From: Lewinella sp. IMCC34183
Lineage (GTDB): Bacteria > Bacteroidota > Bacteroidia > Chitinophagales > Saprospiraceae
DNA length: 64,000 nt
Assembly (NCBI RefSeq): GCF_003390915.1
Contig: NZ_QMEM01000001.1
Coordinates: 806,001-870,000 of the forward strand
Direction of reading: 5' to 3'
The position numbers and the translations under genes are program-made. Below, piece by piece: positions 1-64,000 of the stretch. Below the pieces are notes generated by a model. It had not been told where the DNA came from, did not search any database, and was given only the letters and a program-made list of their open reading frames with translations. Position 1 is the stretch's first letter. Each line of letters begins with the position of its first letter.

Positions 1-1582
1 GGGCATTGATCTCGGGGTCATCGGTGGGCCCTTCGACGCCGCAGTTCCAACTGCTGTTGTGGCTTTCGCCGTCGCGGTTATCCTCCCCGTTGGCCTCGTT
101 GTGCTTTTCATTATAGCTGTAGAGGTCGCGCAGCGTGAAGCCGTCGTGGGCGGTCACGAAATTGATACTCGCCGCGGGGCGGCGGCCGCTGAGTTCGTAG
201 AGGTCACTGCTGCCGGTCAGACGGAAGGCAAGGTCGGCTACGCCGTCGGCGTCCCCTTTCCAGAACTCCCGTACGCTGTCGCGGTACTTGCCGTTCCATT
301 CCGACCAGAGGACGGGGAAGGCACCTACCTGGTATCCGCCGGGGCCTACGTCCCAGGGCTCGGCGATCAGTTTGACCTGGCTGATGATCGGGTCCTGGTG
401 GATCGTATCCAGGAAGGTACTCAGTTTGCCTACTTCGTAGAGGCCACGGGCCAGCGCACTGGCCAGGTCGAAGCGGAAGCCGTCGACGTGCATCTCCGTG
501 ACCCAGTACCGCAGGCTGTCCATTACGAGCTGCAGGGAACGGTTATGGACCATGTTCACGGTGTTGCCCGTGCCTGTGTAGTCCATGTAGAATTCCTTGT
601 CGTTTTCGACCAGGCGATAGTATACCTGGTTATCGAGCCCCTTCATGCCCAGCATGGGGCCGTAGTGGTTGCCCTCGGCGGTATGGTTGTAGACGACGTC
701 GAGGATAACCTCCAGCCCGGCCTTGTGCAGGGCCTTGACCATGTCCTTGAATTCCTTCACCTGCTCGCCCGCGCGCCCGGAGGCCGCGTAGTCGGCATGG
801 GGAGCGAAAAAGGACTGGGAGTTGTAGCCCCAGTAATTGCGAAGGCCCTTGTCGATGAGGTGGCTGTCCTGCACGAAATGGTGCACCGGCATCAGCTCCA
901 CCGCCGTGATACCCAGATCCTTCAGGTAAGCGATCACCGCGGGGTGGGCCAGCCCGGAATACGTACCGCGGATATCTTCCGGAAGGTCGGGATGTTGCTC
1001 GGTAAGGCCCTTCACGTGCATCTCGTAGATCACGGTTTCGTGCATGGGGGTTTCCAGTTGCACGTCGCCTTCCCAGTCGTAGGCGGTATCGATGACCACG
1101 CCCTTGGTGATGTAGGGCGCACTGTCGCGCTCGTCCATCTCGAGGTAGCGCAGGGGGTCCTTGTCCTCAATGGGGTACGGGAATACGGCCGGGTGCCAGT
1201 CGATGGTCCCATCGATCGCCTTGGTGTAGGGATCGATGAGCAACTTATTGGGGTTGTAGAGACAACCCTCCTTGGGGTTCCAGGCACCGTGGGCGCGGTA
1301 GCCGTAGCGCCAGCCCGTTTCCAGGTTCGGAATGAAGCAGTGCCAGATCTGGTCGGTCTGCTCCATTAGCTGGATACGGTATTCCTCCACGTCCGGGCTT
1401 TCCCGACGAAAGAGGGATAAATCTACCCGGTCGGCGCGTTCGCTGAATACGGCGAAGTTCACCCCTTCCTCCGACCAGGTCGCGCCGAGTGGATACGGGC
1501 GGCCGGGCCAGATCTCAATGTCACCAAACTTGCCATAGGGCTTCTTACGCTGGAGCAGCGCAATGGATTCTTCTTTTATCAT
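1..1582 (-). CDS. glgX: Glycogen debranching enzyme GlgX (isoamylase type), 3' end beyond window
   Basis: Hydrolyses alpha-1,6 branches of glycogen or related glucans in the cytoplasm (GH13). The reading frame starts at ATG 1582 and is open to base 1, so 527 codons are visible and the C-terminus is outside the window. An N-terminal CBM48-like region (about residues 25-120) precedes the TIM barrel. Catalytic motifs are visible: DGFRFDLAS with nucleophile D372, IAEPWD with acid/base E408, and [10 protein letters not shown] with the transition-state Asp at 480. The [10 protein letters not shown] segment after it is typical of GlgX. Upstream (1629-1658) are two short inverted repeats of unknown role. 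Family assignment is firm; the exact substrate is inferred. Confidence 0.93.
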
Positions 1583-1642
1583 GGGGTGTGATTACGCAGC
1601 CGGCATAAGCGGCTGGAAAGTATACTTAGTGAAATCGATTCA

Positions 1643-1658
1643 CTTCACAACGGTGAAG
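1643..1658. promoter_or_regulatory. Short inverted repeat between the CoA-binding gene and glgX
   Basis: CTTCAC-N4-GTGAAG forms a perfect 6-bp inverted repeat about 60 bases upstream of the glgX start. An imperfect one (GTGAAATCGATTCAC, 1629-1643) abuts it. There is no T-run, so it is not a clear terminator. It could be an operator for glgX, but no regulator can be assigned. Confidence 0.25.
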
Positions 1659-1696
1659 CAGAGACTACGTTCACGAAAACCGGGCGGCTCCGGGGA

Positions 1697-2056
1697 TCAG
1701 TAGTTGCCCCCCGCCAGCATGACGAGCGTACAGCCAGCCACGGCTTCGATCCCGGCCTCCCGGGCCAGTCGGCTCAATTCGGGATTCTCGGTGCCGGGGT
1801 TAAAAATGATCCGCCTGGGGGCGACGCGCAGTAGCCAGTCGTAGTACTCCGGCTGGTGGCGGGCACTAAGGTAAAGCGTTACGGTATCGATTGCGGGAAC
1901 GTCCGGCTTTCCGTTCAGAATTTCCTGACCGAAGACCTTTCCCGTCTTGATGCCTACCGGGACGATCGGGTGACCACGGGCGGTCAGCCGTTCGGCGGCC
2001 AGGTAAGCATACCGGGTGGGGTTGGGCGTAGCGCCTAGAATAAGGGTAGTCTTCAA
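1697..2056 (-). CDS. CoA-binding protein, YccU-like family
   Basis: A 119-residue single-domain Rossmann protein of the CoA_binding_2 type. The N-terminus TLILGATPNPTRYAYLAAERL is the dinucleotide or CoA-binding loop. The rest (PGIVPVG-like strand, YLSARHQPEYYDW, RRIIFNPGTENPEL) follows the family pattern to the end. The first usable start is a TTG at 2056; no in-frame ATG or GTG precedes it. It lies 114 bases upstream of glgX on the same strand and 212 bases downstream of marC. The physiological role of these small CoA-binding proteins is not well known; binding of CoA or acyl-CoA is assumed from the family. Confidence 0.8.
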   Translation of the reverse strand: MKTTLILGATPNPTRYAYLAAERLTARGHPIVPVGIKTGKVFGQEILNGKPDVPAIDTVTLYLSARHQPEYYDWLLRVAPRRIIFNPGTENPELSRLAREAGIEAVAGCTLVMLAGGNY

Positions 2057-2268
2057 GGGGTCAAATTCGGTTCGGAATGGGCACCACGCAGGATGCCGAA
2101 CGCCCTACCAATACGTCAGGCTGTCCCGCATAGTTCACTGCTCCTGCGGCCGCGCCGCACCAGGCTGGGGGGCGGTCGGCGGAAGCGGTCGTCGCCCACC
2201 CCCGCAAATGCCTGTACCTACACGATAATTTCGCGCGATAGAAGCTTCCGGGAGCGGTCAAATAAAGT

Positions 2269-2919
2269 TTACTTCCGGGATAGTTCCACCTGCGGCCAGA
2301 TATCGCCCACCAGGCTGACGATGCCCCCGACGAGCAACTGGATACCGATCGCCATCACCAGAAAGCCCATGATGCGGCTGAGGGCGGAAAGGCCTGCGCG
2401 CCCCAGCAGACGGAAGAGCACGGGCGCATAGTGGAGGGTGACGAAGACGAGCAGGGCCATCACCGCCACGACCCCCACGATGAGGAGGCTGTTTTCCCAC
2501 CCGAGGTCAGCGGCGGAAAGGCCGATCAGTAGGGATATACTGCCGGGTCCGGACAGCATGGGCATGGCCATGGGCGTGAAGCTAATATCCTCCTTGGCCT
2601 GGGCTTCCTCCTCGATCTCGTGGGAGATGCGCCGGCGCTCGGCCTTGCTGTTGAGCAGGCCATACCCACTGTTGACGATGATAAGGCCGCCCGCGATGCG
2701 GAGCGCGTTGAGGGAGATACCGAAGAAGCTCAGGATCACCGTACCGGCGAAGAAGAACACGATCAGAATCATCATGAAGTACAGGGCCGTGCGCTGGGCG
2801 GTGTTCGACCGTTCCCGGGCGCTGTAATCGTTGGTCAGCGTAAGGTACATGGGTACCGCGCCGAAGGGGTTGACGACGGAAAAGAGGGAACCCAGCGTGG
2901 CGAAGAAGAAGCTAATCAT
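2269..2919 (-). CDS. MarC family integral membrane protein
   Basis: A 216-residue protein with about six hydrophobic segments. It starts MISFFFATLGSLFSVVNPFGAVPMYLTLT, the conserved NPFG(A/G)xP motif of the MarC/UPF0056 family. The second repeat carries PMAMPMLSGPGSISLLIGL, again a family hallmark (a PLxxGPG-type motif). A charged cytoplasmic loop (KAERRRISHEIEEEAQAKED) separates the two halves. The family resembles transporters of the inner membrane, but no substrate has been established and the old link to multiple antibiotic resistance is not supported. No operon partner is evident; the next gene upstream starts 36 bases away on the same strand. Confidence 0.88.
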   Translation of the reverse strand: MISFFFATLGSLFSVVNPFGAVPMYLTLTNDYSARERSNTAQRTALYFMMILIVFFFAGTVILSFFGISLNALRIAGGLIIVNSGYGLLNSKAERRRISHEIEEEAQAKEDISFTPMAMPMLSGPGSISLLIGLSAADLGWENSLLIVGVVAVMALLVFVTLHYAPVLFRLLGRAGLSALSRIMGFLVMAIGIQLLVGGIVSLVGDIWPQVELSRK

Positions 2920-2954
2920 GGAGCTGAAAACGCCCCGCCGGGTGGGCAGGTTGC

Positions 2955-3260
2955 CTACCCGCCGCGCCGCCAGCGGAGCGATCGCTCGTTGAGGATTTTG
3001 CAGGTTGCGGGGTCGGCCAGTACTTGCTTGCCCAGGTCGATGGCCCGTCGCAATTGCGTTTCGTCCAGTTGCCGGATGGCGGCTTTTTTAGGATCGAGCA
3101 CCCGCTGCCACTTTTCGGAAAATAAATTATCGTAGACCACCCGCAGGAAGCAGTGGTTGTGGACGATGGGGTACCCGCCCCGGCGGGCGGCGGCCGGGAA
3201 GTGGTCGTTGGCGAGCTCGAGCAGTTCCCGCCGCAGGTGGTCGGTGCGATCGCGTTCCAT
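2955..3260 (-). CDS. Conserved short protein of unknown function
   Basis: A 101-residue soluble protein starting at ATG 3260. The core HNHCFLRVVYDNLF, followed by helical stretches ending ILNERSLRWRRGG, is a pattern I associate with short conserved proteins that databases sometimes label acetyltransferase-like. I cannot identify a GNAT acetyl-CoA loop, so I do not assign that activity. It is co-directional with marC (36-base gap) and divergent from the secreted protein at 3343. Two adjacent His plus a Cys (HNHC) could bind a metal; this is speculation. Confidence 0.6.
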   Translation of the reverse strand: MERDRTDHLRRELLELANDHFPAAARRGGYPIVHNHCFLRVVYDNLFSEKWQRVLDPKKAAIRQLDETQLRRAIDLGKQVLADPATCKILNERSLRWRRGG

Positions 3261-3342
3261 GGTCGGTTGAATGATCGGGATACTTTTCCCTAACGTACCA
3301 ACGCCGGCCAGACGCTGTACCGTCTACCCAATAAAGTCCAGT

Positions 3343-4128
3343 ATGCTCAGGCTCCTCTTACTCACCTTCCTCCTCGCTTCCACTTCCGGCCGGAGCTGCA
3401 GCTGGGTGACCGTGGACACCTTCTGCGGAAGGGCGGAGGAACTCGCCGAAGCCGGTGCCGCGCAGCAGGCCGTGGTCCGGCTGCGGGGCGAAGCCGTACG
3501 GTGGGAGGAGCAAGCCGACGGCAGCTCCTACGCCCCGGTCTTCCAGGTACGCATTCTGGAATCTGAAGCGGGGCCGTTCCGTGCGGGCGAAGTGATCTAC
3601 CTCTGGTCGGGTGACGGCTGGGACTGCAATGGCCCCATCGATTACCTCGAGCCGGGCGTGGAATACCTGGTCGGCTTCCCTGCGGTACCTACCAACCGTA
3701 CTTCGGTGACGCAGCTCCCCCCGAATACTCCGGAAGACCTCTATACCCTCTGGGGCTTCGGCGGCCTAGTCTACCGGATCATTCACCAAAACGGGCAGGA
3801 CGTCGTCCATCCGGTGGAATTCGACGGGAAGCCCGTCCCCGTCAACCGCCTACTGGCGCACATTGCCCCCTGCCACGATGGAATCGACGCCGACCTCGCG
3901 CTCTACCCCAACCCCGCCACGGAGTGGGTGCAGGCCACCTTCCCCGAACAGCGGGTGATGGGGCTCGAGGTGTTCGACGGGCGGGGCCGGCTAGTCGTCA
4001 CCGGCGACGCCGGTACCGGACCCACTACCCTACTGAGACTCGACGTGCGGTCCTGGCCGTCGGGGATGTATTACCTCACCCTCCGGCTGGAGGACGGGCT
4101 GTACCGCCGCCGGTTCCTGGTACACTAG
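3343..4128 (+). CDS. Secreted protein with type IX secretion sorting domain
   Basis: 261 residues from ATG 3343. This start was chosen because it places the signal peptide MLRLLLLTFLLASTSG at the N-terminus; an upstream in-frame ATG at 3271 adds a non-signal stretch. The mature part (RSCSWV, then VRLRGEAVRW and FQVRILESEAGPFRAGEVIYLW, with Cys at CNGPIDYLEPG) resembles NTR/TIMP-like beta-barrel modules, a weak assignment. Residues from about 185 onward (LALYPNPATEWVQATF to GMYYLTLRLEDGLYRRRFLVH) form a type A C-terminal sorting domain for export and surface anchoring by the type IX system. The stop codon overlaps the convergent thiolase stop by four bases. Confidence 0.8.
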   Translation: MLRLLLLTFLLASTSGRSCSWVTVDTFCGRAEELAEAGAAQQAVVRLRGEAVRWEEQADGSSYAPVFQVRILESEAGPFRAGEVIYLWSGDGWDCNGPIDYLEPGVEYLVGFPAVPTNRTSVTQLPPNTPEDLYTLWGFGGLVYRIIHQNGQDVVHPVEFDGKPVPVNRLLAHIAPCHDGIDADLALYPNPATEWVQATFPEQRVMGLEVFDGRGRLVVTGDAGTGPTTLLRLDVRSWPSGMYYLTLRLEDGLYRRRFLVH

Positions 4129-5297
4129 AGCCGTTCGTAGATACCCGCGATGCCCTGGCCGCCGCCGACGCAGGCGGTGACCATGCCGTACTTCAGGTCA
4201 CGGCGCTTCATTTCGTCGAGCAGCTGGATGGAAAGCTTCGCTCCCGTACAGCCCAGGGGATGGCCGAGCGCGATGGCGCCGCCGTTGACGTTGACGATCT
4301 CGGGGTCCAGCCCGGTTTCCTTGATGACGGCCAGGGATTGGGTAGCGAAGGCCTCGTTGAGCTCGACCAGCTGGATGTCGCTCAGGTCGAGGCCGGCCTG
4401 CTTGAGTGCCTTGGGGATGGCCACGCAGGGACCGATGCCCATGTACAGCGGGTCGACGCCCCCCACGGAGCAGCTGACCAGGCGGGCGATGGGCTCTAGG
4501 CCGAGCTGACGGACCATCTCCCCGCTCATCACGATGACGAAGGCGACGCCGTCGCTGGTCTGGCTGCTGTTACCGGCGGTCACGACGCCGTCCTGCTGGA
4601 AAACGGGCCGCAGTTTGGCCAGGCCTTCCATGCTGGTGGACCGGCGTACGCCCTCGTCCACCTCCACGGTGTGGGAACTGGTCTGTCGCTTACCGTCCTT
4701 GACGAATACCTCCTCCACCTCGATGGGCACGATCTGGTCCGCAAAGCGGCCCCCGTCGATGGCCGCGGCGGCGCGTTCGTGGCTGCGAACGCTGAACCGG
4801 TCGGCCTCCTCGCGGGTCACGTTATACTTCTTGGCTACGGCCTCGGCGGTGATGCCCATACTGACGACGTAGTCCGGCGTGGTGCTGGCGACCTCGTAGC
4901 TGGGGGCGAGCTTGTAGCCCGTCATGGGAATATGGCTCATGCTCTCGGCCCCGCCGGCGACGAAGACGTCACCCATGCCCGCCTTTACCTTGGCCACTGC
5001 CATGGCGATGGTCTCCAGGCCGCTGGCGCAGTAGCGGTTGACGGTCACGCCGGGCACGGATTTACCGAGGGCGCGCAGACTGATCTGCCGGCCCACCTGC
5101 AGGCCCTGTTCCCCTTCCGGGTTGGCACAGCCAACGAAGACGTCGTCGACCAGTTGCGGGTCGATCTTGTCGTTCTTCTCAAACAGCGCCTTAATAACCC
5201 GCACGGCGAGGTCGTCGGAGCGAAAGTTCTTAAACCCGCCACGACCGGCTTTGCCTACGGCGCTTCTCAGTCCGTCTATGATATATGCTTCTCGCAT
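4125..5297 (-). CDS. fadA: Acetyl-CoA C-acyltransferase (thiolase), FadA type
   Basis: Performs the last step of fatty-acid beta-oxidation, cleaving 3-ketoacyl-CoA with CoA. At 390 residues it has the usual length. Catalytic residues are visible: the nucleophile Cys in VNRYCASGLETI (about residue 90), the His in ALGHPLGCTGAK (about 346) and the proton-donating Cys in VTACVGGGQG (about 376). It lies downstream of the FadB-like gene on the same strand and probably belongs to that operon, although a four-helix-bundle gene with flanking repeats separates them. Its end overlaps the stop of the convergent secreted protein. Confidence 0.93.
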   Translation of the reverse strand: MREAYIIDGLRSAVGKAGRGGFKNFRSDDLAVRVIKALFEKNDKIDPQLVDDVFVGCANPEGEQGLQVGRQISLRALGKSVPGVTVNRYCASGLETIAMAVAKVKAGMGDVFVAGGAESMSHIPMTGYKLAPSYEVASTTPDYVVSMGITAEAVAKKYNVTREEADRFSVRSHERAAAAIDGGRFADQIVPIEVEEVFVKDGKRQTSSHTVEVDEGVRRSTSMEGLAKLRPVFQQDGVVTAGNSSQTSDGVAFVIVMSGEMVRQLGLEPIARLVSCSVGGVDPLYMGIGPCVAIPKALKQAGLDLSDIQLVELNEAFATQSLAVIKETGLDPEIVNVNGGAIALGHPLGCTGAKLSIQLLDEMKRRDLKYGMVTACVGGGQGIAGIYERL

Positions 5298-5327
5298 GAT
5301 GGTTGATCTTTAAGTTTTGGTTTGGAT

Positions 5328-5416
5328 TGAATAGGTGGGACTAAGAGATTCTGTGACTTGAGATTAAGGGACTACAAGATTTGGGATCTGAGACCAAGGG
5401 ATTTGTGGAATTGGGA
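5328..5416. repeat. Degenerate GGGACT-type short repeats, left flank of the four-helix gene
   Basis: On the plus strand this stretch is built of about six imperfect 14-16-base units that begin GGGACT or GGGATT (for example GGGACTAAGAGATT, GGGATCTGAGACCAA, GGGATTTGTGGAATT). A related array lies on the other side of the four-helix-bundle gene in the opposite orientation (5880-5934). The AT content here is higher than in the neighbouring genes. Confidence 0.65.
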
Positions 5417-5421
5417 CTTGC

Positions 5422-5781
5422 TTACTGTTTTGCTTTCAGGTGTCGCTGAAAATTGTAGAGCATGCGTTTGATGCTATCCGATTCCGCCATGAGGTATTCG
5501 GCGCGCTCGCCGGGCAGGTAGCCCAACCGTTTGGCCAATTCCAACTGTGTATAGACTTCCCCCGCTGAGCCTGCAGAGATTCCCAGAAAGTGATTAAATT
5601 CCTTATCGGAATTTCGGTACGCCCCTTCGGCGATATTGGAGGGAATAGATACTGCCGCACGCCGCAGCTGCTGGGTGAGTCCGTAGGTCTCTTCCCGCGG
5701 AAAGCATTTAGTCGATTCATAAACTGCGGTGGTCAATTCCATAGCTTTTTCCCAGACATTTAATTTTTGAAACTGATGCAT
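5422..5781 (-). CDS. Four-helix-bundle protein of the 23S rRNA intervening-sequence family
   Basis: 119 residues. The start FQKLNVWEKAMELTTAVYESTKCFP, the central YGLTQQLRRAAVSIPSNIAEG and the late LGISAGSAGEVYTQLELAKRLGYL are characteristic of the S23/IVP family of small helical proteins. These were first found inside 23S rRNA intervening sequences and are also common as free genes in Bacteroidota; no biochemical role is established. It is inserted between the two beta-oxidation genes and bracketed by inverted arrays of GGGACT-type repeats. Lower GC and the flanking repeats suggest that gene and repeats arrived as one cassette, which is inference. Confidence 0.88.
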   Translation of the reverse strand: MHQFQKLNVWEKAMELTTAVYESTKCFPREETYGLTQQLRRAAVSIPSNIAEGAYRNSDKEFNHFLGISAGSAGEVYTQLELAKRLGYLPGERAEYLMAESDSIKRMLYNFQRHLKAKQ

Positions 5782-5879
5782 GACTCAAAATTTGGAGGTG
5801 AAAAGCTGCTAATCTTGGTACCCCCCAAATCACGCATTTAAAAATTTCGATGAGCGACTGAAATCCATCGTCAGACAAT

Positions 5880-5934
5880 CCCCAGGTCCCTAATCCCTAA
5901 GTCCCTAAGTCCCTGAGTCTCTAGGTCCCCTAGT
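5880..5934. repeat. Short GGGACTTA-type tandem repeats, right flank of the four-helix gene
   Basis: Read on the minus strand, the stretch consists of 7-8-base units: GGGACCTAGAGACTCA, GGGACTTA, GGGACTTA, GGGATTA, GGGACCT, GGGGATT. The plus strand shows the complement (CCCTAAGTCCCTAAGTCCC). The array ends right at the FadB-like stop codon. G-rich strands on both flanks point into the four-helix gene, an inverted arrangement. Confidence 0.75.
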
Positions 5935-8329
5935 TCCGAAGCGGCTTATTCGTCTGCAACATATGCTGGATCCGCTCGAGCGTCTTCTGTTCGCCGCAGA
6001 GGCTCAGGAAGGCTTCCCGCTCGATGTCCAGGAGGTACTGCTCGCTTACCTGCTGGGTGCCGGTGAGGTCACCGCCACAGAGTACCCAGGCGATCTTCTT
6101 GGCGATCTTGATGTCGTGGGCGCTGGCGAAATGCCCCTTCTGCAGCTCGTTGGCGGCGGCGTAGAGGGCGGCCAGTCCACCGCGACCGAGCACGGTGATG
6201 TCGTCGCGCTGCCGGGGCATCGTGTAGCCGTCGTTGGCCAGGTCCAGGACCATGCTCTTGGCTTCGGTGATGTTGCGGTCCTTGTTGACCACGATCTTGT
6301 CGCGGCCCTCGATCAGGTACCCGTAGTTGTAGGCTTCGTAGCCGCTGGTGGAGACGGAAGCCATCGCGACCGTCTTGAAGCGGTCGATCAGCGTCGGGAT
6401 CATCACGTCGCCCTCGAAGAAGCTGTCGCTGGCGCGCAGGGCGAATTCCTTGGTGCCGCCCCCGCCCGGGATCACGCCGATGCCGGCTTCCACCAGTCCG
6501 ATGTAGCTTTCCGCGGCCACGGCGCCCGCGTCGCAGTGCATCAGGCTTTCGCAGCCGCCGCCGAAGACGTAGCCCTGCGTCGCCGCGACCACCGGGATGG
6601 CCGAGTAGCGCAGCCGCATCACGCTCTGCTGGAAGAGGTTGACGGCCTGGTTGAGCTCGTCGAATTCCTGTTGGTACGCCAGCTGCGCGATGAGCATCAG
6701 GTTGGCGCCCACGCTGAAGTTGTCGGCGTTGTTACCGAGGACCATGCCGCGCCAGCCCTCTTCCTCCAGTTTCGTGATGGCCTCCTGGTAGCCGCGCAGT
6801 ACGCCCTCGCCGATGCTGTTGTGGGCACTGGTGAATTCCAGGCAGGCTACGCCGTCGCCGATGTCGTGGAGGGTCACCTCGCTGTTCTGGTAGACCGGCG
6901 TCTGCTCGCGGTAGTTATCCAGGATGATGAAGGCCTCCGTACCCGGCTTTACTTTGTAGGATTGGCTCTCCAGGTCGTAGTACTTGAGCTTGCCGTCCTC
7001 CCGCTTGTAGAAGGTGTCGTGGCCGGCGGACTGCATGTCCTTCACCCACTGCGGCAGGGTAGCTCCGTCGGCTTCCGCGGCGTCGATACCGGCCTGGAGG
7101 CCTACCGCGTCCCAGTACTCGAAGGGCCCCATCTTCCAGGCGTAACCGGCGCGCATGGCGTCGTCGATGCTGTAGATGTTGTCGCTGATCTCGGGGATGC
7201 GGTTGGCGGAATAGGCGAACAGCCCGGCCAGCATGCGGCGGACGAATTCCCCACCCTTGTCTTCGGCCTTGAACAAGGCCTGTACCCGGCGGGGCAGGTC
7301 GTCGATCTGCTTGGCGGTCTTCAGGCTGGGCAGGTCTTCCCGCTGCGGTGCCTCGTACTCCAGGGTTTTCAGGTTCAGGCCGAGGATGACGCGGTTACCC
7401 TCGTCGTCGGTGGTCTTTTTGTAAAAGCCCTGCCCGGATTTGTTGCCCAGGAAATCGTTGTCAAGCAGGAACTGGTAATACTGGGGGATCTCCATCACCG
7501 CGCTGGCCTCGTCGTCGGGGGCGTTCTCGCGAATACCGGTCATCACGTGGGCGCCGGTGTCGTGGCCCACCAGGTCGCCCAGCCGGAAGGTGCCGGTCTT
7601 CGGCCGCCCGAGGGCGGGACCGGTGAGCTTGTCCACCGTTTCGATCCGCAGGCCGAGGTCGTCGGTGAGTTGGTAGCTTTTCGAGAGGCTGAAGACCCCG
7701 ATGCGGTTACCGATGAAGGCGGGGGTATCCTTCGCCATGACGGTCGTCTTGCCCAGGTAAAGCTGCCCGTACCGCATGAAAAAGTCGAGCACCTCCTCCT
7801 TGGTATCGGGACCGGGAATGATCTCGAACAGCCGCAGGTAGCGCGCGGGGTTGAAAAAGTGGGTCCCGCAGAAGTGCTGCCGGAAATCCTCGCTCATCCC
7901 CTCCTGGATCATCCGGATGGGGATACCCGAGGTGTTGGTGGTGACCAGGCTGCCCCTGCGGCGCACCTCATCCACCTGCTTGAGCACCTTCTGCTTGATG
8001 TCCAGCCGCTCGACTACCACCTCGATGATCCAGTCGTAGTCGCCGAGTTGCTCCATGTCGTCGGTGAAGTTGCCCACCGTGATGCGCTTGACGAAGTCCT
8101 TATCGTACAGCGGGGCGGGCTTGGACTTAATGGCCGCCTGCAGGGCCTGGGCGGCTACCGAGTTGCGTACGGCGGAGCGGGTCTCGGTCGCATCCATATC
8201 GCGGGGCAAGATGTCGAGCATCAGCACTTCCAGGCCGACGTTGGCGAAGTGACAGGCGATGCCGGAACCCATGACGCCGGAACCTAAGACCGCGACGCGG
8301 CGAATGTGACGGGAGGGAGTGGAGGTCAT
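5930..8329 (-). CDS. 3-hydroxyacyl-CoA dehydrogenase / enoyl-CoA hydratase multifunctional protein
   Basis: Carries out hydration of enoyl-CoA and oxidation of 3-hydroxyacyl-CoA in beta-oxidation. Order of domains: N-terminal NAD-binding fold (RRVAVLGSGVMGSGIACHFANVG, residues about 10-30), 3-hydroxyacyl-CoA dehydrogenase helical domains (about 190-400), then a crotonase-like region (about 480-720) with GGGCESLMHCDAGAVAAESYIGLVEAGIGVIPGGGG split across motifs. This dehydrogenase-first order is that of FadN-type proteins, not E. coli FadB. ATG 8329 was preferred over the ATG at 8389 because it begins just before the Rossmann strand and gives 799 residues. An inverted repeat lies 14 bases upstream. 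The thiolase follows downstream. Confidence 0.9.
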   Translation of the reverse strand: MTSTPSRHIRRVAVLGSGVMGSGIACHFANVGLEVLMLDILPRDMDATETRSAVRNSVAAQALQAAIKSKPAPLYDKDFVKRITVGNFTDDMEQLGDYDWIIEVVVERLDIKQKVLKQVDEVRRRGSLVTTNTSGIPIRMIQEGMSEDFRQHFCGTHFFNPARYLRLFEIIPGPDTKEEVLDFFMRYGQLYLGKTTVMAKDTPAFIGNRIGVFSLSKSYQLTDDLGLRIETVDKLTGPALGRPKTGTFRLGDLVGHDTGAHVMTGIRENAPDDEASAVMEIPQYYQFLLDNDFLGNKSGQGFYKKTTDDEGNRVILGLNLKTLEYEAPQREDLPSLKTAKQIDDLPRRVQALFKAEDKGGEFVRRMLAGLFAYSANRIPEISDNIYSIDDAMRAGYAWKMGPFEYWDAVGLQAGIDAAEADGATLPQWVKDMQSAGHDTFYKREDGKLKYYDLESQSYKVKPGTEAFIILDNYREQTPVYQNSEVTLHDIGDGVACLEFTSAHNSIGEGVLRGYQEAITKLEEEGWRGMVLGNNADNFSVGANLMLIAQLAYQQEFDELNQAVNLFQQSVMRLRYSAIPVVAATQGYVFGGGCESLMHCDAGAVAAESYIGLVEAGIGVIPGGGGTKEFALRASDSFFEGDVMIPTLIDRFKTVAMASVSTSGYEAYNYGYLIEGRDKIVVNKDRNITEAKSMVLDLANDGYTMPRQRDDITVLGRGGLAALYAAANELQKGHFASAHDIKIAKKIAWVLCGGDLTGTQQVSEQYLLDIEREAFLSLCGEQKTLERIQHMLQTNKPLRN

Positions 8330-8342
8330 ATCATGATCGTTT

Positions 8343-8356
8343 AGCGAAAATTCGCT
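8343..8356. promoter_or_regulatory. Possible operator upstream of the beta-oxidation genes
   Basis: AGCGAA-AA-TTCGCT is a perfect 6-bp inverted repeat ending 14 bases before the ATG of the FadB-like gene. Its size and place fit an operator for a TetR/FadR-like regulator, but no such regulator gene is in the window. Inference only. Confidence 0.35.
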
Positions 8357-8393
8357 GGCTAAAGTAGGTAAAAGGCATTGGGACCCCAAAAGT

Positions 8394-8411
8394 TGACCGG
8401 CTTTCCGGTCA
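8394..8411 (-). terminator. Hairpin terminator overlapping the stop codon of the multispan protein gene
   Basis: TGACCGG-AAAG-CCGGTCA (minus strand) is a perfect 7-bp stem with a 4-base loop, followed by ACTTTTGG. The stem begins with the TGA stop of the gene at 8409-9884. It separates that gene from the downstream beta-oxidation operon. The T-run is short, so efficiency is uncertain. Confidence 0.5.
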
Positions 8412-9884
8412 GCGATCGGGCAGCTTCTGCAATTTTGCCGCGATGGCGTCCCGCTCCCGGGCCGTGAGGTTCCGGTACGGTTGCAGGCTATCGAGGCTAA
8501 AGTAGGTACCGTTCATCGCGCGGATCGGTTCAATGCGGAAGCTGCCGAGGTACACCCGCGGGGAGAGGGTATCGTACTGGCCGGGGCTCAGTGGCTTGAG
8601 GGTCACCGCGGGCTCCTGCCCCCCGAGCGTCGCCTGCAACAGCGTTTCGTTCGGTAGTCCCCAGTGCATGCCGAAGTAGGGTGCGTAAGCATCCGCCGGC
8701 TCCAGGACGAACTTGGTACCAGGCAGCTCCCGCAATTCTCCGACCAGGGTCGTAAGGTTGGTCAGCCGCCGGTCGAAGTACCCATAGCTCCCGGCGATCG
8801 CCGCCAGACGAATACCGAATACCAGTAGCATCCCTAGCGCGGCCACTTTCGCGCGATTGCGCAGCAGCGGAATAAAGTGCAGCACGAAGGGGGTAGCCAA
8901 GATAAGCCCGAAGCCCATCCACTCACTCTCGACGTAGAAAAGCATATCCCGGTCGAAGGCTCCCGGGTAGGTCAGGCATACCAGCAGGTAGTAGCCCGCC
9001 GCCGCGCCGACCGTGGCGGCCAGCTGGCACCAGCGCCGCTCCCGCAAGAGGGCAGCTGCGCCGAGCAGGGCCACGGGCAGCAACAGCCAGTAGTCGTGGA
9101 GCAGGTACTGCTGCATGGTGGTGCTCTGCCCGTTGGTCAGACTTGCGGTAAGGGTGTCCCAGCTTAGATTAGCGACCCCCTTCAGTTTATGCCCGTCGTA
9201 CCAGCTGTCGCGGCTCCAGGCGTAGCGCGCCACACCGCCGCAGCCGATGACCAGCGAAAAACACAGCCAGCGCCGCACCTGCGCGCGCCGCCACGGTTGG
9301 TGGACGCCTTCCAGACCGAGGTATATCCAGAGGTAGGCCAGGGACGGCGCCACCAGCAGGTGGGTATTGGTGGCCAAGACCACTAGTAGGGAAAGCAGCA
9401 GGTACTGCCACCAGGTAACGCCCTGCTTGCGGGTATCCACGTAGGTGTATGCGCCCAGAAAGAGGATGAGGTAAGCTACGGCCTGGTGGATCTCGTTGTT
9501 GGGCCAGTAGTAGCCATCGGACACGATGAGGGTGAGGTAGCATACCAGTAGCGTCGCCAGACCGTACTGCTTCCAGCGTCCCCCGACGACCAACACCACC
9601 GCGGTGTAGAAAAGATAAAAGCTAAGGGAGTACGCCAACAGCACTGCAGGGAGCGGCAGCCCCATCCTGCCCGTCAGCCACGGAAAGGCCTGGGTGACGT
9701 AGGCGCCGTAGCGGTGCTCCGATATGACGGGCCACCCGCCGTCGAGGATCTCGTAGGTAAGAAAGGCCGGGTCCAGGAACAACATCCGCTGCCGGTAGGT
9801 AAGGGCCGCGCCGGTCAGCAGCAGAAGCAGCACGGCCAGCGCCACCCGGTAGGCCATCCGTGCCGCCGCGCCCCCTTCCCCCAT
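8409..9884 (-). CDS. Multispan membrane protein of unknown function
   Basis: 491 residues from ATG 9884, which overlaps the TGA of the upstream lipoprotein (ATGA); a longer in-frame extension upstream lies inside that gene and is unlikely. About ten hydrophobic helices begin at ALAVLLLLLTGAAL. A periplasmic loop after TM1 contains LDPAFLTYEILDGGWPVISEHRYGAYVTQAFPWL, and the C-terminal 130 residues appear soluble. The layout resembles GT-C-type or O-antigen-related polytopic proteins, but I find no DD-type catalytic motif that I trust. It is co-transcribed with a lipoprotein and near a YfhO-like protein, suggesting an envelope role. Confidence 0.75.
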   Translation of the reverse strand: MGEGGAAARMAYRVALAVLLLLLTGAALTYRQRMLFLDPAFLTYEILDGGWPVISEHRYGAYVTQAFPWLTGRMGLPLPAVLLAYSLSFYLFYTAVVLVVGGRWKQYGLATLLVCYLTLIVSDGYYWPNNEIHQAVAYLILFLGAYTYVDTRKQGVTWWQYLLLSLLVVLATNTHLLVAPSLAYLWIYLGLEGVHQPWRRAQVRRWLCFSLVIGCGGVARYAWSRDSWYDGHKLKGVANLSWDTLTASLTNGQSTTMQQYLLHDYWLLLPVALLGAAALLRERRWCQLAATVGAAAGYYLLVCLTYPGAFDRDMLFYVESEWMGFGLILATPFVLHFIPLLRNRAKVAALGMLLVFGIRLAAIAGSYGYFDRRLTNLTTLVGELRELPGTKFVLEPADAYAPYFGMHWGLPNETLLQATLGGQEPAVTLKPLSPGQYDTLSPRVYLGSFRIEPIRAMNGTYFSLDSLQPYRNLTARERDAIAAKLQKLPDR

Positions 9885-10657
9885 CAGTCTCTGCGGATAA
9901 GCACTTCGTGCAGGACGATCCCTTTTTCGGCTTTTTGGTCCCACGCCAGGTCGACACATTCTCCCGTGTTGCCTCCGCAGCAGGTGCGGCACTGGGTATG
10001 GCGGGCGTCGATGTAGCGCTCCACGCGGCCCAGGCCGGGGGCGTATCGCTCGTAGGCCTGCCGCAGGTCGATCAGATTGTCGGTATTGGCCTGGGCGACG
10101 GTGGCCACGCTGTCGAGGGCCAGGCCGGTATCCAGGGTGAGCGAGAGATCGGTAGCGGCGTAGCCGTACTGCCAGCCGTTGTACACGTCGAGGAATTCGG
10201 GGCCCACCGCCAGGTCGCGGGTGTCGTCGAAGGCCCGGTTGCCGTCCCAGGTCACTCCGGTCCGCAGTGGGAGCACGAGCTTGGTAAAGGTCAGGTTGTC
10301 CTCACTGCGCTGTACCGTATTGCCCGCCCGCCTGACGGTGAAGGTCTGCTTGAAGGTCCAGGGGGCGGTATCGTCGGCGCGTTCCCACCGCTCGCCGCGG
10401 TATACGGTGCGCCCGTCGGGGCCGACGAAGGTCTCCACCAGGGTCTCGCGGGCCTCCAGATGGGCAGTATCGTAGCGCGTGCCGTTGAGTACGGGTACCA
10501 GGACCACGCTATCGACGGCGTAGTAGGCGGGGCGGTTAAGCTCCAGCGGGTAATACTCCGCCAGGGTATCCGACGCGGGCGGAGCGAGGGTCTCTTCCGC
10601 GCAGCCGAGCAGGAGAAGGATGAGACAAAAGAACAGGGGCTCGGGGTAATTTTTCAT
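9884..10657 (-). CDS. Lipoprotein of unknown function
   Basis: 257 residues. MKNYPEPLFFCLILLLLGCAEE is a lipoprotein signal peptide with the lipidated Cys at about residue 19. The mature protein is rich in beta-strand patterns (for example YYPLELNRPAYYAVDSVVLV) and ends with a Cys cluster, HTQCRTCCGGNTGEC, which may form disulfides or bind metal. Many Bacteroidota genomes carry similar proteins with no known function. It is likely translationally coupled to the membrane protein downstream (ATGA overlap) and sits 5 bases after the YfhO-like gene. Confidence 0.7.
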   Translation of the reverse strand: MKNYPEPLFFCLILLLLGCAEETLAPPASDTLAEYYPLELNRPAYYAVDSVVLVPVLNGTRYDTAHLEARETLVETFVGPDGRTVYRGERWERADDTAPWTFKQTFTVRRAGNTVQRSEDNLTFTKLVLPLRTGVTWDGNRAFDDTRDLAVGPEFLDVYNGWQYGYAATDLSLTLDTGLALDSVATVAQANTDNLIDLRQAYERYAPGLGRVERYIDARHTQCRTCCGGNTGECVDLAWDQKAEKGIVLHEVLIRRD

Positions 10658-10662
10658 GCGTA

Positions 10663-13116
10663 CTAGCTTCTCACGGGCGTGCGGTACTGGTAAACGATGG
10701 CACCGATCACGCCCACGAGAATTAGAACGCTACAAATCAGCGAGATGGTACGGCCCAGGGAATAACTCCGCGGCGCGAAGGTCATGGTGATGATGTGGTC
10801 CCCGGCCGGCACCCGCAGGGCGCGCAGGGCGTAGTTGGCCCGGAGCAGGTCGGCGGGCTGCCCGTCGATGGTGGCCTCCCAGCCGAGGTCGGGCCCGTAC
10901 CATATTTCGGAAAAGACCACCAGCTGGTCGCTCTTTGAGGAGAAGCGGTACTCGAGGTTGTTGGGCGCGTAGCTGGTCAGCTCCACGCTTCCCTCGCCGG
11001 AGGGTTCCAGGGCGGCGAGCGCGGGTGCAAAGGATTCATCCACGATCGCGGTACTACGCAGGTTCGGCACCGTACCCAGCGCGGCGAATTCGGCGTCCGG
11101 TCCGTCTACGTAGTCGATCTCGTCGACCAGCCAGGCGTTGCCGTAGGCGTCCGGGTTGCGCTGGGCGGTAAGCGCTCCGTTTTCTCCCGGCACCAGGATA
11201 TACTTGGTGTTCAGCATATTAATCACGTCCATATCCCGGGGGGCCAGGTAGCCGTCGATGAGGTCCTGGTAGCGGCGCATCTTGACGGCCGAGTAGCCGC
11301 CGAGGCTCTTATGGAAGTAGCTCGTGAAGGCGTCCTGATCCAGGGGACGCGACAGGTTAAGGACGCGGTAGTTCGGGTCGGGATCCTGCAGGATCTGCTG
11401 GTCGGCGGGCGACGGCTGCACGGCGTTGACGACGGCACGCGCCGGTTTGAAATCGTCGTGGCTCAGGTAGCGGCCGTCGATGCCCGCGAAGTCCGCCACC
11501 CCGAACACACCGACCGCCACGGCGGCCACGGTGAGGCCCAGAGTCCCTTTCCAGAGGAGGTAGAGCGCGCCGTAGGTGAGCCCGACGAAGAGGAAGCTGC
11601 GCATGGCATCGGAGAAGTAGGCGTCGGCGCGGGTAGCCTCCAGCGCCGGGACGAGCTGGCCGACATCGCCCTGCCCCCCGGTGAAGCGGGCGATCTGGGC
11701 CGCGTCCTGGGCGGCGGAGAAGTCCAGGGTAAAGCCCAGCACGATCACCAGCAGCCCCAGGCCGCCCGCGGTCAGGCCGGCCCACCGCAGCTGCCGGCCG
11801 GCGGCTGCGGAATCCTCCTCGTAGAGCGTGTACCACCGCTGGACGCCCAGAATGCCCAGGGCCAGCATGAGAAAGGCTACCACGCTGAGGGCCGAGTTGG
11901 GGGTACGGAAGTTATTGAGCAGCGGCAGGTGATCGAAGAGCAGGCGGTTGATGGCCCCCGCGTTGCTGCCTAGGCTCAGCAGGAAGATCAGCAGCGTACC
12001 GCCGCCCAGCCAGACCCGCGCGCCGGTCCCCGCCGCGAACAGGCCGAAAATGAACAGGGCCCAGGCCACAGCGCCCAGGTAAATCGGCCCCTCCGTAAAC
12101 GGCAGGCTGCCGTGGTACAGGGGGGCGGGGAAGGTCGCCGGCACCTGGAAGCCCGCCCGGCGCATGGCCTGCCCGAAGTCGGTATCGCGGTCGATCTCCT
12201 GTCCGCTACCCCCACCGGCGGCCAGGGGGGCGTAGGTGGCGAGCATGTCCTTGAATCCGTTGCTCCACTGCATGGCGTAGGCGTAGTCGAGGCCGCCCTC
12301 CGGGTCGGCGGTTTCGCCCTGCCCGGGGACGTCGGCCCCGCTCGTCAGTACCGCCCCCCCGCGCATGGACTGCGGCAGGTATTCGCTGGTGGTAAGCAGG
12401 TTACTGGCACCGGCCCCCATAGCCAGGCCGAGGCCCACCAGCAGCACGCCCATGGCCTTACCGAATACCGGTAGCGTGCCCGCCTGCAGGTGACGGATGA
12501 ACTCGGCAACGCCCAGGAAGGGCAACGTCAGGCCAAAGTAATACAGCATCTGCGGGTGGTTGGCCAGAATGGCCAGTCCCATTCCCAGGGCGAAGATGGC
12601 CCCGCCGAGCAGGTAGCGTTCGCGAAACGCCAGGAGAACACCCGCAGCCACCAGGGGCAAGTACATAATGACGCCGAGCTTACTGACGTGCCCCGCGCCG
12701 TACAGCACGATGTTGTTGGTGGCTATCCCGACGGTGACCGCCCCGGCGAGACTCAGCCAGGGGTTGACGCCCAGCAGTACCATCATGAGGTAGAAGGTGA
12801 GCATGCCGCAGAAGACGTAGCCGGCCGGTCCGCCCATAAAGCCGAAGAAGGCGCGGTCGGCCAGCCGCAGCTGGTTGCCGGCGCTTACGCGGGCGATCTG
12901 GTAGGTCGGCATCCCCCCGAACATGGCGTTGGTCCAGTTGGTACGCTCCCCCGTCTGGTCACGGAACTCGTTGAATTCGCGGGAGGCGCCCCGGTACTGT
13001 ACGATGTCGCCCTGCTGCAACCCTTTTCCCTGGAACTGGGGCAAGAACATTACGACGACCGTCACGAAGAATACGAGCAGGGCGATCAGGTGCGGGAGGA
13101 GCGGCTTGAGTTTCAT
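10663..13116 (-). CDS. YfhO-like polytopic membrane protein
   Basis: 817 residues with more than ten transmembrane helices, starting PHLIALLVFFVTVVVMFLPQF. The early loop (GASREFNEFRDQTGERTNWTNAMFGGMPTYQIAR) and the C-terminal periplasmic domain ending GWEATIDGQPADLLRANYALRALRVPAGDHII then FAPRSYSLGRTISLI are typical of YfhO-type proteins. In Gram-positive bacteria YfhO relatives glycosylate lipoteichoic acid; in Bacteroidota the substrate is unknown. It heads a tight set with a lipoprotein (5-base gap) and follows gpsA by 9 bases. Confidence 0.82.
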   Translation of the reverse strand: MKLKPLLPHLIALLVFFVTVVVMFLPQFQGKGLQQGDIVQYRGASREFNEFRDQTGERTNWTNAMFGGMPTYQIARVSAGNQLRLADRAFFGFMGGPAGYVFCGMLTFYLMMVLLGVNPWLSLAGAVTVGIATNNIVLYGAGHVSKLGVIMYLPLVAAGVLLAFRERYLLGGAIFALGMGLAILANHPQMLYYFGLTLPFLGVAEFIRHLQAGTLPVFGKAMGVLLVGLGLAMGAGASNLLTTSEYLPQSMRGGAVLTSGADVPGQGETADPEGGLDYAYAMQWSNGFKDMLATYAPLAAGGGSGQEIDRDTDFGQAMRRAGFQVPATFPAPLYHGSLPFTEGPIYLGAVAWALFIFGLFAAGTGARVWLGGGTLLIFLLSLGSNAGAINRLLFDHLPLLNNFRTPNSALSVVAFLMLALGILGVQRWYTLYEEDSAAAGRQLRWAGLTAGGLGLLVIVLGFTLDFSAAQDAAQIARFTGGQGDVGQLVPALEATRADAYFSDAMRSFLFVGLTYGALYLLWKGTLGLTVAAVAVGVFGVADFAGIDGRYLSHDDFKPARAVVNAVQPSPADQQILQDPDPNYRVLNLSRPLDQDAFTSYFHKSLGGYSAVKMRRYQDLIDGYLAPRDMDVINMLNTKYILVPGENGALTAQRNPDAYGNAWLVDEIDYVDGPDAEFAALGTVPNLRSTAIVDESFAPALAALEPSGEGSVELTSYAPNNLEYRFSSKSDQLVVFSEIWYGPDLGWEATIDGQPADLLRANYALRALRVPAGDHIITMTFAPRSYSLGRTISLICSVLILVGVIGAIVYQYRTPVRS

Positions 13117-13125
13117 GCGGTCGGC

Positions 13126-14166
13126 TTAAAGGAAGTCTACGTCGACGTCGTAGGGGTAGGTTATCAGGTAATTCATGGCCTCGGCCACCGGGTACTGCTC
13201 GAAGACGATCTGGTAGAGCATTTCGGTGATCGGCACGCGCAGGCGCAGGCTGCGGGCCAGGTGGCGGGTAATCATCAGGGTACGCACGCCCTCGGCGAGC
13301 TCCGGACTGGTGGCGGTCACCTCCTCCAGGCTCTCCCCGCATCCGATGCGGTAGCCGAACATATAGTTGCGGCTCTTCTTCGAGGTGGCCGTGGCGATCA
13401 GGTCACCTACGCCGGCGGTACCGAAGAAGGCCCGCTTGTCGCTGCCCAGGGCCTGCCCGAAGTGCACCATCTCCACCAGGCCGCGGGTGATCAGCATGGC
13501 CTGGATATTTTTTCCCAGACCGACGCCCTTAAGGATGCCGGAGCCCAGCGCGATCACGTTCTTGAGTACGCCGGCCAGCTCGGCGCCGAGCAGGTCATGG
13601 GTGCCGAAAACGTGCAGCTGCCGTGACTTCAGCACGACCTTGGCGCGGTTGATGACCTCGTCGAACTTGCTGGCGATCACGGAGGCGGAGGGTTGCCCGT
13701 CCAGCAGCTCCCGCGCCAGGTTGGGACCGGTAAGCGCGCCGACGCGCACGACCACGCTTTCCTGGCGAATTACGTCGGTCATGGTGTGAACGTTCTTGCG
13801 CTCGATGCCGGTCGTGGGGATGTCCCGCTCGTCGATCCCCGTCACGTCCAGTCCCTTGGTACCGTGGATCAGCACGTGGCTCGGACGCAGGTGATCGGTG
13901 ACGCCCCGCATCATGGCCCGGAAGTTGTCCGAGGGCACGATGGGAAGGATGAGCTGACAGCGGTCGGCCACCTCACCGAAATCGTTGACCAGTCGCACGC
14001 GGTCGTGGAGCGGCACGCCGAAGCGAAAGCGCTCGCGGTTCAGGCGCTGTGTCAGTTCCGGATTCCGGCTGTAGACGAGTACGTCGGTGTTGCGGGCCAG
14101 CAGATTGGCCATGGCGGTCCCGAAGGTACCCGCCCCGATGACGCCTACGGGTTCGGCTTTTGCCAT
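13126..14166 (-). CDS. gpsA: NAD(P)H-dependent glycerol-3-phosphate dehydrogenase
   Basis: Reduces dihydroxyacetone phosphate to sn-glycerol-3-phosphate for phospholipid synthesis. 346 residues, normal length. Motifs: GVIGAGTFGTAMANLLARN (NAD(P) fold, residues 8-26), HGTKGLD, LKNVIALGSGILKGVGLGKN with the catalytic Lys region, and AFFGTAGVGDLIATATSKKSRN. Starts at ATG 14166, 30 bases after the S4 protein gene on the same strand. The C-terminus YDVDVDFL lies 9 bases before the YfhO-like gene. Confidence 0.94.
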   Translation of the reverse strand: MAKAEPVGVIGAGTFGTAMANLLARNTDVLVYSRNPELTQRLNRERFRFGVPLHDRVRLVNDFGEVADRCQLILPIVPSDNFRAMMRGVTDHLRPSHVLIHGTKGLDVTGIDERDIPTTGIERKNVHTMTDVIRQESVVVRVGALTGPNLARELLDGQPSASVIASKFDEVINRAKVVLKSRQLHVFGTHDLLGAELAGVLKNVIALGSGILKGVGLGKNIQAMLITRGLVEMVHFGQALGSDKRAFFGTAGVGDLIATATSKKSRNYMFGYRIGCGESLEEVTATSPELAEGVRTLMITRHLARSLRLRVPITEMLYQIVFEQYPVAEAMNYLITYPYDVDVDFL

Positions 14167-14196
14167 AATTGGGGAATAAGGGGGCGAAGGTACGGT

Positions 14197-14607
14197 CTAT
14201 TCGCTATCGTCCCCGTCGTCCCACAGCGGCTGCTCCTTGAAGGTCTCGATCTCACGGCGTTCGCGCTTCGTGGGCCGGCCCTGCCCCTTCTCGCGGAATT
14301 CGCCCTGCGACTTGCCGACGAACCAGTCCTTGTATTTGTTCATTTCGTCCTCCGAGGTATGATTGACGTAGCAGGCTACCGCCAGGGGGGCGCCCACGCG
14401 CTTGTTCAGTAACTTGACGACTTCCAGGTCGAGGTTGAAGCCCTCCTTCTGCACCAGCAGCCGGTCGCCGACGGTCACGTTGCTGCTGGGCTTCACGGGG
14501 TCGCCGTTCAGGCGGACCTTACCTTTCTTGATCACGTCGGCGGACAGCGTCCGGCTCTTGAAGATGCGGACGGCCCACAGCCACTTGTCGATACGTACTT
14601 TATCCAT
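14197..14607 (-). CDS. S4-domain RNA-binding protein, Hsp15 (HslR) type
   Basis: 136 residues. The N-terminal S4 domain is clear: RIDKWLWAVRIFKSRTLSADVIKKGKVRLNG (split here), followed by VKPSSNVTVGDRLLV. The C-terminal tail is basic and then acidic (GRPTKRERREIETFKEQPLWDDGDDSE), as in Hsp15 relatives. Those proteins bind stalled 50S subunits carrying peptidyl-tRNA and help recycle them. Likely cotranscribed with gpsA (30-base gap). The function is transferred from the family. Confidence 0.88.
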   Translation of the reverse strand: MDKVRIDKWLWAVRIFKSRTLSADVIKKGKVRLNGDPVKPSSNVTVGDRLLVQKEGFNLDLEVVKLLNKRVGAPLAVACYVNHTSEDEMNKYKDWFVGKSQGEFREKGQGRPTKRERREIETFKEQPLWDDGDDSE

Positions 14608-14790
14608 AGGGTGTGTTGAGTGGGTTTGGTGGATGGCGGCGGCCGCCTACACGGCCGCGCTCGGTGCCAAGGTGCACAAAATGGCGGGTACGGTCCCCTA
14701 CCCGGTCCCCCCGGCCGAACGGTGAACTTGATCGTGCAAACTCCGGGACGCGCATCCACGTGGTCCCCGGAACGCAGCGGCCACTTCTCC

Positions 14791-15012
14791 CTATTCCAGG
14801 ATCTCGTACTCGATGTCCAGCTTCCGCAGGGCGCGGTAGGCCGAGCTCTGGTTGAAGCTCACCTCCACCTCAACGGGGGAGCCGGCGAGAAGAATATCGG
14901 TGTATTCGGCGGCGAGATTGCCGTCGAGGTCGTCGGCAATGTCTTCGAGGGTACGGGCGATGGCGCGACGGTCGGGACGGATGGCGTCGCAGTGGAGCAG
15001 CTTGATAGTCAT
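14791..15012 (-). CDS. Small conserved-looking protein of unknown function
   Basis: 73 residues from ATG 15012; an alternative upstream start at 15030 adds six residues. The sequence MTIKLLHCDAIRPDRRAIAR, then LEDIADDLDGNLAAEYTDILLAGSPVEVEVSFNQSSAYRALRKLDIEYEILE, looks like a small alpha/beta fold. Codon use matches the neighbours, which argues that it is real. I do not recognise the family. It is 183 bases upstream of the S4 gene and divergent from the MBL-fold gene. Confidence 0.55.
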   Translation of the reverse strand: MTIKLLHCDAIRPDRRAIARTLEDIADDLDGNLAAEYTDILLAGSPVEVEVSFNQSSAYRALRKLDIEYEILE

Positions 15013-15194
15013 ATACGCACAAAGATACAATTATTCTAAAAAACAACAAAATGTTTAGTTTTCCCAGGTGTCGCTTCGCCTCCTTTTTCGGTTCGCCAGC
15101 CAGTTGGTGATCTTCCGACGGGTCCGCACCGCACCTGCGGCCCCGGCCCGGCTTCGCGTCTGCAATGCTTACCTTTTCGGCAAATACCGATTGC

Positions 15195-16094
15195 ATGCAA
15201 CGCCGCCGCTTCCTTACCACGTCTACCGCCCTGGCCCTTGGGGCACCGCTGACATCGTTGCTGGGGCGGTCCGGGCCGCGACCGCTGACCTCGACGCCCA
15301 TCCGGAACAACGTGGGCTTTTACACTAACCGTGGCGGTACGATCGGTTACTTCCGCCCGGACGGCGGCGTGGGGGGCGTGGTGGTCGATTCGCAGTTTCC
15401 GGAACCGGCCGCGGCCCTGCTGGAGGAAGTATACGGCGTCACGAAACGGCTCGACCTGCTCATCAACACCCACCACCACGGGGACCACACCGGGGGCAAT
15501 GGCGTGGTGGCCCCGCTGGCCCGGGAATACGTGATGCACGAGCGGGCGCGGCAGAACCTGGAAACGGCGGAGGCCGCGCGGACCGAGGGGGAGGCCGTAC
15601 CGCTGCCGAAAACCACCTTCGCGAAGGACTGGGAGTTGGTGTTGCCGGAGGGCAACGAGACCGTCACCGCGCGGCATTTCGGTCCCGCCCACACGGGAGG
15701 CGACGCGGTCATCCACTTTGAAAATGCCAACGTGGCCCACGTGGGCGATCTGCTGTTCAACCGCCGGTTCCCCTACGTCGATCCGGCCGCGGGCGGCAGC
15801 CTGACCAACTGGATCGCCGTCATGCGGAAAATACGCCGCCACTACGACCGCGATACGGTCTTCATCTTCGGCCACGCCGCGGAGTCCTACCCGGTGACCG
15901 GGGACCGCGCCGACCTGAAATCCTTCGAAAATTACCTGAAGAGCCTGCGCCGCTACGTAAAAAAGGAAAAGCGGCAGGGCACCTCCCTGGAGGCGCTGAA
16001 GGCAAAGACGGTAACCATCCCCGGAGCCCCGGAATGGCGGTTCGGCGAGCGGCTGCGCGACGTCAATCTGGAGGTGATGTGGGAAGAAATCTGA
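15195..16094 (+). CDS. MBL-fold metallo-hydrolase with twin-arginine-like signal
   Basis: 299 residues from ATG 15195. The start was chosen because it yields MQRRRFLTTSTALALGAPLT, a Tat-like signal peptide. The zinc-binding motif HxHxDH is present as NTHHHGDHTGGNG (H93, H95, D97, H98), followed by HFGPAHTGGDAVIHFE and VAHVGDLLFNRRFPYVD with the third-shell His and Asp, and FIFGHAAESYPV. The exported location and overall order resemble class B beta-lactamase-like or quinoprotein-relay proteins; no antibiotic-hydrolysing function should be assumed. It precedes the uronate operon by 146 bases and may be transcribed separately. Confidence 0.87.
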   Translation: MQRRRFLTTSTALALGAPLTSLLGRSGPRPLTSTPIRNNVGFYTNRGGTIGYFRPDGGVGGVVVDSQFPEPAAALLEEVYGVTKRLDLLINTHHHGDHTGGNGVVAPLAREYVMHERARQNLETAEAARTEGEAVPLPKTTFAKDWELVLPEGNETVTARHFGPAHTGGDAVIHFENANVAHVGDLLFNRRFPYVDPAAGGSLTNWIAVMRKIRRHYDRDTVFIFGHAAESYPVTGDRADLKSFENYLKSLRRYVKKEKRQGTSLEALKAKTVTIPGAPEWRFGERLRDVNLEVMWEEI

Positions 16095-16240
16095 GGGACC
16101 GGACCGCGGACGGGGTAGCCGAATCACACATATAGACCCCAATTTTCCACATTTGTGTGTTTTTGACGCAGAAGAAGGCGGCGGCGGCCAATCGATCAGT
16201 ATTCGATTCCTATATTGGCCGGATAACGTCACCTAACCGC

Positions 16241-17647
16241 ATGCAAAATCCTATTGTCGCCGACGACTTCCTTCTGGAATCAGACGTGGCCCGCGACCTC
16301 TACCATACTTACGCCGCGGGTGCGCCCATCATCGATTACCACTGCCATCTGCCTCCGGCTCAGCTGGCCAACGACCATTCCTTCAAGAACCTGACCGACG
16401 TCTGGCTGCGCGGCGACCACTACAAGTGGCGGGCCATGCGGGCCAACGGCATCCCCGAGGACGGCATCACCGGCTCGGCCTCCGACCGGGAGAAGCACCG
16501 CAACTGGGCCGCCACCCTGCCCTATACCATGCGCAATCCGCTCTACCACTGGTCGCACCTCGAACTCGACCGGTACTTCGGCGTCAGTGACCTCCTGGGG
16601 CCGGACAATGCCGATGCCGTCTACGACCGCTGTACGGAGCAGCTGCAGCAGCCGGACTTCAGCGTCCGCTCCCTCGTGAAGCGTATGAACGTGAAGGTGA
16701 TCTGCACCACCGACGACCCCACCGATGACCTGGCCCACCACCGGGCCATCCGCGAGGACCCCTTCGGCTGTCAGGTACTGCCGGGTTTCCGGCCGGACAA
16801 GGCCATCCTCATCGCTGCGCCGGGCTATACCGACTACCTCGACCGGCTGGGCGAGGTGGCCGATATCGATATCCGGACCTACGACGACCTGGTCGACGCG
16901 CTCCGCAGCCGCATGGAGTACTTCCACGAACTGGGGTGCCGGATCTCCGACCACGGCCTCAACGAGCTGTGCGACACGGAGTATACCGATAAGGAGATCC
17001 GCAGCATCTTCTCCCAGATCCGCTCCGGCATGGCCGTCGGCAGTATCGAGGCCGAGCAGTTCCAGACGGCCCTGCTGGTCGAGCTCTGCAAGGAGTACCA
17101 CCGCCTGGGTTGGACGCAGCAGTTCCACCTCGGTGCCCTGCGCAACAACAACGACCGCATCCTGCGCAAGCTCGGCGCGGACGCCGGCGTGGACAGCATC
17201 GGCGACTTCCTGCAGGCCCGCGGCCTGGCCCGCCTGCTCAATACCCTCGACAGCAGCGACCAGCTCACCAAGACCATCGTTTACAACCTGAACCCGGCCG
17301 ACAACGAGGTCATCGCCACCATGATGGGCAACTTCCAGGACGGCAGCGTCGCCGGCAAAATGCAGTACGGCTCCGCCTGGTGGTTCCTGGACCAGCTCGA
17401 CGGCATGGAAAAACAAATCAACGCCCTGTCCAACATGGGCCTGCTCAGCCGCTTCGTCGGTATGCTCACGGACAGCCGCTCCTTCCTTTCCTTCCCCCGC
17501 CACGAATACTTCCGCCGGTTGCTCTGCAATATGTTCGGACAGGACATCGAGCGCGGACTGCTGCCGGACGACCGCAAGTTCATCGGCGGCCTGATCGAGA
17601 ACATCTGTTACACCAACGCTAAAAACTATTTCAATTTCCCCGCATGA
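16241..17647 (+). CDS. uxaC: Glucuronate (uronate) isomerase
   Basis: Interconverts D-glucuronate with D-fructuronate, and D-galacturonate with D-tagaturonate, the first step of hexuronate breakdown. 468 residues from ATG 16241, which is the start matching the family N-terminus (FLLESDVARDLYHTYAAGAPIIDYHCHLPP). H34 and H36 in DYHCH are the metal or active-site His pair of this amidohydrolase-like family. Further family marks include TDDPTDDLAHH and QFHLGALRNNN and the ending FIGGLIENICYTNAKNYF. Its stop overlaps the kdgK start (ATGA at 17644), so translation is coupled. Confidence 0.96.
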   Translation: MQNPIVADDFLLESDVARDLYHTYAAGAPIIDYHCHLPPAQLANDHSFKNLTDVWLRGDHYKWRAMRANGIPEDGITGSASDREKHRNWAATLPYTMRNPLYHWSHLELDRYFGVSDLLGPDNADAVYDRCTEQLQQPDFSVRSLVKRMNVKVICTTDDPTDDLAHHRAIREDPFGCQVLPGFRPDKAILIAAPGYTDYLDRLGEVADIDIRTYDDLVDALRSRMEYFHELGCRISDHGLNELCDTEYTDKEIRSIFSQIRSGMAVGSIEAEQFQTALLVELCKEYHRLGWTQQFHLGALRNNNDRILRKLGADAGVDSIGDFLQARGLARLLNTLDSSDQLTKTIVYNLNPADNEVIATMMGNFQDGSVAGKMQYGSAWWFLDQLDGMEKQINALSNMGLLSRFVGMLTDSRSFLSFPRHEYFRRLLCNMFGQDIERGLLPDDRKFIGGLIENICYTNAKNYFNFPA

Positions 17648-18678
17648 AAGTTGTCACCTTCGGAGAGATCATGCTCCGCCTTACCCCCCCGGGACACCTG
17701 CGTTTCAGCCAGGCCTCCAGCTTCGACGTCGTCTACGGTGGCGGAGAAAGCAACGTAGCCGTGGCCCTCGCTAATTATGGCCTCGACGCCCACTTCGTGA
17801 CCCGTCTGCCCGATAACGACATCGGTGAGTGCGCGCTGATGGAACTGCGCAAGCGCAACGTCAAGACCGACCACGTCATCCGCGGCGGCGAGCGCCTGGG
17901 CATCTACTTCCTGGAAATGGGCGCCGTTCAGCGGGGCTCGAAGGTGGTTTACGACCGGGCCTACTCGGGCATGGCTACCATCGAAAAGGGCATGGTCGAC
18001 TGGGATGCCGTCCTGAAGGACGCCGACTGGTTCCACTGGACCGGCATCACGCCGGCCCTTTCGCAGGGAGCCGCCGACGCCTGCCTCGAGGCCATCCAGG
18101 CCGCCAACCGCCTGGGCGTGCCCGTATCCACCGACCTCAACTACCGCGCCAAGCTGTGGAAGTACGGCAAGGACCCCAAGGAGGTGATGCCCGACCTCGT
18201 CGAGGGCTGCGACGTCATCCTGGGCAACGAGGAGGACGCCGAGAAGCACTTCGGCCTTCACCCCGAAGAGGTGGACGTCACCGCCGGAGGTGAAATGGAC
18301 GGCAAGAAGTACCTGCCCGTGCTGAAGGAACTCATGAACCGCTTTCCCCGCTGCAAGATGACCATCACCACCCTGCGGGGGTCCGTCAGCGCCAGCCACA
18401 ACAGCTGGTCGGGCGTCCTCTACGACGGCGATAAGCTGTACGAGACCGAGACCTACCAGATCACCGACATCGTGGACCGCGTCGGCGGCGGCGACAGCTT
18501 CATGTCCGCCCTCATCTACGGCCTCCTCACCTTCAAGGACGACAAGCAAAAAGCCCTGGATTTCGCGGTAGGAGCCTCCTGCCTCAAGCACACCATTTAC
18601 GGCGACGCCAACCTGGTCACCGTAGACGAAGTAAATAAACTCATCGAAGGCGACGGCTCCGGCCGCGTCGCCCGCTAA
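17644..18678 (+). CDS. kdgK: 2-dehydro-3-deoxygluconate kinase (PfkB family)
   Basis: Phosphorylates 2-keto-3-deoxygluconate (KDG) to KDPG. 344 residues. PfkB signatures are visible: VVTFGEIMLRLTPPG at the start, YGGGESNVAVALANYGLDAHFVTRLPDNDIGE, and the anion-hole motif DRVGGGDSFMSALIYG with catalytic D284. A KDG substrate is supported by position between uxaC and eda. Overlaps uxaC by four bases and is separated from eda by a 60-base gap holding a perfect 28-bp palindrome. Confidence 0.93.
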   Translation: MKVVTFGEIMLRLTPPGHLRFSQASSFDVVYGGGESNVAVALANYGLDAHFVTRLPDNDIGECALMELRKRNVKTDHVIRGGERLGIYFLEMGAVQRGSKVVYDRAYSGMATIEKGMVDWDAVLKDADWFHWTGITPALSQGAADACLEAIQAANRLGVPVSTDLNYRAKLWKYGKDPKEVMPDLVEGCDVILGNEEDAEKHFGLHPEEVDVTAGGEMDGKKYLPVLKELMNRFPRCKMTITTLRGSVSASHNSWSGVLYDGDKLYETETYQITDIVDRVGGGDSFMSALIYGLLTFKDDKQKALDFAVGASCLKHTIYGDANLVTVDEVNKLIEGDGSGRVAR

Positions 18679-18691
18679 GCGTATATTGAAC

Positions 18692-18719
18692 TCCGGAGGC
18701 CGGCGCGCCGGCCTCCGGA
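18692..18719. terminator. Perfect 28-bp GC-rich palindrome between kdgK and eda
   Basis: TCCGGAGGCCGGCG followed immediately by its exact reverse complement. As RNA it would form a very stable hairpin 14 bases after the kdgK stop and 20 bases before the eda start. There is no following T-run, so it may be an mRNA-stability or partial-attenuation element and not a simple terminator. The palindrome itself is certain; its role is inference. Confidence 0.55.
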
Positions 18720-18738
18720 TTCGTCATGCAATACCCCT

Positions 18739-19407
18739 ATGTCCGTACATACCCGCCTGCAAACCCTGTCTGTTATCCACGACCAGGGCATCATGCCACT
18801 TTTCTACCACCACGACGCCGGGCTCGGCAAGCAAGTCCTGAAGGCCTGCTACGACGCCGGTGGCCGCCTGCTGGAATTCACTAACCGGGGCGACTTCGCC
18901 CACGAGACCTTCCGCGAGCTTAACCTCTACGCCCGCCAGGAACTGCCCGAAATGGTCCTGGGCGTAGGCTCCGTCAACGATGCGGCCACCGCTGCCCTCT
19001 ACATGCAGCTGGGGGCCAGCTTCATTGTCTCCGCCTCGCTGCGGGAAGACGTAGCGCTGGTCTGCAACCGCCGTAAGGTGCCCTACCTGCCGGGCTGCGC
19101 TACCCTCACGGAGATCGGCCGCGCCGAGGAACTGGGCTGCGAGATCGTGAAGCTCTTTCCGGGCAGCGTCTACGGCCCCGAATTCATCAAGGCCATCCGC
19201 GGTCCCCAACCCTGGACTAGCATCATGCCCACCGGCGGCGTGACCACCGAACTCCACAACCTGAAAGGCTGGTTCTCGGCCGGCGCCGTGTGCGTAGGGC
19301 TGGGTTCCCAACTCATCGGCAACTCGGTGCTCAAGGAGGGCAAGTTCTCCGAACTCACCGACAGCGTGCGGGAGGCCCTCAGAGTAGCCAAAGAGCTGCG
19401 CGCATGA
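18739..19407 (+). CDS. eda: KDPG / 4-hydroxy-2-oxoglutarate aldolase
   Basis: Splits 2-keto-3-deoxy-6-phosphogluconate into pyruvate and glyceraldehyde-3-phosphate. 222 residues, with the Schiff-base Lys K138 in CEIVKLFPGSVYGPEF and the catalytic Glu E46 in LLEFTNRGDF, where the family often has E(V/I)TxR. The phosphate-binding segment MPTGGVTTELHNLKGWFSAGAVCVGLGSQL is split between beta strands as expected. Its TGA overlaps the ATG of dctP (ATGA at 19404), tying the aldolase to the transporter. Confidence 0.94.
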   Translation: MSVHTRLQTLSVIHDQGIMPLFYHHDAGLGKQVLKACYDAGGRLLEFTNRGDFAHETFRELNLYARQELPEMVLGVGSVNDAATAALYMQLGASFIVSASLREDVALVCNRRKVPYLPGCATLTEIGRAEELGCEIVKLFPGSVYGPEFIKAIRGPQPWTSIMPTGGVTTELHNLKGWFSAGAVCVGLGSQLIGNSVLKEGKFSELTDSVREALRVAKELRA

Positions 19408-20396
19408 GAACGCTACTGTCTATTTGCTGCCTACTGACCCTGCTGCTGAGCGGCTGCGCCGAGGACCTGGAGGGAAACCGCGTCCTGCGGCTGGCCCACG
19501 GACTGGATACGGGCCACCCCGTTCACCTCGGCATGGTCTATATGGCCGAGCGGCTGGCCGAGCTGTCCAACGGAGAGCTTACCATCAGCATCTACCCCAA
19601 CAACCAGCTGGGCAGCGAGCGGCAGTGCCTCGAACTCCTCCAGATCGGCAGCCTCGACATGACTAAGGTCTCGGCCGCCGTGCTCGAGAACTTTTCGCCC
19701 GAGATCGCCGTGCTTTCCCTGCCGTACGTATTTCGCGGCCGGGAACACATTTACAAGTTTCAGGACAGCCCCCTGGGCCGGGAAATGCTCAGCGCCAGCG
19801 AGGAGTTCCGGCTGCGGGGGCTAGTCTACTTCGACGCCGGACAGCGCTCCTTCTACACCAAGGACCACCCCATCAACGTACCCGCCGACCTGCAGGGCGA
19901 AAAGATCCGCGTGCAGCTCAGCGCCACCGCGATCGCGATGGTACAGGCGCTGGGCGGCTCCCCCACCCCCATCTCCTACGGAGAACTCTACACTGCCCTC
20001 CAGCAGGGCGTCGTGGATGGTGCGGAAAACAACCCGCCCAGTTTTTACACCTCCCGGCATTACGAGGTCTGCAAGTACTATACCCTCGACGAGCACACCG
20101 CCGTCCCCGACGTGCTGATGATCGGCACCGAAGCCTGGGCGCGGCTCAGCGAGCAGGAACGGTCGTGGCTACAGGCCGCGGCGGACGAGGCCGTGGTCTA
20201 CCAGCGGGAGCTCTGGCAGGAAGCCGAGGCGGATGCCCTGGCCAAGGTAGAAGCCGAAGGCGTACAGATCATCCGCCCGGACAAGGGCCCCTTCATCGAG
20301 CAGACGGCGCCCATCCTGGAAAGCTACCGCAGTCAGCCGCGGCTGTACTCGCTGATTCAACAGATCATTGCAATGGCCCCCGAAGATGAAGGATAA
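19404..20396 (+). CDS. dctP: TRAP transporter solute-binding lipoprotein (DctP type)
   Basis: Captures the substrate and delivers it to the DctQM membrane complex. 330 residues from ATG 19404. MRTLLSICCLLTLLLSGCAED is a lipoprotein signal with lipidated C18. This differs from the soluble periplasmic DctP of Proteobacteria but suits retention at a membrane. Family marks: LRLAHGLDTGHPVHLGMVYMAE (split), NQLGSERQCLELLQIGSLDM, and the ligand-carboxylate Arg in GEKIRVQ followed by GGSPTPISYGELYTALQQGVVDGAENNP. Downstream of uronate genes, so a hexuronate or related sugar acid is the likely ligand (inference). Confidence 0.93.
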   Translation: MRTLLSICCLLTLLLSGCAEDLEGNRVLRLAHGLDTGHPVHLGMVYMAERLAELSNGELTISIYPNNQLGSERQCLELLQIGSLDMTKVSAAVLENFSPEIAVLSLPYVFRGREHIYKFQDSPLGREMLSASEEFRLRGLVYFDAGQRSFYTKDHPINVPADLQGEKIRVQLSATAIAMVQALGGSPTPISYGELYTALQQGVVDGAENNPPSFYTSRHYEVCKYYTLDEHTAVPDVLMIGTEAWARLSEQERSWLQAAADEAVVYQRELWQEAEADALAKVEAEGVQIIRPDKGPFIEQTAPILESYRSQPRLYSLIQQIIAMAPEDEG

Positions 20397-20814
20397 GGTT
20401 GACAAAGTACTGGGCTACGCCCTGGTGATCATGCTCGCCGTTATGACGCTCGACGTGCTGTGGGGGGTCTTCACCCGGTACGTCATGAGCAATCAGGCGA
20501 GCTGGTCCGAAGAACTGGCCCGCTTCCTCCTCATCTGGATCGGTATCCTCGGGGCCGCCTACGCCAGCGGACAACGGTTGCACCTCTCCATCGACCTGCT
20601 GAATAATAAGCCCGTGCGGTTGATCGCGGTGCTGATCATCCTGTTCGCCTTCGGGGTGCTGGTCCTCGGCGGTTCCCGCCTCGTACTGCTGACCGCCGAA
20701 CTGGGTCAGCGGTCCCCGGCCCTGGGCATCCCGATGTCGCTCATCTACTCCGTCGTGCCGATCAGCGGACTTCTCATTATCTACTACCGCCTGTCGGACT
20801 TTAAAGCCACCTGA
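20386..20814 (+). CDS. dctQ: TRAP transporter small permease (DctQ type)
   Basis: 142 residues from ATG 20386, overlapping the end of dctP by 11 bases; an ATG at 20368 lies deeper in dctP and is less likely. Four transmembrane helices follow the DctQ pattern: VLGYALVIMLAVMTLDVLWGVFTRYV, then SWSEELARFLLIWIGILGAAYASG with the conserved SWxEExARxLLIWxxxLGA signature, then two C-terminal helices. It stabilises the large permease. Its TGA overlaps the dctM ATG by one base. Confidence 0.93.
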   Translation: MKDKVDKVLGYALVIMLAVMTLDVLWGVFTRYVMSNQASWSEELARFLLIWIGILGAAYASGQRLHLSIDLLNNKPVRLIAVLIILFAFGVLVLGGSRLVLLTAELGQRSPALGIPMSLIYSVVPISGLLIIYYRLSDFKAT

Positions 20815-22100
20815 TGGAAGTCGCCATCCTCGTACTCACCTTCGTCGTTCTGATCGGTCTGGGCATGCCCATTGCCTGGTGTATCGGCATCAGCGCCACC
20901 GTGACGATGCTGGTGAGCATCCCTACCCTTCCGGCGCTGACCACCGTGGCCCAGCAGACCGCTACCGGCCTCGACAGTTTCAGTCTGCTGGCTATCCCCT
21001 TCTTCATTCTGGCCGGGCAGATCATGAACCAGGGTGGCATCGCCCGCCGGCTCATTGCCTTTGCCCGCTCATTAGTGGGCGGCCTTCCGGGCGGCTTGGC
21101 GCACGTCAACGTCATCGCAGCGATGCTCTTCGGGGCCATCGCCGGCTCGGCGGCGGCCGCGGCGTCGGCCATCGGGGAAACCGTGGGCAAGGCCATGGAA
21201 AAAGAAGGCTACAGTAAGGAGTTCTCCGCGGCCGTCAATATCACCTCTTCTACCACGGGGCTGATTATTCCGCCGAGCAATATCCTCATCGTCTACAGCC
21301 TCGCCAGCGGCGGCGTCAGCATCGCGGCGCTCTTTCTGGCGGGCTACATCCCGGGCCTGCTGGTGGGCCTGCTGCTTATGATCGTGGCCGCCATCATCTC
21401 CAAGCGAAAGGGGTACACCACGCGGGGCACCTTCTCCCTCGGTGAGATCGGCCGCACCTTCGTCGGGGCGCTTCCGAGCCTGCTGCTGCTCGTTATCGTC
21501 ATTGGCGGCATCGTTGCCGGCGTTTTCACCGCCACGGAGGCCTCGGCCGCCGCGGTGCTGTACTGCCTGGGACTGAGTTTTATTTATCGGGAAGTCAAGC
21601 TGAAGGACTTACCGCAGGTCTTCCTCAACGCAGTCGGGACCACCTCGATCGTCATGATCCTGATCGCCACGTCCATCTCGATGTCCTGGATCATGGCCTT
21701 CGAGAACATTCCCCAGGACATCACCAGCTTCCTGCTGGCGACCAGCGATAACCCGATCGTGATCATGATCATCATCAACCTAATCCTGCTCTTCGTGGGC
21801 GTGTTCATGGACATGACGCCGGCCGTACTGATCTTCACCCCGATCTTCCTGCCGGTCGCGCAGCAGATCGGCATCGATCCGGTTCACTTCGGCATCATCA
21901 TGATCCTCAACCTCTGCATCGGTCTCTGTACCCCCCCGGTGGGTGCGGTACTCTTCGTAGGAGTTGGCGTGGCCGGTACGACGATCCAGAAGGTCGTCCG
22001 CCCGATGCTGCCCTTTTTCGTAGCTATGCTCGTCGCCCTGCTGATCGTGACGCTCGTGCCGGGCCTCAGCACCTGGCTCCCGGCTCAGTTCGGATTCTAG
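20814..22100 (+). CDS. dctM: TRAP transporter large permease (DctM type)
   Basis: 428 residues with about 11-12 hydrophobic segments. This subunit carries out transport, which in studied TRAP systems is coupled to a sodium gradient. Family marks: LAIPFFILAGQIMNQGGIARRLI, AAMLFGAIAGSAAAAASAIGETVG, NITSSTTGLIIPPSNILIVYSL and the late LNLCIGLCTPPVGAVLFVG. The last gene of the uxaC-kdgK-eda-dctPQM set. It converges on the KtrB gene, with 23 bases between the stops. Confidence 0.94.
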   Translation: MEVAILVLTFVVLIGLGMPIAWCIGISATVTMLVSIPTLPALTTVAQQTATGLDSFSLLAIPFFILAGQIMNQGGIARRLIAFARSLVGGLPGGLAHVNVIAAMLFGAIAGSAAAAASAIGETVGKAMEKEGYSKEFSAAVNITSSTTGLIIPPSNILIVYSLASGGVSIAALFLAGYIPGLLVGLLLMIVAAIISKRKGYTTRGTFSLGEIGRTFVGALPSLLLLVIVIGGIVAGVFTATEASAAAVLYCLGLSFIYREVKLKDLPQVFLNAVGTTSIVMILIATSISMSWIMAFENIPQDITSFLLATSDNPIVIMIIINLILLFVGVFMDMTPAVLIFTPIFLPVAQQIGIDPVHFGIIMILNLCIGLCTPPVGAVLFVGVGVAGTTIQKVVRPMLPFFVAMLVALLIVTLVPGLSTWLPAQFGF

Positions 22101-22123
22101 GCGGCGCGGCGCGGGTGCGGGGC

Positions 22124-23470
22124 CTACCCCTCAATCGCAATATCCCCGTCCTGCCCGTCACCGGGGTCGGCCACCTCACCGGATTGCGGCGAATGGCCGA
22201 AGACGGCCATGATCACGGACAGTGTACCTAATCGCCCGAGAATCATCAGCACCATCAGGAGCACCTTCCCGGACGGGCCCACTTCCCCCGTCGTACCCAG
22301 CGAGAGCCCTACCGTTCCGAGGGCGGAGACCACCTCAAAGATGGGGGCCAGGCTATCGTCGGGCGTGCGAACGAGCAGCACGAAACCCGCCGTGACCACT
22401 GCGATCAGGTTGGCAATCAACAGGGCCACCGCCAGGTGGACCCGCTGTTGGGTGAGCCGGGCCCCGAGCAGCACCACGTCGCGCCGGCGGCGCACGACCG
22501 ATACGACGTAGGCCACCCCCGTGGCGGCCGTGGTGTTCTTGATGCCGCCACCCGTACCCGAGGGGGACGCCCCGATGAACATGAAGACCGTCAGCAACAG
22601 GTAGCTGGCGGCACTCAGGCGGTCGATGGGCACGGTGCTGAAGCCCGTGGTGGAGATGGTGCTTACGGCCTGAAATGCTCCCGCCATGAGGTCCTGCTGC
22701 CAGCGACCGCCGCCCCGGAAGTAGGGATCGTAGAGGAGCAGCGTCGCCGTCACGCCCACCAGGCTGACGGACATGACCAGCAGTATCACCCGGGTCGTGA
22801 TGCCCAGCCGCTCGGTCGTACCCCGCAGCCGGTCGTAGACGTCCACGAAGAAGAGGAAGCCGAACGAACCGGCCAGGCTGAGCAGGGAGACGGTCACGTT
22901 GACCGCAACACTGTCCGTGAAGCCCTGCAGGCTGTCGGTAAAGAGGTGGAATCCCGCGGTGCAGAAAGCGCTGACCGCGATGAAGATGCCCTTCCAGACC
23001 GGCATACTCTCTCCGTGGGCGGAAAAGGCGAACGACAGCACGATACCGCCGATGAGCTCGCACGCGACCGTGAACCAGAGGAGCTTGATCAGGAACGTGC
23101 GGTGGTCGGAGCCCTCGGGTACGGTGTAATCATTCTCTACCATCTCCGCCTCTTCCCGATCGGGCGACTTTACCCCGTAAGGGCTATCCATGAGGAGCCA
23201 GCCGGCCAGCGACATATACCCCAGCCCCCCTACCTGGATCAGCAGCAGGATTACGACCTGCCCCGTGAAGGAATAGGTATCGGCCACGTTGAGGGTCGTG
23301 AGGCCGGTCGTCGTCAGCGCCGAGGTTGCCGTGAAGCAGGAGTCCAGCCAGGAGAGCGATTGTGAAGTGCAGATATTCAGGCTGAGCGCCCCACACCCCA
23401 CCGCGAGCAGCACGAAGTAGCCGATCAGCAGCTTCTGCAGGGGCGTCGCCTTGGTGCGGTACAGGTTCAC
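22124..23470 (-). CDS. TrkH/KtrB family potassium transporter membrane subunit
   Basis: 448 residues from a GTG start at 23470. The four pore loops with their selectivity-filter glycines are visible: TSALTTTGLTTLNV (about residue 50), SAFCTAGFHLFTDSL, TISTTGFSTVPIDR and SALGTVGLSLGTTGE. The size fits KtrB better than TrkH (usually near 480). KtrB uptake is commonly sodium-dependent. No KtrA/TrkA regulatory subunit lies nearby. It is divergent from the sodium-pumping rhodopsin across a 131-base gap, a suggestive pairing. Confidence 0.9.
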   Translation of the reverse strand: MNLYRTKATPLQKLLIGYFVLLAVGCGALSLNICTSQSLSWLDSCFTATSALTTTGLTTLNVADTYSFTGQVVILLLIQVGGLGYMSLAGWLLMDSPYGVKSPDREEAEMVENDYTVPEGSDHRTFLIKLLWFTVACELIGGIVLSFAFSAHGESMPVWKGIFIAVSAFCTAGFHLFTDSLQGFTDSVAVNVTVSLLSLAGSFGFLFFVDVYDRLRGTTERLGITTRVILLVMSVSLVGVTATLLLYDPYFRGGGRWQQDLMAGAFQAVSTISTTGFSTVPIDRLSAASYLLLTVFMFIGASPSGTGGGIKNTTAATGVAYVVSVVRRRRDVVLLGARLTQQRVHLAVALLIANLIAVVTAGFVLLVRTPDDSLAPIFEVVSALGTVGLSLGTTGEVGPSGKVLLMVLMILGRLGTLSVIMAVFGHSPQSGEVADPGDGQDGDIAIEG

Positions 23471-23601
23471 ACCCGCTGAAAGGGAAGAGAACCGAATTTA
23501 GTTGCGCCGATCTAGTGGATTCCGGCTAATTCAGGTAACAACGCGTCTCCGCAACAAATTTTGCCTAACTGAATTTAACCGATACAAGCAACACACGTGA
23601 T

Positions 23602-24447
23602 ATGGACCAGCTAGGAAATGCAAACTTTGAAAATTACGTCGCCCTGCGGGACGGAATCTCCGAGATGGCCTACCAGATGGTGGCCCACTGCCTCACGCTC
23701 GGTTATGCAGTAATGCTGGCCGCCCTGTTCTACTTCGTGGTCACTACCCGGTATTCCGCCCCCCGCTTTCGCATCTCCTCGGTGTTGTCCGGGGTGGTGA
23801 TGGTGTCCGCATTTCTCCTGCTCTACGTGCAGTCACAGAACTGGAACAACACCTTCAACTTCGACCTGGAGAGCGGCAAGTACGTCCTCGCCACGGGCGA
23901 CGATCTGTTCAACAACGGATACCGGTACCTGAACTGGCTGATCGATGTACCCATGCTGCTGTTCCAGATCCTGTTCGTGGTATCCCTGACCAAGAGCAGT
24001 TTCAGCAGTATCCGCAATCAGTTCTGGTTTTCGGGCGTCTTGATGATCCTGACCGGCTACGTCGGGCAGTACTACGAGGTGACCAACCTTACCGCCTTTT
24101 TCGTGTGGGGCGCGATCTCTACCGTGTTTTTCCTGCACGTACTCTGGGTTATGAACCGGGTCATCAAGGAGGGAAAGGAAGGCCTCTCCGAGCCGGCCCG
24201 CGCGGTCCTGAACCGCATCTGGATCGTCTTCCTCGTGTCCTGGTTTCTCTATCCGGGAGCCTACCTGATGCCGCACCTGCTGGGCATCGAGGGCGGCTTC
24301 TTCAACGAAACCGGCATTGTTGCCCGGCAGATGACCTACACGGTAGCCGATATCGTTTCGAAAGTGATCTACGGGATTCTGCTTACCCAGTTGGCGCAGA
24401 TCATGAGCCGTGAGGAAGGCTACGACTACGCAACCCTCCACCGGTAA
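23602..24447 (+). CDS. Light-driven sodium pump rhodopsin (KR2-like, NDQ motif)
   Basis: 281 residues, seven transmembrane helices. Helix C reads NGYRYLNWLIDVPMLLFQIL, giving R108, N111, D115 and Q122, the N-D-Q triplet that defines sodium-pumping rhodopsins (N112, D116, Q123 in KR2). The retinal Lys is K254 in TVADIVSKVIYG, with counter-ion D250. The N-terminus QLGNANFENYVAL is almost the same as KR2 (LGNANFENF), which caps the KR2 protomer. Expected to export Na+ in light and to bind retinal made by the Blh enzyme encoded 190 bases downstream. Divergent from a KtrB potassium transporter. Ion specificity is transferred from KR2. Confidence 0.97.
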   Translation: MDQLGNANFENYVALRDGISEMAYQMVAHCLTLGYAVMLAALFYFVVTTRYSAPRFRISSVLSGVVMVSAFLLLYVQSQNWNNTFNFDLESGKYVLATGDDLFNNGYRYLNWLIDVPMLLFQILFVVSLTKSSFSSIRNQFWFSGVLMILTGYVGQYYEVTNLTAFFVWGAISTVFFLHVLWVMNRVIKEGKEGLSEPARAVLNRIWIVFLVSWFLYPGAYLMPHLLGIEGGFFNETGIVARQMTYTVADIVSKVIYGILLTQLAQIMSREEGYDYATLHR

Positions 24448-24453
24448 GGGAGT

Positions 24454-24480
24454 GGCCGGTCAGCAGACGGTCTGCCGGCC
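24454..24480 (+). other. Imperfect hairpin after the sodium-pump rhodopsin gene
   Basis: GGCCGG-T-CAG, an 8-base loop, then CTG-CCGGCC: a 9-bp stem with one bulge, starting 6 bases after the rhodopsin stop codon. No T-run follows. It could partly attenuate read-through into blh or protect the rhodopsin mRNA end. Inference. Confidence 0.4.
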
Positions 24481-24637
24481 ATAGGTCAAGCCTGAACAAT
24501 TCAGCAGGCTGATGCGATAATAACGCACAATTCGTTGTAATTGTACTCAATTTGTCCGTTCTTGCCCGTCTTAACCCCGGCGGACCCATCCAAACACCTG
24601 AGGTACCCCCCGTCCCCTGAATACTTCCACCACCCGA

Positions 24638-25510
24638 TTGCGTCCCCTGCCGTGGATCATCCGCGGCCTGACCCTGACCGTGCTCCTGCTCGCTCCCTCC
24701 GGAGGTGGCGCGGTCGTGGCGCTGATTCTGGTGGCCCTGGGTATTCCGCACGGAGCGGCCGACCACCTCATTTACCGCAGCCAGCACGCCGGCACCGGTA
24801 CTTCGTGGAGCCTTCGCTTTTCTGCTTACTACCTGTTACTGATTGCCGCCTATGCCTTGCTCTGGCTGTTGGTTCCCCTGCTGGCGCTGATACTGTTCCT
24901 GGCGGTTTCGGTGTACCACTTCGGTCAGTCACGGGCGGGTGATCCAGTCGAGCAATTGCTGTGGGGGCTTTTCGTGCTGGGCTTCCCGGTGCTGGGGCAT
25001 TTCGCGCAGGCCCAACCGGTCATCGCGGGGATGATCGGCTTCTCCCCGGACCTACCGGGGTGGGTGACGGCGTATTTGCCTTCCCTGTTCGTTCTTTCGG
25101 TGGGAGCGGTGGCTATCCGGTGCGACGACTACGAGCGATTGCTGGATCTCGCCCTCCTCGCGGCCGTTTTCCTCTCCGTGGACCTGCTGCTCGGCTTCGC
25201 CATATACTTTTTACTCTGGCATTCCTTGCCGGCCGCACGGGATCAGTGGCTGTACCTCCGACAGCATTCCCTCTCCGGGCGCCTCTCAACCTATCTGCTG
25301 CAGCTGCTGCCACTGACATTGGGGGCCTTCGTGACGCTCGCGCTGGTGTACTGGTTCGTACTGCGTCAAGCCGACGGCACGGCGCTGCCCCTGAGTCACC
25401 TGTTCATCCTTGTTTCGCTGATCACCCTTCCCCACGCCTTGCTGGTCAGCGTTGTGTACCGGACACCCCCGGGGGAAGAGGCTACCACTCCACCGGCTCA
25501 CCGTCCTTAA
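24638..25510 (+). CDS. blh: Brp/Blh family beta-carotene 15,15'-dioxygenase
   Basis: Cleaves beta-carotene to two retinal molecules in the membrane. 290 residues with about eight hydrophobic helices. The metal-binding His motifs of the family are present: LGIPHGAADHLIY (about residue 37), SVYHFGQSRAG (about 90), FLLWHSLPAARDQW (about 195) and ITLPHALLVSVVY (about 270). The first usable start is TTG 24638: an in-frame stop lies at 24599-24601 and no ATG or GTG precedes the first motif. It follows the sodium-pump rhodopsin and serves both rhodopsins in the window. Its end overlaps the convergent SDR gene by 29 bases. Confidence 0.93.
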   Translation: MRPLPWIIRGLTLTVLLLAPSGGGAVVALILVALGIPHGAADHLIYRSQHAGTGTSWSLRFSAYYLLLIAAYALLWLLVPLLALILFLAVSVYHFGQSRAGDPVEQLLWGLFVLGFPVLGHFAQAQPVIAGMIGFSPDLPGWVTAYLPSLFVLSVGAVAIRCDDYERLLDLALLAAVFLSVDLLLGFAIYFLLWHSLPAARDQWLYLRQHSLSGRLSTYLLQLLPLTLGAFVTLALVYWFVLRQADGTALPLSHLFILVSLITLPHALLVSVVYRTPPGEEATTPPAHRP

Positions 25511-26174
25511 AAAAGCCACCCGTCGGACCGCCGTCCGGCAGATTGACCGCCCAGCAAATACTGCGCGCGCCTTCCGATACGTCCCGCTCCGCTTCCGGTC
25601 CGCCCATGCGTGTCCGTACCCACCCGGGGCACACGGCGTTGACGAGGATGTTGTCGTCGCTCAGGTCGGCAGCGAGCTTAACGGTCAGCATGTTCAGGGC
25701 CGTCTTGGACACCGCGTACGCGGGCGTTCCGGGCCAGGAATTGACGAAGGAGCCGCTGGAACTGGATACGTTAACGATACGCCCGTCTCCGGCTCGCGAG
25801 AACAGGGCGTGCAGGGCCTTGACCATCCGCCAGGGGCCGAGCGTATTTACCTGCAGGGCCTCCTCTACGATCGCCAGGTCCGCATCGAGCGTGGTCTGGT
25901 AGGTATCGTAGTGAATGCCGGCATTGTTGACGAGCACGTGGACGGTGCCCCAGGTCTCCCGCAGGTAGGCAGCCAGTTCGTCGATGCTCCGCGGGTCGGC
26001 GACGTCGCAGGGGTGAAAGTCGACCGAGAGCCCCCCCGCCCGGAACGCTTCGGCGACGTCGCGACCCGCCGCCGACCGGCTGGTCAGCACGACGCGGTAC
26101 CCTTCCTCTGCCAACTGCCGGACCACTTCCCGGCCCAGTCCGCGGTTTCCGCCGGTGACTACTGCATTCTTCAT
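25482..26174 (-). CDS. SDR family NAD(P)-dependent oxidoreductase
   Basis: 230 residues, classical short-chain dehydrogenase: cofactor motif VTGGNRGLGREVV (residues 6-18), LVNNAGIHYDTY, catalytic Ser in VNVSSSSGSF, and Y-x-x-x-K as YAVSK. The post-catalytic stretch NAVCPGWVRTRMGG and the C-terminus LPDGGPTGGFFKDGEPVEW resemble carbonyl-reductase-like SDRs of plants and bacteria. The substrate is unknown. Overlaps blh tail to tail; divergent from the OsmC gene (66-base gap). Confidence 0.9.
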   Translation of the reverse strand: MKNAVVTGGNRGLGREVVRQLAEEGYRVVLTSRSAAGRDVAEAFRAGGLSVDFHPCDVADPRSIDELAAYLRETWGTVHVLVNNAGIHYDTYQTTLDADLAIVEEALQVNTLGPWRMVKALHALFSRAGDGRIVNVSSSSGSFVNSWPGTPAYAVSKTALNMLTVKLAADLSDDNILVNAVCPGWVRTRMGGPEAERDVSEGARSICWAVNLPDGGPTGGFFKDGEPVEW

Positions 26175-26240
26175 GCGGCGAAGGTAAGGCTATGAACAAA
26201 AGGACCGATCCACTCGTAAGGCTGGTACAAAACAACTACC

Positions 26241-26651
26241 ATGAAACGCACCGCAACCGCCGTCTGGCAGGGCTCCGTAAAGGAAGGCTCGGGCCACCTA
26301 ACCACTAAGAGTACCGTACTGGAGCACACCTCCTACTCCTACAACAGTCGCTTCGAGAACGGCAAGGGTACCAACCCGGAAGAACTGATCGCCGCTGCCC
26401 ACTCCGGCTGCTTCACGATGGCCCTCAGTGCCAAGCTCGGAGAAGCCGGGTACACCGCTACCGAACTGCAAACGGACTGTTCGGTAGACTTTCAGGATCA
26501 GACCATCAAGGAGAGCCACCTTAAGGTAAAGGCCCGCGTAGATGGTATCGAAAAAGACGAATTCGACAAGATCATCAACGACGCGAAGGTCAATTGCCCG
26601 ATCTCCAAAGTGCTCGACACCAACATTACCCTGGAATACACGCTGAACTAG
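26241..26651 (+). CDS. OsmC family peroxidase
   Basis: 136 residues. Reduces organic hydroperoxides through two reactive cysteines, seen here in AAHSGCFTMALSAKL (Cys about 54) and VNCPISKVLDTNITLEYTLN (Cys about 119). The N-terminal KRTATAVWQGSVKEGSGHLTTKS is the OsmC-subfamily pattern, as opposed to Ohr. Likely cytoplasmic. Single gene with its own terminator at 26676-26710. Confidence 0.92.
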   Translation: MKRTATAVWQGSVKEGSGHLTTKSTVLEHTSYSYNSRFENGKGTNPEELIAAAHSGCFTMALSAKLGEAGYTATELQTDCSVDFQDQTIKESHLKVKARVDGIEKDEFDKIINDAKVNCPISKVLDTNITLEYTLN

Positions 26652-26675
26652 CGATCCTTCCTTCAGCTAAAACAG

Positions 26676-26710
26676 AAAGCCCCCCGCCAACGTGTTGACG
26701 GGGGGCTTTT
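26676..26710 (+). terminator. Rho-independent terminator after the OsmC gene
   Basis: AAAGCCCCCCGCCAAC - GTG - TTGACGGGGGGCTTT: a 16-bp stem with one A-C mismatch, flanked by A and T residues on both sides. Because both strands show the A-stem-T layout, it can also serve the convergent LacI-family gene. Confidence 0.88.
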
Positions 26711-26820
26711 ACATATCCGGTGAGTAAATCCGGGTTGAAAACAGTAGGTCGTTGACCCGGTAAGTAGCGGGGTTTAGGAATGAATCCCTCAGTAGGTGTT
26801 ACAACTAAAGGTCGGCCCGC

Positions 26821-27867
26821 CTATGTTTTGTTCGTAGTTGCCGCGGCATGAACGAGGGAAGACGTGCGAATCTTCAACTCACCGGATACCACGATCTCCT
26901 GAAATCCCGGAAGCTTTTCCCCGTCGTCAATCAGCCGCAGCAGTAATTCCGCGGCAAGGGTACCCATGCGGTCGCTGAACTGCTCGACACTGCTGAGGGC
27001 CGGCTCCGTAAGGCGGGTGAACGGTTCGTTCGCGAACCCCACCACCCGCATCTGCTCGGGAATGGAAATTCCCCGCTCACGGCAGTAGGTGAGGACACCG
27101 AGAGCCACAAAATCAGACGTAGCCAGCACCGCATCGGGGGGGTTGGCGTGGGTGAACATCTTCGCCAGCTCCTCGGCGCCCCGTTCCTCGGTCAGGCAGT
27201 TGTGATTTACGAAGGCATCTACCTGCGAGAGACCGGCCTCCGCCAGGGCCGAACGGTACCCCGCGTAGCGATCGCGGTACACGTTGAGGTTCTGGGACCC
27301 CCCGAAATAGGCGATCCGGCTGGCTCCGCCCTCCACGAGGTGGGCCACGGCCCGGCGCGCCGACTGGAAGTCATCCAGCACGACCCGGTGGACCGGTACG
27401 TCCTGCACCACCCGGTCGAAGAATACGAGCGGAAACTGCCGCCGAAGCAACTCCTGGAAATGGGTGGTCTGCGCGGTTTCCTCCGAGATACTCGCAATGA
27501 TACCGTCTACCCGGGCGGAGGTGAGTGCCGCTACGCTTTCCATTTCCCGCTCCAGCCGCTCGTCGCTTTGGGTAATGATGACCTGTAAGCCACGGCTGCG
27601 CGCTACCCGCTGAATGGCACTGATGGCGGTTGCGAAGAAGCTGCGGCTGATGCGGGGAACGATCACCCCGATGGTGCCGGTAGCCCCCCCACGCAGCCCG
27701 GCCGCCACGCGGTTGGGGTGGTAATTCAGTTCCCTGGCGGTCTTGCTAATGAGGCGGCGGGTTTCCTTATTGATACGTTCGTCGTTGCGAAGTCCGCGGG
27801 ATACCGTGGACGGGCTGATGTTCAATCGCTGCGCGATGTCGTATATCGTTACTGCTTTCTTCTTCAT
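26821..27867 (-). CDS. LacI family transcriptional regulator
   Basis: 348 residues. The N-terminal helix-turn-helix is clear (VTIYDIAQRLNISPSTVSRGLRN), followed by the hinge region YHPNRVAAGLRGGATGTIGVIVP and a periplasmic-binding-protein-like ligand domain ending with VSGELKIRTSSLVHA. This class usually represses or activates sugar-use genes in response to a sugar ligand. No sugar gene adjoins it; the uronate operon about 5 kb away is one candidate target, without evidence. An inverted repeat CTAAGG-N4-CCTTAG (27878-27893) lies just before its start and may be an autoregulatory site. Confidence 0.92.
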   Translation of the reverse strand: MKKKAVTIYDIAQRLNISPSTVSRGLRNDERINKETRRLISKTARELNYHPNRVAAGLRGGATGTIGVIVPRISRSFFATAISAIQRVARSRGLQVIITQSDERLEREMESVAALTSARVDGIIASISEETAQTTHFQELLRRQFPLVFFDRVVQDVPVHRVVLDDFQSARRAVAHLVEGGASRIAYFGGSQNLNVYRDRYAGYRSALAEAGLSQVDAFVNHNCLTEERGAEELAKMFTHANPPDAVLATSDFVALGVLTYCRERGISIPEQMRVVGFANEPFTRLTEPALSSVEQFSDRMGTLAAELLLRLIDDGEKLPGFQEIVVSGELKIRTSSLVHAAATTNKT

Positions 27868-27956
27868 GGGGAGTGGCCTAAGGTAAGCCTTAGCCGGGAA
27901 AACGAAGCATTCCTGCCGATCCCCGTAAGGCCGGAGCGGGTACCGTGGATCGCTGT

Positions 27957-28091
27957 CTAGCGCGGGAGTGCAGTTTCGGCCAGTGCCGTAAGGGCGTCGC
28001 GAATCGATTGCAGCTCGGAAAGGTCGTCGTCACCGGAGCAGGTAAAGAAGCCAAAACCCATCAATACTATGAATAAGAGTCAACCAGACAT
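27957..28091 (-). pseudogene. Possible lipoprotein gene remnant
   Basis: Reading from ATG 28091 gives M-S-G-stop and then, in the same frame, LLFIVLMGFGFFTCSGDDDL and a helical tail ending ALPR. This is a signal-peptide-like hydrophobic run followed by a Cys and an acidic stretch, as in Bacteroidota lipoproteins, but broken at the start and ending after about 40 codons. It may be chance; confidence is low. Confidence 0.22.
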
Positions 28092-28277
28092 TCGTTGATT
28101 TCAATTTTGTGTACGTATGGATGTCACCCGAGCTTGGGAGCGTTCGTAGGCCCTGCACCTGCGCGCCGCCGCCTTGGGTCACTAAGTACTCCCGGTAGAT
28201 TGCCGGCAACCGGCTTTTCAGTCAAGGGCAGTTGGCTCGTGAAGTCTGGCCAGAGACGTCTTTATGCACCAACCGGC

Positions 28278-28317
28278 AAAAAAATGCGGGCAGCGAGATT
28301 GACCCCTCGCTACCCGC
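28278..28317 (-). terminator. Rho-independent terminator of the dcw cluster (after ftsZ)
   Basis: On the minus strand GCGGGTAGCGAG pairs with CTCGCTGCCCGC (12-bp stem, one G-U pair, 8-base loop), followed by ATTTTTTTG. It lies about 95 bases beyond the ftsZ stop codon and closes the division gene cluster. Confidence 0.85.
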
Positions 28318-28410
28318 TTCCAAAGCTAAAACGGTGTGAATTGCTAAGGCTGATGCACAGGTGGCACCAGCGTTAACAGGATATAATAGACGAAAACTCT
28401 TTAGTACTAA

Positions 28411-29889
28411 TTAGTCGACGTTGTCGTGCAGAAAGGAGTTGTTGCGGCGCAGCGGGACGTCCTCGTCGTCGGTAATATTCCAGCGGCTCAGGTCGTGCTG
28501 GTCGCTGCTGGGCTTGGTATTGTCGAGCTGAATGTTGCGGCGCAGGTAGGCGGGCTGGTTTTCCAGCTCGTTGACCACTTTGGGGTTGCTCAGCTTGGGC
28601 AGCTCGGTACGCTGGCGCAGGGCCTCGCGGCGCTCCTGGTCGCGGATTTCCATCTCGCGGCGCTGGGCCTCGCGGCGGGCGTCCTCCTCTTCCTGCATGA
28701 AGTTCTGGGTGAAGCTGCCCCCGTCGCGGCGGCGGGCCCGCAGCCGGGCCTTGGCTTCTTCCATATCCTCGAATTCGAAGGTGTTCGACTGGGCCGGCTT
28801 GCCGTAGCCCGCGGGATCGGTCTCACCGGTAATCTCCTCCAGGGAGCTGCGGCGGGGTGCCTTGGGGGCGTCCTTTTCCTCGTCGAGGTGTACGATCTGC
28901 CGTTCGGGCGCCACGTTACGGTTGGCGGCCTTCTTGTCACCGAAGCCGGTAGCGATTACCGTGACGCTGATCTTGTCGCCCAGCGCCTCGTCGAAGCAGT
29001 TACCCCAGATCAGGTCGGTGCCGTAGCCCGCCTCTTCCTGTACGAACTCCGTGATCTCGAAGATCTCGTCCATCGTCACTTCACGGGTACCGCTGGTGAT
29101 GTTGAGCAGGATGTGGTTGGCTCCGCGGATGTCGTTGTCCTCGAGCAGGGGGCTATGGAGTGCCTGGTCGACGGCCACGCGGGCGCGGTCGTCGCCGTCG
29201 GCGCTGGCGGTACCCATGATCGCCACGCCGCTGTCGCGCATGACGGTGTTGACGTCCTCGAAGTCGACGTTGACGTAGCCGGCTACGGTGATGATCTCCG
29301 CGATGCCCTTGGCCGCGGTGGTCAGGATATTATCGGCCTTGGAAAAGGCCTCGCTGAGGTTCAGGTTGCCGTGGATCTGCCGGAGCTTGTCGTTGGAGAT
29401 CACAATGAGGGTGTCCACGTTGTCCTTCAGTTCCTGGAGTCCGTCCATGCCGTTGTTGGCACGCCGGCGTCCTTCGAAGGTGAAGGGCAGGGTCACGATA
29501 CCCACCGTTAGGATATTCATCTCCCGTGCGGTACGGGCGATGATGGGAGCGGCTCCGGTACCCGTACCACCGCCCATGCCGGCGGTGACGAAAAGCATGC
29601 GGCAGTTGTTGTCGAGGTATTTTTTTACCTCCTCGATACTCTCCTCGCAGGCGAGCTTGCCCACGTTCGGTTTGCTGCCCGCTCCGCGGCCTTCGGTGAG
29701 GTTGGGGCCGAGCTGCACCTTGGTCGGTACGTTGCTCAACTCCATGGCTTGGTGGTCGGTGTTACAGATGGCAAAGTCGACCCCGACGATGCCCTGGTTG
29801 TACATGTGATTCACGGCGTTGCTGCCGCCGCCGCCGACGCCGATTACTTTGATGATGGGGGATTCCCCCTGTGGAAAGTCAATAGTCAT
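28411..29889 (-). CDS. ftsZ: Cell division protein FtsZ
   Basis: Tubulin-like GTPase that forms the division ring. 492 residues, longer than E. coli FtsZ (383) because of a long charged linker. GTP-binding motifs: IKVIGVGGGGSNAVNHM, the tubulin signature GGGTGTGAAP at residues 106-115, and FEGRRRANNGMDGLQELK. The linker (about 320-470) contains many Arg/Glu repeats (EEEDARREAQRREMEIRDQ). It ends DVPLRRNNSFLHDNVD, the Bacteroidota type of C-terminal peptide for partner binding. The last gene of the dcw cluster; 65 bases after ftsA, with a small hairpin between (29906-29921). Confidence 0.98.
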   Translation of the reverse strand: MTIDFPQGESPIIKVIGVGGGGSNAVNHMYNQGIVGVDFAICNTDHQAMELSNVPTKVQLGPNLTEGRGAGSKPNVGKLACEESIEEVKKYLDNNCRMLFVTAGMGGGTGTGAAPIIARTAREMNILTVGIVTLPFTFEGRRRANNGMDGLQELKDNVDTLIVISNDKLRQIHGNLNLSEAFSKADNILTTAAKGIAEIITVAGYVNVDFEDVNTVMRDSGVAIMGTASADGDDRARVAVDQALHSPLLEDNDIRGANHILLNITSGTREVTMDEIFEITEFVQEEAGYGTDLIWGNCFDEALGDKISVTVIATGFGDKKAANRNVAPERQIVHLDEEKDAPKAPRRSSLEEITGETDPAGYGKPAQSNTFEFEDMEEAKARLRARRRDGGSFTQNFMQEEEDARREAQRREMEIRDQERREALRQRTELPKLSNPKVVNELENQPAYLRRNIQLDNTKPSSDQHDLSRWNITDDEDVPLRRNNSFLHDNVD

Positions 29890-29905
29890 GGTTATATTCT
29901 TGAGT

Positions 29906-29921
29906 CCGGAGCGTACTCCGG
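29906..29921. other. Small hairpin between ftsA and ftsZ
   Basis: CCGGAG-CGTA-CTCCGG, a perfect 6-bp stem with a tetraloop, about 17 bases before the ftsZ ATG. It could tune ftsZ translation or mRNA processing; no direct evidence. Confidence 0.35.
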
Positions 29922-29954
29922 GATGGTTGTTGATAGATGGTCTCGCAGGTAGGT

Positions 29955-31283
29955 CTAGAAGTCGCGGTCCGGCTCAGCTTCGAACCATTCCTTGGTTCGC
30001 TTGAATACGTTGTCGAACCAGCTGGGGCTGTTGGCCTCTTCCTTGATCTGTTCTTCGAGTTCCTGCTCCGTTACGGGCTCTTCCTTTTTGACCGGGCGGG
30101 GGGTGACGCGTCCGGCGTCGATATCAGCGAAACCCTGCAGCAGCAGGCCTACGCCGGTAGCGTAGATGGGGCTGGTGAGTTTTTCGGTGTAGCCGTGCGC
30201 CAGGTGCTCGACGGGCGATCCGATCCGGGCGCTCATACCGGTGTGTAACTCGGTGAGCTTGTCGAAGTCCCGCAACAGCGCGCCGCCGCCGGTAAGTACG
30301 ATGCCGCCGATGAGCTGGCTGCCGTCGAAGCCGGCGCGGCGGATCTCCCACATAACGTGGTCGAGGATTTCCTCGGCCCGCGCCTGGATGATGAGGGCGA
30401 GGTTCTTCTCCCCGATTTCCTTGGGCTCGCGGCCCCGGAGCCCCGGAATGACGATGACCCGGTTCTCGTACATCTCGCTGGCCAGGGCGCTGCCGTAGTT
30501 GACCTTCAGCTTTTCGGCGTGCTGCTCCATGACGGTACAGCCGGCTTTGATGTCCTTGGTGATCACGTGTCCGCCGAAGGGGATGACGGCGGTGTGGCGG
30601 ATGATGCCTTCCTGGAAGATGGTGATGTCGGTGGTACCACCTCCGATATCAACGAGGGCTACGCCCGCGTGCTTCTCATCTTCGTACAGTACGGATGCCG
30701 CGCTGGCGATCGGTTCGAGCGTCACGTTAGCCATGTGCAGCCCGGCCCGCTCCACGCAGCGGTTGATGTTGTTACTGGCGGTGATCTGGCCGGTAATGAT
30801 GTGAAAGTTAGCCTCCAGTTTCGATCCCGACATGCCGATCGGATCAACGATGCCCTGCTCGTTGTCGACGGTATATTCCTGGGGGATCACGTGTAGAATC
30901 TTGTCGCCCGGGGGCAACACGAGTTTGTGCATGTCGGCGATCAGGCGGTCGATATCCCGCTGGCCGATCTCCGAGTGGGTGTTGTCGCGCATCAGCATGC
31001 CGCGGTGCTGCAGCGACTTGATGTGCTGTCCGGCGATGCCTACGTGGACGGTGTCAATGGTCGCGCCACTAGCCTGCTCGGCCAGCCGACGGGCTTCCGA
31101 GATGGCGCGAACCGTTTTCTCAATATTGGAGACGACGCCGCGCATGACGCCCTCCGATTCGACCTTCCCGGTACCGAGAATTTCTACGCGACCGTGCTGG
31201 TCGCGCCTGCCGACCAGGGCACATACCTTGGTGGTGCCGATGTCGAGTGCGGCAATGGTTTGTATTTGAGTGGTATCAGTCAT
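29955..31283 (-). CDS. ftsA: Cell division protein FtsA
   Basis: Actin-like ATPase that tethers FtsZ to the membrane. 442 residues from ATG 31283; a TTG at 31292 is a less likely start. Motifs: ALDIGTTKVCALVGRR (phosphate 1), GVALVDIGGGTTDITIFQEG (phosphate 2), and GIVLTGGGALLRDF (adenosine). The C-terminus SWFDNVFKRTKEWFEAEPDRDF forms the amphipathic membrane-targeting helix. Located between ftsQ and ftsZ as in most dcw clusters. Confidence 0.97.
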   Translation of the reverse strand: MTDTTQIQTIAALDIGTTKVCALVGRRDQHGRVEILGTGKVESEGVMRGVVSNIEKTVRAISEARRLAEQASGATIDTVHVGIAGQHIKSLQHRGMLMRDNTHSEIGQRDIDRLIADMHKLVLPPGDKILHVIPQEYTVDNEQGIVDPIGMSGSKLEANFHIITGQITASNNINRCVERAGLHMANVTLEPIASAASVLYEDEKHAGVALVDIGGGTTDITIFQEGIIRHTAVIPFGGHVITKDIKAGCTVMEQHAEKLKVNYGSALASEMYENRVIVIPGLRGREPKEIGEKNLALIIQARAEEILDHVMWEIRRAGFDGSQLIGGIVLTGGGALLRDFDKLTELHTGMSARIGSPVEHLAHGYTEKLTSPIYATGVGLLLQGFADIDAGRVTPRPVKKEEPVTEQELEEQIKEEANSPSWFDNVFKRTKEWFEAEPDRDF

Positions 31284-31349
31284 TATATCCAATTATTTAG
31301 CGAAACGTGAAGGAGTGGGTAGGGTCATTCCACTCCTAAAATATGGTGG

Positions 31350-32168
31350 TTAGATCTTTTTGGCTACTACCTGATCGGCGTAGCGCAGGTCAAAGCTTCG
31401 GTACTTCCGCCAGCCCTCGTAGGGAAGTCCTTCGCGGTAAAATGTCTTGAGCCGCTGCAGGCGCTCGAGGGTAATTTTCGGGTCGTAGCGCCCCAGGTAA
31501 ATGACCTGGTCGCCCACTTTCGGGGCCAGCACAAGCTCTCCGGAATCGGTGACGTTGATCTGTTCGATCAGCGCCGCCAGGAAGTCGTCGGCCCGCAGGA
31601 AACCGCCCAATTCCATAAGTTGTGCGAGCTGGTGGTTCGGCTGCTCGGCATAGTCGTCGGACCACGGCACCACGTTGCCCGTCACCACCGGCACCCGTAC
31701 GGTGTGGTTCGCGCTGAGGGGGAGCCGTACGCCCTCGCGATCCAGGTAGTAGTTCTGCCCGTTGTCGGCGATGATGCGCAGCAGGGGTACCCGCTGATCG
31801 ACGGTGATGTTCAGTACCAGATCGTTATCGACGTAGGCTTCGGCGTCGCCGACGAAGGCCTGTTCCTCCAGTACCTCCTCCACGCGCTCGACGTCGATGT
31901 CCGAAAGCCGCAGTTCGTCGAGCGGTTTGGTAAAGCTGGTAGCCAGCAGGGCCAGCAGCTCGTCGGCCTCCACGAGGTTGGCGTTGTCGGCCAGCGGGCG
32001 TACCTCGGGCCGGATGGCCTGGATGTGCGTGGCCTCCCGTTCGGTGATGGCCGATACGGCAAGTACCGCGACGGCCAGGGCTACGAAGATCCACCCGTAG
32101 ACCCGGATCGCAATGAAAATGCCCGCGAAAAACCGGCTGATCGCGCCGGCCGGTCGTTTAGTGGTCAT
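31350..32168 (-). CDS. ftsQ: Cell division protein FtsQ/DivIB
   Basis: 272 residues: short cytoplasmic N-terminus, one transmembrane helix (GWIFVALAVAVLAVSAITE, about residues 24-42), then a periplasmic POTRA-like region and beta domain (YYLDREGVRLPLSANHTVRVPVVTG, split by structure). Part of the FtsQBL divisome scaffold. The sequence is typically divergent; assignment depends on topology, size and position between murC and ftsA. Overlaps the murC end by 11 bases. Confidence 0.88.
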   Translation of the reverse strand: MTTKRPAGAISRFFAGIFIAIRVYGWIFVALAVAVLAVSAITEREATHIQAIRPEVRPLADNANLVEADELLALLATSFTKPLDELRLSDIDVERVEEVLEEQAFVGDAEAYVDNDLVLNITVDQRVPLLRIIADNGQNYYLDREGVRLPLSANHTVRVPVVTGNVVPWSDDYAEQPNHQLAQLMELGGFLRADDFLAALIEQINVTDSGELVLAPKVGDQVIYLGRYDPKITLERLQRLKTFYREGLPYEGWRKYRSFDLRYADQVVAKKI

Positions 32169-33540
32169 GCTTCTGCGGTTTGCGGTGCTGGGCGACTACG
32201 CGCGGCACCAGGGCGTCGATGTCGCCCGCTCCGAGCAACAGCAGGACGCCATCTTTAAGTTCCGCGGTCGCCTCCAGCATCTGTACTTCGCTGAGGAGGC
32301 GCCGCTTTTCGTTCTTCATCAATCCGTAGACCAGCTGGCTCGTGACTCCCTCGATCGGCTTTTCCCGGGCCGGGTAGATGGGGATGATGATGGCCTCGTC
32401 CAGCAGGTCGAGCGCGCGGGCGAAGCCCGCCGCGAAGTCCTGCGTCCGGCTGAACAAGTGGGGCTGAAAGACGCCGCGGATCGTACGGTTGGGGTACAGT
32501 TCCCGGGCCGCCGTGATGGCCGCGGTCAGCTCCGTCGGGTGGTGGGCGTAGTCGTCGATGATTACGAGCGACCCGTTCTTCAACACGGTCTCGAAGCGGC
32601 GGGCAATACCCTGGAAGTTGGCCAGCCCCGCCCGGAGGTGATCCTCGTCGCCGCCCGCCAACCGGGTCACGGCGCAGGCCGCTATGGCATTCTCTACGTT
32701 GTGCCGCCCCGGCAGGGAGGTCCGCAGGTCGGTAATAAGGTGGCCGTCGGGCTCGCGCAGGTCGAAGTGAAAAGCGCCGTCGCGTACGTGAATGTTCTGG
32801 GCGCAGAAGTCTCCGCGGCCAATGCCGAAGGTCGATACCATCACGTTTTCCAGCCCGCTGAAGTGCTCTTCGATGTCGTAGCGGACCACGAGCTGCCCGC
32901 CCGGCCGGATCTTGCGGGCGTAGGCCCGGAAGCCGGTTTCCAACATCTGCCCGTGGTCTCCGTAGATATCCAGGTGGTCCGGATCGGTGGACAGCACCAC
33001 GGCGATCTCGGGGGTGAGCCGCAGGAAGCTACGGTCGTACTCATCGGCCTCCACCACTACCCAGTCGCTGTCGCCGTGCACGTAGTTGCCGTCAAAGTCC
33101 CGGGCAATTCCGCCCAGAAAAGCCGATGGATCCAGGCCGGCGGTCACCATCAGGTAGGTCGTGATGGTAGTGGTGGTGGTCTTGCCGTGGGTGCCGGCCA
33201 CGCCGACGCAGCGCATGTCCCGGCTGATGAGCCCCAGCACCTCCGAGCGCTTCAGCAGGGTATAGCCACCTTCGCGCGCCTTCATCAATTCGGGAAAGTC
33301 CGTCGCGATGGCCGGCGTGTAGACGACCAGCAGATCGTCCGCCGGCGGGGGCAGCAGCTCGGGGGCGGCGTGGTAGTGAATATCCATATCCTCCGCCTCG
33401 AGGCGCCGGGTCAGGTCGGTCTGCGTACGGTCGTAGCCCGTCACCGGCACGCCCCGGTAGCGGAAATAGCGGGCGAGTGCCGACATGCCGATGCCGCCGA
33501 TCCCGATGAAGTATACCCGCTTGACGTCAGACAGCCGCAT
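32158..33540 (-). CDS. murC: UDP-N-acetylmuramate-L-alanine ligase
   Basis: Adds the first amino acid (L-Ala) to UDP-MurNAc. 460 residues. YFIGIGGIGMSALARYF near the N-terminus is the MurC uridine-binding signature; the ATP loop is GVAGTHGKTTTTTITTYL (about residues 113-130), followed by EADEYDRSFLRLTPEIAVVLSTDPDHLDIY (split) and YAHHPTE. Overlaps murG by 14 bases and ftsQ by 11 bases, indicating tight operon structure. Confidence 0.97.
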   Translation of the reverse strand: MRLSDVKRVYFIGIGGIGMSALARYFRYRGVPVTGYDRTQTDLTRRLEAEDMDIHYHAAPELLPPPADDLLVVYTPAIATDFPELMKAREGGYTLLKRSEVLGLISRDMRCVGVAGTHGKTTTTTITTYLMVTAGLDPSAFLGGIARDFDGNYVHGDSDWVVVEADEYDRSFLRLTPEIAVVLSTDPDHLDIYGDHGQMLETGFRAYARKIRPGGQLVVRYDIEEHFSGLENVMVSTFGIGRGDFCAQNIHVRDGAFHFDLREPDGHLITDLRTSLPGRHNVENAIAACAVTRLAGGDEDHLRAGLANFQGIARRFETVLKNGSLVIIDDYAHHPTELTAAITAARELYPNRTIRGVFQPHLFSRTQDFAAGFARALDLLDEAIIIPIYPAREKPIEGVTSQLVYGLMKNEKRRLLSEVQMLEATAELKDGVLLLLGAGDIDALVPRVVAQHRKPQKHDH

Positions 33541-34645
33541 GTAGGGAATTTTTTGTGGGCGAGGAAATTAGGTTCAGGACTTCCGTGGCGATGCGGTGTA
33601 CGGCCCCGGGCTTCGCCAGCGCACGGGCGTTGTCGCCGAGCTTTCGCCGGCGATTGTCGTCGTCGAGTAGTTCCAGGGCGGTCCGCACCAGGTCCTGGCT
33701 CACGCGATCGTCCGCGACCAGCAGGGCCGCGTCGGCCCGGGTCAGCGCTTCGGCGTTCTTGGTTTGGTGATCCTCGGCTACCCAGGGGGAAGGCACCAGA
33801 ATGGCGGGCTTGCCCAGGTATTCAATTTCGGCGATGGTGGTGGACCCGGCCCGCCCGATGACCACGTCCGCGTTGGCGTAGGCTTCGTCCATCTTGTCCA
33901 GAAAGGCCGAGATGGTGACGTTCGGCAATCGGGCGCTGGCGCAGTCGCGGAACTGGTCCAGGTAGTGCTTGCCGCACTGCCACACCCACTGCACCTGCGG
34001 GCGCGCCGCCAGTTGGTCGGTGCTTGCGGCCATAGCCTCGTTGAGGGAGCGGGCCCCGCCCGAGCCGCCCATCAGCAGTACGGTGGGCCGCGCGTCACCC
34101 GGCAGCTCGCGGGCGCGGTCAAGCAGCTGCTCGCGCACCGGATTGCCGGTAATGACGAGCTTATCGGCGGGAAAGAACTCAGCCATGCCCCCGAAGGCCA
34201 CGCACACCTTGTCCACCTTGCCGCCCAGCCACTTGTTGGCCAGTCCGGCGAAGGCGTTGGGCTCCTGGATCAGCGTCGGAATACCCATGCGGGCGGCCGC
34301 GTACAGCACGGGGCCCCCGGCGTAGCCGCCCGTGCCCACCACCGCGTCGGGACGGAATTCCTGCAGGATGGTCCGCGAGCGGAACAGGCTGCTAAGCACC
34401 TTGACGGGGAAGCTGAGGTTGTCCACGGCCAGGCGCCGCTGCAGCCCGCTGATCCACAGGCCCTCAATCGGGTAACCGGCGGCGGGCACCTTCTCCATCT
34501 CCATACGGCCCTTCGCTCCTACGAACAGGAACTCGGCGTCCGGCCGCAGGCGGCGCAGCTCGTCGGCAATGGCGATGGCGGGAAAGATGTGGCCTCCGGT
34601 GCCACCTCCGCTAATCACGAACTTGGGGGCACGGTCAGGTTGCAT
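33527..34645 (-). CDS. murG: UDP-GlcNAc:undecaprenyl-PP-MurNAc-pentapeptide transferase MurG
   Basis: Makes lipid II from lipid I at the inner membrane face. 372 residues, GT-B fold. Key motifs: FVISGGGTGGHIFPAIAIAD (first G-loop), VGTGGYAGGPVLYAA, LLMGGSGGARSLNEA, then SRAGSTT-like GRAGSTTIAEIEYLGKPAILVPSPW. The final 20 residues overlap murC. Gene position between ftsW and murC is standard. Confidence 0.97.
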   Translation of the reverse strand: MQPDRAPKFVISGGGTGGHIFPAIAIADELRRLRPDAEFLFVGAKGRMEMEKVPAAGYPIEGLWISGLQRRLAVDNLSFPVKVLSSLFRSRTILQEFRPDAVVGTGGYAGGPVLYAAARMGIPTLIQEPNAFAGLANKWLGGKVDKVCVAFGGMAEFFPADKLVITGNPVREQLLDRARELPGDARPTVLLMGGSGGARSLNEAMAASTDQLAARPQVQWVWQCGKHYLDQFRDCASARLPNVTISAFLDKMDEAYANADVVIGRAGSTTIAEIEYLGKPAILVPSPWVAEDHQTKNAEALTRADAALLVADDRVSQDLVRTALELLDDDNRRRKLGDNARALAKPGAVHRIATEVLNLISSPTKNSLHAAV

Positions 34646-35795
34646 CGGCGGTCACGGCTTCTATGTACTTCGATACCGACATCAGGATGCCGAGCGAAAT
34701 ACAGGTGAACAAGGTACTGGTACCCCCCATGCTGACGAGCGGCAGCGTGAGGCCCGTCACGGGCAGCAGGTCCAGGTTGACGGCGATGTTGAGGAAGGCC
34801 TGCAGGAGCAGCGACAAGCCGATCCCAAAGGCTACCATGGCCCCGAAGGCCTTGCTGCTGCGCGTCACCAGTCGGATGACCCGGAAGAACAACAGCAGGT
34901 AGATACTGATCAGCAGGATGCCCCCCACGGCCCCGTACTCCTCCACGATGATGCTGTAGATGAAGTCACTCTGCGCACTGTAGAGCGTATGCCGCTGGGT
35001 GGAGTTGCCCGGTCCCACGCCGACCACGCCCCCGTTGGCGATGGCGATCATGGCCCCGGTGATCTGCCGGCGGTCGTCGACCTTGGCGGCGGCGGGATTG
35101 AAGTAGGTCTCGATGCGCTTCTCCCAGGTGGCCGCCCGCGGCACCAGCTGCGGATACTTGCCGCCGACCATGACCAGGATGCTGAAGACGCTGATGCCCA
35201 AGAGAATGAGCATCACGATGTACTGCATCGCCACGCGGCCTACTACCATCATCAGGATGCAGATCACGAACAGCATGATGGCGGAAGACAAATCGCTCAG
35301 AGCGATGAGCAGACACACCGCCAGCACCGGCAGGATGATCGGCATGAAGGCTTCCTTGAAATCCTTGATCACGTCCTGCTTCGACCCGATGGCCCGCGCC
35401 ACGAACAGGATCAGCGCCAGCTTGGCGAAATCGGAACTCTGAAACGTCAGGTTGATGCCGGGTACGGTGAGCCACCGGCGCGCGCCGTTAATCTCCGTAC
35501 CGAAGGCCTGGGTCAGTACCAACAGGGTGATGGCCACCACCAGTAAACTGGGCGCCCAACGGGAATACTTGGTATACGCCAGCAAGTGGCCGATGTAGAT
35601 CACCACCAGCCCGAACCCGAGGATGATCGCGTGCTTGAAGAGGTACCCGCTTACGGCCCCGCCGGAGTTGCGGTAGGCCAGGTTCGCCACGGCACTGTAC
35701 ACCGCCACCATGGACACCAGCGACAGGATCACGATGATGGCCCATAGTACGCGGTCGCCCCGCAGTTCGGTCGCTATGCGCGTAGAGATATTCAT
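34635..35795 (-). CDS. ftsW: Lipid II polymerase / SEDS protein FtsW
   Basis: Septal peptidoglycan glycosyltransferase acting with FtsI. 386 residues from ATG 35795; longer frames upstream run into murD. About ten transmembrane helices; SEDS marks: INGARRWLTVPGINLTFQSSDFAKLALILF and GVGPGNSTQRHTLYSAQSDFIYSIIVEEYG (each split over loops), and LPLVSMGGTSTLFTCISLGILMSVSKY near the end. The conserved catalytic Asp lies in the loop containing QSDFIYSI or its neighbourhood. Its start overlaps the murD end by four bases (ATGA). Confidence 0.96.
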   Translation of the reverse strand: MNISTRIATELRGDRVLWAIIVILSLVSMVAVYSAVANLAYRNSGGAVSGYLFKHAIILGFGLVVIYIGHLLAYTKYSRWAPSLLVVAITLLVLTQAFGTEINGARRWLTVPGINLTFQSSDFAKLALILFVARAIGSKQDVIKDFKEAFMPIILPVLAVCLLIALSDLSSAIMLFVICILMMVVGRVAMQYIVMLILLGISVFSILVMVGGKYPQLVPRAATWEKRIETYFNPAAAKVDDRRQITGAMIAIANGGVVGVGPGNSTQRHTLYSAQSDFIYSIIVEEYGAVGGILLISIYLLLFFRVIRLVTRSSKAFGAMVAFGIGLSLLLQAFLNIAVNLDLLPVTGLTLPLVSMGGTSTLFTCISLGILMSVSKYIEAVTADAT

Positions 35796-37111
35796 GCGGC
35801 GAGGCGTTGGACATGGTCGCGGAACTGATCCCCGCGGTCCATGTAGTTCTTGAATAGGTCGAAGCTGGCGCAGGCCGGGCTCAGCAGCACCCGGTCGCCC
35901 GGGGCCGCGTATTCGTCGGCCAGCCGCACGGCGTCTTCCGCACTGCGGCACTCTACCACCCGCTCCAGGTCGGCGAAGGTCGCAAGCAGCTTGCTGTTGT
36001 CCGCCCCGAGGCAGATCAGGGTGTGCACCTTCTCCCCCATCGCCGCGCGGAGGGCGGCGTAGTCGTTGCCCTTGTCGGTACCCCCGGCGATCCAGACGGT
36101 GGGGCCGTCCATGGCCTCCAGGGCGAAGAAGGTGCTGTCTACGTTGGTAGCCTTGCTGTCGTTTATCCAGGTGCGTCCGTCGGTGGTCGGGATGACCTCC
36201 ATGCGGTGGGGCGCCGGCTGGAAGCTGTCTAGGGCCAGTTGTATTTCTTCGTCGCTCACGCCCAGCAGCTTCGCGATGCGTACGGCGAACAGGGCGTTCA
36301 TGGCGTTGTGCCGCCCGGTGAGGCGGCCGCCGCCCAGGTCGAAGGTCGAGGGGCCCACGTGCAGCAGGCTGCCCTCGATGTCCGTTTCGGGAACCACCTC
36401 GGTGACCGCGGCGCGGGAGGGGTTGCGGCGGAGCGCGGGTGCCAGGGTCTGGGGATCACGCAGTACCAGCAGGTGATCGCCGGCCTGCATGTTCCGGCCG
36501 ATGCGAAGCTTGCTGTCGGCGTAGCGGTCGAGTTCGTAGCCGTAGCGGTCGAGGTGGTCCGGGGTGATGTTGAGCACCGTGGCGATATCGGGCCGGAAGT
36601 CGACTATGCCGTCGAGCTGAAAGCTGCTCAGCTCGAGCACGTAGATATCCTGCGGCTCCTCGTCCAGCAGCAGGCGGGCGAAGCTGTCGCCCAGGTTGCC
36701 GCCGGCCAGCACCTTCTCCCCGGCCTGTTGCAGCAGGTGGTGGGTGAGCAGCGTGGTGGTGGTCTTGCCGTTGCTGCCGGTGATGCCGACAATGGTGGCG
36801 CCCCGGTCGGCGTGGTGGTAGGCGAACTCGATCTCGGAAACTACGAGGATCCCCGCCCCGGCGAGTTCCCGCACGGGGGGTGCCGTATCGGGTATCCCGG
36901 GGCTCTTCACTACTACGTCAGCCTGTAGCAGGCGGCTCATGGTGTGGCCGCCGGTCTCGTAGGCAATACCCGCCGTATCCAGCTCGGCCAAATAGCGGTT
37001 GCTGCCGGCACCCGCGTCGCTTACGAACACGGCGTACCCTTCGCGCTGCCCGAGGCGGGCGGCGCTTGCTCCGGATTCTCCGGCTCCGAGGACGACGAGT
37101 TGCTTGGGCAT
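35792..37111 (-). CDS. murD: UDP-N-acetylmuramoylalanine-D-glutamate ligase
   Basis: Adds D-Glu to UDP-MurNAc-L-Ala. 439 residues. N-terminal Rossmann-like VVLGAGESGASAARLGQREGY, P-loop VGITGSNGKTTTTLLTHHLLQ (about 110-130), YVLELSSFQLDG, LNITPDHLDRY, and GRHNAMNALFAVRIA. The C-terminal domain has WINDSKATNVDST and LLSPACASFDLFKNYMDRGDQF, both MurD signatures. Four bases separate it from mraY. Confidence 0.97.
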   Translation of the reverse strand: MPKQLVVLGAGESGASAARLGQREGYAVFVSDAGAGSNRYLAELDTAGIAYETGGHTMSRLLQADVVVKSPGIPDTAPPVRELAGAGILVVSEIEFAYHHADRGATIVGITGSNGKTTTTLLTHHLLQQAGEKVLAGGNLGDSFARLLLDEEPQDIYVLELSSFQLDGIVDFRPDIATVLNITPDHLDRYGYELDRYADSKLRIGRNMQAGDHLLVLRDPQTLAPALRRNPSRAAVTEVVPETDIEGSLLHVGPSTFDLGGGRLTGRHNAMNALFAVRIAKLLGVSDEEIQLALDSFQPAPHRMEVIPTTDGRTWINDSKATNVDSTFFALEAMDGPTVWIAGGTDKGNDYAALRAAMGEKVHTLICLGADNSKLLATFADLERVVECRSAEDAVRLADEYAAPGDRVLLSPACASFDLFKNYMDRGDQFRDHVQRLAA

Positions 37112-37115
37112 CGGG

Positions 37116-38372
37116 TTAGCGAATTTTGAGGGTCAGGATGGTGGCAACGGCCAAAAGGATACCGATGATCCAGAAGCGGATGACGATCTTGACTTCCGAC
37201 ATCCCTCCCTTCTGGTAGTGGTGGTGGAGCGGCGACATGCGCAGGATGCGGCGGCCCTCACCGTATTTCTTTCGGGTGTACTTGAAGTATCCTACCTGTG
37301 CCATGACCGATAGGTTTTCGATTACGAAAATTCCGCACAGGATCGGGATCAGCAGCTCCTTGCGCAGCAGGATAGCCAGGGCGGCAATGATGCCCCCGAG
37401 GGCCAGCGAACCGGTATCCCCCATGAATACCGCGGCCGGGAAGCTGTTGTGCCACAGAAAGCCCAGACAAGCGCCCAGCAGGCACCCGCTGAAGACGATG
37501 AGTTCCTGGCTGCCGGGCAGGTGCAGGATACCCAGGTAGTTGGCGGCGATGGCGTTGCTCCCCACGTAGGCGAATACCGCCAGCGTGCCGGCGATGATGG
37601 CCGAGGTGCCCGTGGCCAGTCCGTCGAGCCCGTCTGTCAGGTTGGCCGCGTTGGAAACCGCCGTAACGATAAAGATGATCAACGGTACGAAGATGATCCA
37701 TACCAGCTGCCGCCCGATATCAAATACGTCGGCGTAGGTCATGACGCCGTTCTTCAGGAAGGGTACGTTGGTGAGGGTAGTCTGGTAGTTGGCCCGCTCG
37801 ACGGTGGTACCGTTCTCCAGCGTAACGGCCGTGAACTCCCCTACCCGCTGCGCATCGACGATCCCTACGGATTCCGCCTCGGCGGGCGTCATGCGCACCA
37901 CGATCTGCTCGCTGAAGAGCATAATCAGAGCAATGAGGAGGCCCAGGCCGATCTGTCCGGCGACCTTGAACTTGCCGGCCAGCCCGTCCTTGTTCTTGTG
38001 CTTGATCTTCAGGTAGTCGTCGATGAAGCCGATGGCCCCCATCCAGACCGTCGCCACCAGCATGGTGATGAGGTAGACGTTGTCAAGCCGCGCGAACAGC
38101 AGGCACGGCAGCAGGATGGCCAGCAGGATGATCAGTCCGCCCATGGTTGGCGTGCCCTTTTTCTCGAGTTGCCCCTGCAGGCCGAGGTCGCGCACGGATT
38201 CTCCGATCTGCTTGCGCCGCAGGTAGCGGATGATCCGCCCCCCCGTCACCATACTCAGCAGCAGGGACGTAATGATGGCTACCCCGGCGCGCACGCTGAG
38301 GAAGTCGAGCAGGTTAGCGCCCGGAAAATCGCCAAAGCTGGCCTTCAGCCAGTCAATGAGTTCAATTAGCAC
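37116..38372 (-). CDS. mraY: Phospho-N-acetylmuramoyl-pentapeptide transferase
   Basis: Forms lipid I in the inner membrane. 418 residues from a GTG start at 38372, longer than E. coli MraY (360) because of an extra periplasmic-looking segment (about residues 180-235, with VTLENGTTVERANYQTTLTNV split inside) that is common in Bacteroidota. Motifs: KKGTPTMGGLIILLAILLPCLL, FIDDYLKIKHKNKDGL (catalytic Asp pair), NAANLTDGLDGLATGTSAI, FMGDTGSLALGG and SPLHHHYQKGG. Overlaps the murE end by 11 bases. Confidence 0.97.
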   Translation of the reverse strand: MLIELIDWLKASFGDFPGANLLDFLSVRAGVAIITSLLLSMVTGGRIIRYLRRKQIGESVRDLGLQGQLEKKGTPTMGGLIILLAILLPCLLFARLDNVYLITMLVATVWMGAIGFIDDYLKIKHKNKDGLAGKFKVAGQIGLGLLIALIMLFSEQIVVRMTPAEAESVGIVDAQRVGEFTAVTLENGTTVERANYQTTLTNVPFLKNGVMTYADVFDIGRQLVWIIFVPLIIFIVTAVSNAANLTDGLDGLATGTSAIIAGTLAVFAYVGSNAIAANYLGILHLPGSQELIVFSGCLLGACLGFLWHNSFPAAVFMGDTGSLALGGIIAALAILLRKELLIPILCGIFVIENLSVMAQVGYFKYTRKKYGEGRRILRMSPLHHHYQKGGMSEVKIVIRFWIIGILLAVATILTLKIR

Positions 38373-39840
38373 GGGCGGATTCTTTAAGGGCGTTCGCTAA
38401 TTCGAGGCGGTCATCGAAGGGCTGCCGTTCGCCCCGGACCTCCTGGTAGGTTTCGTGTCCTTTTCCGGCCACCAGTACCACTTCGTGACCCATGCGAACC
38501 GCGGTCCGGATGGCCTGCCGGCGATCGGTGATGCGCAGCACGCGGCCGGCGGTTGTCGGCGTCAGGCCGGTCTCCATTTCGTCCAGGATGGCCTCCGGCG
38601 ACTCGGAGCGGGGGTTGTCGCTGGTCAGGACCACCTGGTCGGCCAGCTCGGCGGCAATACGGGCCATCTCGGGTCGCTTGCTGCGGTCGCGATCGCCGCC
38701 GGCCCCGACCACGCAGGTCAGCCGGTGTCCTTCGGGCAGCAGGGCGCGCAGCGTTTCCAAAACGTTGCGCAGCGCGTCCGGGGTATGGGCGTAGTCGACC
38801 AGGGCGGTGATGCGCCCGGCCGGATCGGCCACGTGCTCCATTCGTCCGTCGGCTCCACGCAGTCCGCTCAGGATCACCAGGGCTTCCTGACCGTCAACCC
38901 CCAACAGGGTGGCGGTGGCGTAGGCAGCCAGCAGGTTGTAGGCGTTGAAGCGGCCCATCAGTTTGAAGAAGACGTCGGTCCCCTCCAGGTCGAGCTGTAG
39001 CCCCTGGGGCGTGTTGGCCACCAGCCGGGCGTGGAAGTTGACGTTCGTCCGCAGGCTGTACCGGTAAATCCGGGCGGGGGTATTTTGTACCATGACCGCG
39101 CCGCGGCGGTCGTCGGCATTGGTCAGCGCGAAGGCCCGGGCGTCGAGTTGATCGAAGAACGCCTTCTTGGCATTAATGTACTCGGCAAAGGAGCCGTGGT
39201 AGTCGAGGTGGTCGTGGGTCAGGTTAGTGAAGACGCCCCCGTCGAAGTCCAGTCCCAGCGTCCGCCGCTGGTGCACCGCGTGGCTGCTGACTTCCATAAA
39301 TACGTAATCGACCCCAGCATCGCGCATCTCGGCCAGGTTGGCGTGAATGGCCAGGGCATCCGGGGTGGTATGGGTGGCCGTACGGCGCTCCTCGCCGATG
39401 CGTACCTCCACCGTAGACAGGAGCCCGGCGCGGTAGCCGAGCCCGGTGAACAGTTCGTGGAGCAGCGTGGTCACCGTGGTCTTGCCGTTGGTCCCGGTGA
39501 CGCCCACCAGCGTAAGGTCGCGGCTCGGCGATTCATACCACGTATCGGCCAGGGTGGCCAGGGCGGCGGCGCTGTCGTCCACCAGGAAAAGCGCGGCACC
39601 GGTACCGTCGAGGGCGTCCGGAGCCAGGCGGCCCCGTTCGGCCACTACGGCCACCGCACCTGCGTCAACCGCCGTCCGTACGTAATCGTGCCCGTCCACC
39701 CGGGTACCGGGTACCGCTACGAACAGGAAGCTCGCTGCTACCTTCCGGCTGTCGAAGGCCAGTCCTGCCACGTCGCGGCCCGCCGTCTCGCCGGAGCGGA
39801 AGCGGAGGGTCAGGGGCTGTATGAGGCGGTCGAGCTGCAT
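38362..39840 (-). CDS. murE: UDP-MurNAc-tripeptide synthetase (meso-DAP adding)
   Basis: Adds the third residue of the peptidoglycan stem. 492 residues. ATP loop GVTGTNGKTTVTTLLHELF (about 112-130), FMEVSSHAVHQRRTLGLDFDGGVFTNLTHDHLDYHG (split motifs), and C-terminal VLTSDNPRSESPEAILDEME. The DNPR motif marks meso-diaminopimelate as substrate in place of lysine. Two bases separate its start from the ftsI stop (39843). Confidence 0.96.
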   Translation of the reverse strand: MQLDRLIQPLTLRFRSGETAGRDVAGLAFDSRKVAASFLFVAVPGTRVDGHDYVRTAVDAGAVAVVAERGRLAPDALDGTGAALFLVDDSAAALATLADTWYESPSRDLTLVGVTGTNGKTTVTTLLHELFTGLGYRAGLLSTVEVRIGEERRTATHTTPDALAIHANLAEMRDAGVDYVFMEVSSHAVHQRRTLGLDFDGGVFTNLTHDHLDYHGSFAEYINAKKAFFDQLDARAFALTNADDRRGAVMVQNTPARIYRYSLRTNVNFHARLVANTPQGLQLDLEGTDVFFKLMGRFNAYNLLAAYATATLLGVDGQEALVILSGLRGADGRMEHVADPAGRITALVDYAHTPDALRNVLETLRALLPEGHRLTCVVGAGGDRDRSKRPEMARIAAELADQVVLTSDNPRSESPEAILDEMETGLTPTTAGRVLRITDRRQAIRTAVRMGHEVVLVAGKGHETYQEVRGERQPFDDRLELANALKESARAN

Positions 39841-39842
39841 GA

Positions 39843-41966
39843 TTACTTGAGGATGAGTTCTACGTCGCGGCCCCGGTTGCCGTTGCCGTCGCTTTGCCAG
39901 CGCATATTTACTACGCGGCCGACCCCCCGGGGGTGCACCACGTAGCCATCGTTTTCGAGCACGTAGAGGGCATCGCGGAGGCGCATGCCGCGCACGTTGG
40001 GGAACTTCTGGCCCGCGGGGTTGATGGCGGCGAGTTCCACGGCGGCCTCGCCGGCACTGACCACGGCCAGTTCGGATTCGGGGAGGGTATCGACCGTAAC
40101 GTTGACATAGTCGAGCACCGTCAGCAATTCGGGCAGGTAGCCGGCGTCGCGGCTCGGCAATTCGTTGGCGTAGAGCACGGGGCGGGGACCGCGGTTGAGG
40201 GGCTCGTGCACCTCGATCATGCTGTTGTAGATGTTGTCGGCGATCTCCTTGAAAATGGGGCCGGCCACGTCGCCCCCGTAGTACGCCCCGTTCGTCGGGT
40301 CCTTGACCACCACGATGATGCTGTAGGTAGGATTCTCGGCCGGAAAGTAGCCGGCGAAGCTGGCCTGGTATTCCTTTTTCCGGTTCCGCTGTCCGTAGTT
40401 CTGCTGGCTGGTGCCCGTTTTGGCGGCGAAGCGGTACTGGTCCGACTTCAGGCGCTTGGCGGTACCGCGCTCCACCACGCCCTCCAGCAGCGACTGCAGC
40501 TGCTCGATGGTGCGGGCGCTGGCGATCTGCCGGTCGATGACGGTCGGTTTGTACTCCTCCATCACGCGGCCGCCGCGCTCCACCTGGGTGACGAGGTAGG
40601 GCTTCATCATGCGGCCGCCGTTGGCCACCGCGTTGTAGAAGGTCAGCATCTGCAGCGGGGTCAGGCGGCTTTCGTAGCCGATCGCCATCCAGGCGCGGGA
40701 AATGCCGGAGAATTCGCTGCGGCTGGTATCGTTGATGAAGGGGGCCCGCTCGCCTTCCAGTTCGATGCCGCTCTCGGCGTCGAGGTGGAAGTCGCGCAGC
40801 CGTTCGCTGAACTCGTTATCGTGGTACAGACTGTCGACCAGCTTTGCCATCCCCACGTTCGACGACTGCTCGAAGGCGTCGCGGACGGAGACGATGCGCC
40901 AGTTGCGGCTGGCGGCGCTGGCGTCCTCCATGGTCAGGTCATAGAACTTCTTTACGCCGTTCTCGATGTCCACTTCGCTGTCGAGGTCCACGTAGCCGTC
41001 CTCCAGCAGGGCCATCATGGTGGCCAGCTTGAAGGTGGAGCCCGGCTCGTTGGAGCGGGAAATGGCGTAGTTGTACTGTTCGGCGTAACGGTTTCGCTTG
41101 GCATTGACCGCGCCCAGGTTGGCCATGGCCCGGATGGCGCCGGTCTTGACGTCCATAACGATGGCCGCGCCCCACTCGGCGCGGTTACGGAGAACGCCGG
41201 TTTCCAGCGCGTTTTCGGTAATGTCCTGGATGTTGACGTCGAGGGTGGTGTATACGTTGGCCCCGGAAGTGGGTTCCACGATGGCCAGGTTTTCGGTGGG
41301 CAGCCATATACCGCCGCCCATGTTGAACATCTCCTGCTTGCCGCTCTCGCCGGCGAGCTGCTCGTCGAAGGCGCCTTCCAGGCCAACCTTGGCGCCCTCT
41401 TCCCGGCTGTAGCCGATGGTGCGGCGGGCCAGCCAGCCGAAGGGCCGCTTGCGGGCTGCGCGTTTTTCCACGATGAGGCCGCCGCCCATGCGTCCCTGGT
41501 TGAAGATGGGGAAACGGCGGATACGGGAGAGCTCGCTGTAACTGACACTTTCAGCGAGTTTGAAGTAGTGGTTGGCGGAGCCGCTTACGCTGTCGCGCAT
41601 CATGAGCAGGCTGTCGCGCCACGCGCCGGGCGTATGGTCGCGGTCGACGTGGCGGGACAGCAGCAGCGCCAGGCTGTCGATGTTGTCGTAGTAGTCGCGG
41701 GGACTGGCCACGTAGGGGTCGAAGTGCAAACTGAAGTAAGGGACCGACGTTGCCAGCAAGTTGTCGTTGTGGCTGTAGATATTGCCGCGTTCGGCCTGTA
41801 CCGTCACGATCCGGAAACGCTCCCGCCCGAGTTCCTGAAACTCCGCCTGCCGCAGCACAGCGATGTCCACGGTACGGTACATCAGCAGCGCCGCCACGGG
41901 CACGATCGCTACCGCCAGGATGGCGAAGATGCGGATAAGAACCTCGTCTTTGAAATTGACGGCCAC
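39843..41966 (-). CDS. ftsI: Division-specific penicillin-binding protein FtsI (PBP3), with PASTA domain
   Basis: Septal transpeptidase. 707 residues from a GTG start at 41966. One N-terminal transmembrane helix (IRIFAILAVAIVPVAALLMY), dimerisation domain, then transpeptidase: SxxK at S310/K313 (EPGSTFKLATMMALLE), SxN in EQSSNVGMAKLVDS, KTG at 516-518 (FAAKTGTSQQNYG). A C-terminal PASTA module (FPNVRGMRLRDALYVLENDGY, about 650-707) is absent from E. coli FtsI but common in Bacteroidota. Partner of FtsW in the same operon. Confidence 0.96.
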   Translation of the reverse strand: MAVNFKDEVLIRIFAILAVAIVPVAALLMYRTVDIAVLRQAEFQELGRERFRIVTVQAERGNIYSHNDNLLATSVPYFSLHFDPYVASPRDYYDNIDSLALLLSRHVDRDHTPGAWRDSLLMMRDSVSGSANHYFKLAESVSYSELSRIRRFPIFNQGRMGGGLIVEKRAARKRPFGWLARRTIGYSREEGAKVGLEGAFDEQLAGESGKQEMFNMGGGIWLPTENLAIVEPTSGANVYTTLDVNIQDITENALETGVLRNRAEWGAAIVMDVKTGAIRAMANLGAVNAKRNRYAEQYNYAISRSNEPGSTFKLATMMALLEDGYVDLDSEVDIENGVKKFYDLTMEDASAASRNWRIVSVRDAFEQSSNVGMAKLVDSLYHDNEFSERLRDFHLDAESGIELEGERAPFINDTSRSEFSGISRAWMAIGYESRLTPLQMLTFYNAVANGGRMMKPYLVTQVERGGRVMEEYKPTVIDRQIASARTIEQLQSLLEGVVERGTAKRLKSDQYRFAAKTGTSQQNYGQRNRKKEYQASFAGYFPAENPTYSIIVVVKDPTNGAYYGGDVAGPIFKEIADNIYNSMIEVHEPLNRGPRPVLYANELPSRDAGYLPELLTVLDYVNVTVDTLPESELAVVSAGEAAVELAAINPAGQKFPNVRGMRLRDALYVLENDGYVVHPRGVGRVVNMRWQSDGNGNRGRDVELILK

Positions 41967-42011
41967 GGAAAGGGATGAATAGGGTGGGAAAAAGTGGTGG
42001 GCGGGGGGCGG

Positions 42012-42323
42012 TTACTTCGCTACGGGAGCGTAGATCTTCTTGGGTTTACCGCGGTGCATTCGGAGGCCAGCCGGTCTGACCTGGTCCACCACTTCGGAGC
42101 GCAGGCCGTTGTACATGTTTTCGCTTTCGAGCGACATATACAGCCAGCGCTTTTCCTTGATATCGGATTCGAGTTCCTGGATACGGCGGACGTTGTATTC
42201 GGCGTAATGGGCGTTGCCGATATAGAGCAGCGCCAAGACTCCCAAAAAAGAGAGGTAGCCGAGGTTGTCCAGAATGAGGGCGGGCACGGAGGGGACCGCG
42301 GCGCGCTTGCGTTTTGCTGCCAT
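42012..42323 (-). CDS. ftsL: FtsL-like division protein
   Basis: 103 residues from ATG 42323; a frame extending upstream to 42458 crosses a hairpin and is not used. Basic cytoplasmic start (MAAKRKRAAV), one transmembrane helix (LGYLSFLGVLALLYIGNAHYAEY), then a coiled-coil stretch (RRIQELESDIKEKRWLYMSLESENMY). Topology and place between rsmH and ftsI identify it as FtsL; sequence identity to distant FtsL proteins is low, which is usual. Confidence 0.85.
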   Translation of the reverse strand: MAAKRKRAAVPSVPALILDNLGYLSFLGVLALLYIGNAHYAEYNVRRIQELESDIKEKRWLYMSLESENMYNGLRSEVVDQVRPAGLRMHRGKPKKIYAPVAK

Positions 42324-42375
42324 GATTAATTCACACCTTTTAGCGACCCTGACGGGCCAAAACAACCGGCCCCTT

Positions 42376-42417
42376 CGGTTCATTGGAGGCACCCGGTGGG
42401 GCGCCTCCAATGAACCG
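42376..42417 (-). terminator. Strong hairpin between rsmH and ftsL
   Basis: Fifteen-base arms (CGGTTCATTGGAGGC and its exact complement) enclose a 12-base loop in the 112-base gap after rsmH. In the transcribed direction it is followed by AAGGGGCCGGTTGTTTT, so the T stretch comes late and is weak. It may be an attenuator or processing site that sets the ratio of mraZ-rsmH to the downstream division genes. Confidence 0.6.
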
Positions 42418-42435
42418 GGGAGGACGGGGGTGGAG

Positions 42436-43341
42436 CTACTTGCTCCGCTCTCCGGCACGCAACTTGGCGCTGCGGGCCCGGGAGTTTTGCCGAAGTTCTT
42501 CGGCGGACGGCAATACGGGTTTCTTCGTCAGGATCTTATAGGGTCGGTCAATTTTCCCGTAAAAGTCCTTGGCGACGGTTCCTTCCGCGTTGCCGGTTTT
42601 GAGGAAGTTCTTGGTGATGCGGTCCTCCAGTGAATGATAGCTGATCACGCTGAGTCGGCCGTGTGTTGGTATCAGTAAGTTGGTGGCCTGGGCCAATAAA
42701 TCAGTAAGGGCGCCGATCTCGTCGTTAACCTCGATGCGTAGTGCCTGAAACACCTGCGCCAGGTAGCGCGGGCGCTGCCCCCGCACCCACGGATTGACCA
42801 CCTGCAGGAAGTCCTGGATGGTGGCGATGGGTGCTTGTTCCCGGGCTTCGGCGATGGCCTGGGCCAGGGAACGGGCGTTGCGGACTTCGCCGTATTCGCC
42901 AAAAACTTTCTGCAGGTCCTCGGGACTGTAGTTATTCACCACGTCGGCGGCCGTGCGGTCGGCCGTCGTTCCCATGCGCATGTCAAGCTCGGCGTCGAAG
43001 CGGAAACTGAATCCGCGTTCGGCCTGGTCGAACTGGTGGCTGGAGACCCCCAGGTCGGCGAGCAGGCCGTCGATTCGTTCGACGCCGTACAGGCGCAGGA
43101 AATTGGTGAGGCTGCGAAAGTTGGCGGCTACGAAGGTAAACCGGCTATCGTCCAGGGCATTGGCCGCTGCTTCTTCATCCTGGTCAAAGCCGAACAGCCG
43201 CAGGTCTTTCGACCCGGCCTGTTCGAGGATGAAGCGGCTGTGGCCGCCGCCGCCGAAGGTAGCATCAACATAAACTCCTCCCGGGCGGAGGTTCAGTAAA
43301 CCGACGCTTTCGTCGGCCAGTACGGGGACGTGGTAGGCCAT
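42436..43341 (-). CDS. rsmH: 16S rRNA (cytosine1402-N4)-methyltransferase
   Basis: 301 residues from ATG 43341, which overlaps the mraZ stop (TAATG). N-terminus YHVPVLADESVGLLNLRPGGVYVDATFGGGGHSRFILEQ (split at motif I) is the RsmH/MraW signature; DGLLADLGVSSHQFDQAERGFSFRFDAELDMRM follows in pieces; and the C-terminal SYHSLEDRITKNFL plus NSRARSAKLRAGERSK is typical. Modifies C1402 in the ribosomal P site. The second gene of the dcw cluster. Confidence 0.96.
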   Translation of the reverse strand: MAYHVPVLADESVGLLNLRPGGVYVDATFGGGGHSRFILEQAGSKDLRLFGFDQDEEAAANALDDSRFTFVAANFRSLTNFLRLYGVERIDGLLADLGVSSHQFDQAERGFSFRFDAELDMRMGTTADRTAADVVNNYSPEDLQKVFGEYGEVRNARSLAQAIAEAREQAPIATIQDFLQVVNPWVRGQRPRYLAQVFQALRIEVNDEIGALTDLLAQATNLLIPTHGRLSVISYHSLEDRITKNFLKTGNAEGTVAKDFYGKIDRPYKILTKKPVLPSAEELRQNSRARSAKLRAGERSK

Positions 43342-43820
43342 TATTCCGGCTCCTGTCCCGTGTAACTCGAACCGCCGAGTACTTCTTCCGCCAGCTGGGA
43401 GTAGTCTTCCATCTCCTCGCTGAACAGCGCTTCGTATTCGGCTTCCGCCCAAATTTCAATGCGGTCGTTCATGGCGTTAAGGACCAGGTTCTTCTCGGCC
43501 TTCGCCCAGGCCAGCAACTGCTTGGGCAGCAGCAGGCGGTCGGCGGAATCCGGGACGAGCTCACTGGCGCCGCGGTAGAATAACCGGGTGAACGTCAGGT
43601 TCTTGCGGTTAAACTTGTTGAGGCCGTCAACTTCGGTCTTGATGCGGTCCCACACCGGCTTGGGGTAGAGGGTGAGACTATTATCAAAGCCGCGGTTAAC
43701 AACGAACTTCAACGTATCGCGGTCGCCCAGGTCCTTCAACAGTGCACTCGGAAGACGAAAACGGCCCTTGGAATCAAGTGCTACGTAATATTCGCCCAGT
43801 AAGTCATACTGCTGTGTCAT
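43341..43820 (-). CDS. mraZ: Transcriptional regulator / cell-division protein MraZ
   Basis: 159 residues from ATG 43820 (an in-frame GTG or similar at 43841 is less likely). Two AbrB-like swapped-hairpin domains: LGEYYVALDSKGRFRLPSALLKDLGD and the second with ASELVPDSADRLLLPKQLLAWAKAEKNLVLNAMNDRIEIW (split). MraZ represses its own dcw operon in E. coli by binding repeated TGGG boxes; four to five such boxes precede this gene at 10-bp spacing. Overlaps the rsmH start. Confidence 0.95.
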   Translation of the reverse strand: MTQQYDLLGEYYVALDSKGRFRLPSALLKDLGDRDTLKFVVNRGFDNSLTLYPKPVWDRIKTEVDGLNKFNRKNLTFTRLFYRGASELVPDSADRLLLPKQLLAWAKAEKNLVLNAMNDRIEIWAEAEYEALFSEEMEDYSQLAEEVLGGSSYTGQEPE

Positions 43821-44125
43821 AAAACGATCGACGGCGGGCACGCTTGCCTACCGTATGCGCTAAGGTAACACCTTGTGACACATCTTACCACTTTTACCCA
43901 CATAATTTCCCCCCACGGATGCGATTTGCTCCTCCCGGCCTGACAATCGCGTGACAATAGCATTAATCTGCTGTTACTCCCTCAAATATTCATGTTTGGC
44001 GTATGCGGGTTGGTTACCCTTTACCAAAGAACGCAAATTGTTTTGAATTATCTTACCTTTTCACCAGGGCTGTATGGTGGTAAATTGTGGGTAAACCATC
44101 CCCCCTACCCGCTGTTTTCGTCGAT
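43821..44125. other. 305-base divergent intergenic region between mraZ and crtZ
   Basis: Contains the MraZ-box array at 43867-43916. AT-rich stretches at about 43950-44090 could hold both promoters, but I find no clear match to the Bacteroidota TTG-N20-TAnnTTTG pattern. No gene is supported here. Confidence 0.6.
43867..43916 (-). promoter_or_regulatory. Likely MraZ operator: GTG-boxes at 10-bp steps
   Basis: Minus strand: GTGGG (43916-43912), GTGGG (43901-43897), GTGGT (43891-43887), GTGTC (43881-43877), GTGTT (43871-43867). The last four start exactly 10 bases apart and the first lies 15 bases upstream, ending 47 bases before the mraZ ATG. E. coli MraZ binds TGGG repeats with 5-base spacers in the same position, so autoregulation is expected. 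The two boxes nearest the gene are degenerate. Confidence 0.65.
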
Positions 44126-44617
44126 ATGGAGATCCTTTTATACACCGCCATTACTATTGCTACCGTCGCCGGCATGGAATTCGTAGCCTGGGCGGCCCAC
44201 AAGTACCTGATGCACGGACTGCTGTGGAACTGGCACGAGGATCACCACCGCCCCCACCACGATAAGGAGGGATTCTTCGAAAAGAACGACCTCTTCTTCC
44301 TCGTCTTCGCCGTGCCCAGCGCCGCTTCCTACATTATCGGCCTGAACGCGGACGGCTGGTTCTGGCTCACCTTCGTCGGGGTCGGCATCAGCATATACGG
44401 AGCGATCTACTTCCTCATCCACGACGTATATATTCACCGGCGGTTCTCCTGGTTCCGGCAACTGGATAACAAGTACAGCCGGGCCATCCTCCGCGCGCAC
44501 GGTCACCACCACGCCATCACGGAAAAGGACGGAGCCGAAAGCTTCGGCCTTCTCGTTGTCGCGCGCAAGTACTTCGGCAAGCGCACGGAGTGGGCCCGCC
44601 AGGATAGTAAGGCGTAA
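44126..44617 (+). CDS. crtZ: Beta-carotene hydroxylase CrtZ
   Basis: Adds 3-hydroxyls to beta-ionone rings, making zeaxanthin. 163 residues from ATG 44126, which gives the correct N-terminal helix (an earlier ATG at 44087 is not needed). Four membrane helices and the diiron His clusters of the fatty-acid-hydroxylase superfamily: HKYLMH (25-30), HEDHH (37-41) with HH at 44-45, FLIHDVYIHRR, and AHGHHHAITEKDGAESFG. Divergent from mraZ. It links the window's retinal chemistry to hydroxylated carotenoids. Confidence 0.94.
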   Translation: MEILLYTAITIATVAGMEFVAWAAHKYLMHGLLWNWHEDHHRPHHDKEGFFEKNDLFFLVFAVPSAASYIIGLNADGWFWLTFVGVGISIYGAIYFLIHDVYIHRRFSWFRQLDNKYSRAILRAHGHHHAITEKDGAESFGLLVVARKYFGKRTEWARQDSKA

Positions 44618-44628
44618 TTTAGCGGCGT

Positions 44629-45198
44629 ATGGAGGACCGCCTACTGGATAAAATCGCCGAGCCCTTTAACCTGCAACTTCCCGAGTACGCCACGCTGGAG
44701 GCGATGATCGACGGTATCCTGCCGGCCGTCGCCCAGTTCGGAGAGCCCAACCTGCTGGAGGAAGACGGCCCGCTCTACACCGTCAATTGGGTCAAAATGA
44801 CCGACCGCCCCGGCGCCACCGAGGTCGAGCTTTACACCTTTCAGGGATATATGCAGGGGGAGATCCGCGTCGTGGTCGACGGCAAGGTGGACGCCAAGGC
44901 CTACGAGGTGGAGGAAAGTGGGACACGCATCATCGTCGGCATGAGCGTCATGCGCGACAGCTTCCTTTACGAGCTCTCCTTCATCGACAGCGACTTTCTG
45001 ATCCTGCGCCGCCACGGCAACGCCGCCAATATTTCCGAGCGGTACCTCTTCTTCTGCCGCGAAGCCATTGGCACGCGACTCAACTGGAACGAAGCGCTCG
45101 AGCGCCTGGTGGACAAGTACCGCAACAGCCAGTTCCCCCTGCTGGCCGTCGGGCTTGTCGTCGCGGCCATCATCGCGCTGATGCTCTATTTCCGCTAA
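44629..45198 (+). CDS. Unknown protein with C-terminal membrane anchor
   Basis: 189 residues. A soluble domain of about 165 residues (LLDKIAEPFNLQLPEYATLEAMID, FQGYMQGEIRVVVDGKVDAKAYEVEESGTRI in pieces) is followed by a single C-terminal hydrophobic helix, FPLLAVGLVVAAIIALMLYF. That is a tail-anchor topology with the domain in the cytoplasm. I do not recognise the family. It begins 11 bases after crtZ and is probably cotranscribed. Its stop overlaps that of the convergent deacetylase by four bases. Confidence 0.7.
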   Translation: MEDRLLDKIAEPFNLQLPEYATLEAMIDGILPAVAQFGEPNLLEEDGPLYTVNWVKMTDRPGATEVELYTFQGYMQGEIRVVVDGKVDAKAYEVEESGTRIIVGMSVMRDSFLYELSFIDSDFLILRRHGNAANISERYLFFCREAIGTRLNWNEALERLVDKYRNSQFPLLAVGLVVAAIIALMLYFR

Positions 45199-46094
45199 TC
45201 GTACAGCCCCGCCGCCACGCGGTAGGTGTTGGCGTGGGCCTCGATGATCGTGGCCAACCGGTCGCTGTATCCCCCGCCCATCGCCACCGCCACGGGCACG
45301 TTGCGGCTGCGGCAGTTTTCCAGTACGTAGCGGTCGCGCTCCCGGCAGCCCTGCAGACTCATCGCCAATCGCCCCAGTTTATCGGTAGCCAGCACGTCGA
45401 CCCCGCTCAGGTAGAATACCAGATCGGGGCGAAGACCGTCAAGCAGCCCGGGCAGGTGATTGTGGAGGGTGGTGAGGTACAGCTCGTCGCCGGTCTGGTC
45501 GGGCAAGCCAATGTCCAGGTCCGATTTTTCCTTGCGGGCCGGATAGTTGCGGGCGCCGTGCATGGAGAAAGTAAAGACGCGCGGCTCCTCCCGGAAGATC
45601 CGCGCGGTACCGTTACCCTGGTGCACGTCCAGGTCCACGATCAGCACGTTCTTTACTTCTCCGGTGCTGAGCAGCTCATTGGCGGCGATCGCGATGTCGT
45701 TGAATACGCAGAAACCCTCCCCGTGGTCGGCGAATGAATGGTGGGTGCCGCCGGCCACGTTCAGCGCCACCCCGTCGCGGAAGGCGAAGCGCGCGCAGTC
45801 CAGCGTACCCTGGGCGATCACCCGCCCGCGGGCCACCAGCTCGGGTCGCATGGGGAATCCAATGGCCCGGGCCTCCTTCCGGCTCAGGCCGCCGTCGCGG
45901 AGCTTTTCCCAGTACGCTTGCGTATGCGTCCGCAGAATGGCTTCCTCCGTCAGGGGTTGCGCGGTAAAGAACTGCGCCGCCGTGAGGGTGCCTTCGTACA
46001 GCAGCTGCTCGGGCAGCAGTGTGTACTTGTCCATCGGGAAGCGGTGCTTCGGCGGCAGCTGGTAGCGGTATACGGGACTGTAGGCGACGCGCAC
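45195..46094 (-). CDS. Histone deacetylase / acetoin-utilisation family protein
   Basis: 299 residues from a GTG start at 46094. Zinc-dependent deacylase fold: His dyad in NVAGGTHHSFADHGEGFCVFND (split), zinc ligands Asp and His in LIVDLDVHQGNGTARIF, then FSMHGARNYP, and the third ligand Asp in FYLSGVDVLATDKLG; Gly-rich VAMGGGYSD near the end. The bacterial substrates vary (acetylated proteins, polyamines); none can be chosen here. It is 5 bases downstream of the receptor-like lipoprotein gene. Confidence 0.92.
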   Translation of the reverse strand: MRVAYSPVYRYQLPPKHRFPMDKYTLLPEQLLYEGTLTAAQFFTAQPLTEEAILRTHTQAYWEKLRDGGLSRKEARAIGFPMRPELVARGRVIAQGTLDCARFAFRDGVALNVAGGTHHSFADHGEGFCVFNDIAIAANELLSTGEVKNVLIVDLDVHQGNGTARIFREEPRVFTFSMHGARNYPARKEKSDLDIGLPDQTGDELYLTTLHNHLPGLLDGLRPDLVFYLSGVDVLATDKLGRLAMSLQGCRERDRYVLENCRSRNVPVAVAMGGGYSDRLATIIEAHANTYRVAAGLYD

Positions 46095-46099
46095 CGGCG

Positions 46100-47608
46100 C
46101 TAGTTCACCCGCTGGTACGCGTAGTCGGTGTACCGCAGGATATTGACGAAGGTGTTCTCGAAGCGATCGATCACGGCCTCCTCCAGGTTCGTGGCGTCGG
46201 CGGGGATGACGGCCACCGGCGCGAAACGAAAACTGGTGTGCATCAACGTTTCCGGGTGATCCTCGAGCTCAAACTGGAAGCGGGTCCCGTAACGCGCGAT
46301 CATGCGCAGGAAGTAGCGGGTGACGTCGTAACCGATGTAGGCTTCGTCGCGGGGCAGGGTCGCGAAGCGGTCGTAGAACTTGCGGCGGAACTCCCGCACC
46401 TGGGGATCCAGCGGATCGATGAATACGCTGCTGCTGATGTGCACGTTGGTCGCCTGCACGAACTCGGCGTTTAGCCGGTCGAAGTCGGCCCACTGCGGCA
46501 GACCGTAGATCGCCACGTTGTCGCCGTTCTCCGCCTGGGTGGCCATGTAGGCCTGCCGTAGGAAGTTGGATACGAACACTTGGTCCTGGTACACCGGGAC
46601 CATAAATACCGTGCGCCGACCCTGCAGGTACAGCGACAGGTCGGGCACCTCCCCGCTGATGATCATTTCTTCCAGGGGCTCGACGTCGGGGTCGCCACTC
46701 AGCAGACGGTACTCGTCCTGGAAGTAAGCCAGCCGCTCGCGCTCGCCGGCGGGAGCCACCAGCACGATGCGGTCGGCCCCCTGGGTGTTGTAGGCGTGGG
46801 CAAGCAACTGCCGCAGGTGGGTCTCCAGGGTAGGGTTCACCTGTACGTAGTTGGTATTGCGTTCGCTGACGCCGGTAGAGGCACTGTAGGGGGAGATGAG
46901 CACCTTCTCCTGCCCGCGCACGGCATCTGCTACCAGGGTAACGTTATCCTTGAGGTAGGGGCCGATCACGAGTTGCGACCGCTGGTACTCGGGAGAATTG
47001 AGGATGGCCTTCACCTTGGTGGCGTTCGCCCGGCTGTCCTGTACCCGTACATCGAAGGCTACCCGGCCCTCCCGAACTTCGTCCAGGGCCAGCTCCGCCC
47101 CGCTGTAGAAGTGCAGCGCCCAGAGGGAATTGGGGTCGATGGCGGTGGCACCCTCGGCGTAGCGATCCGAAAGGAAGGGAAGGACGAAGTCTACGCCGTA
47201 ACCGCTGAGTAGCCGCGATCCGTTGCGGCCGGTGCCCGTCTGGGTGACGGGCGGCAGGCCCGGAGCCGTGGGAGCGGTCGGTGCCGGGGGTACGTAGGCG
47301 TACTGCCCGTCTTCGGTGATCGGGGCGGCACCCTGCCCGTCCTGCCAGACGATGGTATCCATCGTTTGCGTCGGGGCGTTGATGACGATGTAGGTACCGG
47401 TCTCCTCGTCGAAGACGCGGCGGCTCTGTACGGGATCGAGGTCGTCGTCGCCGCGGCCCGGGCGGGTCGTGGTGGTGGGCCCGGTGGTGTCCACCGGCTT
47501 GAAGAGCTCGCAGGAGGTGGTGACCGTCGTTAGCAGTAGCGCCAGCAGACAGTATAACAGGGGGCTATTCCCACTCGATGGTAGCCGGCGGCTTGGTACT
47601 GATGTCAT
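46100..47608 (-). CDS. Receptor-like lipoprotein with type 1 periplasmic binding fold
   Basis: 502 residues. N-terminal [20 protein letters not shown] is a lipoprotein signal with the Cys at about 33, then a Thr/Pro-rich linker. From about residue 120 the sequence follows the Leu/Ile/Val-binding-protein (ANF receptor) fold, for example [30 protein letters not shown] and [27 protein letters not shown] (split). No transporter genes adjoin. The ATG at 47608 lies 44 bases inside guaA; no later ATG precedes the signal peptide. Relatives in Bacteroidota often carry LysM domains; none is seen here. Confidence 0.8.
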
Positions 47609-49106
47609 AAACGACGCGGTTAATTCCTTTTACGTTATTGATAATGGAGCTGGAGACGGCGGCCAGAAAATCGTAGGGTAGGTGGCTCCATTCGGCCGTC
47701 ATGCCGTCGGTGGACGTTACCGCCCGTAACGCGACCGCCTGTTCGTAAGTGCGCTCGTCGCCCATCACACCGACCGACTGTACCGGCAGCAGGATGGTTC
47801 CAGCCTGCCAGACCTGGTCGTAGAGGCCGTACTCCCGCATCTTGTCGATGTAGATGGCGTCGGCCTCCTGGAGCAGGTGGACCTTCGCCGGCGTGATGTC
47901 GCCCAGGATCCGAATGGCCAGGCCGGGACCGGGGAAGGGGTGGCGGCCGATCAGGTGGGCAGGCATGCCCAGCTCGCCCCCGACGCGACGTACCTCGTCC
48001 TTGAACAGGTTACGCAGAGGCTCCACGATCTTAAGGCCCATCTTCTCGGGAAGCCCCCCTACGTTGTGGTGGCTCTTGATGGTGACCGAAGGGCCGTGCA
48101 CGCTTACGCTCTCAATGACGTCGGGGTAGATCGTACCCTGGGCCAGCCAGGTAATGTTGGTCAGCTTCTTGGCCTCCCGCTCGAATACCTCGATAAAGAC
48201 GCGGCCGATGGCCTTGCGCTTTTTTTCAGGGTCGGACTCCCCGGCCAGGGCTGAGTAGAAATCCTGTTTGGCGTCGATGGCCGTCACGTTCAGCCCCATG
48301 CCTTCGTAGCTCTGTTCCACCTCTTCAAACTCCCCCTTGCGCAGCAGTCCGTTATCGATGAAGAAGCAGAACAGCCGGTCGCCAATGGCGCGGTGCAGCA
48401 GCATGGCCGCTACGGAACTGTCCACCCCACCGCTGAGGCCCAGTAGTACGCGGTCCTCCCCGATCTGCTCGCGGAGGGCGTCCACCGTTTCCTCAATGAA
48501 GTGGGCGGGCGTCCAGTCGCCGGTGCAGCCGGCGATGTTGATGACGAAGTTCTCCAGCAGTTGCTTGCCGTCGAGGCTATGGTAGACCTCGGGGTGGAAC
48601 TGGATACAGAATACGGGTTGCGCGAAGCGGTCGCCGATGGCCCCGAAGGCCGCCACTTCTACGTCGGCGGTAGAGGCCAGCAGTTCGAAGCCTTCGGGGA
48701 GGTCCTGAATGGTATCCCCGTGGGACATCCATACCTGTGAGCCCGTTTCAATCCCTTCGAAGAGACCATCGGACCTGCGTACCCGCCCCAGATTGGCCTT
48801 GCCGTACTCTCGCTTCAAACTCCGGCTGACGGTGCCGCCGTAGTGCTGGGCAATGTACTGTGCACCGTAGCAGATACCGAGGACCGGCACCTTGCCGACG
48901 ACCCGCTCGAGGTCGGGGTGAAGGGCGCGCTCCTCGCGCACGCTGAAGGGACTGCCGCTCAGAATGACGGCCCGGTAGGTGTCGTCAAGCTCGGGAATCT
49001 TGTTGTAGGGAACGATCTCGCTGTACACGTTGAGCTCCCGGATGCGGCGGGCGATAAGCTGGGTGTACTGGCTGCCGAAGTCGAGAATGAGCACCTTTTC
49101 CGTCAT
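47565..49106 (-). CDS. guaA: GMP synthase (glutamine-hydrolysing)
   Basis: Converts XMP to GMP. 513 residues. Class I glutamine amidotransferase domain: [19 protein letters not shown], nucleophile Cys in [15 protein letters not shown] (about 78), [12 protein letters not shown] pyrophosphatase domain: [15 protein letters not shown] (P-loop), [15 protein letters not shown], and the C-terminal dimerisation domain ending [18 protein letters not shown]. Lies 91 bases downstream of the second rhodopsin gene. Confidence 0.98.
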
Positions 49107-49197
49107 GCCGCAAATATAGCGTACCCGCCCTTGGGCGCGGACGCGGGTGCAAAGTTTCGCCCGCGGGGCGCCTGCAGGACGGGTACGCCGGGACGGA

Positions 49198-50025
49198 TTA
49201 CCCGACGTTCATGGCGTATTCCTTCGACTTGGTGTCGATGCGGTGCATCAGCACGTGGGAACCTACGAGGTATACGATGATGCCGACTCCGGCCTTGTTG
49301 ATCACGTCGGCTACCGAGTAGGCGATCTGCAGGATGTTGCCGTCGATGCCCGTTACGGCAATGAGGATGTAGCCGATCGGGTAGACGCCCCAGAGGGTCA
49401 CTACCGTACCCGCCATCCAGCGGAAGCCCCGCTGCTCGATGGCCAGGGAGGCCGAGGCCAGTTCTTTCCAGGCCCGGTAGAGCGCGTACACGACAGCCAG
49501 GTAACCGATGGTGGAGATGGCTCCCCAGATAAGGCGCGGGCCTACCAGAATTTCGCCGGCGGCCGACAGCTGCTGGTCACCGATGTAGCCGGTTACGATC
49601 ATCCAGAAGTCCCCAATCAGTGCAATGGCAAGGAGGCTGTAAGCGCGGCGCCCGCGTACGCCCGCCATCATGAACATCTTGACGAGCAGCAAGGGCGTGG
49701 TGATGGTCCAGTCCATGTACCGCAACTGGCCGATCGTGAGGAAGGCCTGCTTGCTTTCCGCGTAGCTCGGCACCCCATTGATGGTCGCGAGGAAGGAGCG
49801 GTAATAGTTCTGGATGAAGAAGTACGAGATGCCCGCCACCAGCCCGATGCAGGCGGTCAGTACCCGGCTGGTATTGTGTTCCGGCGCGACGTGGGTTCGT
49901 GTCTGCATGGAGAAAATCAGCGACGCCAGCAAGGCGAACATCGCGACGACCATAAAGTACCAGGTGACCGTTGCAATCAGCCCGCTGGTAGCGGCATTGG
50001 GAATAAAAACGGTTGAAGTTTCCAT
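49198..50025 (-). CDS. Microbial rhodopsin with DTK motif (probable proton pump)
   Basis: 275 residues, seven helices. Helix C reads [22 protein letters not shown]102, acceptor D105, T109, and K116 where a carboxylate donor normally sits, giving the D-T-K triplet known from Exiguobacterium rhodopsin. The retinal Lys is K244 in [12 protein letters not shown], with D240. L113 matches the green-tuning Leu of proteorhodopsin. The helix-B position that holds a His partner of the acceptor in proteorhodopsin and Exiguobacterium rhodopsin appears to be S67 (AGISYFF). Outward proton pumping is the best guess. A perfect 11-bp hairpin lies just before its start. Confidence 0.93.
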
Positions 50026-50031
50026 GGCTCT

Positions 50032-50058
50032 TTTTTCCGGTAAAATGTACCGGAAAAA
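50032..50058 (-). promoter_or_regulatory. Perfect hairpin in the 5' leader of the DTK rhodopsin gene
   Basis: TTTTTCCGGTA and its exact complement TACCGGAAAAA flank a 5-base loop. The repeat ends 7 bases before the ATG, so in mRNA it would hold the translation start region next to a stem; as DNA it could be an operator. On neither strand is it followed by a T-run, so it is not a terminator. Confidence 0.55.
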
Positions 50059-50141
50059 GGAGGTGTTCGGGGCAATATATTGTTATACGGGATAACCTTT
50101 AATATTGACGAAATATAGATAATACCCTCACCCATTCGGGC

Positions 50142-50462
50142 TTACATATTACACTGGCAATTCTCCAGACACTCGATGATGAGGCTCACGTCCCGCTCCT
50201 TGAGCGAGTACATGACCGAGCGTCCGTCGCGCTTGGCACTCAGGATCCCCTTCAGCTTCATCGTCTGCAGATGGTGACTGACCAGGGACTGTTCGGACTC
50301 CAGCGCATCGGTGATATTGGTGACGCTGAGGCGCGGGTGTTGCTCCAGAAGGTGCACGATACCGAGGCGCAGGGGGTGGGCGACGGTCTTCAGGATAAAG
50401 GCGATCCGCTCCAGCTTTTCGGCTTCCTGGGGATTGATTACGGTAGGCTTGATAGGTTCCAT
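50142..50462 (-). CDS. ArsR family helix-turn-helix regulator
   Basis: 106 residues from ATG 50462; an upstream in-frame start at 50522 would overlap the mdh terminator. Winged helix: ILKTVAHPLRLGIVHLLEQHPRLSVTNITDAL, recognition helix QSLVSHHLQTMKLKGIL, wing AKRDGRSVMYSLKE. It ends ECLENCQCNM with C98, C102 and C104, a possible metal or redox site. It lies directly upstream of the DTK rhodopsin on the same strand (117-base gap), so it may control or be cotranscribed with it (inference). Confidence 0.9.
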   Translation of the reverse strand: MEPIKPTVINPQEAEKLERIAFILKTVAHPLRLGIVHLLEQHPRLSVTNITDALESEQSLVSHHLQTMKLKGILSAKRDGRSVMYSLKERDVSLIIECLENCQCNM

Positions 50463-50522
50463 ACTGGGGCGGTGGGTGGAGCCTAGTATACAACATCGGG
50501 GCGGATTGGGTTGCCGGGACAC

Positions 50523-50555
50523 AAAAATGCCGCGCTGCCCGACGGGCAGCGCGGC
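50523..50555 (-). terminator. Rho-independent terminator of mdh
   Basis: GCCGCGCTGCCC-GTC-GGGCAGCGCGGC on the minus strand (12-bp perfect stem, 3-base loop), followed by ATTTTTGTG. It lies 22 bases beyond the mdh stop codon and separates mdh from the ArsR gene. Confidence 0.9.
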
Positions 50556-50576
50556 ACCTTATAGGGTACGGACGAA

Positions 50577-51512
50577 CTAGTTGATGTCCATGCCCTCAAA
50601 CACTTCCATCACCTCACGTACGTGATCGGCGCTGGTGTTGAGGAGGTCCATTTCGGCGTCGTTGAGCTTGAGCTCGATGATGTCGACGATGCCTTCCTTG
50701 CCGAGCTTGACGGGAACGCCCAGGAAGAGGTCCGACAGTCCGTACTCGCCACTCAGGTGGGCGCAGCAGGGGAAGATGCGGTTCTCGTCGCGGATGATGC
50801 TGGCCACCATCTGCGCGGCGGCGGCACCGGGGGCGTACCAGGCAGAGGTACCCATCAGTTTGACGAGCTCTCCCCCACCCGACTTGGTGCGGTCGACAAT
50901 GGCGTCGAGGTCCTCGTCGGAGATCATCTCCGTGACGGGGATGCCGCTTACGGTCGTGTAGCGCGGAAGCGGCACCATGGTGTCGCCGTGACCGCCCAGG
51001 AGCATAGCCTGGATGTCCTTGGGGCTCACGTCGAGGGCCGTGGCGAGGAAGGCGCGGTAGCGGGCGGTATCGAGGATACCGGCCATGCCGAAGACGCGGT
51101 TGCTGGGCAGGCCGCTGGCCTTGAAGGCCGCGTGGGTCATCACGTCGAGCGGGTTCGAGACGACGATGATGATGGGGTTGTCGGAGTGCTCCATGATGGA
51201 CTTGGTCACCATGGTCACGATCTTGGCGTTCGTGGAGATGAGGTCATCGCGGCTCATACCCGGCTTGCGGGGGATACCGGCGGTGATGACGACGATGTCG
51301 CTGCCGGCGGTGTCGGCGTAGTTCTCGGTTCCCGTCAGGCGGGTGCTGTACCCGTCAATGCTGGCCTGCTGCCAGGAATCGAGGGCTTTGCCCCGGGCCA
51401 TGTCGCCTTTGATATCGAGCACGACCACTTCGCGGACCAGGTCGTTATGGGCCAGCACGTTGGCTACGGTGGCGCCTACGTTTCCGGCGCCGACTACGGT
51501 TACTTTACTCAT
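50577..51512 (-). CDS. mdh: Malate dehydrogenase
   Basis: Oxidises malate to oxaloacetate with NAD+ in the TCA cycle. 311 residues from ATG 51512, chosen because it starts at the Rossmann strand (KVTVVGAGNVGATVANVLAHN); the longer frame upstream has no family similarity. Other motifs: GIPRKPGMSRDDLISTNAKI with substrate Arg residues, VVSNPLDVMTHAAFKASGLP (split), and catalytic His in LLGGHGDTMVPLPRY. LDH-like class of MDH as in other Bacteroidota. Has its own terminator. Confidence 0.96.
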   Translation of the reverse strand: MSKVTVVGAGNVGATVANVLAHNDLVREVVVLDIKGDMARGKALDSWQQASIDGYSTRLTGTENYADTAGSDIVVITAGIPRKPGMSRDDLISTNAKIVTMVTKSIMEHSDNPIIIVVSNPLDVMTHAAFKASGLPSNRVFGMAGILDTARYRAFLATALDVSPKDIQAMLLGGHGDTMVPLPRYTTVSGIPVTEMISDEDLDAIVDRTKSGGGELVKLMGTSAWYAPGAAAAQMVASIIRDENRIFPCCAHLSGEYGLSDLFLGVPVKLGKEGIVDIIELKLNDAEMDLLNTSADHVREVMEVFEGMDIN

Positions 51513-51694
51513 GTATACGGTTCGTTTAAGTGACTTCCGGCCGGAGCCGCACGCGGTCGGGGGAAGTTGGGTGTTGGTAAAATATCGGGGAGGCGAAAGT
51601 AGCCAAATTTCGCGGTACCCGCCGAAATGCCGCGGTAATGACCCGCAGCCCTGCAAACGTTGGGTACTTTTACGGTCCACCTCAACGCCTTCCG

Positions 51695-53206
51695 ATGCCG
51701 GCACGACTACTCACCACTTTAGTTTTTCTTCTCGCTCCCCTCTGTTTCCTTACCGCCCAAGACTATCGCGGCTGCGCCACGGTAGGGCGTTCGGCCTGGC
51801 TCGACGCTTACCAGGCCGGGAAGATCGCTCCGGTGCCCAAGTCGCTGGAGACGCGCTTCGTGCCCATTCACCTCACCCTGGTGGGCGACGACAACGGGGC
51901 GGGCTACGCAGATCCGCTGACCCTCCTCAACAGCTTCGAACTGCTGAACGACGATTTCGCCGAGGTGAACGTCCGCTTCTACATCGACAGTGACATTGAC
52001 TACCTCAGCAGTACCTTCTACTATGACCACGACTTCGACGGGGGCTACGACCTGATGCGCAACTTCAACCGGCGCAACACCCTCAACAGCTACGTGGTGG
52101 GCAACCCCAGCGAGGCCTGCGGGTACTACAGCCCGCGGGGCGACGCTATCGCCCTGGGCATCAACTGCATCAACGCCGGCAACCACACCTGGAGCCACGA
52201 AGTGGGCCACTACCTCAGTCTGCCGCACACCTTCTTCGGATGGGAGAGCGTCGGGGACATCGCCAAGGTGGAAGCCTTTAACAAACCCGCCCCCACCAGC
52301 CTGCGGTACGCGGGGCGGACCGTCGCCGTGGAACGGGTCGACCGCAGCAACTGCGCGGATGCCGCCGACGGGTTCTGCGACACGCCGCCCGACTACCTTC
52401 CCGAGCGGTGGAACTGCGAAACGGGGGGCATCTACAAGGATAGCCTGCTGGACCCGGACTCGACCCGCTTTGCCGTCTACGGCGCGAACATCATGAGCTA
52501 CGCACAGGACGGCTGCGTGGAAGCCTTCTCCCCCGAACAGGTAGCGGCCATGAACGCCAACCTGGCCGGCCGCTCCGGCCTGGCCGACGCGGACGCGCCC
52601 GTATTCACCGCCGCCCGCGTGGAAGATCTCTCCCTCCTCAGCCCGGCCAACAACGAGCGAGTCCGGTTCTCGGACAGCGTACAACTGATCTGGAACAAGG
52701 TGCCCAACGCCGATTTCTACCTCGTCCAGCTCAACCGCGGCGCTAACTTTTCCGGCAACCCCCTCACTTCCTTCTTCACCTCCGACACCTCCGTGGCGAT
52801 TACCGACATTCTTCTTCCCCGCACCAAATACTACTGGCGGGTACGCGCGGTCAACCGCTACGACGTCACCGGCGACTTCTCCGGCGTGCGGGAGTTCGTC
52901 AACGGACGGGAGCTTTCCACTGCCACCCGGCAGGATGCCCTACTCGCGGCGGCCGTGCGGCTTTCCCCCAACCCGGTTTCCGCGCGGCACCCCCTGCGCC
53001 TCAGCGCGGCAGGCATCGGATCCGGGGAGCTGAGCGCCCAGCTGATCGACCTGTCCGGCCGGGTGCGGGCCGAGCAGCCCCGGCAACGGGTCAGCGGCTC
53101 GTTCGAGCTGGAGTTTGCCACGGCTGACCTGCCGGCCGGCATCTACCTGGTCCGAGTAACACTCGACAGCCGCCAGCTCACCCGCCGGGTGATCGTCACC
53201 CCCTAA
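51695..53206 (+). CDS. Secreted M43-like metalloprotease with type IX sorting domain
   Basis: 503 residues from ATG 51695 (MPARLLTTLVFLLAPLCFLTAQ signal peptide); the frame open from 51638 adds a non-signal stretch. Zinc site HEVGHYLSLPH: H168, E169, H172 and H178 are present, but the Gly usually between the second and third His is Ser (S175). Met-turn in YGANIMSYAQDGC; Cys-rich CADAADGFCDTPPDY as in pappalysin-type proteins. A fibronectin-III-like domain (LLSPANNERVRFSDSVQLIWNKV, split) and a type A C-terminal sorting domain (AVRLSPNPVSARHPL to GIYLVRVTLDSRQLTRRVIV) follow. Confidence 0.88.
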   Translation: MPARLLTTLVFLLAPLCFLTAQDYRGCATVGRSAWLDAYQAGKIAPVPKSLETRFVPIHLTLVGDDNGAGYADPLTLLNSFELLNDDFAEVNVRFYIDSDIDYLSSTFYYDHDFDGGYDLMRNFNRRNTLNSYVVGNPSEACGYYSPRGDAIALGINCINAGNHTWSHEVGHYLSLPHTFFGWESVGDIAKVEAFNKPAPTSLRYAGRTVAVERVDRSNCADAADGFCDTPPDYLPERWNCETGGIYKDSLLDPDSTRFAVYGANIMSYAQDGCVEAFSPEQVAAMNANLAGRSGLADADAPVFTAARVEDLSLLSPANNERVRFSDSVQLIWNKVPNADFYLVQLNRGANFSGNPLTSFFTSDTSVAITDILLPRTKYYWRVRAVNRYDVTGDFSGVREFVNGRELSTATRQDALLAAAVRLSPNPVSARHPLRLSAAGIGSGELSAQLIDLSGRVRAEQPRQRVSGSFELEFATADLPAGIYLVRVTLDSRQLTRRVIVTP

Positions 53207-55359
53207 TTATCCCCGACGATCGTCATTTCGTCTACCAGGTGGGTGGCCCCCGCGAATTTGTCGATCAGGAAGAGGACGTAGCGGATGTCTACCATGATGT
53301 TGCGGCAGATGGACGGGTCGTAGTAGACGTCCGACATCGTACTCTGCCAGGTACGGTCGAAGTTCAGCCCCACCAGCTCGCCCCGGCCGTTGAGCGCCGG
53401 GCTCCCGCTGTTGCCACCGGTAGTGTGGTTGGAGCCCAGCAAACAGACCGGCATCTTGCCCTCCGGCGTGGCGTAGCGACCGTAATCCCCGGCGCGGTAC
53501 AGCTCAAGCAGCCGTTCGGGCACGTCAAACTCGTAGTCGCCCGGCACGTATTTTTTCACCACCCCCTCGAGGTAGGTCTGGTCCGCGTAGCGCTCGCCGT
53601 CCAGACCCGTAAAGCCTTCGTACTTCCCGTAGCTGACGCGCAGGGTGGAGTTTGCATCGGGATAGAGGTTTCGCTCGGGAAAGAAGCGGAGGAGGCCGTC
53701 CATGTACTCCCGTTGCAGGGCGTTGATGCGCTCGGCGTAGGCGTTGTAGGGGTCCACCACACGCACCTCATTATAGCCGTTGAGTTGGCGAACGAATTGG
53801 AGGGAACGGTCGGCGCTGAGGTGTTCCACGAAGGCTGCCGGATCCATTCGCAACAGGTCGATCATGCGGTCGGGATGGGTGAGGTAGCTGCCCTGGAACA
53901 GGTCCTCCACCAGGGCGTCGTAGGAACCGGCGAAGGCCAGTTGATCAACGGCGTACGGGGATTGGTATTCCGTCTCTACCTCTTCGAAGTAGCTGGGCAG
54001 CAGGGCCCGTGCGACCTCGCGGTCCACCTCCGCACTGTACCCCTGAAAATAGTTCTCCAGGTAGGCGATCAGCGCCGGCGCCCGCTGCCGAAAATCTTCC
54101 AGGCCGTTGTTGTCGACGCGCTTGAGCTGGGCAGCCAGCACGTTGGCCAGCCGAAACAGGTCGACGTTGTAATTGATCTCCCCAACGTAAGCGCGGGCAA
54201 TTTCCAGGGGCTCGCGGGCCTGGTACAGCGAATCCAGTCCGGGGAGCAGATGAGCGTACTTCTCTACTGCGGAGGGTTTAGCGGCAACGCGCTGCAGAAA
54301 TTCCCGCTCAAGCGCCTGGCGTTCTTCCACGGCCCCGACCGCTTCCACGCCCTGGCTTTCCCCGCGCCACTTTTTCCAGGCATTGGCGATGCGCGCCTGC
54401 TTGCTGGCGTAGTCGATACGAATCTGGGGGTCGGCCCGCATGGCACTGTCGATCACGGCCAGGCTCAGGTCCCGCAGGCCGATCCGGATGGGGTTGATCA
54501 CTTCGGTGCGCTGCTCCATCGCCCCCGCCGGCAGGTAGCTGTCGGTCGTACCGGGGAATCCGAAGATCATGGAAAAGTCTCCGGGCTTCGTTCCGCCGAT
54601 GTTGATCTCCAGGTGCTGCTTGGGGTGCAGGGGGACATTTTCCGCGGCGTACTCGGCCGGATCTCCGTTCGGTGCGGTGTAGATGCGGAACAGGCTGAAA
54701 TCGCCGGTATGGCGTGGCCATTCCCAGTTGTCGGTGTCGGCTCCGAACTTACCGATCGAGGAGGGCGGCGCTCCGACCAGCCGGACGTCCCGGTAGGTCC
54801 GGGTCACGAAGGCGTAGTAGCGGTTGCCCGCGTAAAAGGGCTTGACGAGCACTTCCTCGAAGGTGCCGAGCGGAAACTGGCCGCGGAGGGCTTCGGTGTT
54901 TCGCTGCACGATCCGTGCCCGGTCCGCTTCGCTCGTCGCATCCGTGACGCCGTCCAGGATGCGGTCGGTCACTTCCTCGATGCGCTCAATGAAGGTAACG
55001 AAGAGTCCCTCGTTGGGCAGTTCTTCTGCCTCCCGCATAGCCCAGAAACCGTCTTGCAGGTAGTTATTCTCCAGGGTGGAGTGGTCCTGAATGGCCCCGT
55101 AACCGCAGTGGTGATTGGTCAGCACCAGTCCCCGGTTACTGATCACCTCGCCCGTGCAGAAGCCGCCAAAGTGGACGATAGCATCCTTCAGGCTTCCGCG
55201 GTTGATGCTGTAGATGTCCTCGGCCGTGATCTCCATGCCCATATCGCGCATCTCCTGCTCGTTAAGGTTCTCCAGCAGAAGGGGAAGCCACATACCGCCA
55301 CCCGCGCGCAGGGCAGTCAGGGAAAGACAGGAAAGCAGTAAGACGAGCATATGACGCAT
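53203..55359 (-). CDS. S46 family dipeptidyl-peptidase, DPP11-like (Asp/Glu specific)
   Basis: 718 residues with a signal peptide (LVLLLSCLSLTALRA) and the mature start GGGMWLPLLLENLN. Chymotrypsin-like triad: His in LTNHHCGYG (H84), Asp in FGADTDNWEWPRHTGDFS, Ser S651 in GGNSGSPALNG. R669, 18 residues after the Ser in LNFDRTWQSTMSD, matches the S655/R673 spacing in Porphyromonas DPP11, where that Arg selects acidic P1 residues; DPP7 has Gly there. Releases dipeptides in the periplasm. It is 11 bases downstream of the dehydrogenase gene and overlaps the convergent protease gene by four bases. Confidence 0.93.
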   Translation of the reverse strand: MRHMLVLLLSCLSLTALRAGGGMWLPLLLENLNEQEMRDMGMEITAEDIYSINRGSLKDAIVHFGGFCTGEVISNRGLVLTNHHCGYGAIQDHSTLENNYLQDGFWAMREAEELPNEGLFVTFIERIEEVTDRILDGVTDATSEADRARIVQRNTEALRGQFPLGTFEEVLVKPFYAGNRYYAFVTRTYRDVRLVGAPPSSIGKFGADTDNWEWPRHTGDFSLFRIYTAPNGDPAEYAAENVPLHPKQHLEINIGGTKPGDFSMIFGFPGTTDSYLPAGAMEQRTEVINPIRIGLRDLSLAVIDSAMRADPQIRIDYASKQARIANAWKKWRGESQGVEAVGAVEERQALEREFLQRVAAKPSAVEKYAHLLPGLDSLYQAREPLEIARAYVGEINYNVDLFRLANVLAAQLKRVDNNGLEDFRQRAPALIAYLENYFQGYSAEVDREVARALLPSYFEEVETEYQSPYAVDQLAFAGSYDALVEDLFQGSYLTHPDRMIDLLRMDPAAFVEHLSADRSLQFVRQLNGYNEVRVVDPYNAYAERINALQREYMDGLLRFFPERNLYPDANSTLRVSYGKYEGFTGLDGERYADQTYLEGVVKKYVPGDYEFDVPERLLELYRAGDYGRYATPEGKMPVCLLGSNHTTGGNSGSPALNGRGELVGLNFDRTWQSTMSDVYYDPSICRNIMVDIRYVLFLIDKFAGATHLVDEMTIVGDN

Positions 55360-55370
55360 GACGGAGGGGA

Positions 55371-56318
55371 TTATACCCCCGTAAACGCCTCAGTGATCTT
55401 TTTGTATAAGGTGCGGGCGTGGCCCTCTTCGGCCTCGTGGCTCCAGCCAGCGATGTGGGGGGTGAGCACGGTCCGGTCGCTACGGCGCAGATACTGGTAG
55501 GGCTCGGGCAGGGCGTCGGGCTCCAGTTTCACGAAACTCTGCTCCTCGTATTCGTTCACGTCCAGTCCGGCTCCCAGTACGCGGCCGGCTTCCATGGCGT
55601 CGACCAGATCGGCGGTATTTACCAGCAGGCCGCGGGCCGTATTGATCAGGTATACCGGTTTGGCGAAGGCGGCGAACCAGTCGGCATTCGCGTAGTACCG
55701 GTTGCCCTCCAGAAACATGTGCAGGCTCACCACGTCCGCCTCTCGCTGCAACTGCTCGAGGGAAACCGCCTCGGCGTACGCGTCCCCGTACGCGGTACGG
55801 AACTTGTCGTGCGTGATCACCCGGCAGCCGAAGCCCTGCAGGCGTCGCGCCGTCATTTGCCCCATATTGCCGTAACCGACGAGGCCTACCGTCAGGTACT
55901 GGAGCTCGGTCCCCACGTTACCCCGGCGGACCCACTCCCCCGCCCGGACCTGCCGGTCGGCCCGTCCGAGGTGATTAAGCAACATGAGCAACATCCCGAC
56001 GGCGTGCTCGGCGACCGTATGCTTGCTGCCCTCCGGGCTATTGAAAACGATTATTCCCCGTTCGCGGGCGTATGCGAGGTCGATGTGGTCGGTACCCACT
56101 CCCCAACGGGCCACGAACTTCAGCCGGTCGCCGCCGGCGTCCAGCATCTCGCGGTCAATATCGAAGCGGGAGCGGATCATAAGGCCGTCGTAGTCGGGCA
56201 ACAACCGCAGGGCCGTGGCGCGATCGCAGGTGCTGTGAACGTCGACCGTGTGCCCGTCCGCCCGTAATTGCTCGCGCAGGAAGGGGTGGGCGTCGGGGTC
56301 TAGGAATATCACTTTCAT
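55371..56318 (-). CDS. D-isomer-specific 2-hydroxyacid dehydrogenase
   Basis: 315 residues. NAD-binding motif VGLVGYGNMGQMTARRLQGFGCRVI (about 145-170, split), catalytic Arg in YLINTARGLLVNTADL, Glu in LGAGLDVNEYEEQ and His in VLTPHIAGWSHEAEE. Resembles phosphoglycerate dehydrogenase without the ACT regulatory domain, so it could be SerA-like or act on another 2-hydroxyacid; the sequence does not decide. Lies between murF-alr (30-base gap) and the S46 peptidase. Confidence 0.9.
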   Translation of the reverse strand: MKVIFLDPDAHPFLREQLRADGHTVDVHSTCDRATALRLLPDYDGLMIRSRFDIDREMLDAGGDRLKFVARWGVGTDHIDLAYARERGIIVFNSPEGSKHTVAEHAVGMLLMLLNHLGRADRQVRAGEWVRRGNVGTELQYLTVGLVGYGNMGQMTARRLQGFGCRVITHDKFRTAYGDAYAEAVSLEQLQREADVVSLHMFLEGNRYYANADWFAAFAKPVYLINTARGLLVNTADLVDAMEAGRVLGAGLDVNEYEEQSFVKLEPDALPEPYQYLRRSDRTVLTPHIAGWSHEAEEGHARTLYKKITEAFTGV

Positions 56319-56348
56319 GGCCCCAAGGTACGCAGGCGGGCGAGCGGA

Positions 56349-58742
56349 TCACTCCCCTACGTAGATCCGGTGGACCCGACTGCCGATCCCGGTAAGTATC
56401 TCGTACGGGATGGTGCGCGCCGCCCCGGCCAGTAACTCGATTGGGTGGTCGGGAGAAAAGATGACGGCCTCATCGCCTACTTTGATATCGGGTATCCCGG
56501 TGACGTCCACCGTACACATATCCATACAGACACTTCCGATCGTGGGGGCGTAGCGGTTGTGGATCCGCACGGCGAAGCGCCCCCCCCCCGCCAGGCGGGG
56601 CAACCCGTCGGCGTAGCCTATGCTGAGTACGGCCAGGCGCTTGTCGCTGTCGATGACGCCCCGGCGCCCGTAACCGACCGTTTCCCCGGCGCTGCGGTTC
56701 TGCAGGGCGGTGACCGTAGTGGTCAGGGTGAGTACCGGCTGCAGGTGCATGCGCATGCTTTCGTCGCCGATGCCGTAGAGACCGATCCCCAGGCGGACCA
56801 TATCGTAAGCATTCTGGGGGAAGCGGGAAATGCCGTTGCTGTTCAGGGCATGACGTTGCACCCGCGCGCCGCCGCCCTTCAGGTACTCCTCGTAGAGCCG
56901 GTCGAAGTCGCTAAGCTGCTTCACCGTGTAAGCGTCGTGTACGGGGTCGTCACTGGCCGCCAGGTGGGTAAAGATGCTGGCAACCTGTACTCCGGAGAGC
57001 CCCGGCTGCCCGCTATGGAGCTGACGAAATTCCGCTTCCGGGAAACCGAGGCGCCCCATACCGGTATCCACTTCGATATGGACGGGCAGCTTCAGGGTAG
57101 CCGCCCACCGGAGCTGTTCGGTGCGGTGTACCACCGGCTCCAGGTCGTACTCGGCCAGCAGGGGGTAACTGTAGGCCTCAGCGTTCAATACCATAATCGG
57201 AAGCCGGATGCCCCCCTGGCGCAGCTCACGGCCCTCCTCGGGATAAGCAACGGCCAGGTAGTCCGCGCCGACATCCTCCAGCCTACGCGCAACGGGCAGG
57301 GCACCACTGCCGTAGGCCGAGGCCTTGGCCATCACAATAACCTTGCACTCCGGCGGGAGGCCGTTTTTATACGATCGAAAGTTCTGGCTCATCCGGGTGA
57401 GGTCGACCTCCAGCGTGGTACGGTGGAGCTGCCGGCTCAGCATGTCGGCCACCTGGTCCATGCCCTCCCGGCTGGCTCCCTTTACCAGCACCGTTTGCTC
57501 CTTAAACCTGAGCTCTGGGAGCGCGCGTATCAGTTCGGGTACATCGGCGAAATAGGTGGCCTCCGGAAAGACAGGACGGAAGGCCGCATTGGCTTCCCCC
57601 ACCAGCAGCAGGCGGTCGACCCGGCCGGACAGAAGGGCGCGCAGGCGGTCGGCCAGGTCGTCCAGTGGCTGTACGGTACCGAGGATCAGCGCCAGGTTGT
57701 CGTAGGGGTCCTGTGCCTCGGCGAAGGTTACCGCCGCGGCGAGGGCGCTGAAGTCGTTGCTGTAGCTGTCGTTGATCACGGGGCCACCCTCCCGGCCGCG
57801 GCGCTGCTCCAGGCGATTGCTGAGGGGGACAAAGCCGCCGGCTACCGAAATAAAGGTGTGAAGCGGTAAGCCGAACGCACAGGAGAAGGCTGCTACCGAC
57901 CTGGCGTTGTCGAGATACACCGGTGGCAGTTCGGGCAAGATGACCAGCCGGTCATTTCCGTTGATACGTATGCCCCGGCGCCCCGAGCCCGACCATCGGT
58001 ATAGCTGCCCGCGGTCCAGAACGCCGCGCGCGGCCTCTACAAGTTCTTCCTGGTTGGGGAGTACCAACAGGTCTACGCCGCGGAACAAGGACATTTTTTC
58101 CCGCAGCAGGTGGTTGCGGTCCTCGAAGTTGCGCTGGTGGGCCGTCAGCACGTTGGTCAGGATTCCGTGGCTGGGCTGAACGATGTCCGCTAGAATGCCC
58201 ATATCCCCCGGTTCGCTGATCCCTACCTCGAAGATGCCGATATCGTGGTGCTGATTCAGGTTCCAGAGCGATAGCGGAACACCGACCTGGGAGTTGTACG
58301 AACGGGGACTGGCGCATACGTTTCGGTCGTGCGACAGCACCTCCGTAAGCCAGTCCTTTACTATGGTCTTGCCATTACTTCCCGTGATGGCCACGATCGG
58401 TATATCAAACTGCCGGCGGTGATGGCGGGCCAGCTGCTGGAGCACCCACAACGGACGGTCGACCTGATGGATCCGGGGAGGTACGCCGCCTACTGCCTCC
58501 ATGGCCGCACCGATGGCTTCGCGGTGGGCCGTGAACCCTTCACGCGATACAACGAAGTCCCGGACGCCGAGGCGAATCAGGGGGGCAACGTAAGCGTGTC
58601 CGTCGCGACGTTCCCCGCGGAGGGCAAAGAACAGCGCGCGCAATGGTTGTCCTACAAGGCGGCTGTCGATAACCAGATCGTAGGAAGCGTAATTGTCGTA
58701 GAGTCGCCGTATGAATACAAGGGAATCCGGCTGGTGGTGCAT
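56349..58742 (-). CDS. murF-alr: Fused UDP-MurNAc-tripeptide:D-Ala-D-Ala ligase and alanine racemase
   Basis: 797 residues. MurF part (about 1-440): VIDSRLVGQPLRALFFALRGERRDGH (split), ATP loop VAITGSNGKTIVKDWLTEVLS, and NDSYSNDFSALAAAV. Alanine racemase part (about 450-797): PLP Lys K473 in VIVMAKASAYGSG (the KA.SYGSG form usual in these fusions), then GMGRLGF, HALNSNGISRFP, and VSVCMD-type GSVCMDMCTVDVTGI with the C-terminal Tyr region. One protein thus makes D-Ala and attaches D-Ala-D-Ala to the peptidoglycan precursor. It supplies the murF missing from the dcw cluster. Such fusions are typical of Bacteroidota. Confidence 0.96.
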   Translation of the reverse strand: MHHQPDSLVFIRRLYDNYASYDLVIDSRLVGQPLRALFFALRGERRDGHAYVAPLIRLGVRDFVVSREGFTAHREAIGAAMEAVGGVPPRIHQVDRPLWVLQQLARHHRRQFDIPIVAITGSNGKTIVKDWLTEVLSHDRNVCASPRSYNSQVGVPLSLWNLNQHHDIGIFEVGISEPGDMGILADIVQPSHGILTNVLTAHQRNFEDRNHLLREKMSLFRGVDLLVLPNQEELVEAARGVLDRGQLYRWSGSGRRGIRINGNDRLVILPELPPVYLDNARSVAAFSCAFGLPLHTFISVAGGFVPLSNRLEQRRGREGGPVINDSYSNDFSALAAAVTFAEAQDPYDNLALILGTVQPLDDLADRLRALLSGRVDRLLLVGEANAAFRPVFPEATYFADVPELIRALPELRFKEQTVLVKGASREGMDQVADMLSRQLHRTTLEVDLTRMSQNFRSYKNGLPPECKVIVMAKASAYGSGALPVARRLEDVGADYLAVAYPEEGRELRQGGIRLPIMVLNAEAYSYPLLAEYDLEPVVHRTEQLRWAATLKLPVHIEVDTGMGRLGFPEAEFRQLHSGQPGLSGVQVASIFTHLAASDDPVHDAYTVKQLSDFDRLYEEYLKGGGARVQRHALNSNGISRFPQNAYDMVRLGIGLYGIGDESMRMHLQPVLTLTTTVTALQNRSAGETVGYGRRGVIDSDKRLAVLSIGYADGLPRLAGGGRFAVRIHNRYAPTIGSVCMDMCTVDVTGIPDIKVGDEAVIFSPDHPIELLAGAARTIPYEILTGIGSRVHRIYVGE

Positions 58743-58771
58743 GACTAAGGAAAGATCGTAATTTTGTGGCT

Positions 58772-59488
58772 ATGCAGGTTCCTAAAATCCGCCAATCGGT
58801 GGCAGAATTCAAAAATTGGATGCTGACCGACGAAGCTTTGGCCTATTTACCCCTCTGGGAAACGCAGCAAAACTGGCAGGAACACTTTAACGTGGAAGCT
58901 AAAGACCTGGCAGCCAGCTACGATACCGCCCTGGACAGTAAAACCAACCGCCGCCACTACCGGCGGGGCGGCTACGACCCCAAACGGAGCATGCTCGCGA
59001 TCATGGAATGGGAGCCCGACTTCGTCCGCGACGCCTTCCGCGACCTCTTCAGTGAGGACCGAGACCTGGAAGGTCGGGTGCAGCGCTTCGTTTTCTACGT
59101 CAACGAACTGTTCAACCGGTACCGCGACGCGAAGCCCAAGGCGCGGGAGCCCACGCACTACCACGACGACGATTACAATATGGCCTCGATCTACCTGATG
59201 GGCCAGTACCCGGAATCGTACGCGCCGTACAGCACACCCCTGCTTCAGCAGTTGTGCCAGAAGCTGGGCGCAAAAGACGTCCCGCCGGCCGCAGATTTCC
59301 CTCGGTACACGAAGCTGCTCACCACCCTCCGGCCCTTCCTCGAGCAGGACGAGACAATTATGCAGCAGTACCAGGACGCCCTGCGGCCGGTAGACTATGC
59401 GGGCAAGAGCGCGCTGCTGGTCTATTGGTTCTTCCGGTTCGTGGTCGACCACCAGAATGCGGCCGCCGGAGCGGGCAAGGAACAATGA
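58772..59488 (+). CDS. Possible free-standing N-terminal domain of an McrB-type AAA protein
   Basis: 238 residues from ATG 58772. The layout (VAEFKNWMLTDEA at the start, GGYDPKRSMLAIMEWEPDFVRDAFRDLF, then HYHDDDYNMASIYLMGQYPESYAPYSTPLLQQLCQKLG, split) resembles the non-ATPase N-terminal region of McrB-like proteins in Bacteroidota. No Walker motifs follow and the frame ends at a normal stop, so the AAA part is absent. The match is from memory and moderate at best. A perfect TAnnTTTG element (TAATTTTG, 58759-58766) ends 5 bases before the ATG, which would give a nearly leaderless mRNA. Divergent from murF-alr (29-base gap). Confidence 0.55.
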   Translation: MQVPKIRQSVAEFKNWMLTDEALAYLPLWETQQNWQEHFNVEAKDLAASYDTALDSKTNRRHYRRGGYDPKRSMLAIMEWEPDFVRDAFRDLFSEDRDLEGRVQRFVFYVNELFNRYRDAKPKAREPTHYHDDDYNMASIYLMGQYPESYAPYSTPLLQQLCQKLGAKDVPPAADFPRYTKLLTTLRPFLEQDETIMQQYQDALRPVDYAGKSALLVYWFFRFVVDHQNAAAGAGKEQ

Positions 59489-59534
59489 TTTCTGACGTCA
59501 GCGCCGCCGCGTCACGCTGCGGCCGCCGGTGTAT

Positions 59535-59557
59535 CGTCGTTGTGAGTTCCAACGACG
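59535..59557. other. Hairpin between two convergent genes
   Basis: CGTCGTTG-N7-CAACGACG, a perfect 8-bp stem in the 183-base gap between the genes ending at 59488 and 59672. No T-run on either side. It may act as a weak bidirectional terminator or RNA end stabiliser. Confidence 0.4.
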
Positions 59558-59671
59558 GCACCTCATCCCTACCCTATTCCCGTGGATTGGTGAGATTAAG
59601 GATCGATAGTGCACACCGGGCCCCTGATGATGCCAGCTCCGCAAAACCGGAGGGCAGTCCTGCGCCCTTAA

Positions 59672-60460
59672 TCAGGCAGCTACGCGCTGAAGGTTGCGGA
59701 TCACCTCGCCATCGGCGGGTGCGGTGAAGAGTCCCTCACCCTGGCGGTCGTCACTCACTTCCAGGTGCATGGTATCCGCCAGTTCGCGGGCCAGCTTACC
59801 CAGCTGGAGGGCGTAGGGAATACTGAATCCCTGTGCCGCGTAGTGGTCTACGATGCCAATACGGATACATTCCAGCGGATCGTGGCGTACCATGAGTTCC
59901 CGCACCCGGTGGTTGCGATTGAAGGGGATCTTGCGATCGGTGAGCGCGTTGCGCAATTCTTCCATGGTCGTCTTCACCACGTTGTCTACCCGGAAGCGGT
60001 TCCAGTAGTCTGCCGATCCCGTACGCCGGATGTAGGCGTTGAGGTGACGCTCCTCAGCGGCGATTTGGCAGCTCATTCGGGTCATTGCCTTGGTCTGCTC
60101 CAGGAGTTGCAGGGTCTCCTCCGCGGTTAGCTGTACGCGGTCGGGGTAAACATCGGCTTCCTTGCTCAGCTTGGTGGCGATGGCCTGCTTCACCTTCGAT
60201 TTGGTGGCCAGGGCGACGAGCCGGGCCAGCTCCAGGTTGAAATAGTACTCGTGAACGACATCGGTCTTGGTGTGGGCGGAGCGGGCGTAGTCCTGCATGC
60301 CCACCGGCTTGCGGATGCCGTCGGAAAACTGGTAGATATCCCTGATCCAGGTCCGGACGTTGGCCTGGTAGTGGTGATCGGAAAGTCCGAGCGCGCGATG
60401 CAGCTCGCTCGCCTTGACTACCCGGGTTCCCTTCTTGCTTACTCTGATCGTTAGGTCCAT
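59672..60460 (-). CDS. AntA/AntB-like protein of unknown function
   Basis: 262 residues from ATG 60460, placed 18 bases after a predicted transcription start. The N-terminus MDLTIRVSKKGTRVVKASELHRALGLSDHHYQANVRTWIRDIYQF (split) resembles the AntA/AntB anti-repressor domain of phages (xxVxARELHxxLG...W). The middle is helical (YYFNLELARLVALATKSKVKQAIATKL) and the C-terminus shows no known domain. No other phage genes are near, so it may be a domesticated or host-regulatory protein. Assignment of the N-terminal domain is moderate. Confidence 0.55.
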   Translation of the reverse strand: MDLTIRVSKKGTRVVKASELHRALGLSDHHYQANVRTWIRDIYQFSDGIRKPVGMQDYARSAHTKTDVVHEYYFNLELARLVALATKSKVKQAIATKLSKEADVYPDRVQLTAEETLQLLEQTKAMTRMSCQIAAEERHLNAYIRRTGSADYWNRFRVDNVVKTTMEELRNALTDRKIPFNRNHRVRELMVRHDPLECIRIGIVDHYAAQGFSIPYALQLGKLARELADTMHLEVSDDRQGEGLFTAPADGEVIRNLQRVAA

Positions 60461-60484
60461 GTTTGAAACCTGCTGTTGATAAAA

Positions 60485-60515
60485 CAAATTTAGCCCTTGT
60501 TGGAATACCAAACAA
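60485..60515 (-). promoter_or_regulatory. Bacteroidota-type promoter of the AntA-like gene
   Basis: Minus strand: -33 element TTG (60515-60513), 20-base spacer, -7 element TAAATTTG (60492-60485). This matches the TTG-N19-21-TAnnTTTG consensus of the Bacteroidota primary sigma factor exactly. The predicted transcript begins about 18 bases before the ATG at 60460. Confidence 0.6.
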
Positions 60516-60699
60516 GTTTAAAACAAATTATTTGTAAGTTTTTTGGGTAAATTTCCGCTATTATCAGCGGGTTACAGCAGAACGGACTGTAAAATAAACT
60601 AAATAGTGACACCTGATACGTCAGAATCGTGCCGGCTGCATTTTTCCGACCAACAATAGTGACTACGCAAAGCCGTTATCTTTACCGTAAAGTCTTGCC

Positions 60700-61134
60700 A
60701 TGGTTCGTTCCCTTCTCACATTTGCCATCATTCTGGTGGTGGCCGTCGTGGCCTACAACTACTTTTACGGTTCCCCCGCCGAACGCCGGCAAAGCGAAGC
60801 GATCGTCCGTAAAGCGGGCGACCTAGGGGCCGACGCCTGGAACCTCCTGCGGGGCGAACGTGAAAAACTGCGCGACGGGAAATACGACGACGCCCTTGAC
60901 CGGTTGGAGTCACTCTATACCGACCTACGCGAACAGGCCCGGGACCTGAGCGACGATGGTGCCCTGGACCGCCTCACGGACCTAGGGAAACGGCGCAGGG
61001 AACTGGAAAATGCGCTTGGGCGGGGGGATGAACTATCCGACCGGGCACAACGTAAACTGGACGATCTCACAGCGGACACCGAGGCCCTGATGCATGAAAT
61101 GGAAGCGAAAAGCCAACCGCGCGCCCCTTACTAA
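60700..61134 (+). CDS. Small membrane-anchored helical protein
   Basis: 144 residues. One N-terminal transmembrane helix (SLLTFAIILVVAVVAYNYFYG), then a highly charged, mostly helical region (EREKLRDGKYDDALDRLESLY, LREQARDLSDDGALDRLTDLGKRRRELENALG in pieces) with coiled-coil character. No family recognised. Its last 41 bases overlap dinB in another frame, so the two are probably coupled. Confidence 0.65.
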   Translation: MVRSLLTFAIILVVAVVAYNYFYGSPAERRQSEAIVRKAGDLGADAWNLLRGEREKLRDGKYDDALDRLESLYTDLREQARDLSDDGALDRLTDLGKRRRELENALGRGDELSDRAQRKLDDLTADTEALMHEMEAKSQPRAPY

Positions 61135-62206
61135 AGCGCGAAAGATCATCCATATCGACATGGATGCTTTTTTCGCCAGCGTGGAGCAGCGGGACAATCC
61201 CGAGCTCCGCGGCAAACCCATTGCGGTGGGCGGCAGCAAGTTGCGGGGCGTAGTGGCGGCCGCGAGTTACGAAGCCCGGGTATTCGGCGTGCGGTCGGCC
61301 ATGCCCAGCGTGACGGCCAAGCGCCTCTGTCCCGATCTCATCTTCGTCAAATCGAACTTTGAGAAATACCGGGAGGTATCCGATCAGATCCGGGAGATAT
61401 TCTACTCCTATACCGATCTGGTGGAGCCCCTCAGCCTGGATGAGGCCTATTTGGACGTTACGGAAACCAAGCGGGGTCCGGCCTCCGCCACCCTCATCGC
61501 ACAGGCGATCCGCGACGAGATCTTCAAGACCACCGACCTGACCGCCTCCGCGGGGGTGAGTTTTAACAAGTTTCTCGCCAAAGTGGCCAGCGACATCAAC
61601 AAGCCGAACGGCATGAAGGTGATCATGCTGGAGGAGGCAGCGGACTTTCTCGCCCAGTTGCCGGTCGAGGACTTTCACGGCATCGGCAAGGTCACCGCGG
61701 CCCGGATGCACAAAATGGGCTACCGGACGGGCGGGGACCTACGCAGGCTTTCAGAAATGGAAATGGCCCAACGCTTCGGCAAAGTGGGGCGCCACTACTA
61801 CCGCATCGTCCGGGCACTGGACGACCGCCCCGTCAACCCGAACCGCAACCGTAAGAGCGTGGGGGCCGAACGCACCTACTCCGATGATGTGAGCTCGCCT
61901 ACCGTCATGAAGGAAAAGCTCGACTGGCTGGCGGAAAAGGTCTTTGCCTACCTCGTCGAGCGGGACAACTACGGACGCACCGTGACCCTGAAAATGAAGA
62001 GTCCGGAGTTCGTCATCCATACCCGTAGCCGCAGCTTCAGCGGCGAAATCCGCAAACTCCAAGACCTCAGGGAGATTGCCCACCAACTACTGGACGAAAA
62101 CGTAGAGGAGGTACCCACCGTCCGACTACTGGGCCTCAGCGTGAGCAACCTGGAGCGGGAAGGGGGCGAGGGGGTGCAGCTGTTGTTACCTTTTGAGGAG
62201 GAGTGA
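61094..62206 (+). CDS. dinB: DNA polymerase IV (DinB)
   Basis: Y-family translesion polymerase. 370 residues. Catalytic carboxylates in IIHIDMDAFFASVEQ (D22 and D24 region) and PLSLDEAYLDVT (D116, E117). Other marks: VVAAASYEARVFGVRSAMP, SAGVSFNKFLAKVASDINKPNG (split), HGIGKVTAARMHKMGY helix-hairpin-helix and the little-finger domain. It ends GVQLLLPFEEE, a QLxLPF sliding-clamp-binding motif. The ATG at 61094 lies inside the upstream gene; no later start precedes the catalytic motif except within it. No LexA-type box was identified. Confidence 0.95.
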   Translation: MKWKRKANRAPLTKARKIIHIDMDAFFASVEQRDNPELRGKPIAVGGSKLRGVVAAASYEARVFGVRSAMPSVTAKRLCPDLIFVKSNFEKYREVSDQIREIFYSYTDLVEPLSLDEAYLDVTETKRGPASATLIAQAIRDEIFKTTDLTASAGVSFNKFLAKVASDINKPNGMKVIMLEEAADFLAQLPVEDFHGIGKVTAARMHKMGYRTGGDLRRLSEMEMAQRFGKVGRHYYRIVRALDDRPVNPNRNRKSVGAERTYSDDVSSPTVMKEKLDWLAEKVFAYLVERDNYGRTVTLKMKSPEFVIHTRSRSFSGEIRKLQDLREIAHQLLDENVEEVPTVRLLGLSVSNLEREGGEGVQLLLPFEEE

Positions 62207-62207
62207 G

Positions 62208-62261
62208 TAGTTCTGTAGTTCTGTAGTTCTGTAGTTCTGTAGTTCTGTAGTTCTGTAGTTC
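62208..62261. repeat. Tandem 8-bp repeat (TAGTTCTG), 6.75 copies, after dinB
   Basis: Six exact copies of TAGTTCTG plus TAGTTC, beginning one base after the dinB stop codon. The complementary motif ACTACAGAACT occurs in two 33-base repeats 70-117 bases further on. Slippage during replication could change the copy number. Confidence 0.95.
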
Positions 62262-62312
62262 AAATTCCGCGACTCGAGGCAGGTTCACCTCAGCCCAGCT
62301 AGCCTCCAAAAT

Positions 62313-62378
62313 ACCAGCGACCGCCGGGAGCAAGACTACAGAACTACCAGCGACCGCCGGGAGCAAGACTACAGAACT
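62313..62378. repeat. Two perfect 33-bp direct repeats
   Basis: Copies at 62313-62345 and 62346-62378, each starting ACCAGCGACCGCCGGGAG and ending ACTACAGAACT, with no bases between. A decayed third copy follows to about 62409 (AAAGCGACCACAGGGAGCG). The 11-base end is the inverse complement of the TAGTTCTG array upstream, so the region can fold as a long hairpin. Confidence 0.9.
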
Positions 62379-62408
62379 ACCGAACTAAAAGCGACCACAG
62401 GGAGCGCA

Positions 62409-63233
62409 CTAACTATTCATCTTCTGAAACATCATGATCCCCCAATCCAGGCAACCGTCCTCGGCGAGGCGGATGAAGTTCTTGTAGGTTTTGATGCGTT
62501 CATTCACGAAGCGCTCGCTGCTCTGTTCGATGAGCTTCTCCTTGTTGGCCTGCAGGGTATACAGCACCTTGGTGTAGTGGTGTACGAGCTGCTCCGAGAG
62601 CTCGATGCTGTAGATCTGCTGCAAAAATCCGCGGGCGGCGTCGGTACCGTACTGCTCCTCTGTGATGAGTTCTTCGAGCGGCAGTTTCTTGATAAGTTTC
62701 TCGGAATCGGGGTCGTCGCAGGTATCGCTGCGCATGAGAGCGCTGATGATGAGCCGGCCTTCGGGCTTCAGGACGCGGTGGATCGCCCGGAAGGTTTCGC
62801 GCTTTTTGCCGGTCAGGCTGAATGCATCCTGGGCGATGACGAAATCGAAGTAATCGGGGTCGTAAGGCATGTATTCAACGAATCCCTTCGCAACTTTCAC
62901 TTTTTTGCTTAGTTCGAGCTCTTCGATCTTCCGCTCGTTGTATTCATTTTGCTTTTCGTCGTCGTTGAGGCACCAGACCTTACACTTGTATTTCTCGGCG
63001 ATAAAGCGTGCGGCGCCTCCGAAGCCTGACTGAACCACTAGAATTTTCGATGCCCGCTTGATACGCGGCAGCAACTTGATCATGCGCTCCGTCGTCTTGC
63101 GGTTAGCTTCGTGCAGACTCAGACTCTTCGGACGGTAGATACCAATGTGCAGATCGTCCCCGCCCCAAACATTGTGATAAATGTGCTGGCCTTTCTTTTC
63201 TTCAACGAACAGGGGGTTGGGATTGGTAGACAT
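62409..63233 (-). CDS. Methyltransferase related to sarcosine/dimethylglycine N-methyltransferase
   Basis: 274 residues. HNVWGGDDLHIGIYRPKSLS near the N-terminus (W23-G-G), FVIAQDAFSLTGKKRETF in the middle, EQLVHHYTKVLYTL and the end LDWGIMMFQK parallel the sarcosine/dimethylglycine methyltransferases that make glycine betaine, such as the Galdieria enzyme (WGGEDIHVGLY, SLVHHYSKV, LTWGGMLFRK). SAM motif I is unusual: KILVVQSGFGGAARFIA, where the family has LDLGAGYGGAAR; the acidic residue is lost. So the reaction is uncertain. No other betaine gene is near. A likely promoter lies at 63252-63281. Confidence 0.75.
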   Translation of the reverse strand: MSTNPNPLFVEEKKGQHIYHNVWGGDDLHIGIYRPKSLSLHEANRKTTERMIKLLPRIKRASKILVVQSGFGGAARFIAEKYKCKVWCLNDDEKQNEYNERKIEELELSKKVKVAKGFVEYMPYDPDYFDFVIAQDAFSLTGKKRETFRAIHRVLKPEGRLIISALMRSDTCDDPDSEKLIKKLPLEELITEEQYGTDAARGFLQQIYSIELSEQLVHHYTKVLYTLQANKEKLIEQSSERFVNERIKTYKNFIRLAEDGCLDWGIMMFQKMNS

Positions 63234-63251
63234 AGGTGTTGTTTACCTATA

Positions 63252-63281
63252 CCAACGTAGGTACACCGGTTTTGTTCGCAA
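63252..63281 (-). promoter_or_regulatory. Probable promoter of the methyltransferase gene
   Basis: Minus strand: TTG (63281-63279), 19-base spacer, TACGTTGG (63259-63252), which differs from TAnnTTTG at one position. Predicted transcript start is about 12 bases before the ATG at 63233. Confidence 0.45.
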
Positions 63282-63366
63282 TTTGATGATTGCTTTCATC
63301 CTATCCTAGCACTACCCGTACAATGCCCCAATACGGGCAGCAGTAGGTGCTCCGGGAAGGGTTTTG

Positions 63367-63735
63367 CTAGTCGCGCTTGGTCAGTTCCTGTTGCCAACCC
63401 CGCACCTCGCCCAGGCGGAACCTTACGGGAAAGTGAGTAGCGGCCTCGATATTCAATTCCAGTCGGCAGAAAAACGCCAGATAAGGCTTGGTCGAAGCGA
63501 AATCAAAGTCAGATGACTCGAAGGATCCGACTGTCTCGGCAAAGGGGGCGGGAACGCGGGTGCCGGGGTCAGTTGCCAACCGCAAGGCCGCCGGCTTACA
63601 TACCGCGAGCGGCTCCGGAACCAGGGTGGCCCGCCGTTCGGTCAGGGAACCTGCACCTGCGTCCGCGCCCACGGTAAGTTGGGCCTGCAGCGCTCCGCAG
63701 GAAAGTAGCAACAGTACAGCCAGGGCAGCGCGCAT
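63367..63735 (-). CDS. Small secreted or periplasmic protein of unknown function
   Basis: 122 residues from ATG 63735, which overlaps the stop of the upstream gene (TGATG); a GTG one codon earlier is also possible. MRAALAVLLLLSCGALQAQ is a signal peptide; the Cys is not in a good lipobox. The mature part (about 105 residues) has strand-like patterns (AFFCRLELNIEAATHFPVRFRLGEV) and no family I can name. Coupled to the VWA-like gene. Confidence 0.65.
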   Translation of the reverse strand: MRAALAVLLLLSCGALQAQLTVGADAGAGSLTERRATLVPEPLAVCKPAALRLATDPGTRVPAPFAETVGSFESSDFDFASTKPYLAFFCRLELNIEAATHFPVRFRLGEVRGWQQELTKRD

Positions 63736-64000
63736 CACTTCTTCTTATTGCGTTTGTAGTCGCGGAAAACGAAGTCGCCGAGGCCCTGTAGCCCACTGTA
63801 GTAGGCCTTGCCGCCGTTGGTCTCGGTGAAGCTCTGCACGAACTGTACGAGGTAGGGGTCGCGGGCGATCATGAAGGTGGTGACTGGGATGCTGATCTTG
63901 CGCAGGCGGGCGGCGAGGTTGAGCGTACGATTGACGATGGTGCGGTCTAGGCCCATGCTGTTCTTGATGTAGCGTTTGCCGCGCTTGATGCAGGTGGGCT
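63735..64000 (-). CDS. C-terminal end of a probable VWA-domain protein (5' part beyond window)
   Basis: The frame is open to the window edge and encodes PTCIKRGKRYIKNSMGLDRT, continuing VNRTLNLAARLRKISIPVTTFMIARDPYLVQFVQSF and ending GLGDFVFRDYKRNKKK. The GLDR, hydrophobic TTFMIA and GLGxFxFxDY stretches match what I recall of the C-terminal half of VWA proteins of the CoxE/YehP-like kind that act with MoxR AAA ATPases. The metal site (DxSxS) would be outside the window. An ATG at 63956 is internal, not the start. Confidence 0.6.
   Translation of the reverse strand, partial: PTCIKRGKRYIKNSMGLDRTIVNRTLNLAARLRKISIPVTTFMIARDPYLVQFVQSFTETNGGKAYYSGLQGLGDFVFRDYKRNKKK

Follow-up and report, generated by a model that had tools for sequence, protein, structure and literature searches.

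What a light-driven sodium pump does for its host is, in our judgement, unsettled, and the genes around it offer one clue. We took up this question at a locus of the Neolewinella/Lewinella species Lewinella sp. IMCC34183, in a window of 64,000 nucleotides (the whole stretch of DNA analysed), where a rhodopsin gene, NaR, lies among genes for a K+ channel subunit, a TRAP transporter and a retinal-forming enzyme (Table 1). A preliminary description had joined these neighbours in one light-charged sodium circuit feeding the uptake of uronate and K+. We asked which of them belong with the rhodopsin.

Table 1. Features of the locus, in window coordinates
Feature	Coordinates	Strand	Basis and remarks
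uxaC, glucuronate isomerase	16157..17647	+	NF002794, 632 bits; uronate catabolism genes also lie 5' of TRAP in the congeners read
Sugar kinase, probably 2-keto-3-deoxygluconate kinase	17644..18678	+	Matches below every curated cut-off; named from context
KDPG/KHG aldolase (eda)	18739..19407	+	NF005499, 331 bits, above cut-off
DctP, TRAP solute-binding protein	19404..20396	+	TIGR00787 above cut-off, PF03480; best solved relatives 4x8r, 4n8y
DctQ, TRAP small permease	20368..20814	+	PF04290; start at 20368 or 20374
DctM, TRAP large permease	20814..22100	+	TIGR00786, 455.6 bits, above cut-off
KtrB-type K+ channel subunit	22124..23470	-	PF02386; transcribed towards dctM and away from NaR; no adjacent KtrA
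Divergent KtrB/NaR intergenic region, 131 bp	23471..23601	.	Three-species alignment
NaR, NDQ sodium-pump rhodopsin (KR2-like, subgroup 1)	23602..24447	+	PF01036; KR2 match; N111/D115/Q122/K254
blh, beta-carotene 15,15'-dioxygenase (retinal formation)	24638..25510	+	TTG start; TIGR03753, PF15461
SDR-family gene (name presumed from its sequence), right border of module	25482..26174	-	Also in G001 and G007 (as border) and six other congeners read
ftsZ, syntenic anchor	28411..29889	-	Named by sequence resemblance

NaR is predicted to be an outward sodium pump

NaR scores above the cut-off of the PF01036 family model and matches KR2 chains at about 399 bits and 8jh0 at 453 bits. Alignment with KR2 places N111, D115 and Q122, the motif residues first reported, on KR2 N112, D116 and Q123, confirming all three and identifying NaR as an NDQ rhodopsin. 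H29, S69, L73, D101, R108, D250 and K254 are present as well; we take K254 to be the retinal-binding lysine and D250 the aspartate on helix G. NDQ rhodopsins of subgroup 1 are described, in a passage of PMC11006869, as carrying Leu or Ile, not Glu, at the KR2 L74 site, and the Leu that NaR has there (L73) places it in this subgroup. These features suggest that NaR would transport Na+ outward in the light.

Downstream of NaR on the same strand is blh, whose product scores 166.3 bits against a TIGR03753 cut-off of 95.25 and also matches PF15461. The two genes are less tightly joined than the earlier wording, directly downstream, implied: 190 bp separate them here, whereas in the two closest relatives with NaR the frames share 1 and 4 bp. 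This is the sole blh copy that a whole-genome PF15461 search found in the 98%-complete genome, and Blh may supply retinal both to NaR and to the cell's other rhodopsins. One of these is encoded within the window (49198-50025, minus strand) and went unmentioned in the preliminary description; two more rhodopsin loci, one of them broken, lie elsewhere in the genome, so that the set comprises NDQ, NTQ and D-T-K types and a broken fourth locus. The best solved match of the D-T-K rhodopsin is 4hyj at 88 bits, other structures scoring nearly as high. Plasmid-borne NTQ rhodopsins gave three matches at ~31% identity. A DUF2254 protein adjoins NTQ rhodopsins, and its structure model, built from three sequences, reached a mean pLDDT of 50.3, too poor for fold comparison. 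A literature search of a limited library, in which a miss is no proof of absence, returned nothing that joins DUF2254 with rhodopsins, sodium-pump rhodopsins with Lewinella, or any three of the topics KR2, Na+-pumping rhodopsin, blh and gene order.

A KtrB-type subunit is encoded divergently from NaR

KtrB lies above the PF02386 cut-off and below that of TIGR00933 (TrkH family potassium uptake protein; 266.9 against 331.15 bits). It matches Bacillus subtilis KtrB at 178 bits over residues 7-430, and TrkH at 31 bits. Aligned with the B. subtilis protein, it keeps all four glycines of the P-loop filter (TTTGL, CTAGF, TTGFS, TVGLS). Arg417 and Phe91 are given as gate residues of B. subtilis KtrB in a passage of PMC11078986; in our alignment, counted by eye, Arg417 is kept as R413 and the Phe91 site holds Tyr. 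We found no KtrA gene adjoining KtrB at the locus; one occurs elsewhere in the genome, beside a second KtrB gene, KtrB2 (G000:C52).

How such proteins move K+ is described in more than one way. The preliminary description had KtrB systems commonly importing K+ with Na+; a recent structural study presents KtrAB as a K+ channel activated by Na+ through binding at KtrA (PMC11078986), while another paper still calls it a Na+/K+ symporter (PMC12604602). If KtrB is a channel, its link to the pump would run mainly through membrane voltage.

The spacing first described holds on both sides of KtrB, which starts 131 bp from the divergent NaR and lies 23 bp from dctM. With TRAP and KtrB convergent, and KtrB and NaR divergent, the genes do not form one operon. 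In the three-species alignment of the divergent region no shared operator or regulatory element was clear by eye, identity being scattered and mostly near the NaR start.

The order of KtrB, NaR and blh is conserved in close relatives

The divergent KtrB and NaR genes with blh downstream recur in this order in the two closest NaR-bearing relatives, N. xylanilytica (G001) and Lewinella sp. IMCC34191 (G007). Identities to the window proteins are 75 and 74% for KtrB, 91 and 88% for NaR, and 55 and 53% for Blh, respectively. In all three genes dN is far below dS, which at 1.1-2.4 indicates that the gene order has outlived near-saturation of synonymous sites. In three genomes of the Neolewinella group the module has the TRAP/uronate genes on one side and blh-SDR-ftsZ on the other. 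Both relatives also have, near the module, a second KtrB-KtrA pair (KtrB2-KtrA) and an Na_H_Exchanger/Usp antiporter, and N. xylanilytica has kdp genes nearby.

Conservation ends soon beyond this group. No KtrB, KtrA or Blh gene was found with NaR in the stretches of 20 kb and 15.6 kb examined in Lewinella sp. W8 (G016) and an order-level genome (G048), respectively. KtrB of the window type, at at least 70% identity, was confined to the window genome, G001 and G007 among 60 genomes searched (own included), the next best match being 38%; and across 395 genomes of the phylum nothing but the window's own gene matched above 41%, which gave no sign of a broader group of such KtrB proteins linked to rhodopsins. 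FtsZ and FtsA alone group the window genome weakly (0.44) with module-less genomes (G013, G017) and not with G001 and G007, whereas on eight genes the Neolewinella NaR-KtrB cases form one clade, which makes their adjacency a single event.

The TRAP genes behave otherwise. A DctM homologue is present in 21/21 genomes of the genus, with or without NaR, and NaR of this kind in only four. In the six NaR-less congeners read, dctM meets the SDR gene near ftsZ, directly in four and with blh between in two. In the two NaR-bearing relatives, dctM lies 35 and 99 kb from KtrB, and the flanks examined at 80 NaR loci contain no homologue of DctM, DctP or DctQ. On gene order we reject a coupling of TRAP to NaR: TRAP is a neighbour of the insertion site, outside the rhodopsin module, and its position is uninformative. 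Of the four-part order TRAP-KtrB-NaR-blh, the two closest NaR-bearing relatives thus keep all but TRAP.

NaR and KtrB adjoin in a second lineage

Pairing of NaR with KtrB is not general. Only 3/80 NaR loci, from two lineages, have TrkH/KtrB in the examined flank, and 77 are without. The adjacency nevertheless occurs in more than one independent lineage: besides the Neolewinella group, of 12 genomes of the genus Cyclobacterium, the two that have NaR each carry a KtrA-KtrB pair divergent from it, at distances of 392 and 406 bp. The KtrB there differs, being 26-27% identical to the window protein, and five Cyclobacterium genomes have a KtrB-KtrA pair with no adjoining NaR. When the N. xylanilytica antiporter, KtrA, KtrB2 and Kdp proteins were searched against the 80 loci, matches came only at L059, L060 and L073.

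NaR neighbours are otherwise varied. Clustering of 281 ORFs from 76/80 loci (four were left out because the NaR ORF was not found) gave 205 clusters, the commonest being Blh at 7 loci; neighbours were the longest ORFs, some possibly spurious. A Poisson estimate, devised post hoc, gives 0.06 adjacencies expected by chance within 1 kb on both sides across the 80 loci. With a gene family this common, coincidence could account for the two events.

A candidate light-driven Na+/K+ module

From the genes, their motifs and their conserved order we infer that NaR and KtrB may form a small module, a reading to which we assign a probability of roughly 0.45. Light would drive Na+ out through NaR and make the membrane more negative inside; K+ would then enter through KtrB down the electrical gradient, and the KtrA whose gene lies elsewhere in the genome may gate KtrB. 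Together these steps would let the cell trade internal Na+ for external K+ at the expense of light, which would help it to keep its salt and osmotic balance. Also against this reading, Na+ activation of KtrA, as described in PMC11078986, would if anything weaken when a pump lowers internal Na+.

The adjacency might instead be incidental, a nomadic NaR having landed beside a K+ transporter twice and common descent having kept the order in the Neolewinella group. The variety of NaR neighbours, the 77 loci without TrkH/KtrB and the single Neolewinella event make this quite plausible, if somewhat short of an even chance. It sits less easily with an order that has persisted past a dS of 1, the TRAP side lying 35-99 kb off in the relatives, with the same divergent layout in an independent second lineage, and with the further K+ genes near the module in both relatives. 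More specific than the module, and unlikely, is a dedicated partnership of NaR and KtrB, acting as a light-powered Na+/K+ exchanger, that Neolewinella and Cyclobacterium each assembled on their own from different KtrB paralogues.

KtrB could also serve as a cation leak or safety valve, re-admitting cations against NaR hyperpolarisation instead of accumulating K+. The description of KtrAB as a channel that Na+ activates through KtrA (PMC11078986) and the missing KtrA neighbour would suit this role, but the four filter glycines and gate Arg favour ordinary K+ selectivity, and we consider it improbable. A single sodium circuit spanning TRAP, KtrB and NaR, as first proposed, is more improbable still. 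The gene sets do adjoin in the window, and TRAP systems are often Na+-driven, so this one may draw on the sodium gradient as Na+ symporters in general would; its genes, though, converge on KtrB, occur throughout the genus regardless of NaR, meet SDR or blh in NaR-less congeners, and are distant from KtrB or absent from the flank at the other NaR loci. The K+ half of that proposal has gained from the relatives and from Cyclobacterium, and the uronate half has fallen away. What was a vague sodium circuit becomes, with the Na+/K+ module, a testable prediction: light-driven K+ uptake in N. xylanilytica DSM 29526, which has the same gene order.

Comparison with known systems

The TRAP genes resemble other DctPQM loci with uronate catabolism genes in having all three subunits, uxaC and eda, and are unlike them in lying close to KtrB and NaR, an arrangement observed in this genome alone; this neighbour is a product of the insertion site, whereas a K+ channel gene turns up beside NaR in a second lineage too. 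Blh shows no notable difference from known Blh beta-carotene dioxygenases, with a single copy found for several rhodopsins. The three rhodopsin types recall Nonlabens marinus S1-08, in which, according to a passage of PMC4831467, H+, Na+ and Cl- pump rhodopsins occur in one cell; here the third is of D-T-K type and a broken fourth locus is also present. KtrB is like the B. subtilis subunit of KtrAB in overall match, filter glycines and gate Arg, and unlike it in the Tyr at the Phe91 site and the absence of a neighbouring KtrA. NaR shares with KR2 and other subgroup 1 NDQ pumps the NDQ motif, Leu at the L74 site, and the retinal Lys and helix G Asp, and differs in a gene context adjoining KtrB, its pumping here being a prediction. 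Should that prediction and the pairing both hold, NaR and KtrB would, as two separate proteins, parallel in function the Na+/K+ pump of animals.

Gene content of the rhodopsin locus

Read from left to right, the ORF list and family searches place genes of uronate catabolism (uxaC, a sugar kinase gene and eda), the TRAP transporter genes dctP-dctQ-dctM, a gene of the KtrB/TrkH family transcribed in the opposite direction to these, an NDQ rhodopsin (NaR) gene and a Blh dioxygenase gene. The observation made in the preliminary description is confirmed as a whole: the gene set is as reported, the ORF list returned the same gaps (23 bp between dctM and ktrB, 131 bp between ktrB and the NaR gene), and alignment to KR2 chains put N111, D115 and Q122 at the KR2 places, together with K254, D250, R108, S69, D101 and L73. 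L73 assigns NaR by sequence to subgroup 1, as the excerpted text of PMC11006869 defines that subgroup of NDQ rhodopsins. The KtrB-like protein scores 178 bits against Bacillus subtilis KtrB (residues 7-430) and 31 bits against TrkH; it has all four filter glycines along with the gate arginine, and falls below the TIGR00933 cut-off in the family search. A whole-genome search found one Blh in the host. Elsewhere in this genome lies an additional KtrB-like gene, 35% identical to the window KtrB and bearing an internal TGA.

Coordinates of genes and loci in Lewinella sp. IMCC34183 and one congener (G012)
Feature	Sequence	Position	Strand
dctP-dctQ-dctM (TRAP)	window	19404..22100	+
ktrB	window	22124..23470	-
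NaR (NDQ)	window	23602..24447	+
blh	window	24638..25510	+
SDR gene	window	25482..26174	-
ftsZ	window	28411..29889	-
Second rhodopsin (D-T-K)	window	49198-50025	-
NTQ rhodopsin, chloride-pump type	L185 (G000:C34:670000-689000)	8996-9823	-
DUF2254 membrane-protein gene	L185	7784-8989	-
Fourth rhodopsin locus (L003)	G000:C53	309490-313041
Additional KtrB-like gene	G000:C50	513622-514905
Split blh	L178 (G012)	6658-7486

The KtrB-NaR-blh order is shared by three species

The search covered 60 genomes, counting the host itself; nine gave a rhodopsin match and five an NDQ rhodopsin at 73% identity or more: the host, its congeners Lewinella sp. IMCC34191, Neolewinella xylanilytica DSM 29526 and Lewinella sp. 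W8, and one order-level genome (G048). The host, IMCC34191 and N. xylanilytica have in common a divergent ktrB and NaR gene followed by blh, the SDR gene, ftsZ and ftsA. Identities to the window in IMCC34191 and N. xylanilytica are 75 and 74% for KtrB, 91 and 88% for NaR, and 55 and 53% for Blh; dS among the three species is 1.1 to 2.4, with dN far lower for each of these genes. No KtrB, KtrA or Blh occurs near NaR in the 20 kb read in W8 or the 15.6 kb read in G048. KtrB of the window type (at least 70% identity) is confined to the same three species among the 60 genomes, the next best match being 38%, and the best match among 395 phylum genomes, the window's own gene aside, is 41%.

The set of K+ genes is richer at the relatives' loci than in the window. 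Between ktrB and the TRAP genes, N. xylanilytica encodes an antiporter that combines Na_H_Exchanger and Usp domains, presumably of CPA2 type, a second KtrB (KtrB2) with KtrA, and KdpA, KdpC and a KdpD sensor domain, with a P-type ATPase, read as KdpB, lying between them. In IMCC34191, KtrB2-KtrA lies at a distance of 2 kb from ktrB, and the same antiporter is encoded about 14 kb off; no Kdp homologue was found in the rest of the stretch compared. KtrB2 occurs in four of the 21 genus genomes, these two, the host (on contig C52, unlinked to the window ktrB, with KtrA adjoining) and G006 (with KtrA).

The TRAP genes are neighbours of the site

The preliminary description had proposed that the adjacency reflects a light-charged sodium circuit feeding uronate and K+ uptake. 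This interpretation proved half right: its K+ part gains support, from two lineages, and its TRAP part fails. Each of the 21 genus genomes has a DctM match of at least 58% identity, though those at the low end are perhaps not all strict orthologues, and only four have NaR; DctM, DctP, DctQ and UxaC were not found in the available flanks of any of the 80 NaR loci searched by profile or phmmer (the best 80 of 142 stretches encoding NaR relatives in named genomes).

FtsZ was found in 20 of the 21 genomes. DctM lies within 10 kb of it in seven, the window's and six congeners (G017, G013, G004, G018, G012 and G009); in the remainder the two are on separate contigs or more than 10 kb apart. Reading ORFs of at least 90 aa in the six congeners, we found the SDR gene directly after dctM in G017, G013, G004 and G018, and blh between dctM and the SDR gene, without NaR or KtrB, in G009 and G012. 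In G012, blh is broken into two ORFs (the second of them identified by eye); that genome nevertheless has NTQ and D-T-K rhodopsins. TRAP operon orientation is kept in N. xylanilytica and IMCC34191, with dctM 35 kb and 99 kb beyond ktrB, respectively.

On the most economical reading, TRAP-(blh)-SDR-ftsZ came first and a common ancestor of the three species then gained the KtrB-NaR pair, which entered the gap between dctM and blh. An eight-gene tree, six of whose genes are TRAP/uronate genes, groups the host with IMCC34191 and N. xylanilytica at support 1.0; FtsZ and FtsA alone place it weakly (0.44) with G013 and G017, both without the module. The pair may instead be older and have been lost from the other genomes, or may have moved by transfer between species. 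Whether by insertion, loss or transfer, the closeness of the TRAP genes in the window reflects the position of the KtrB-NaR pair.

A second lineage with KtrB beside NaR

Among the 80 loci, in one of which (L090) NaR was not returned as a closed ORF and many of which have contig flanks below 10 kb, the available flank contains a TrkH/KtrB gene in three and Blh in ten. The 281 neighbour ORFs from 76 loci (four were dropped when the NaR ORF was not found) form 205 clusters; NaR context is therefore generally not conserved.

The third TrkH locus belongs to Cyclobacterium roseum, where KtrA-KtrB is divergent from NaR. NaR is present in two of the 12 genomes of this genus, both with this arrangement, and KtrB in seven; the other five have no NaR beside KtrB-KtrA in the 11.5-12 kb read in each, and in one of them KtrB is split by stops. 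In the NaR-bearing loci L073 and L197, NaR sits between KtrB-KtrA and a block opening with an HmuY-domain gene and transporter-like genes. Both flanks match in G478, but there NaR is missing together with the HmuY and transporter-like genes that adjoin it (gene names in this comparison were assigned by eye, HmuY excepted).

A PF02386 search of 25 of the 80 NaR genomes found 41 TrkH-family genes in 113.7 Mb, four split matches having been joined by hand. At that density, the 80 loci would be expected to have 0.44 such genes in their flanks altogether, and 0.06 if only the nearest 1 kb on either side is counted. Under a uniform model the probability of two independent lineages with the adjacency is 0.0016, a value weakened by the framing of the test after the fact and because several neighbours, TrkH among them, would have seemed meaningful. 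We consider the locus of moderate interest, because its components belong to known families, the proposed tie to TRAP has fallen away and support for the K+ link comes from two lineages.

Other rhodopsins of the host and its relatives

The best solved match to the D-T-K rhodopsin is 4hyj (88 bits), which we take to be an Exiguobacterium rhodopsin, with 6nwd and 3ddl close behind; the His of 'AIHYYF' in 4hyj aligns with a Ser in the window protein. The gene also occurs in IMCC34191, in the same neighbourhood, and in G012, and was not found in N. xylanilytica at E 1e-10. A same-strand DUF2254 gene follows the NTQ rhodopsin in six of seven cases examined (G009 lacks it). The gap measures 6-7 bp in the host, IMCC34191, N. 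xylanilytica and G012, 1 bp in Nonlabens sp. (L109) and 74 bp in G034, which belongs to a different genus. DUF2254 also adjoins the NDQ pump, or lies one gene off, in two Aquimarina loci (L061 and L063), and L061, L063 and L109 are its only occurrences among the best 80 of 142 NaR loci. DUF2254 may be a recurrent rhodopsin partner. The fourth rhodopsin locus of the host is split across frames with an internal stop and has D, S and S at the three helix C motif places; it is either a pseudogene or an assembly error.

A possible electrical link between KtrB and NaR

Excerpts of PMC11078986 and PMC12059179 treat KtrAB as a K+ channel in which ATP and Na+ act on KtrA as activators; the abstract of PMC12604602 calls it a Na+/K+ symporter instead. 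If the channel view is correct, coupling to a sodium pump would plausibly be electrical: by exporting positive charge NaR would hyperpolarise the membrane, and K+ would enter through KtrB. Lower internal Na+ would, however, tend to cut activation at KtrA, which speaks against a straightforward synergy. According to the excerpted text of PMC4831467, light increased rhodopsin expression in Nonlabens sp. YIK11, a strain with three rhodopsins, but had no such effect on growth, and a role in salt balance would therefore fit as well as one in energy supply.
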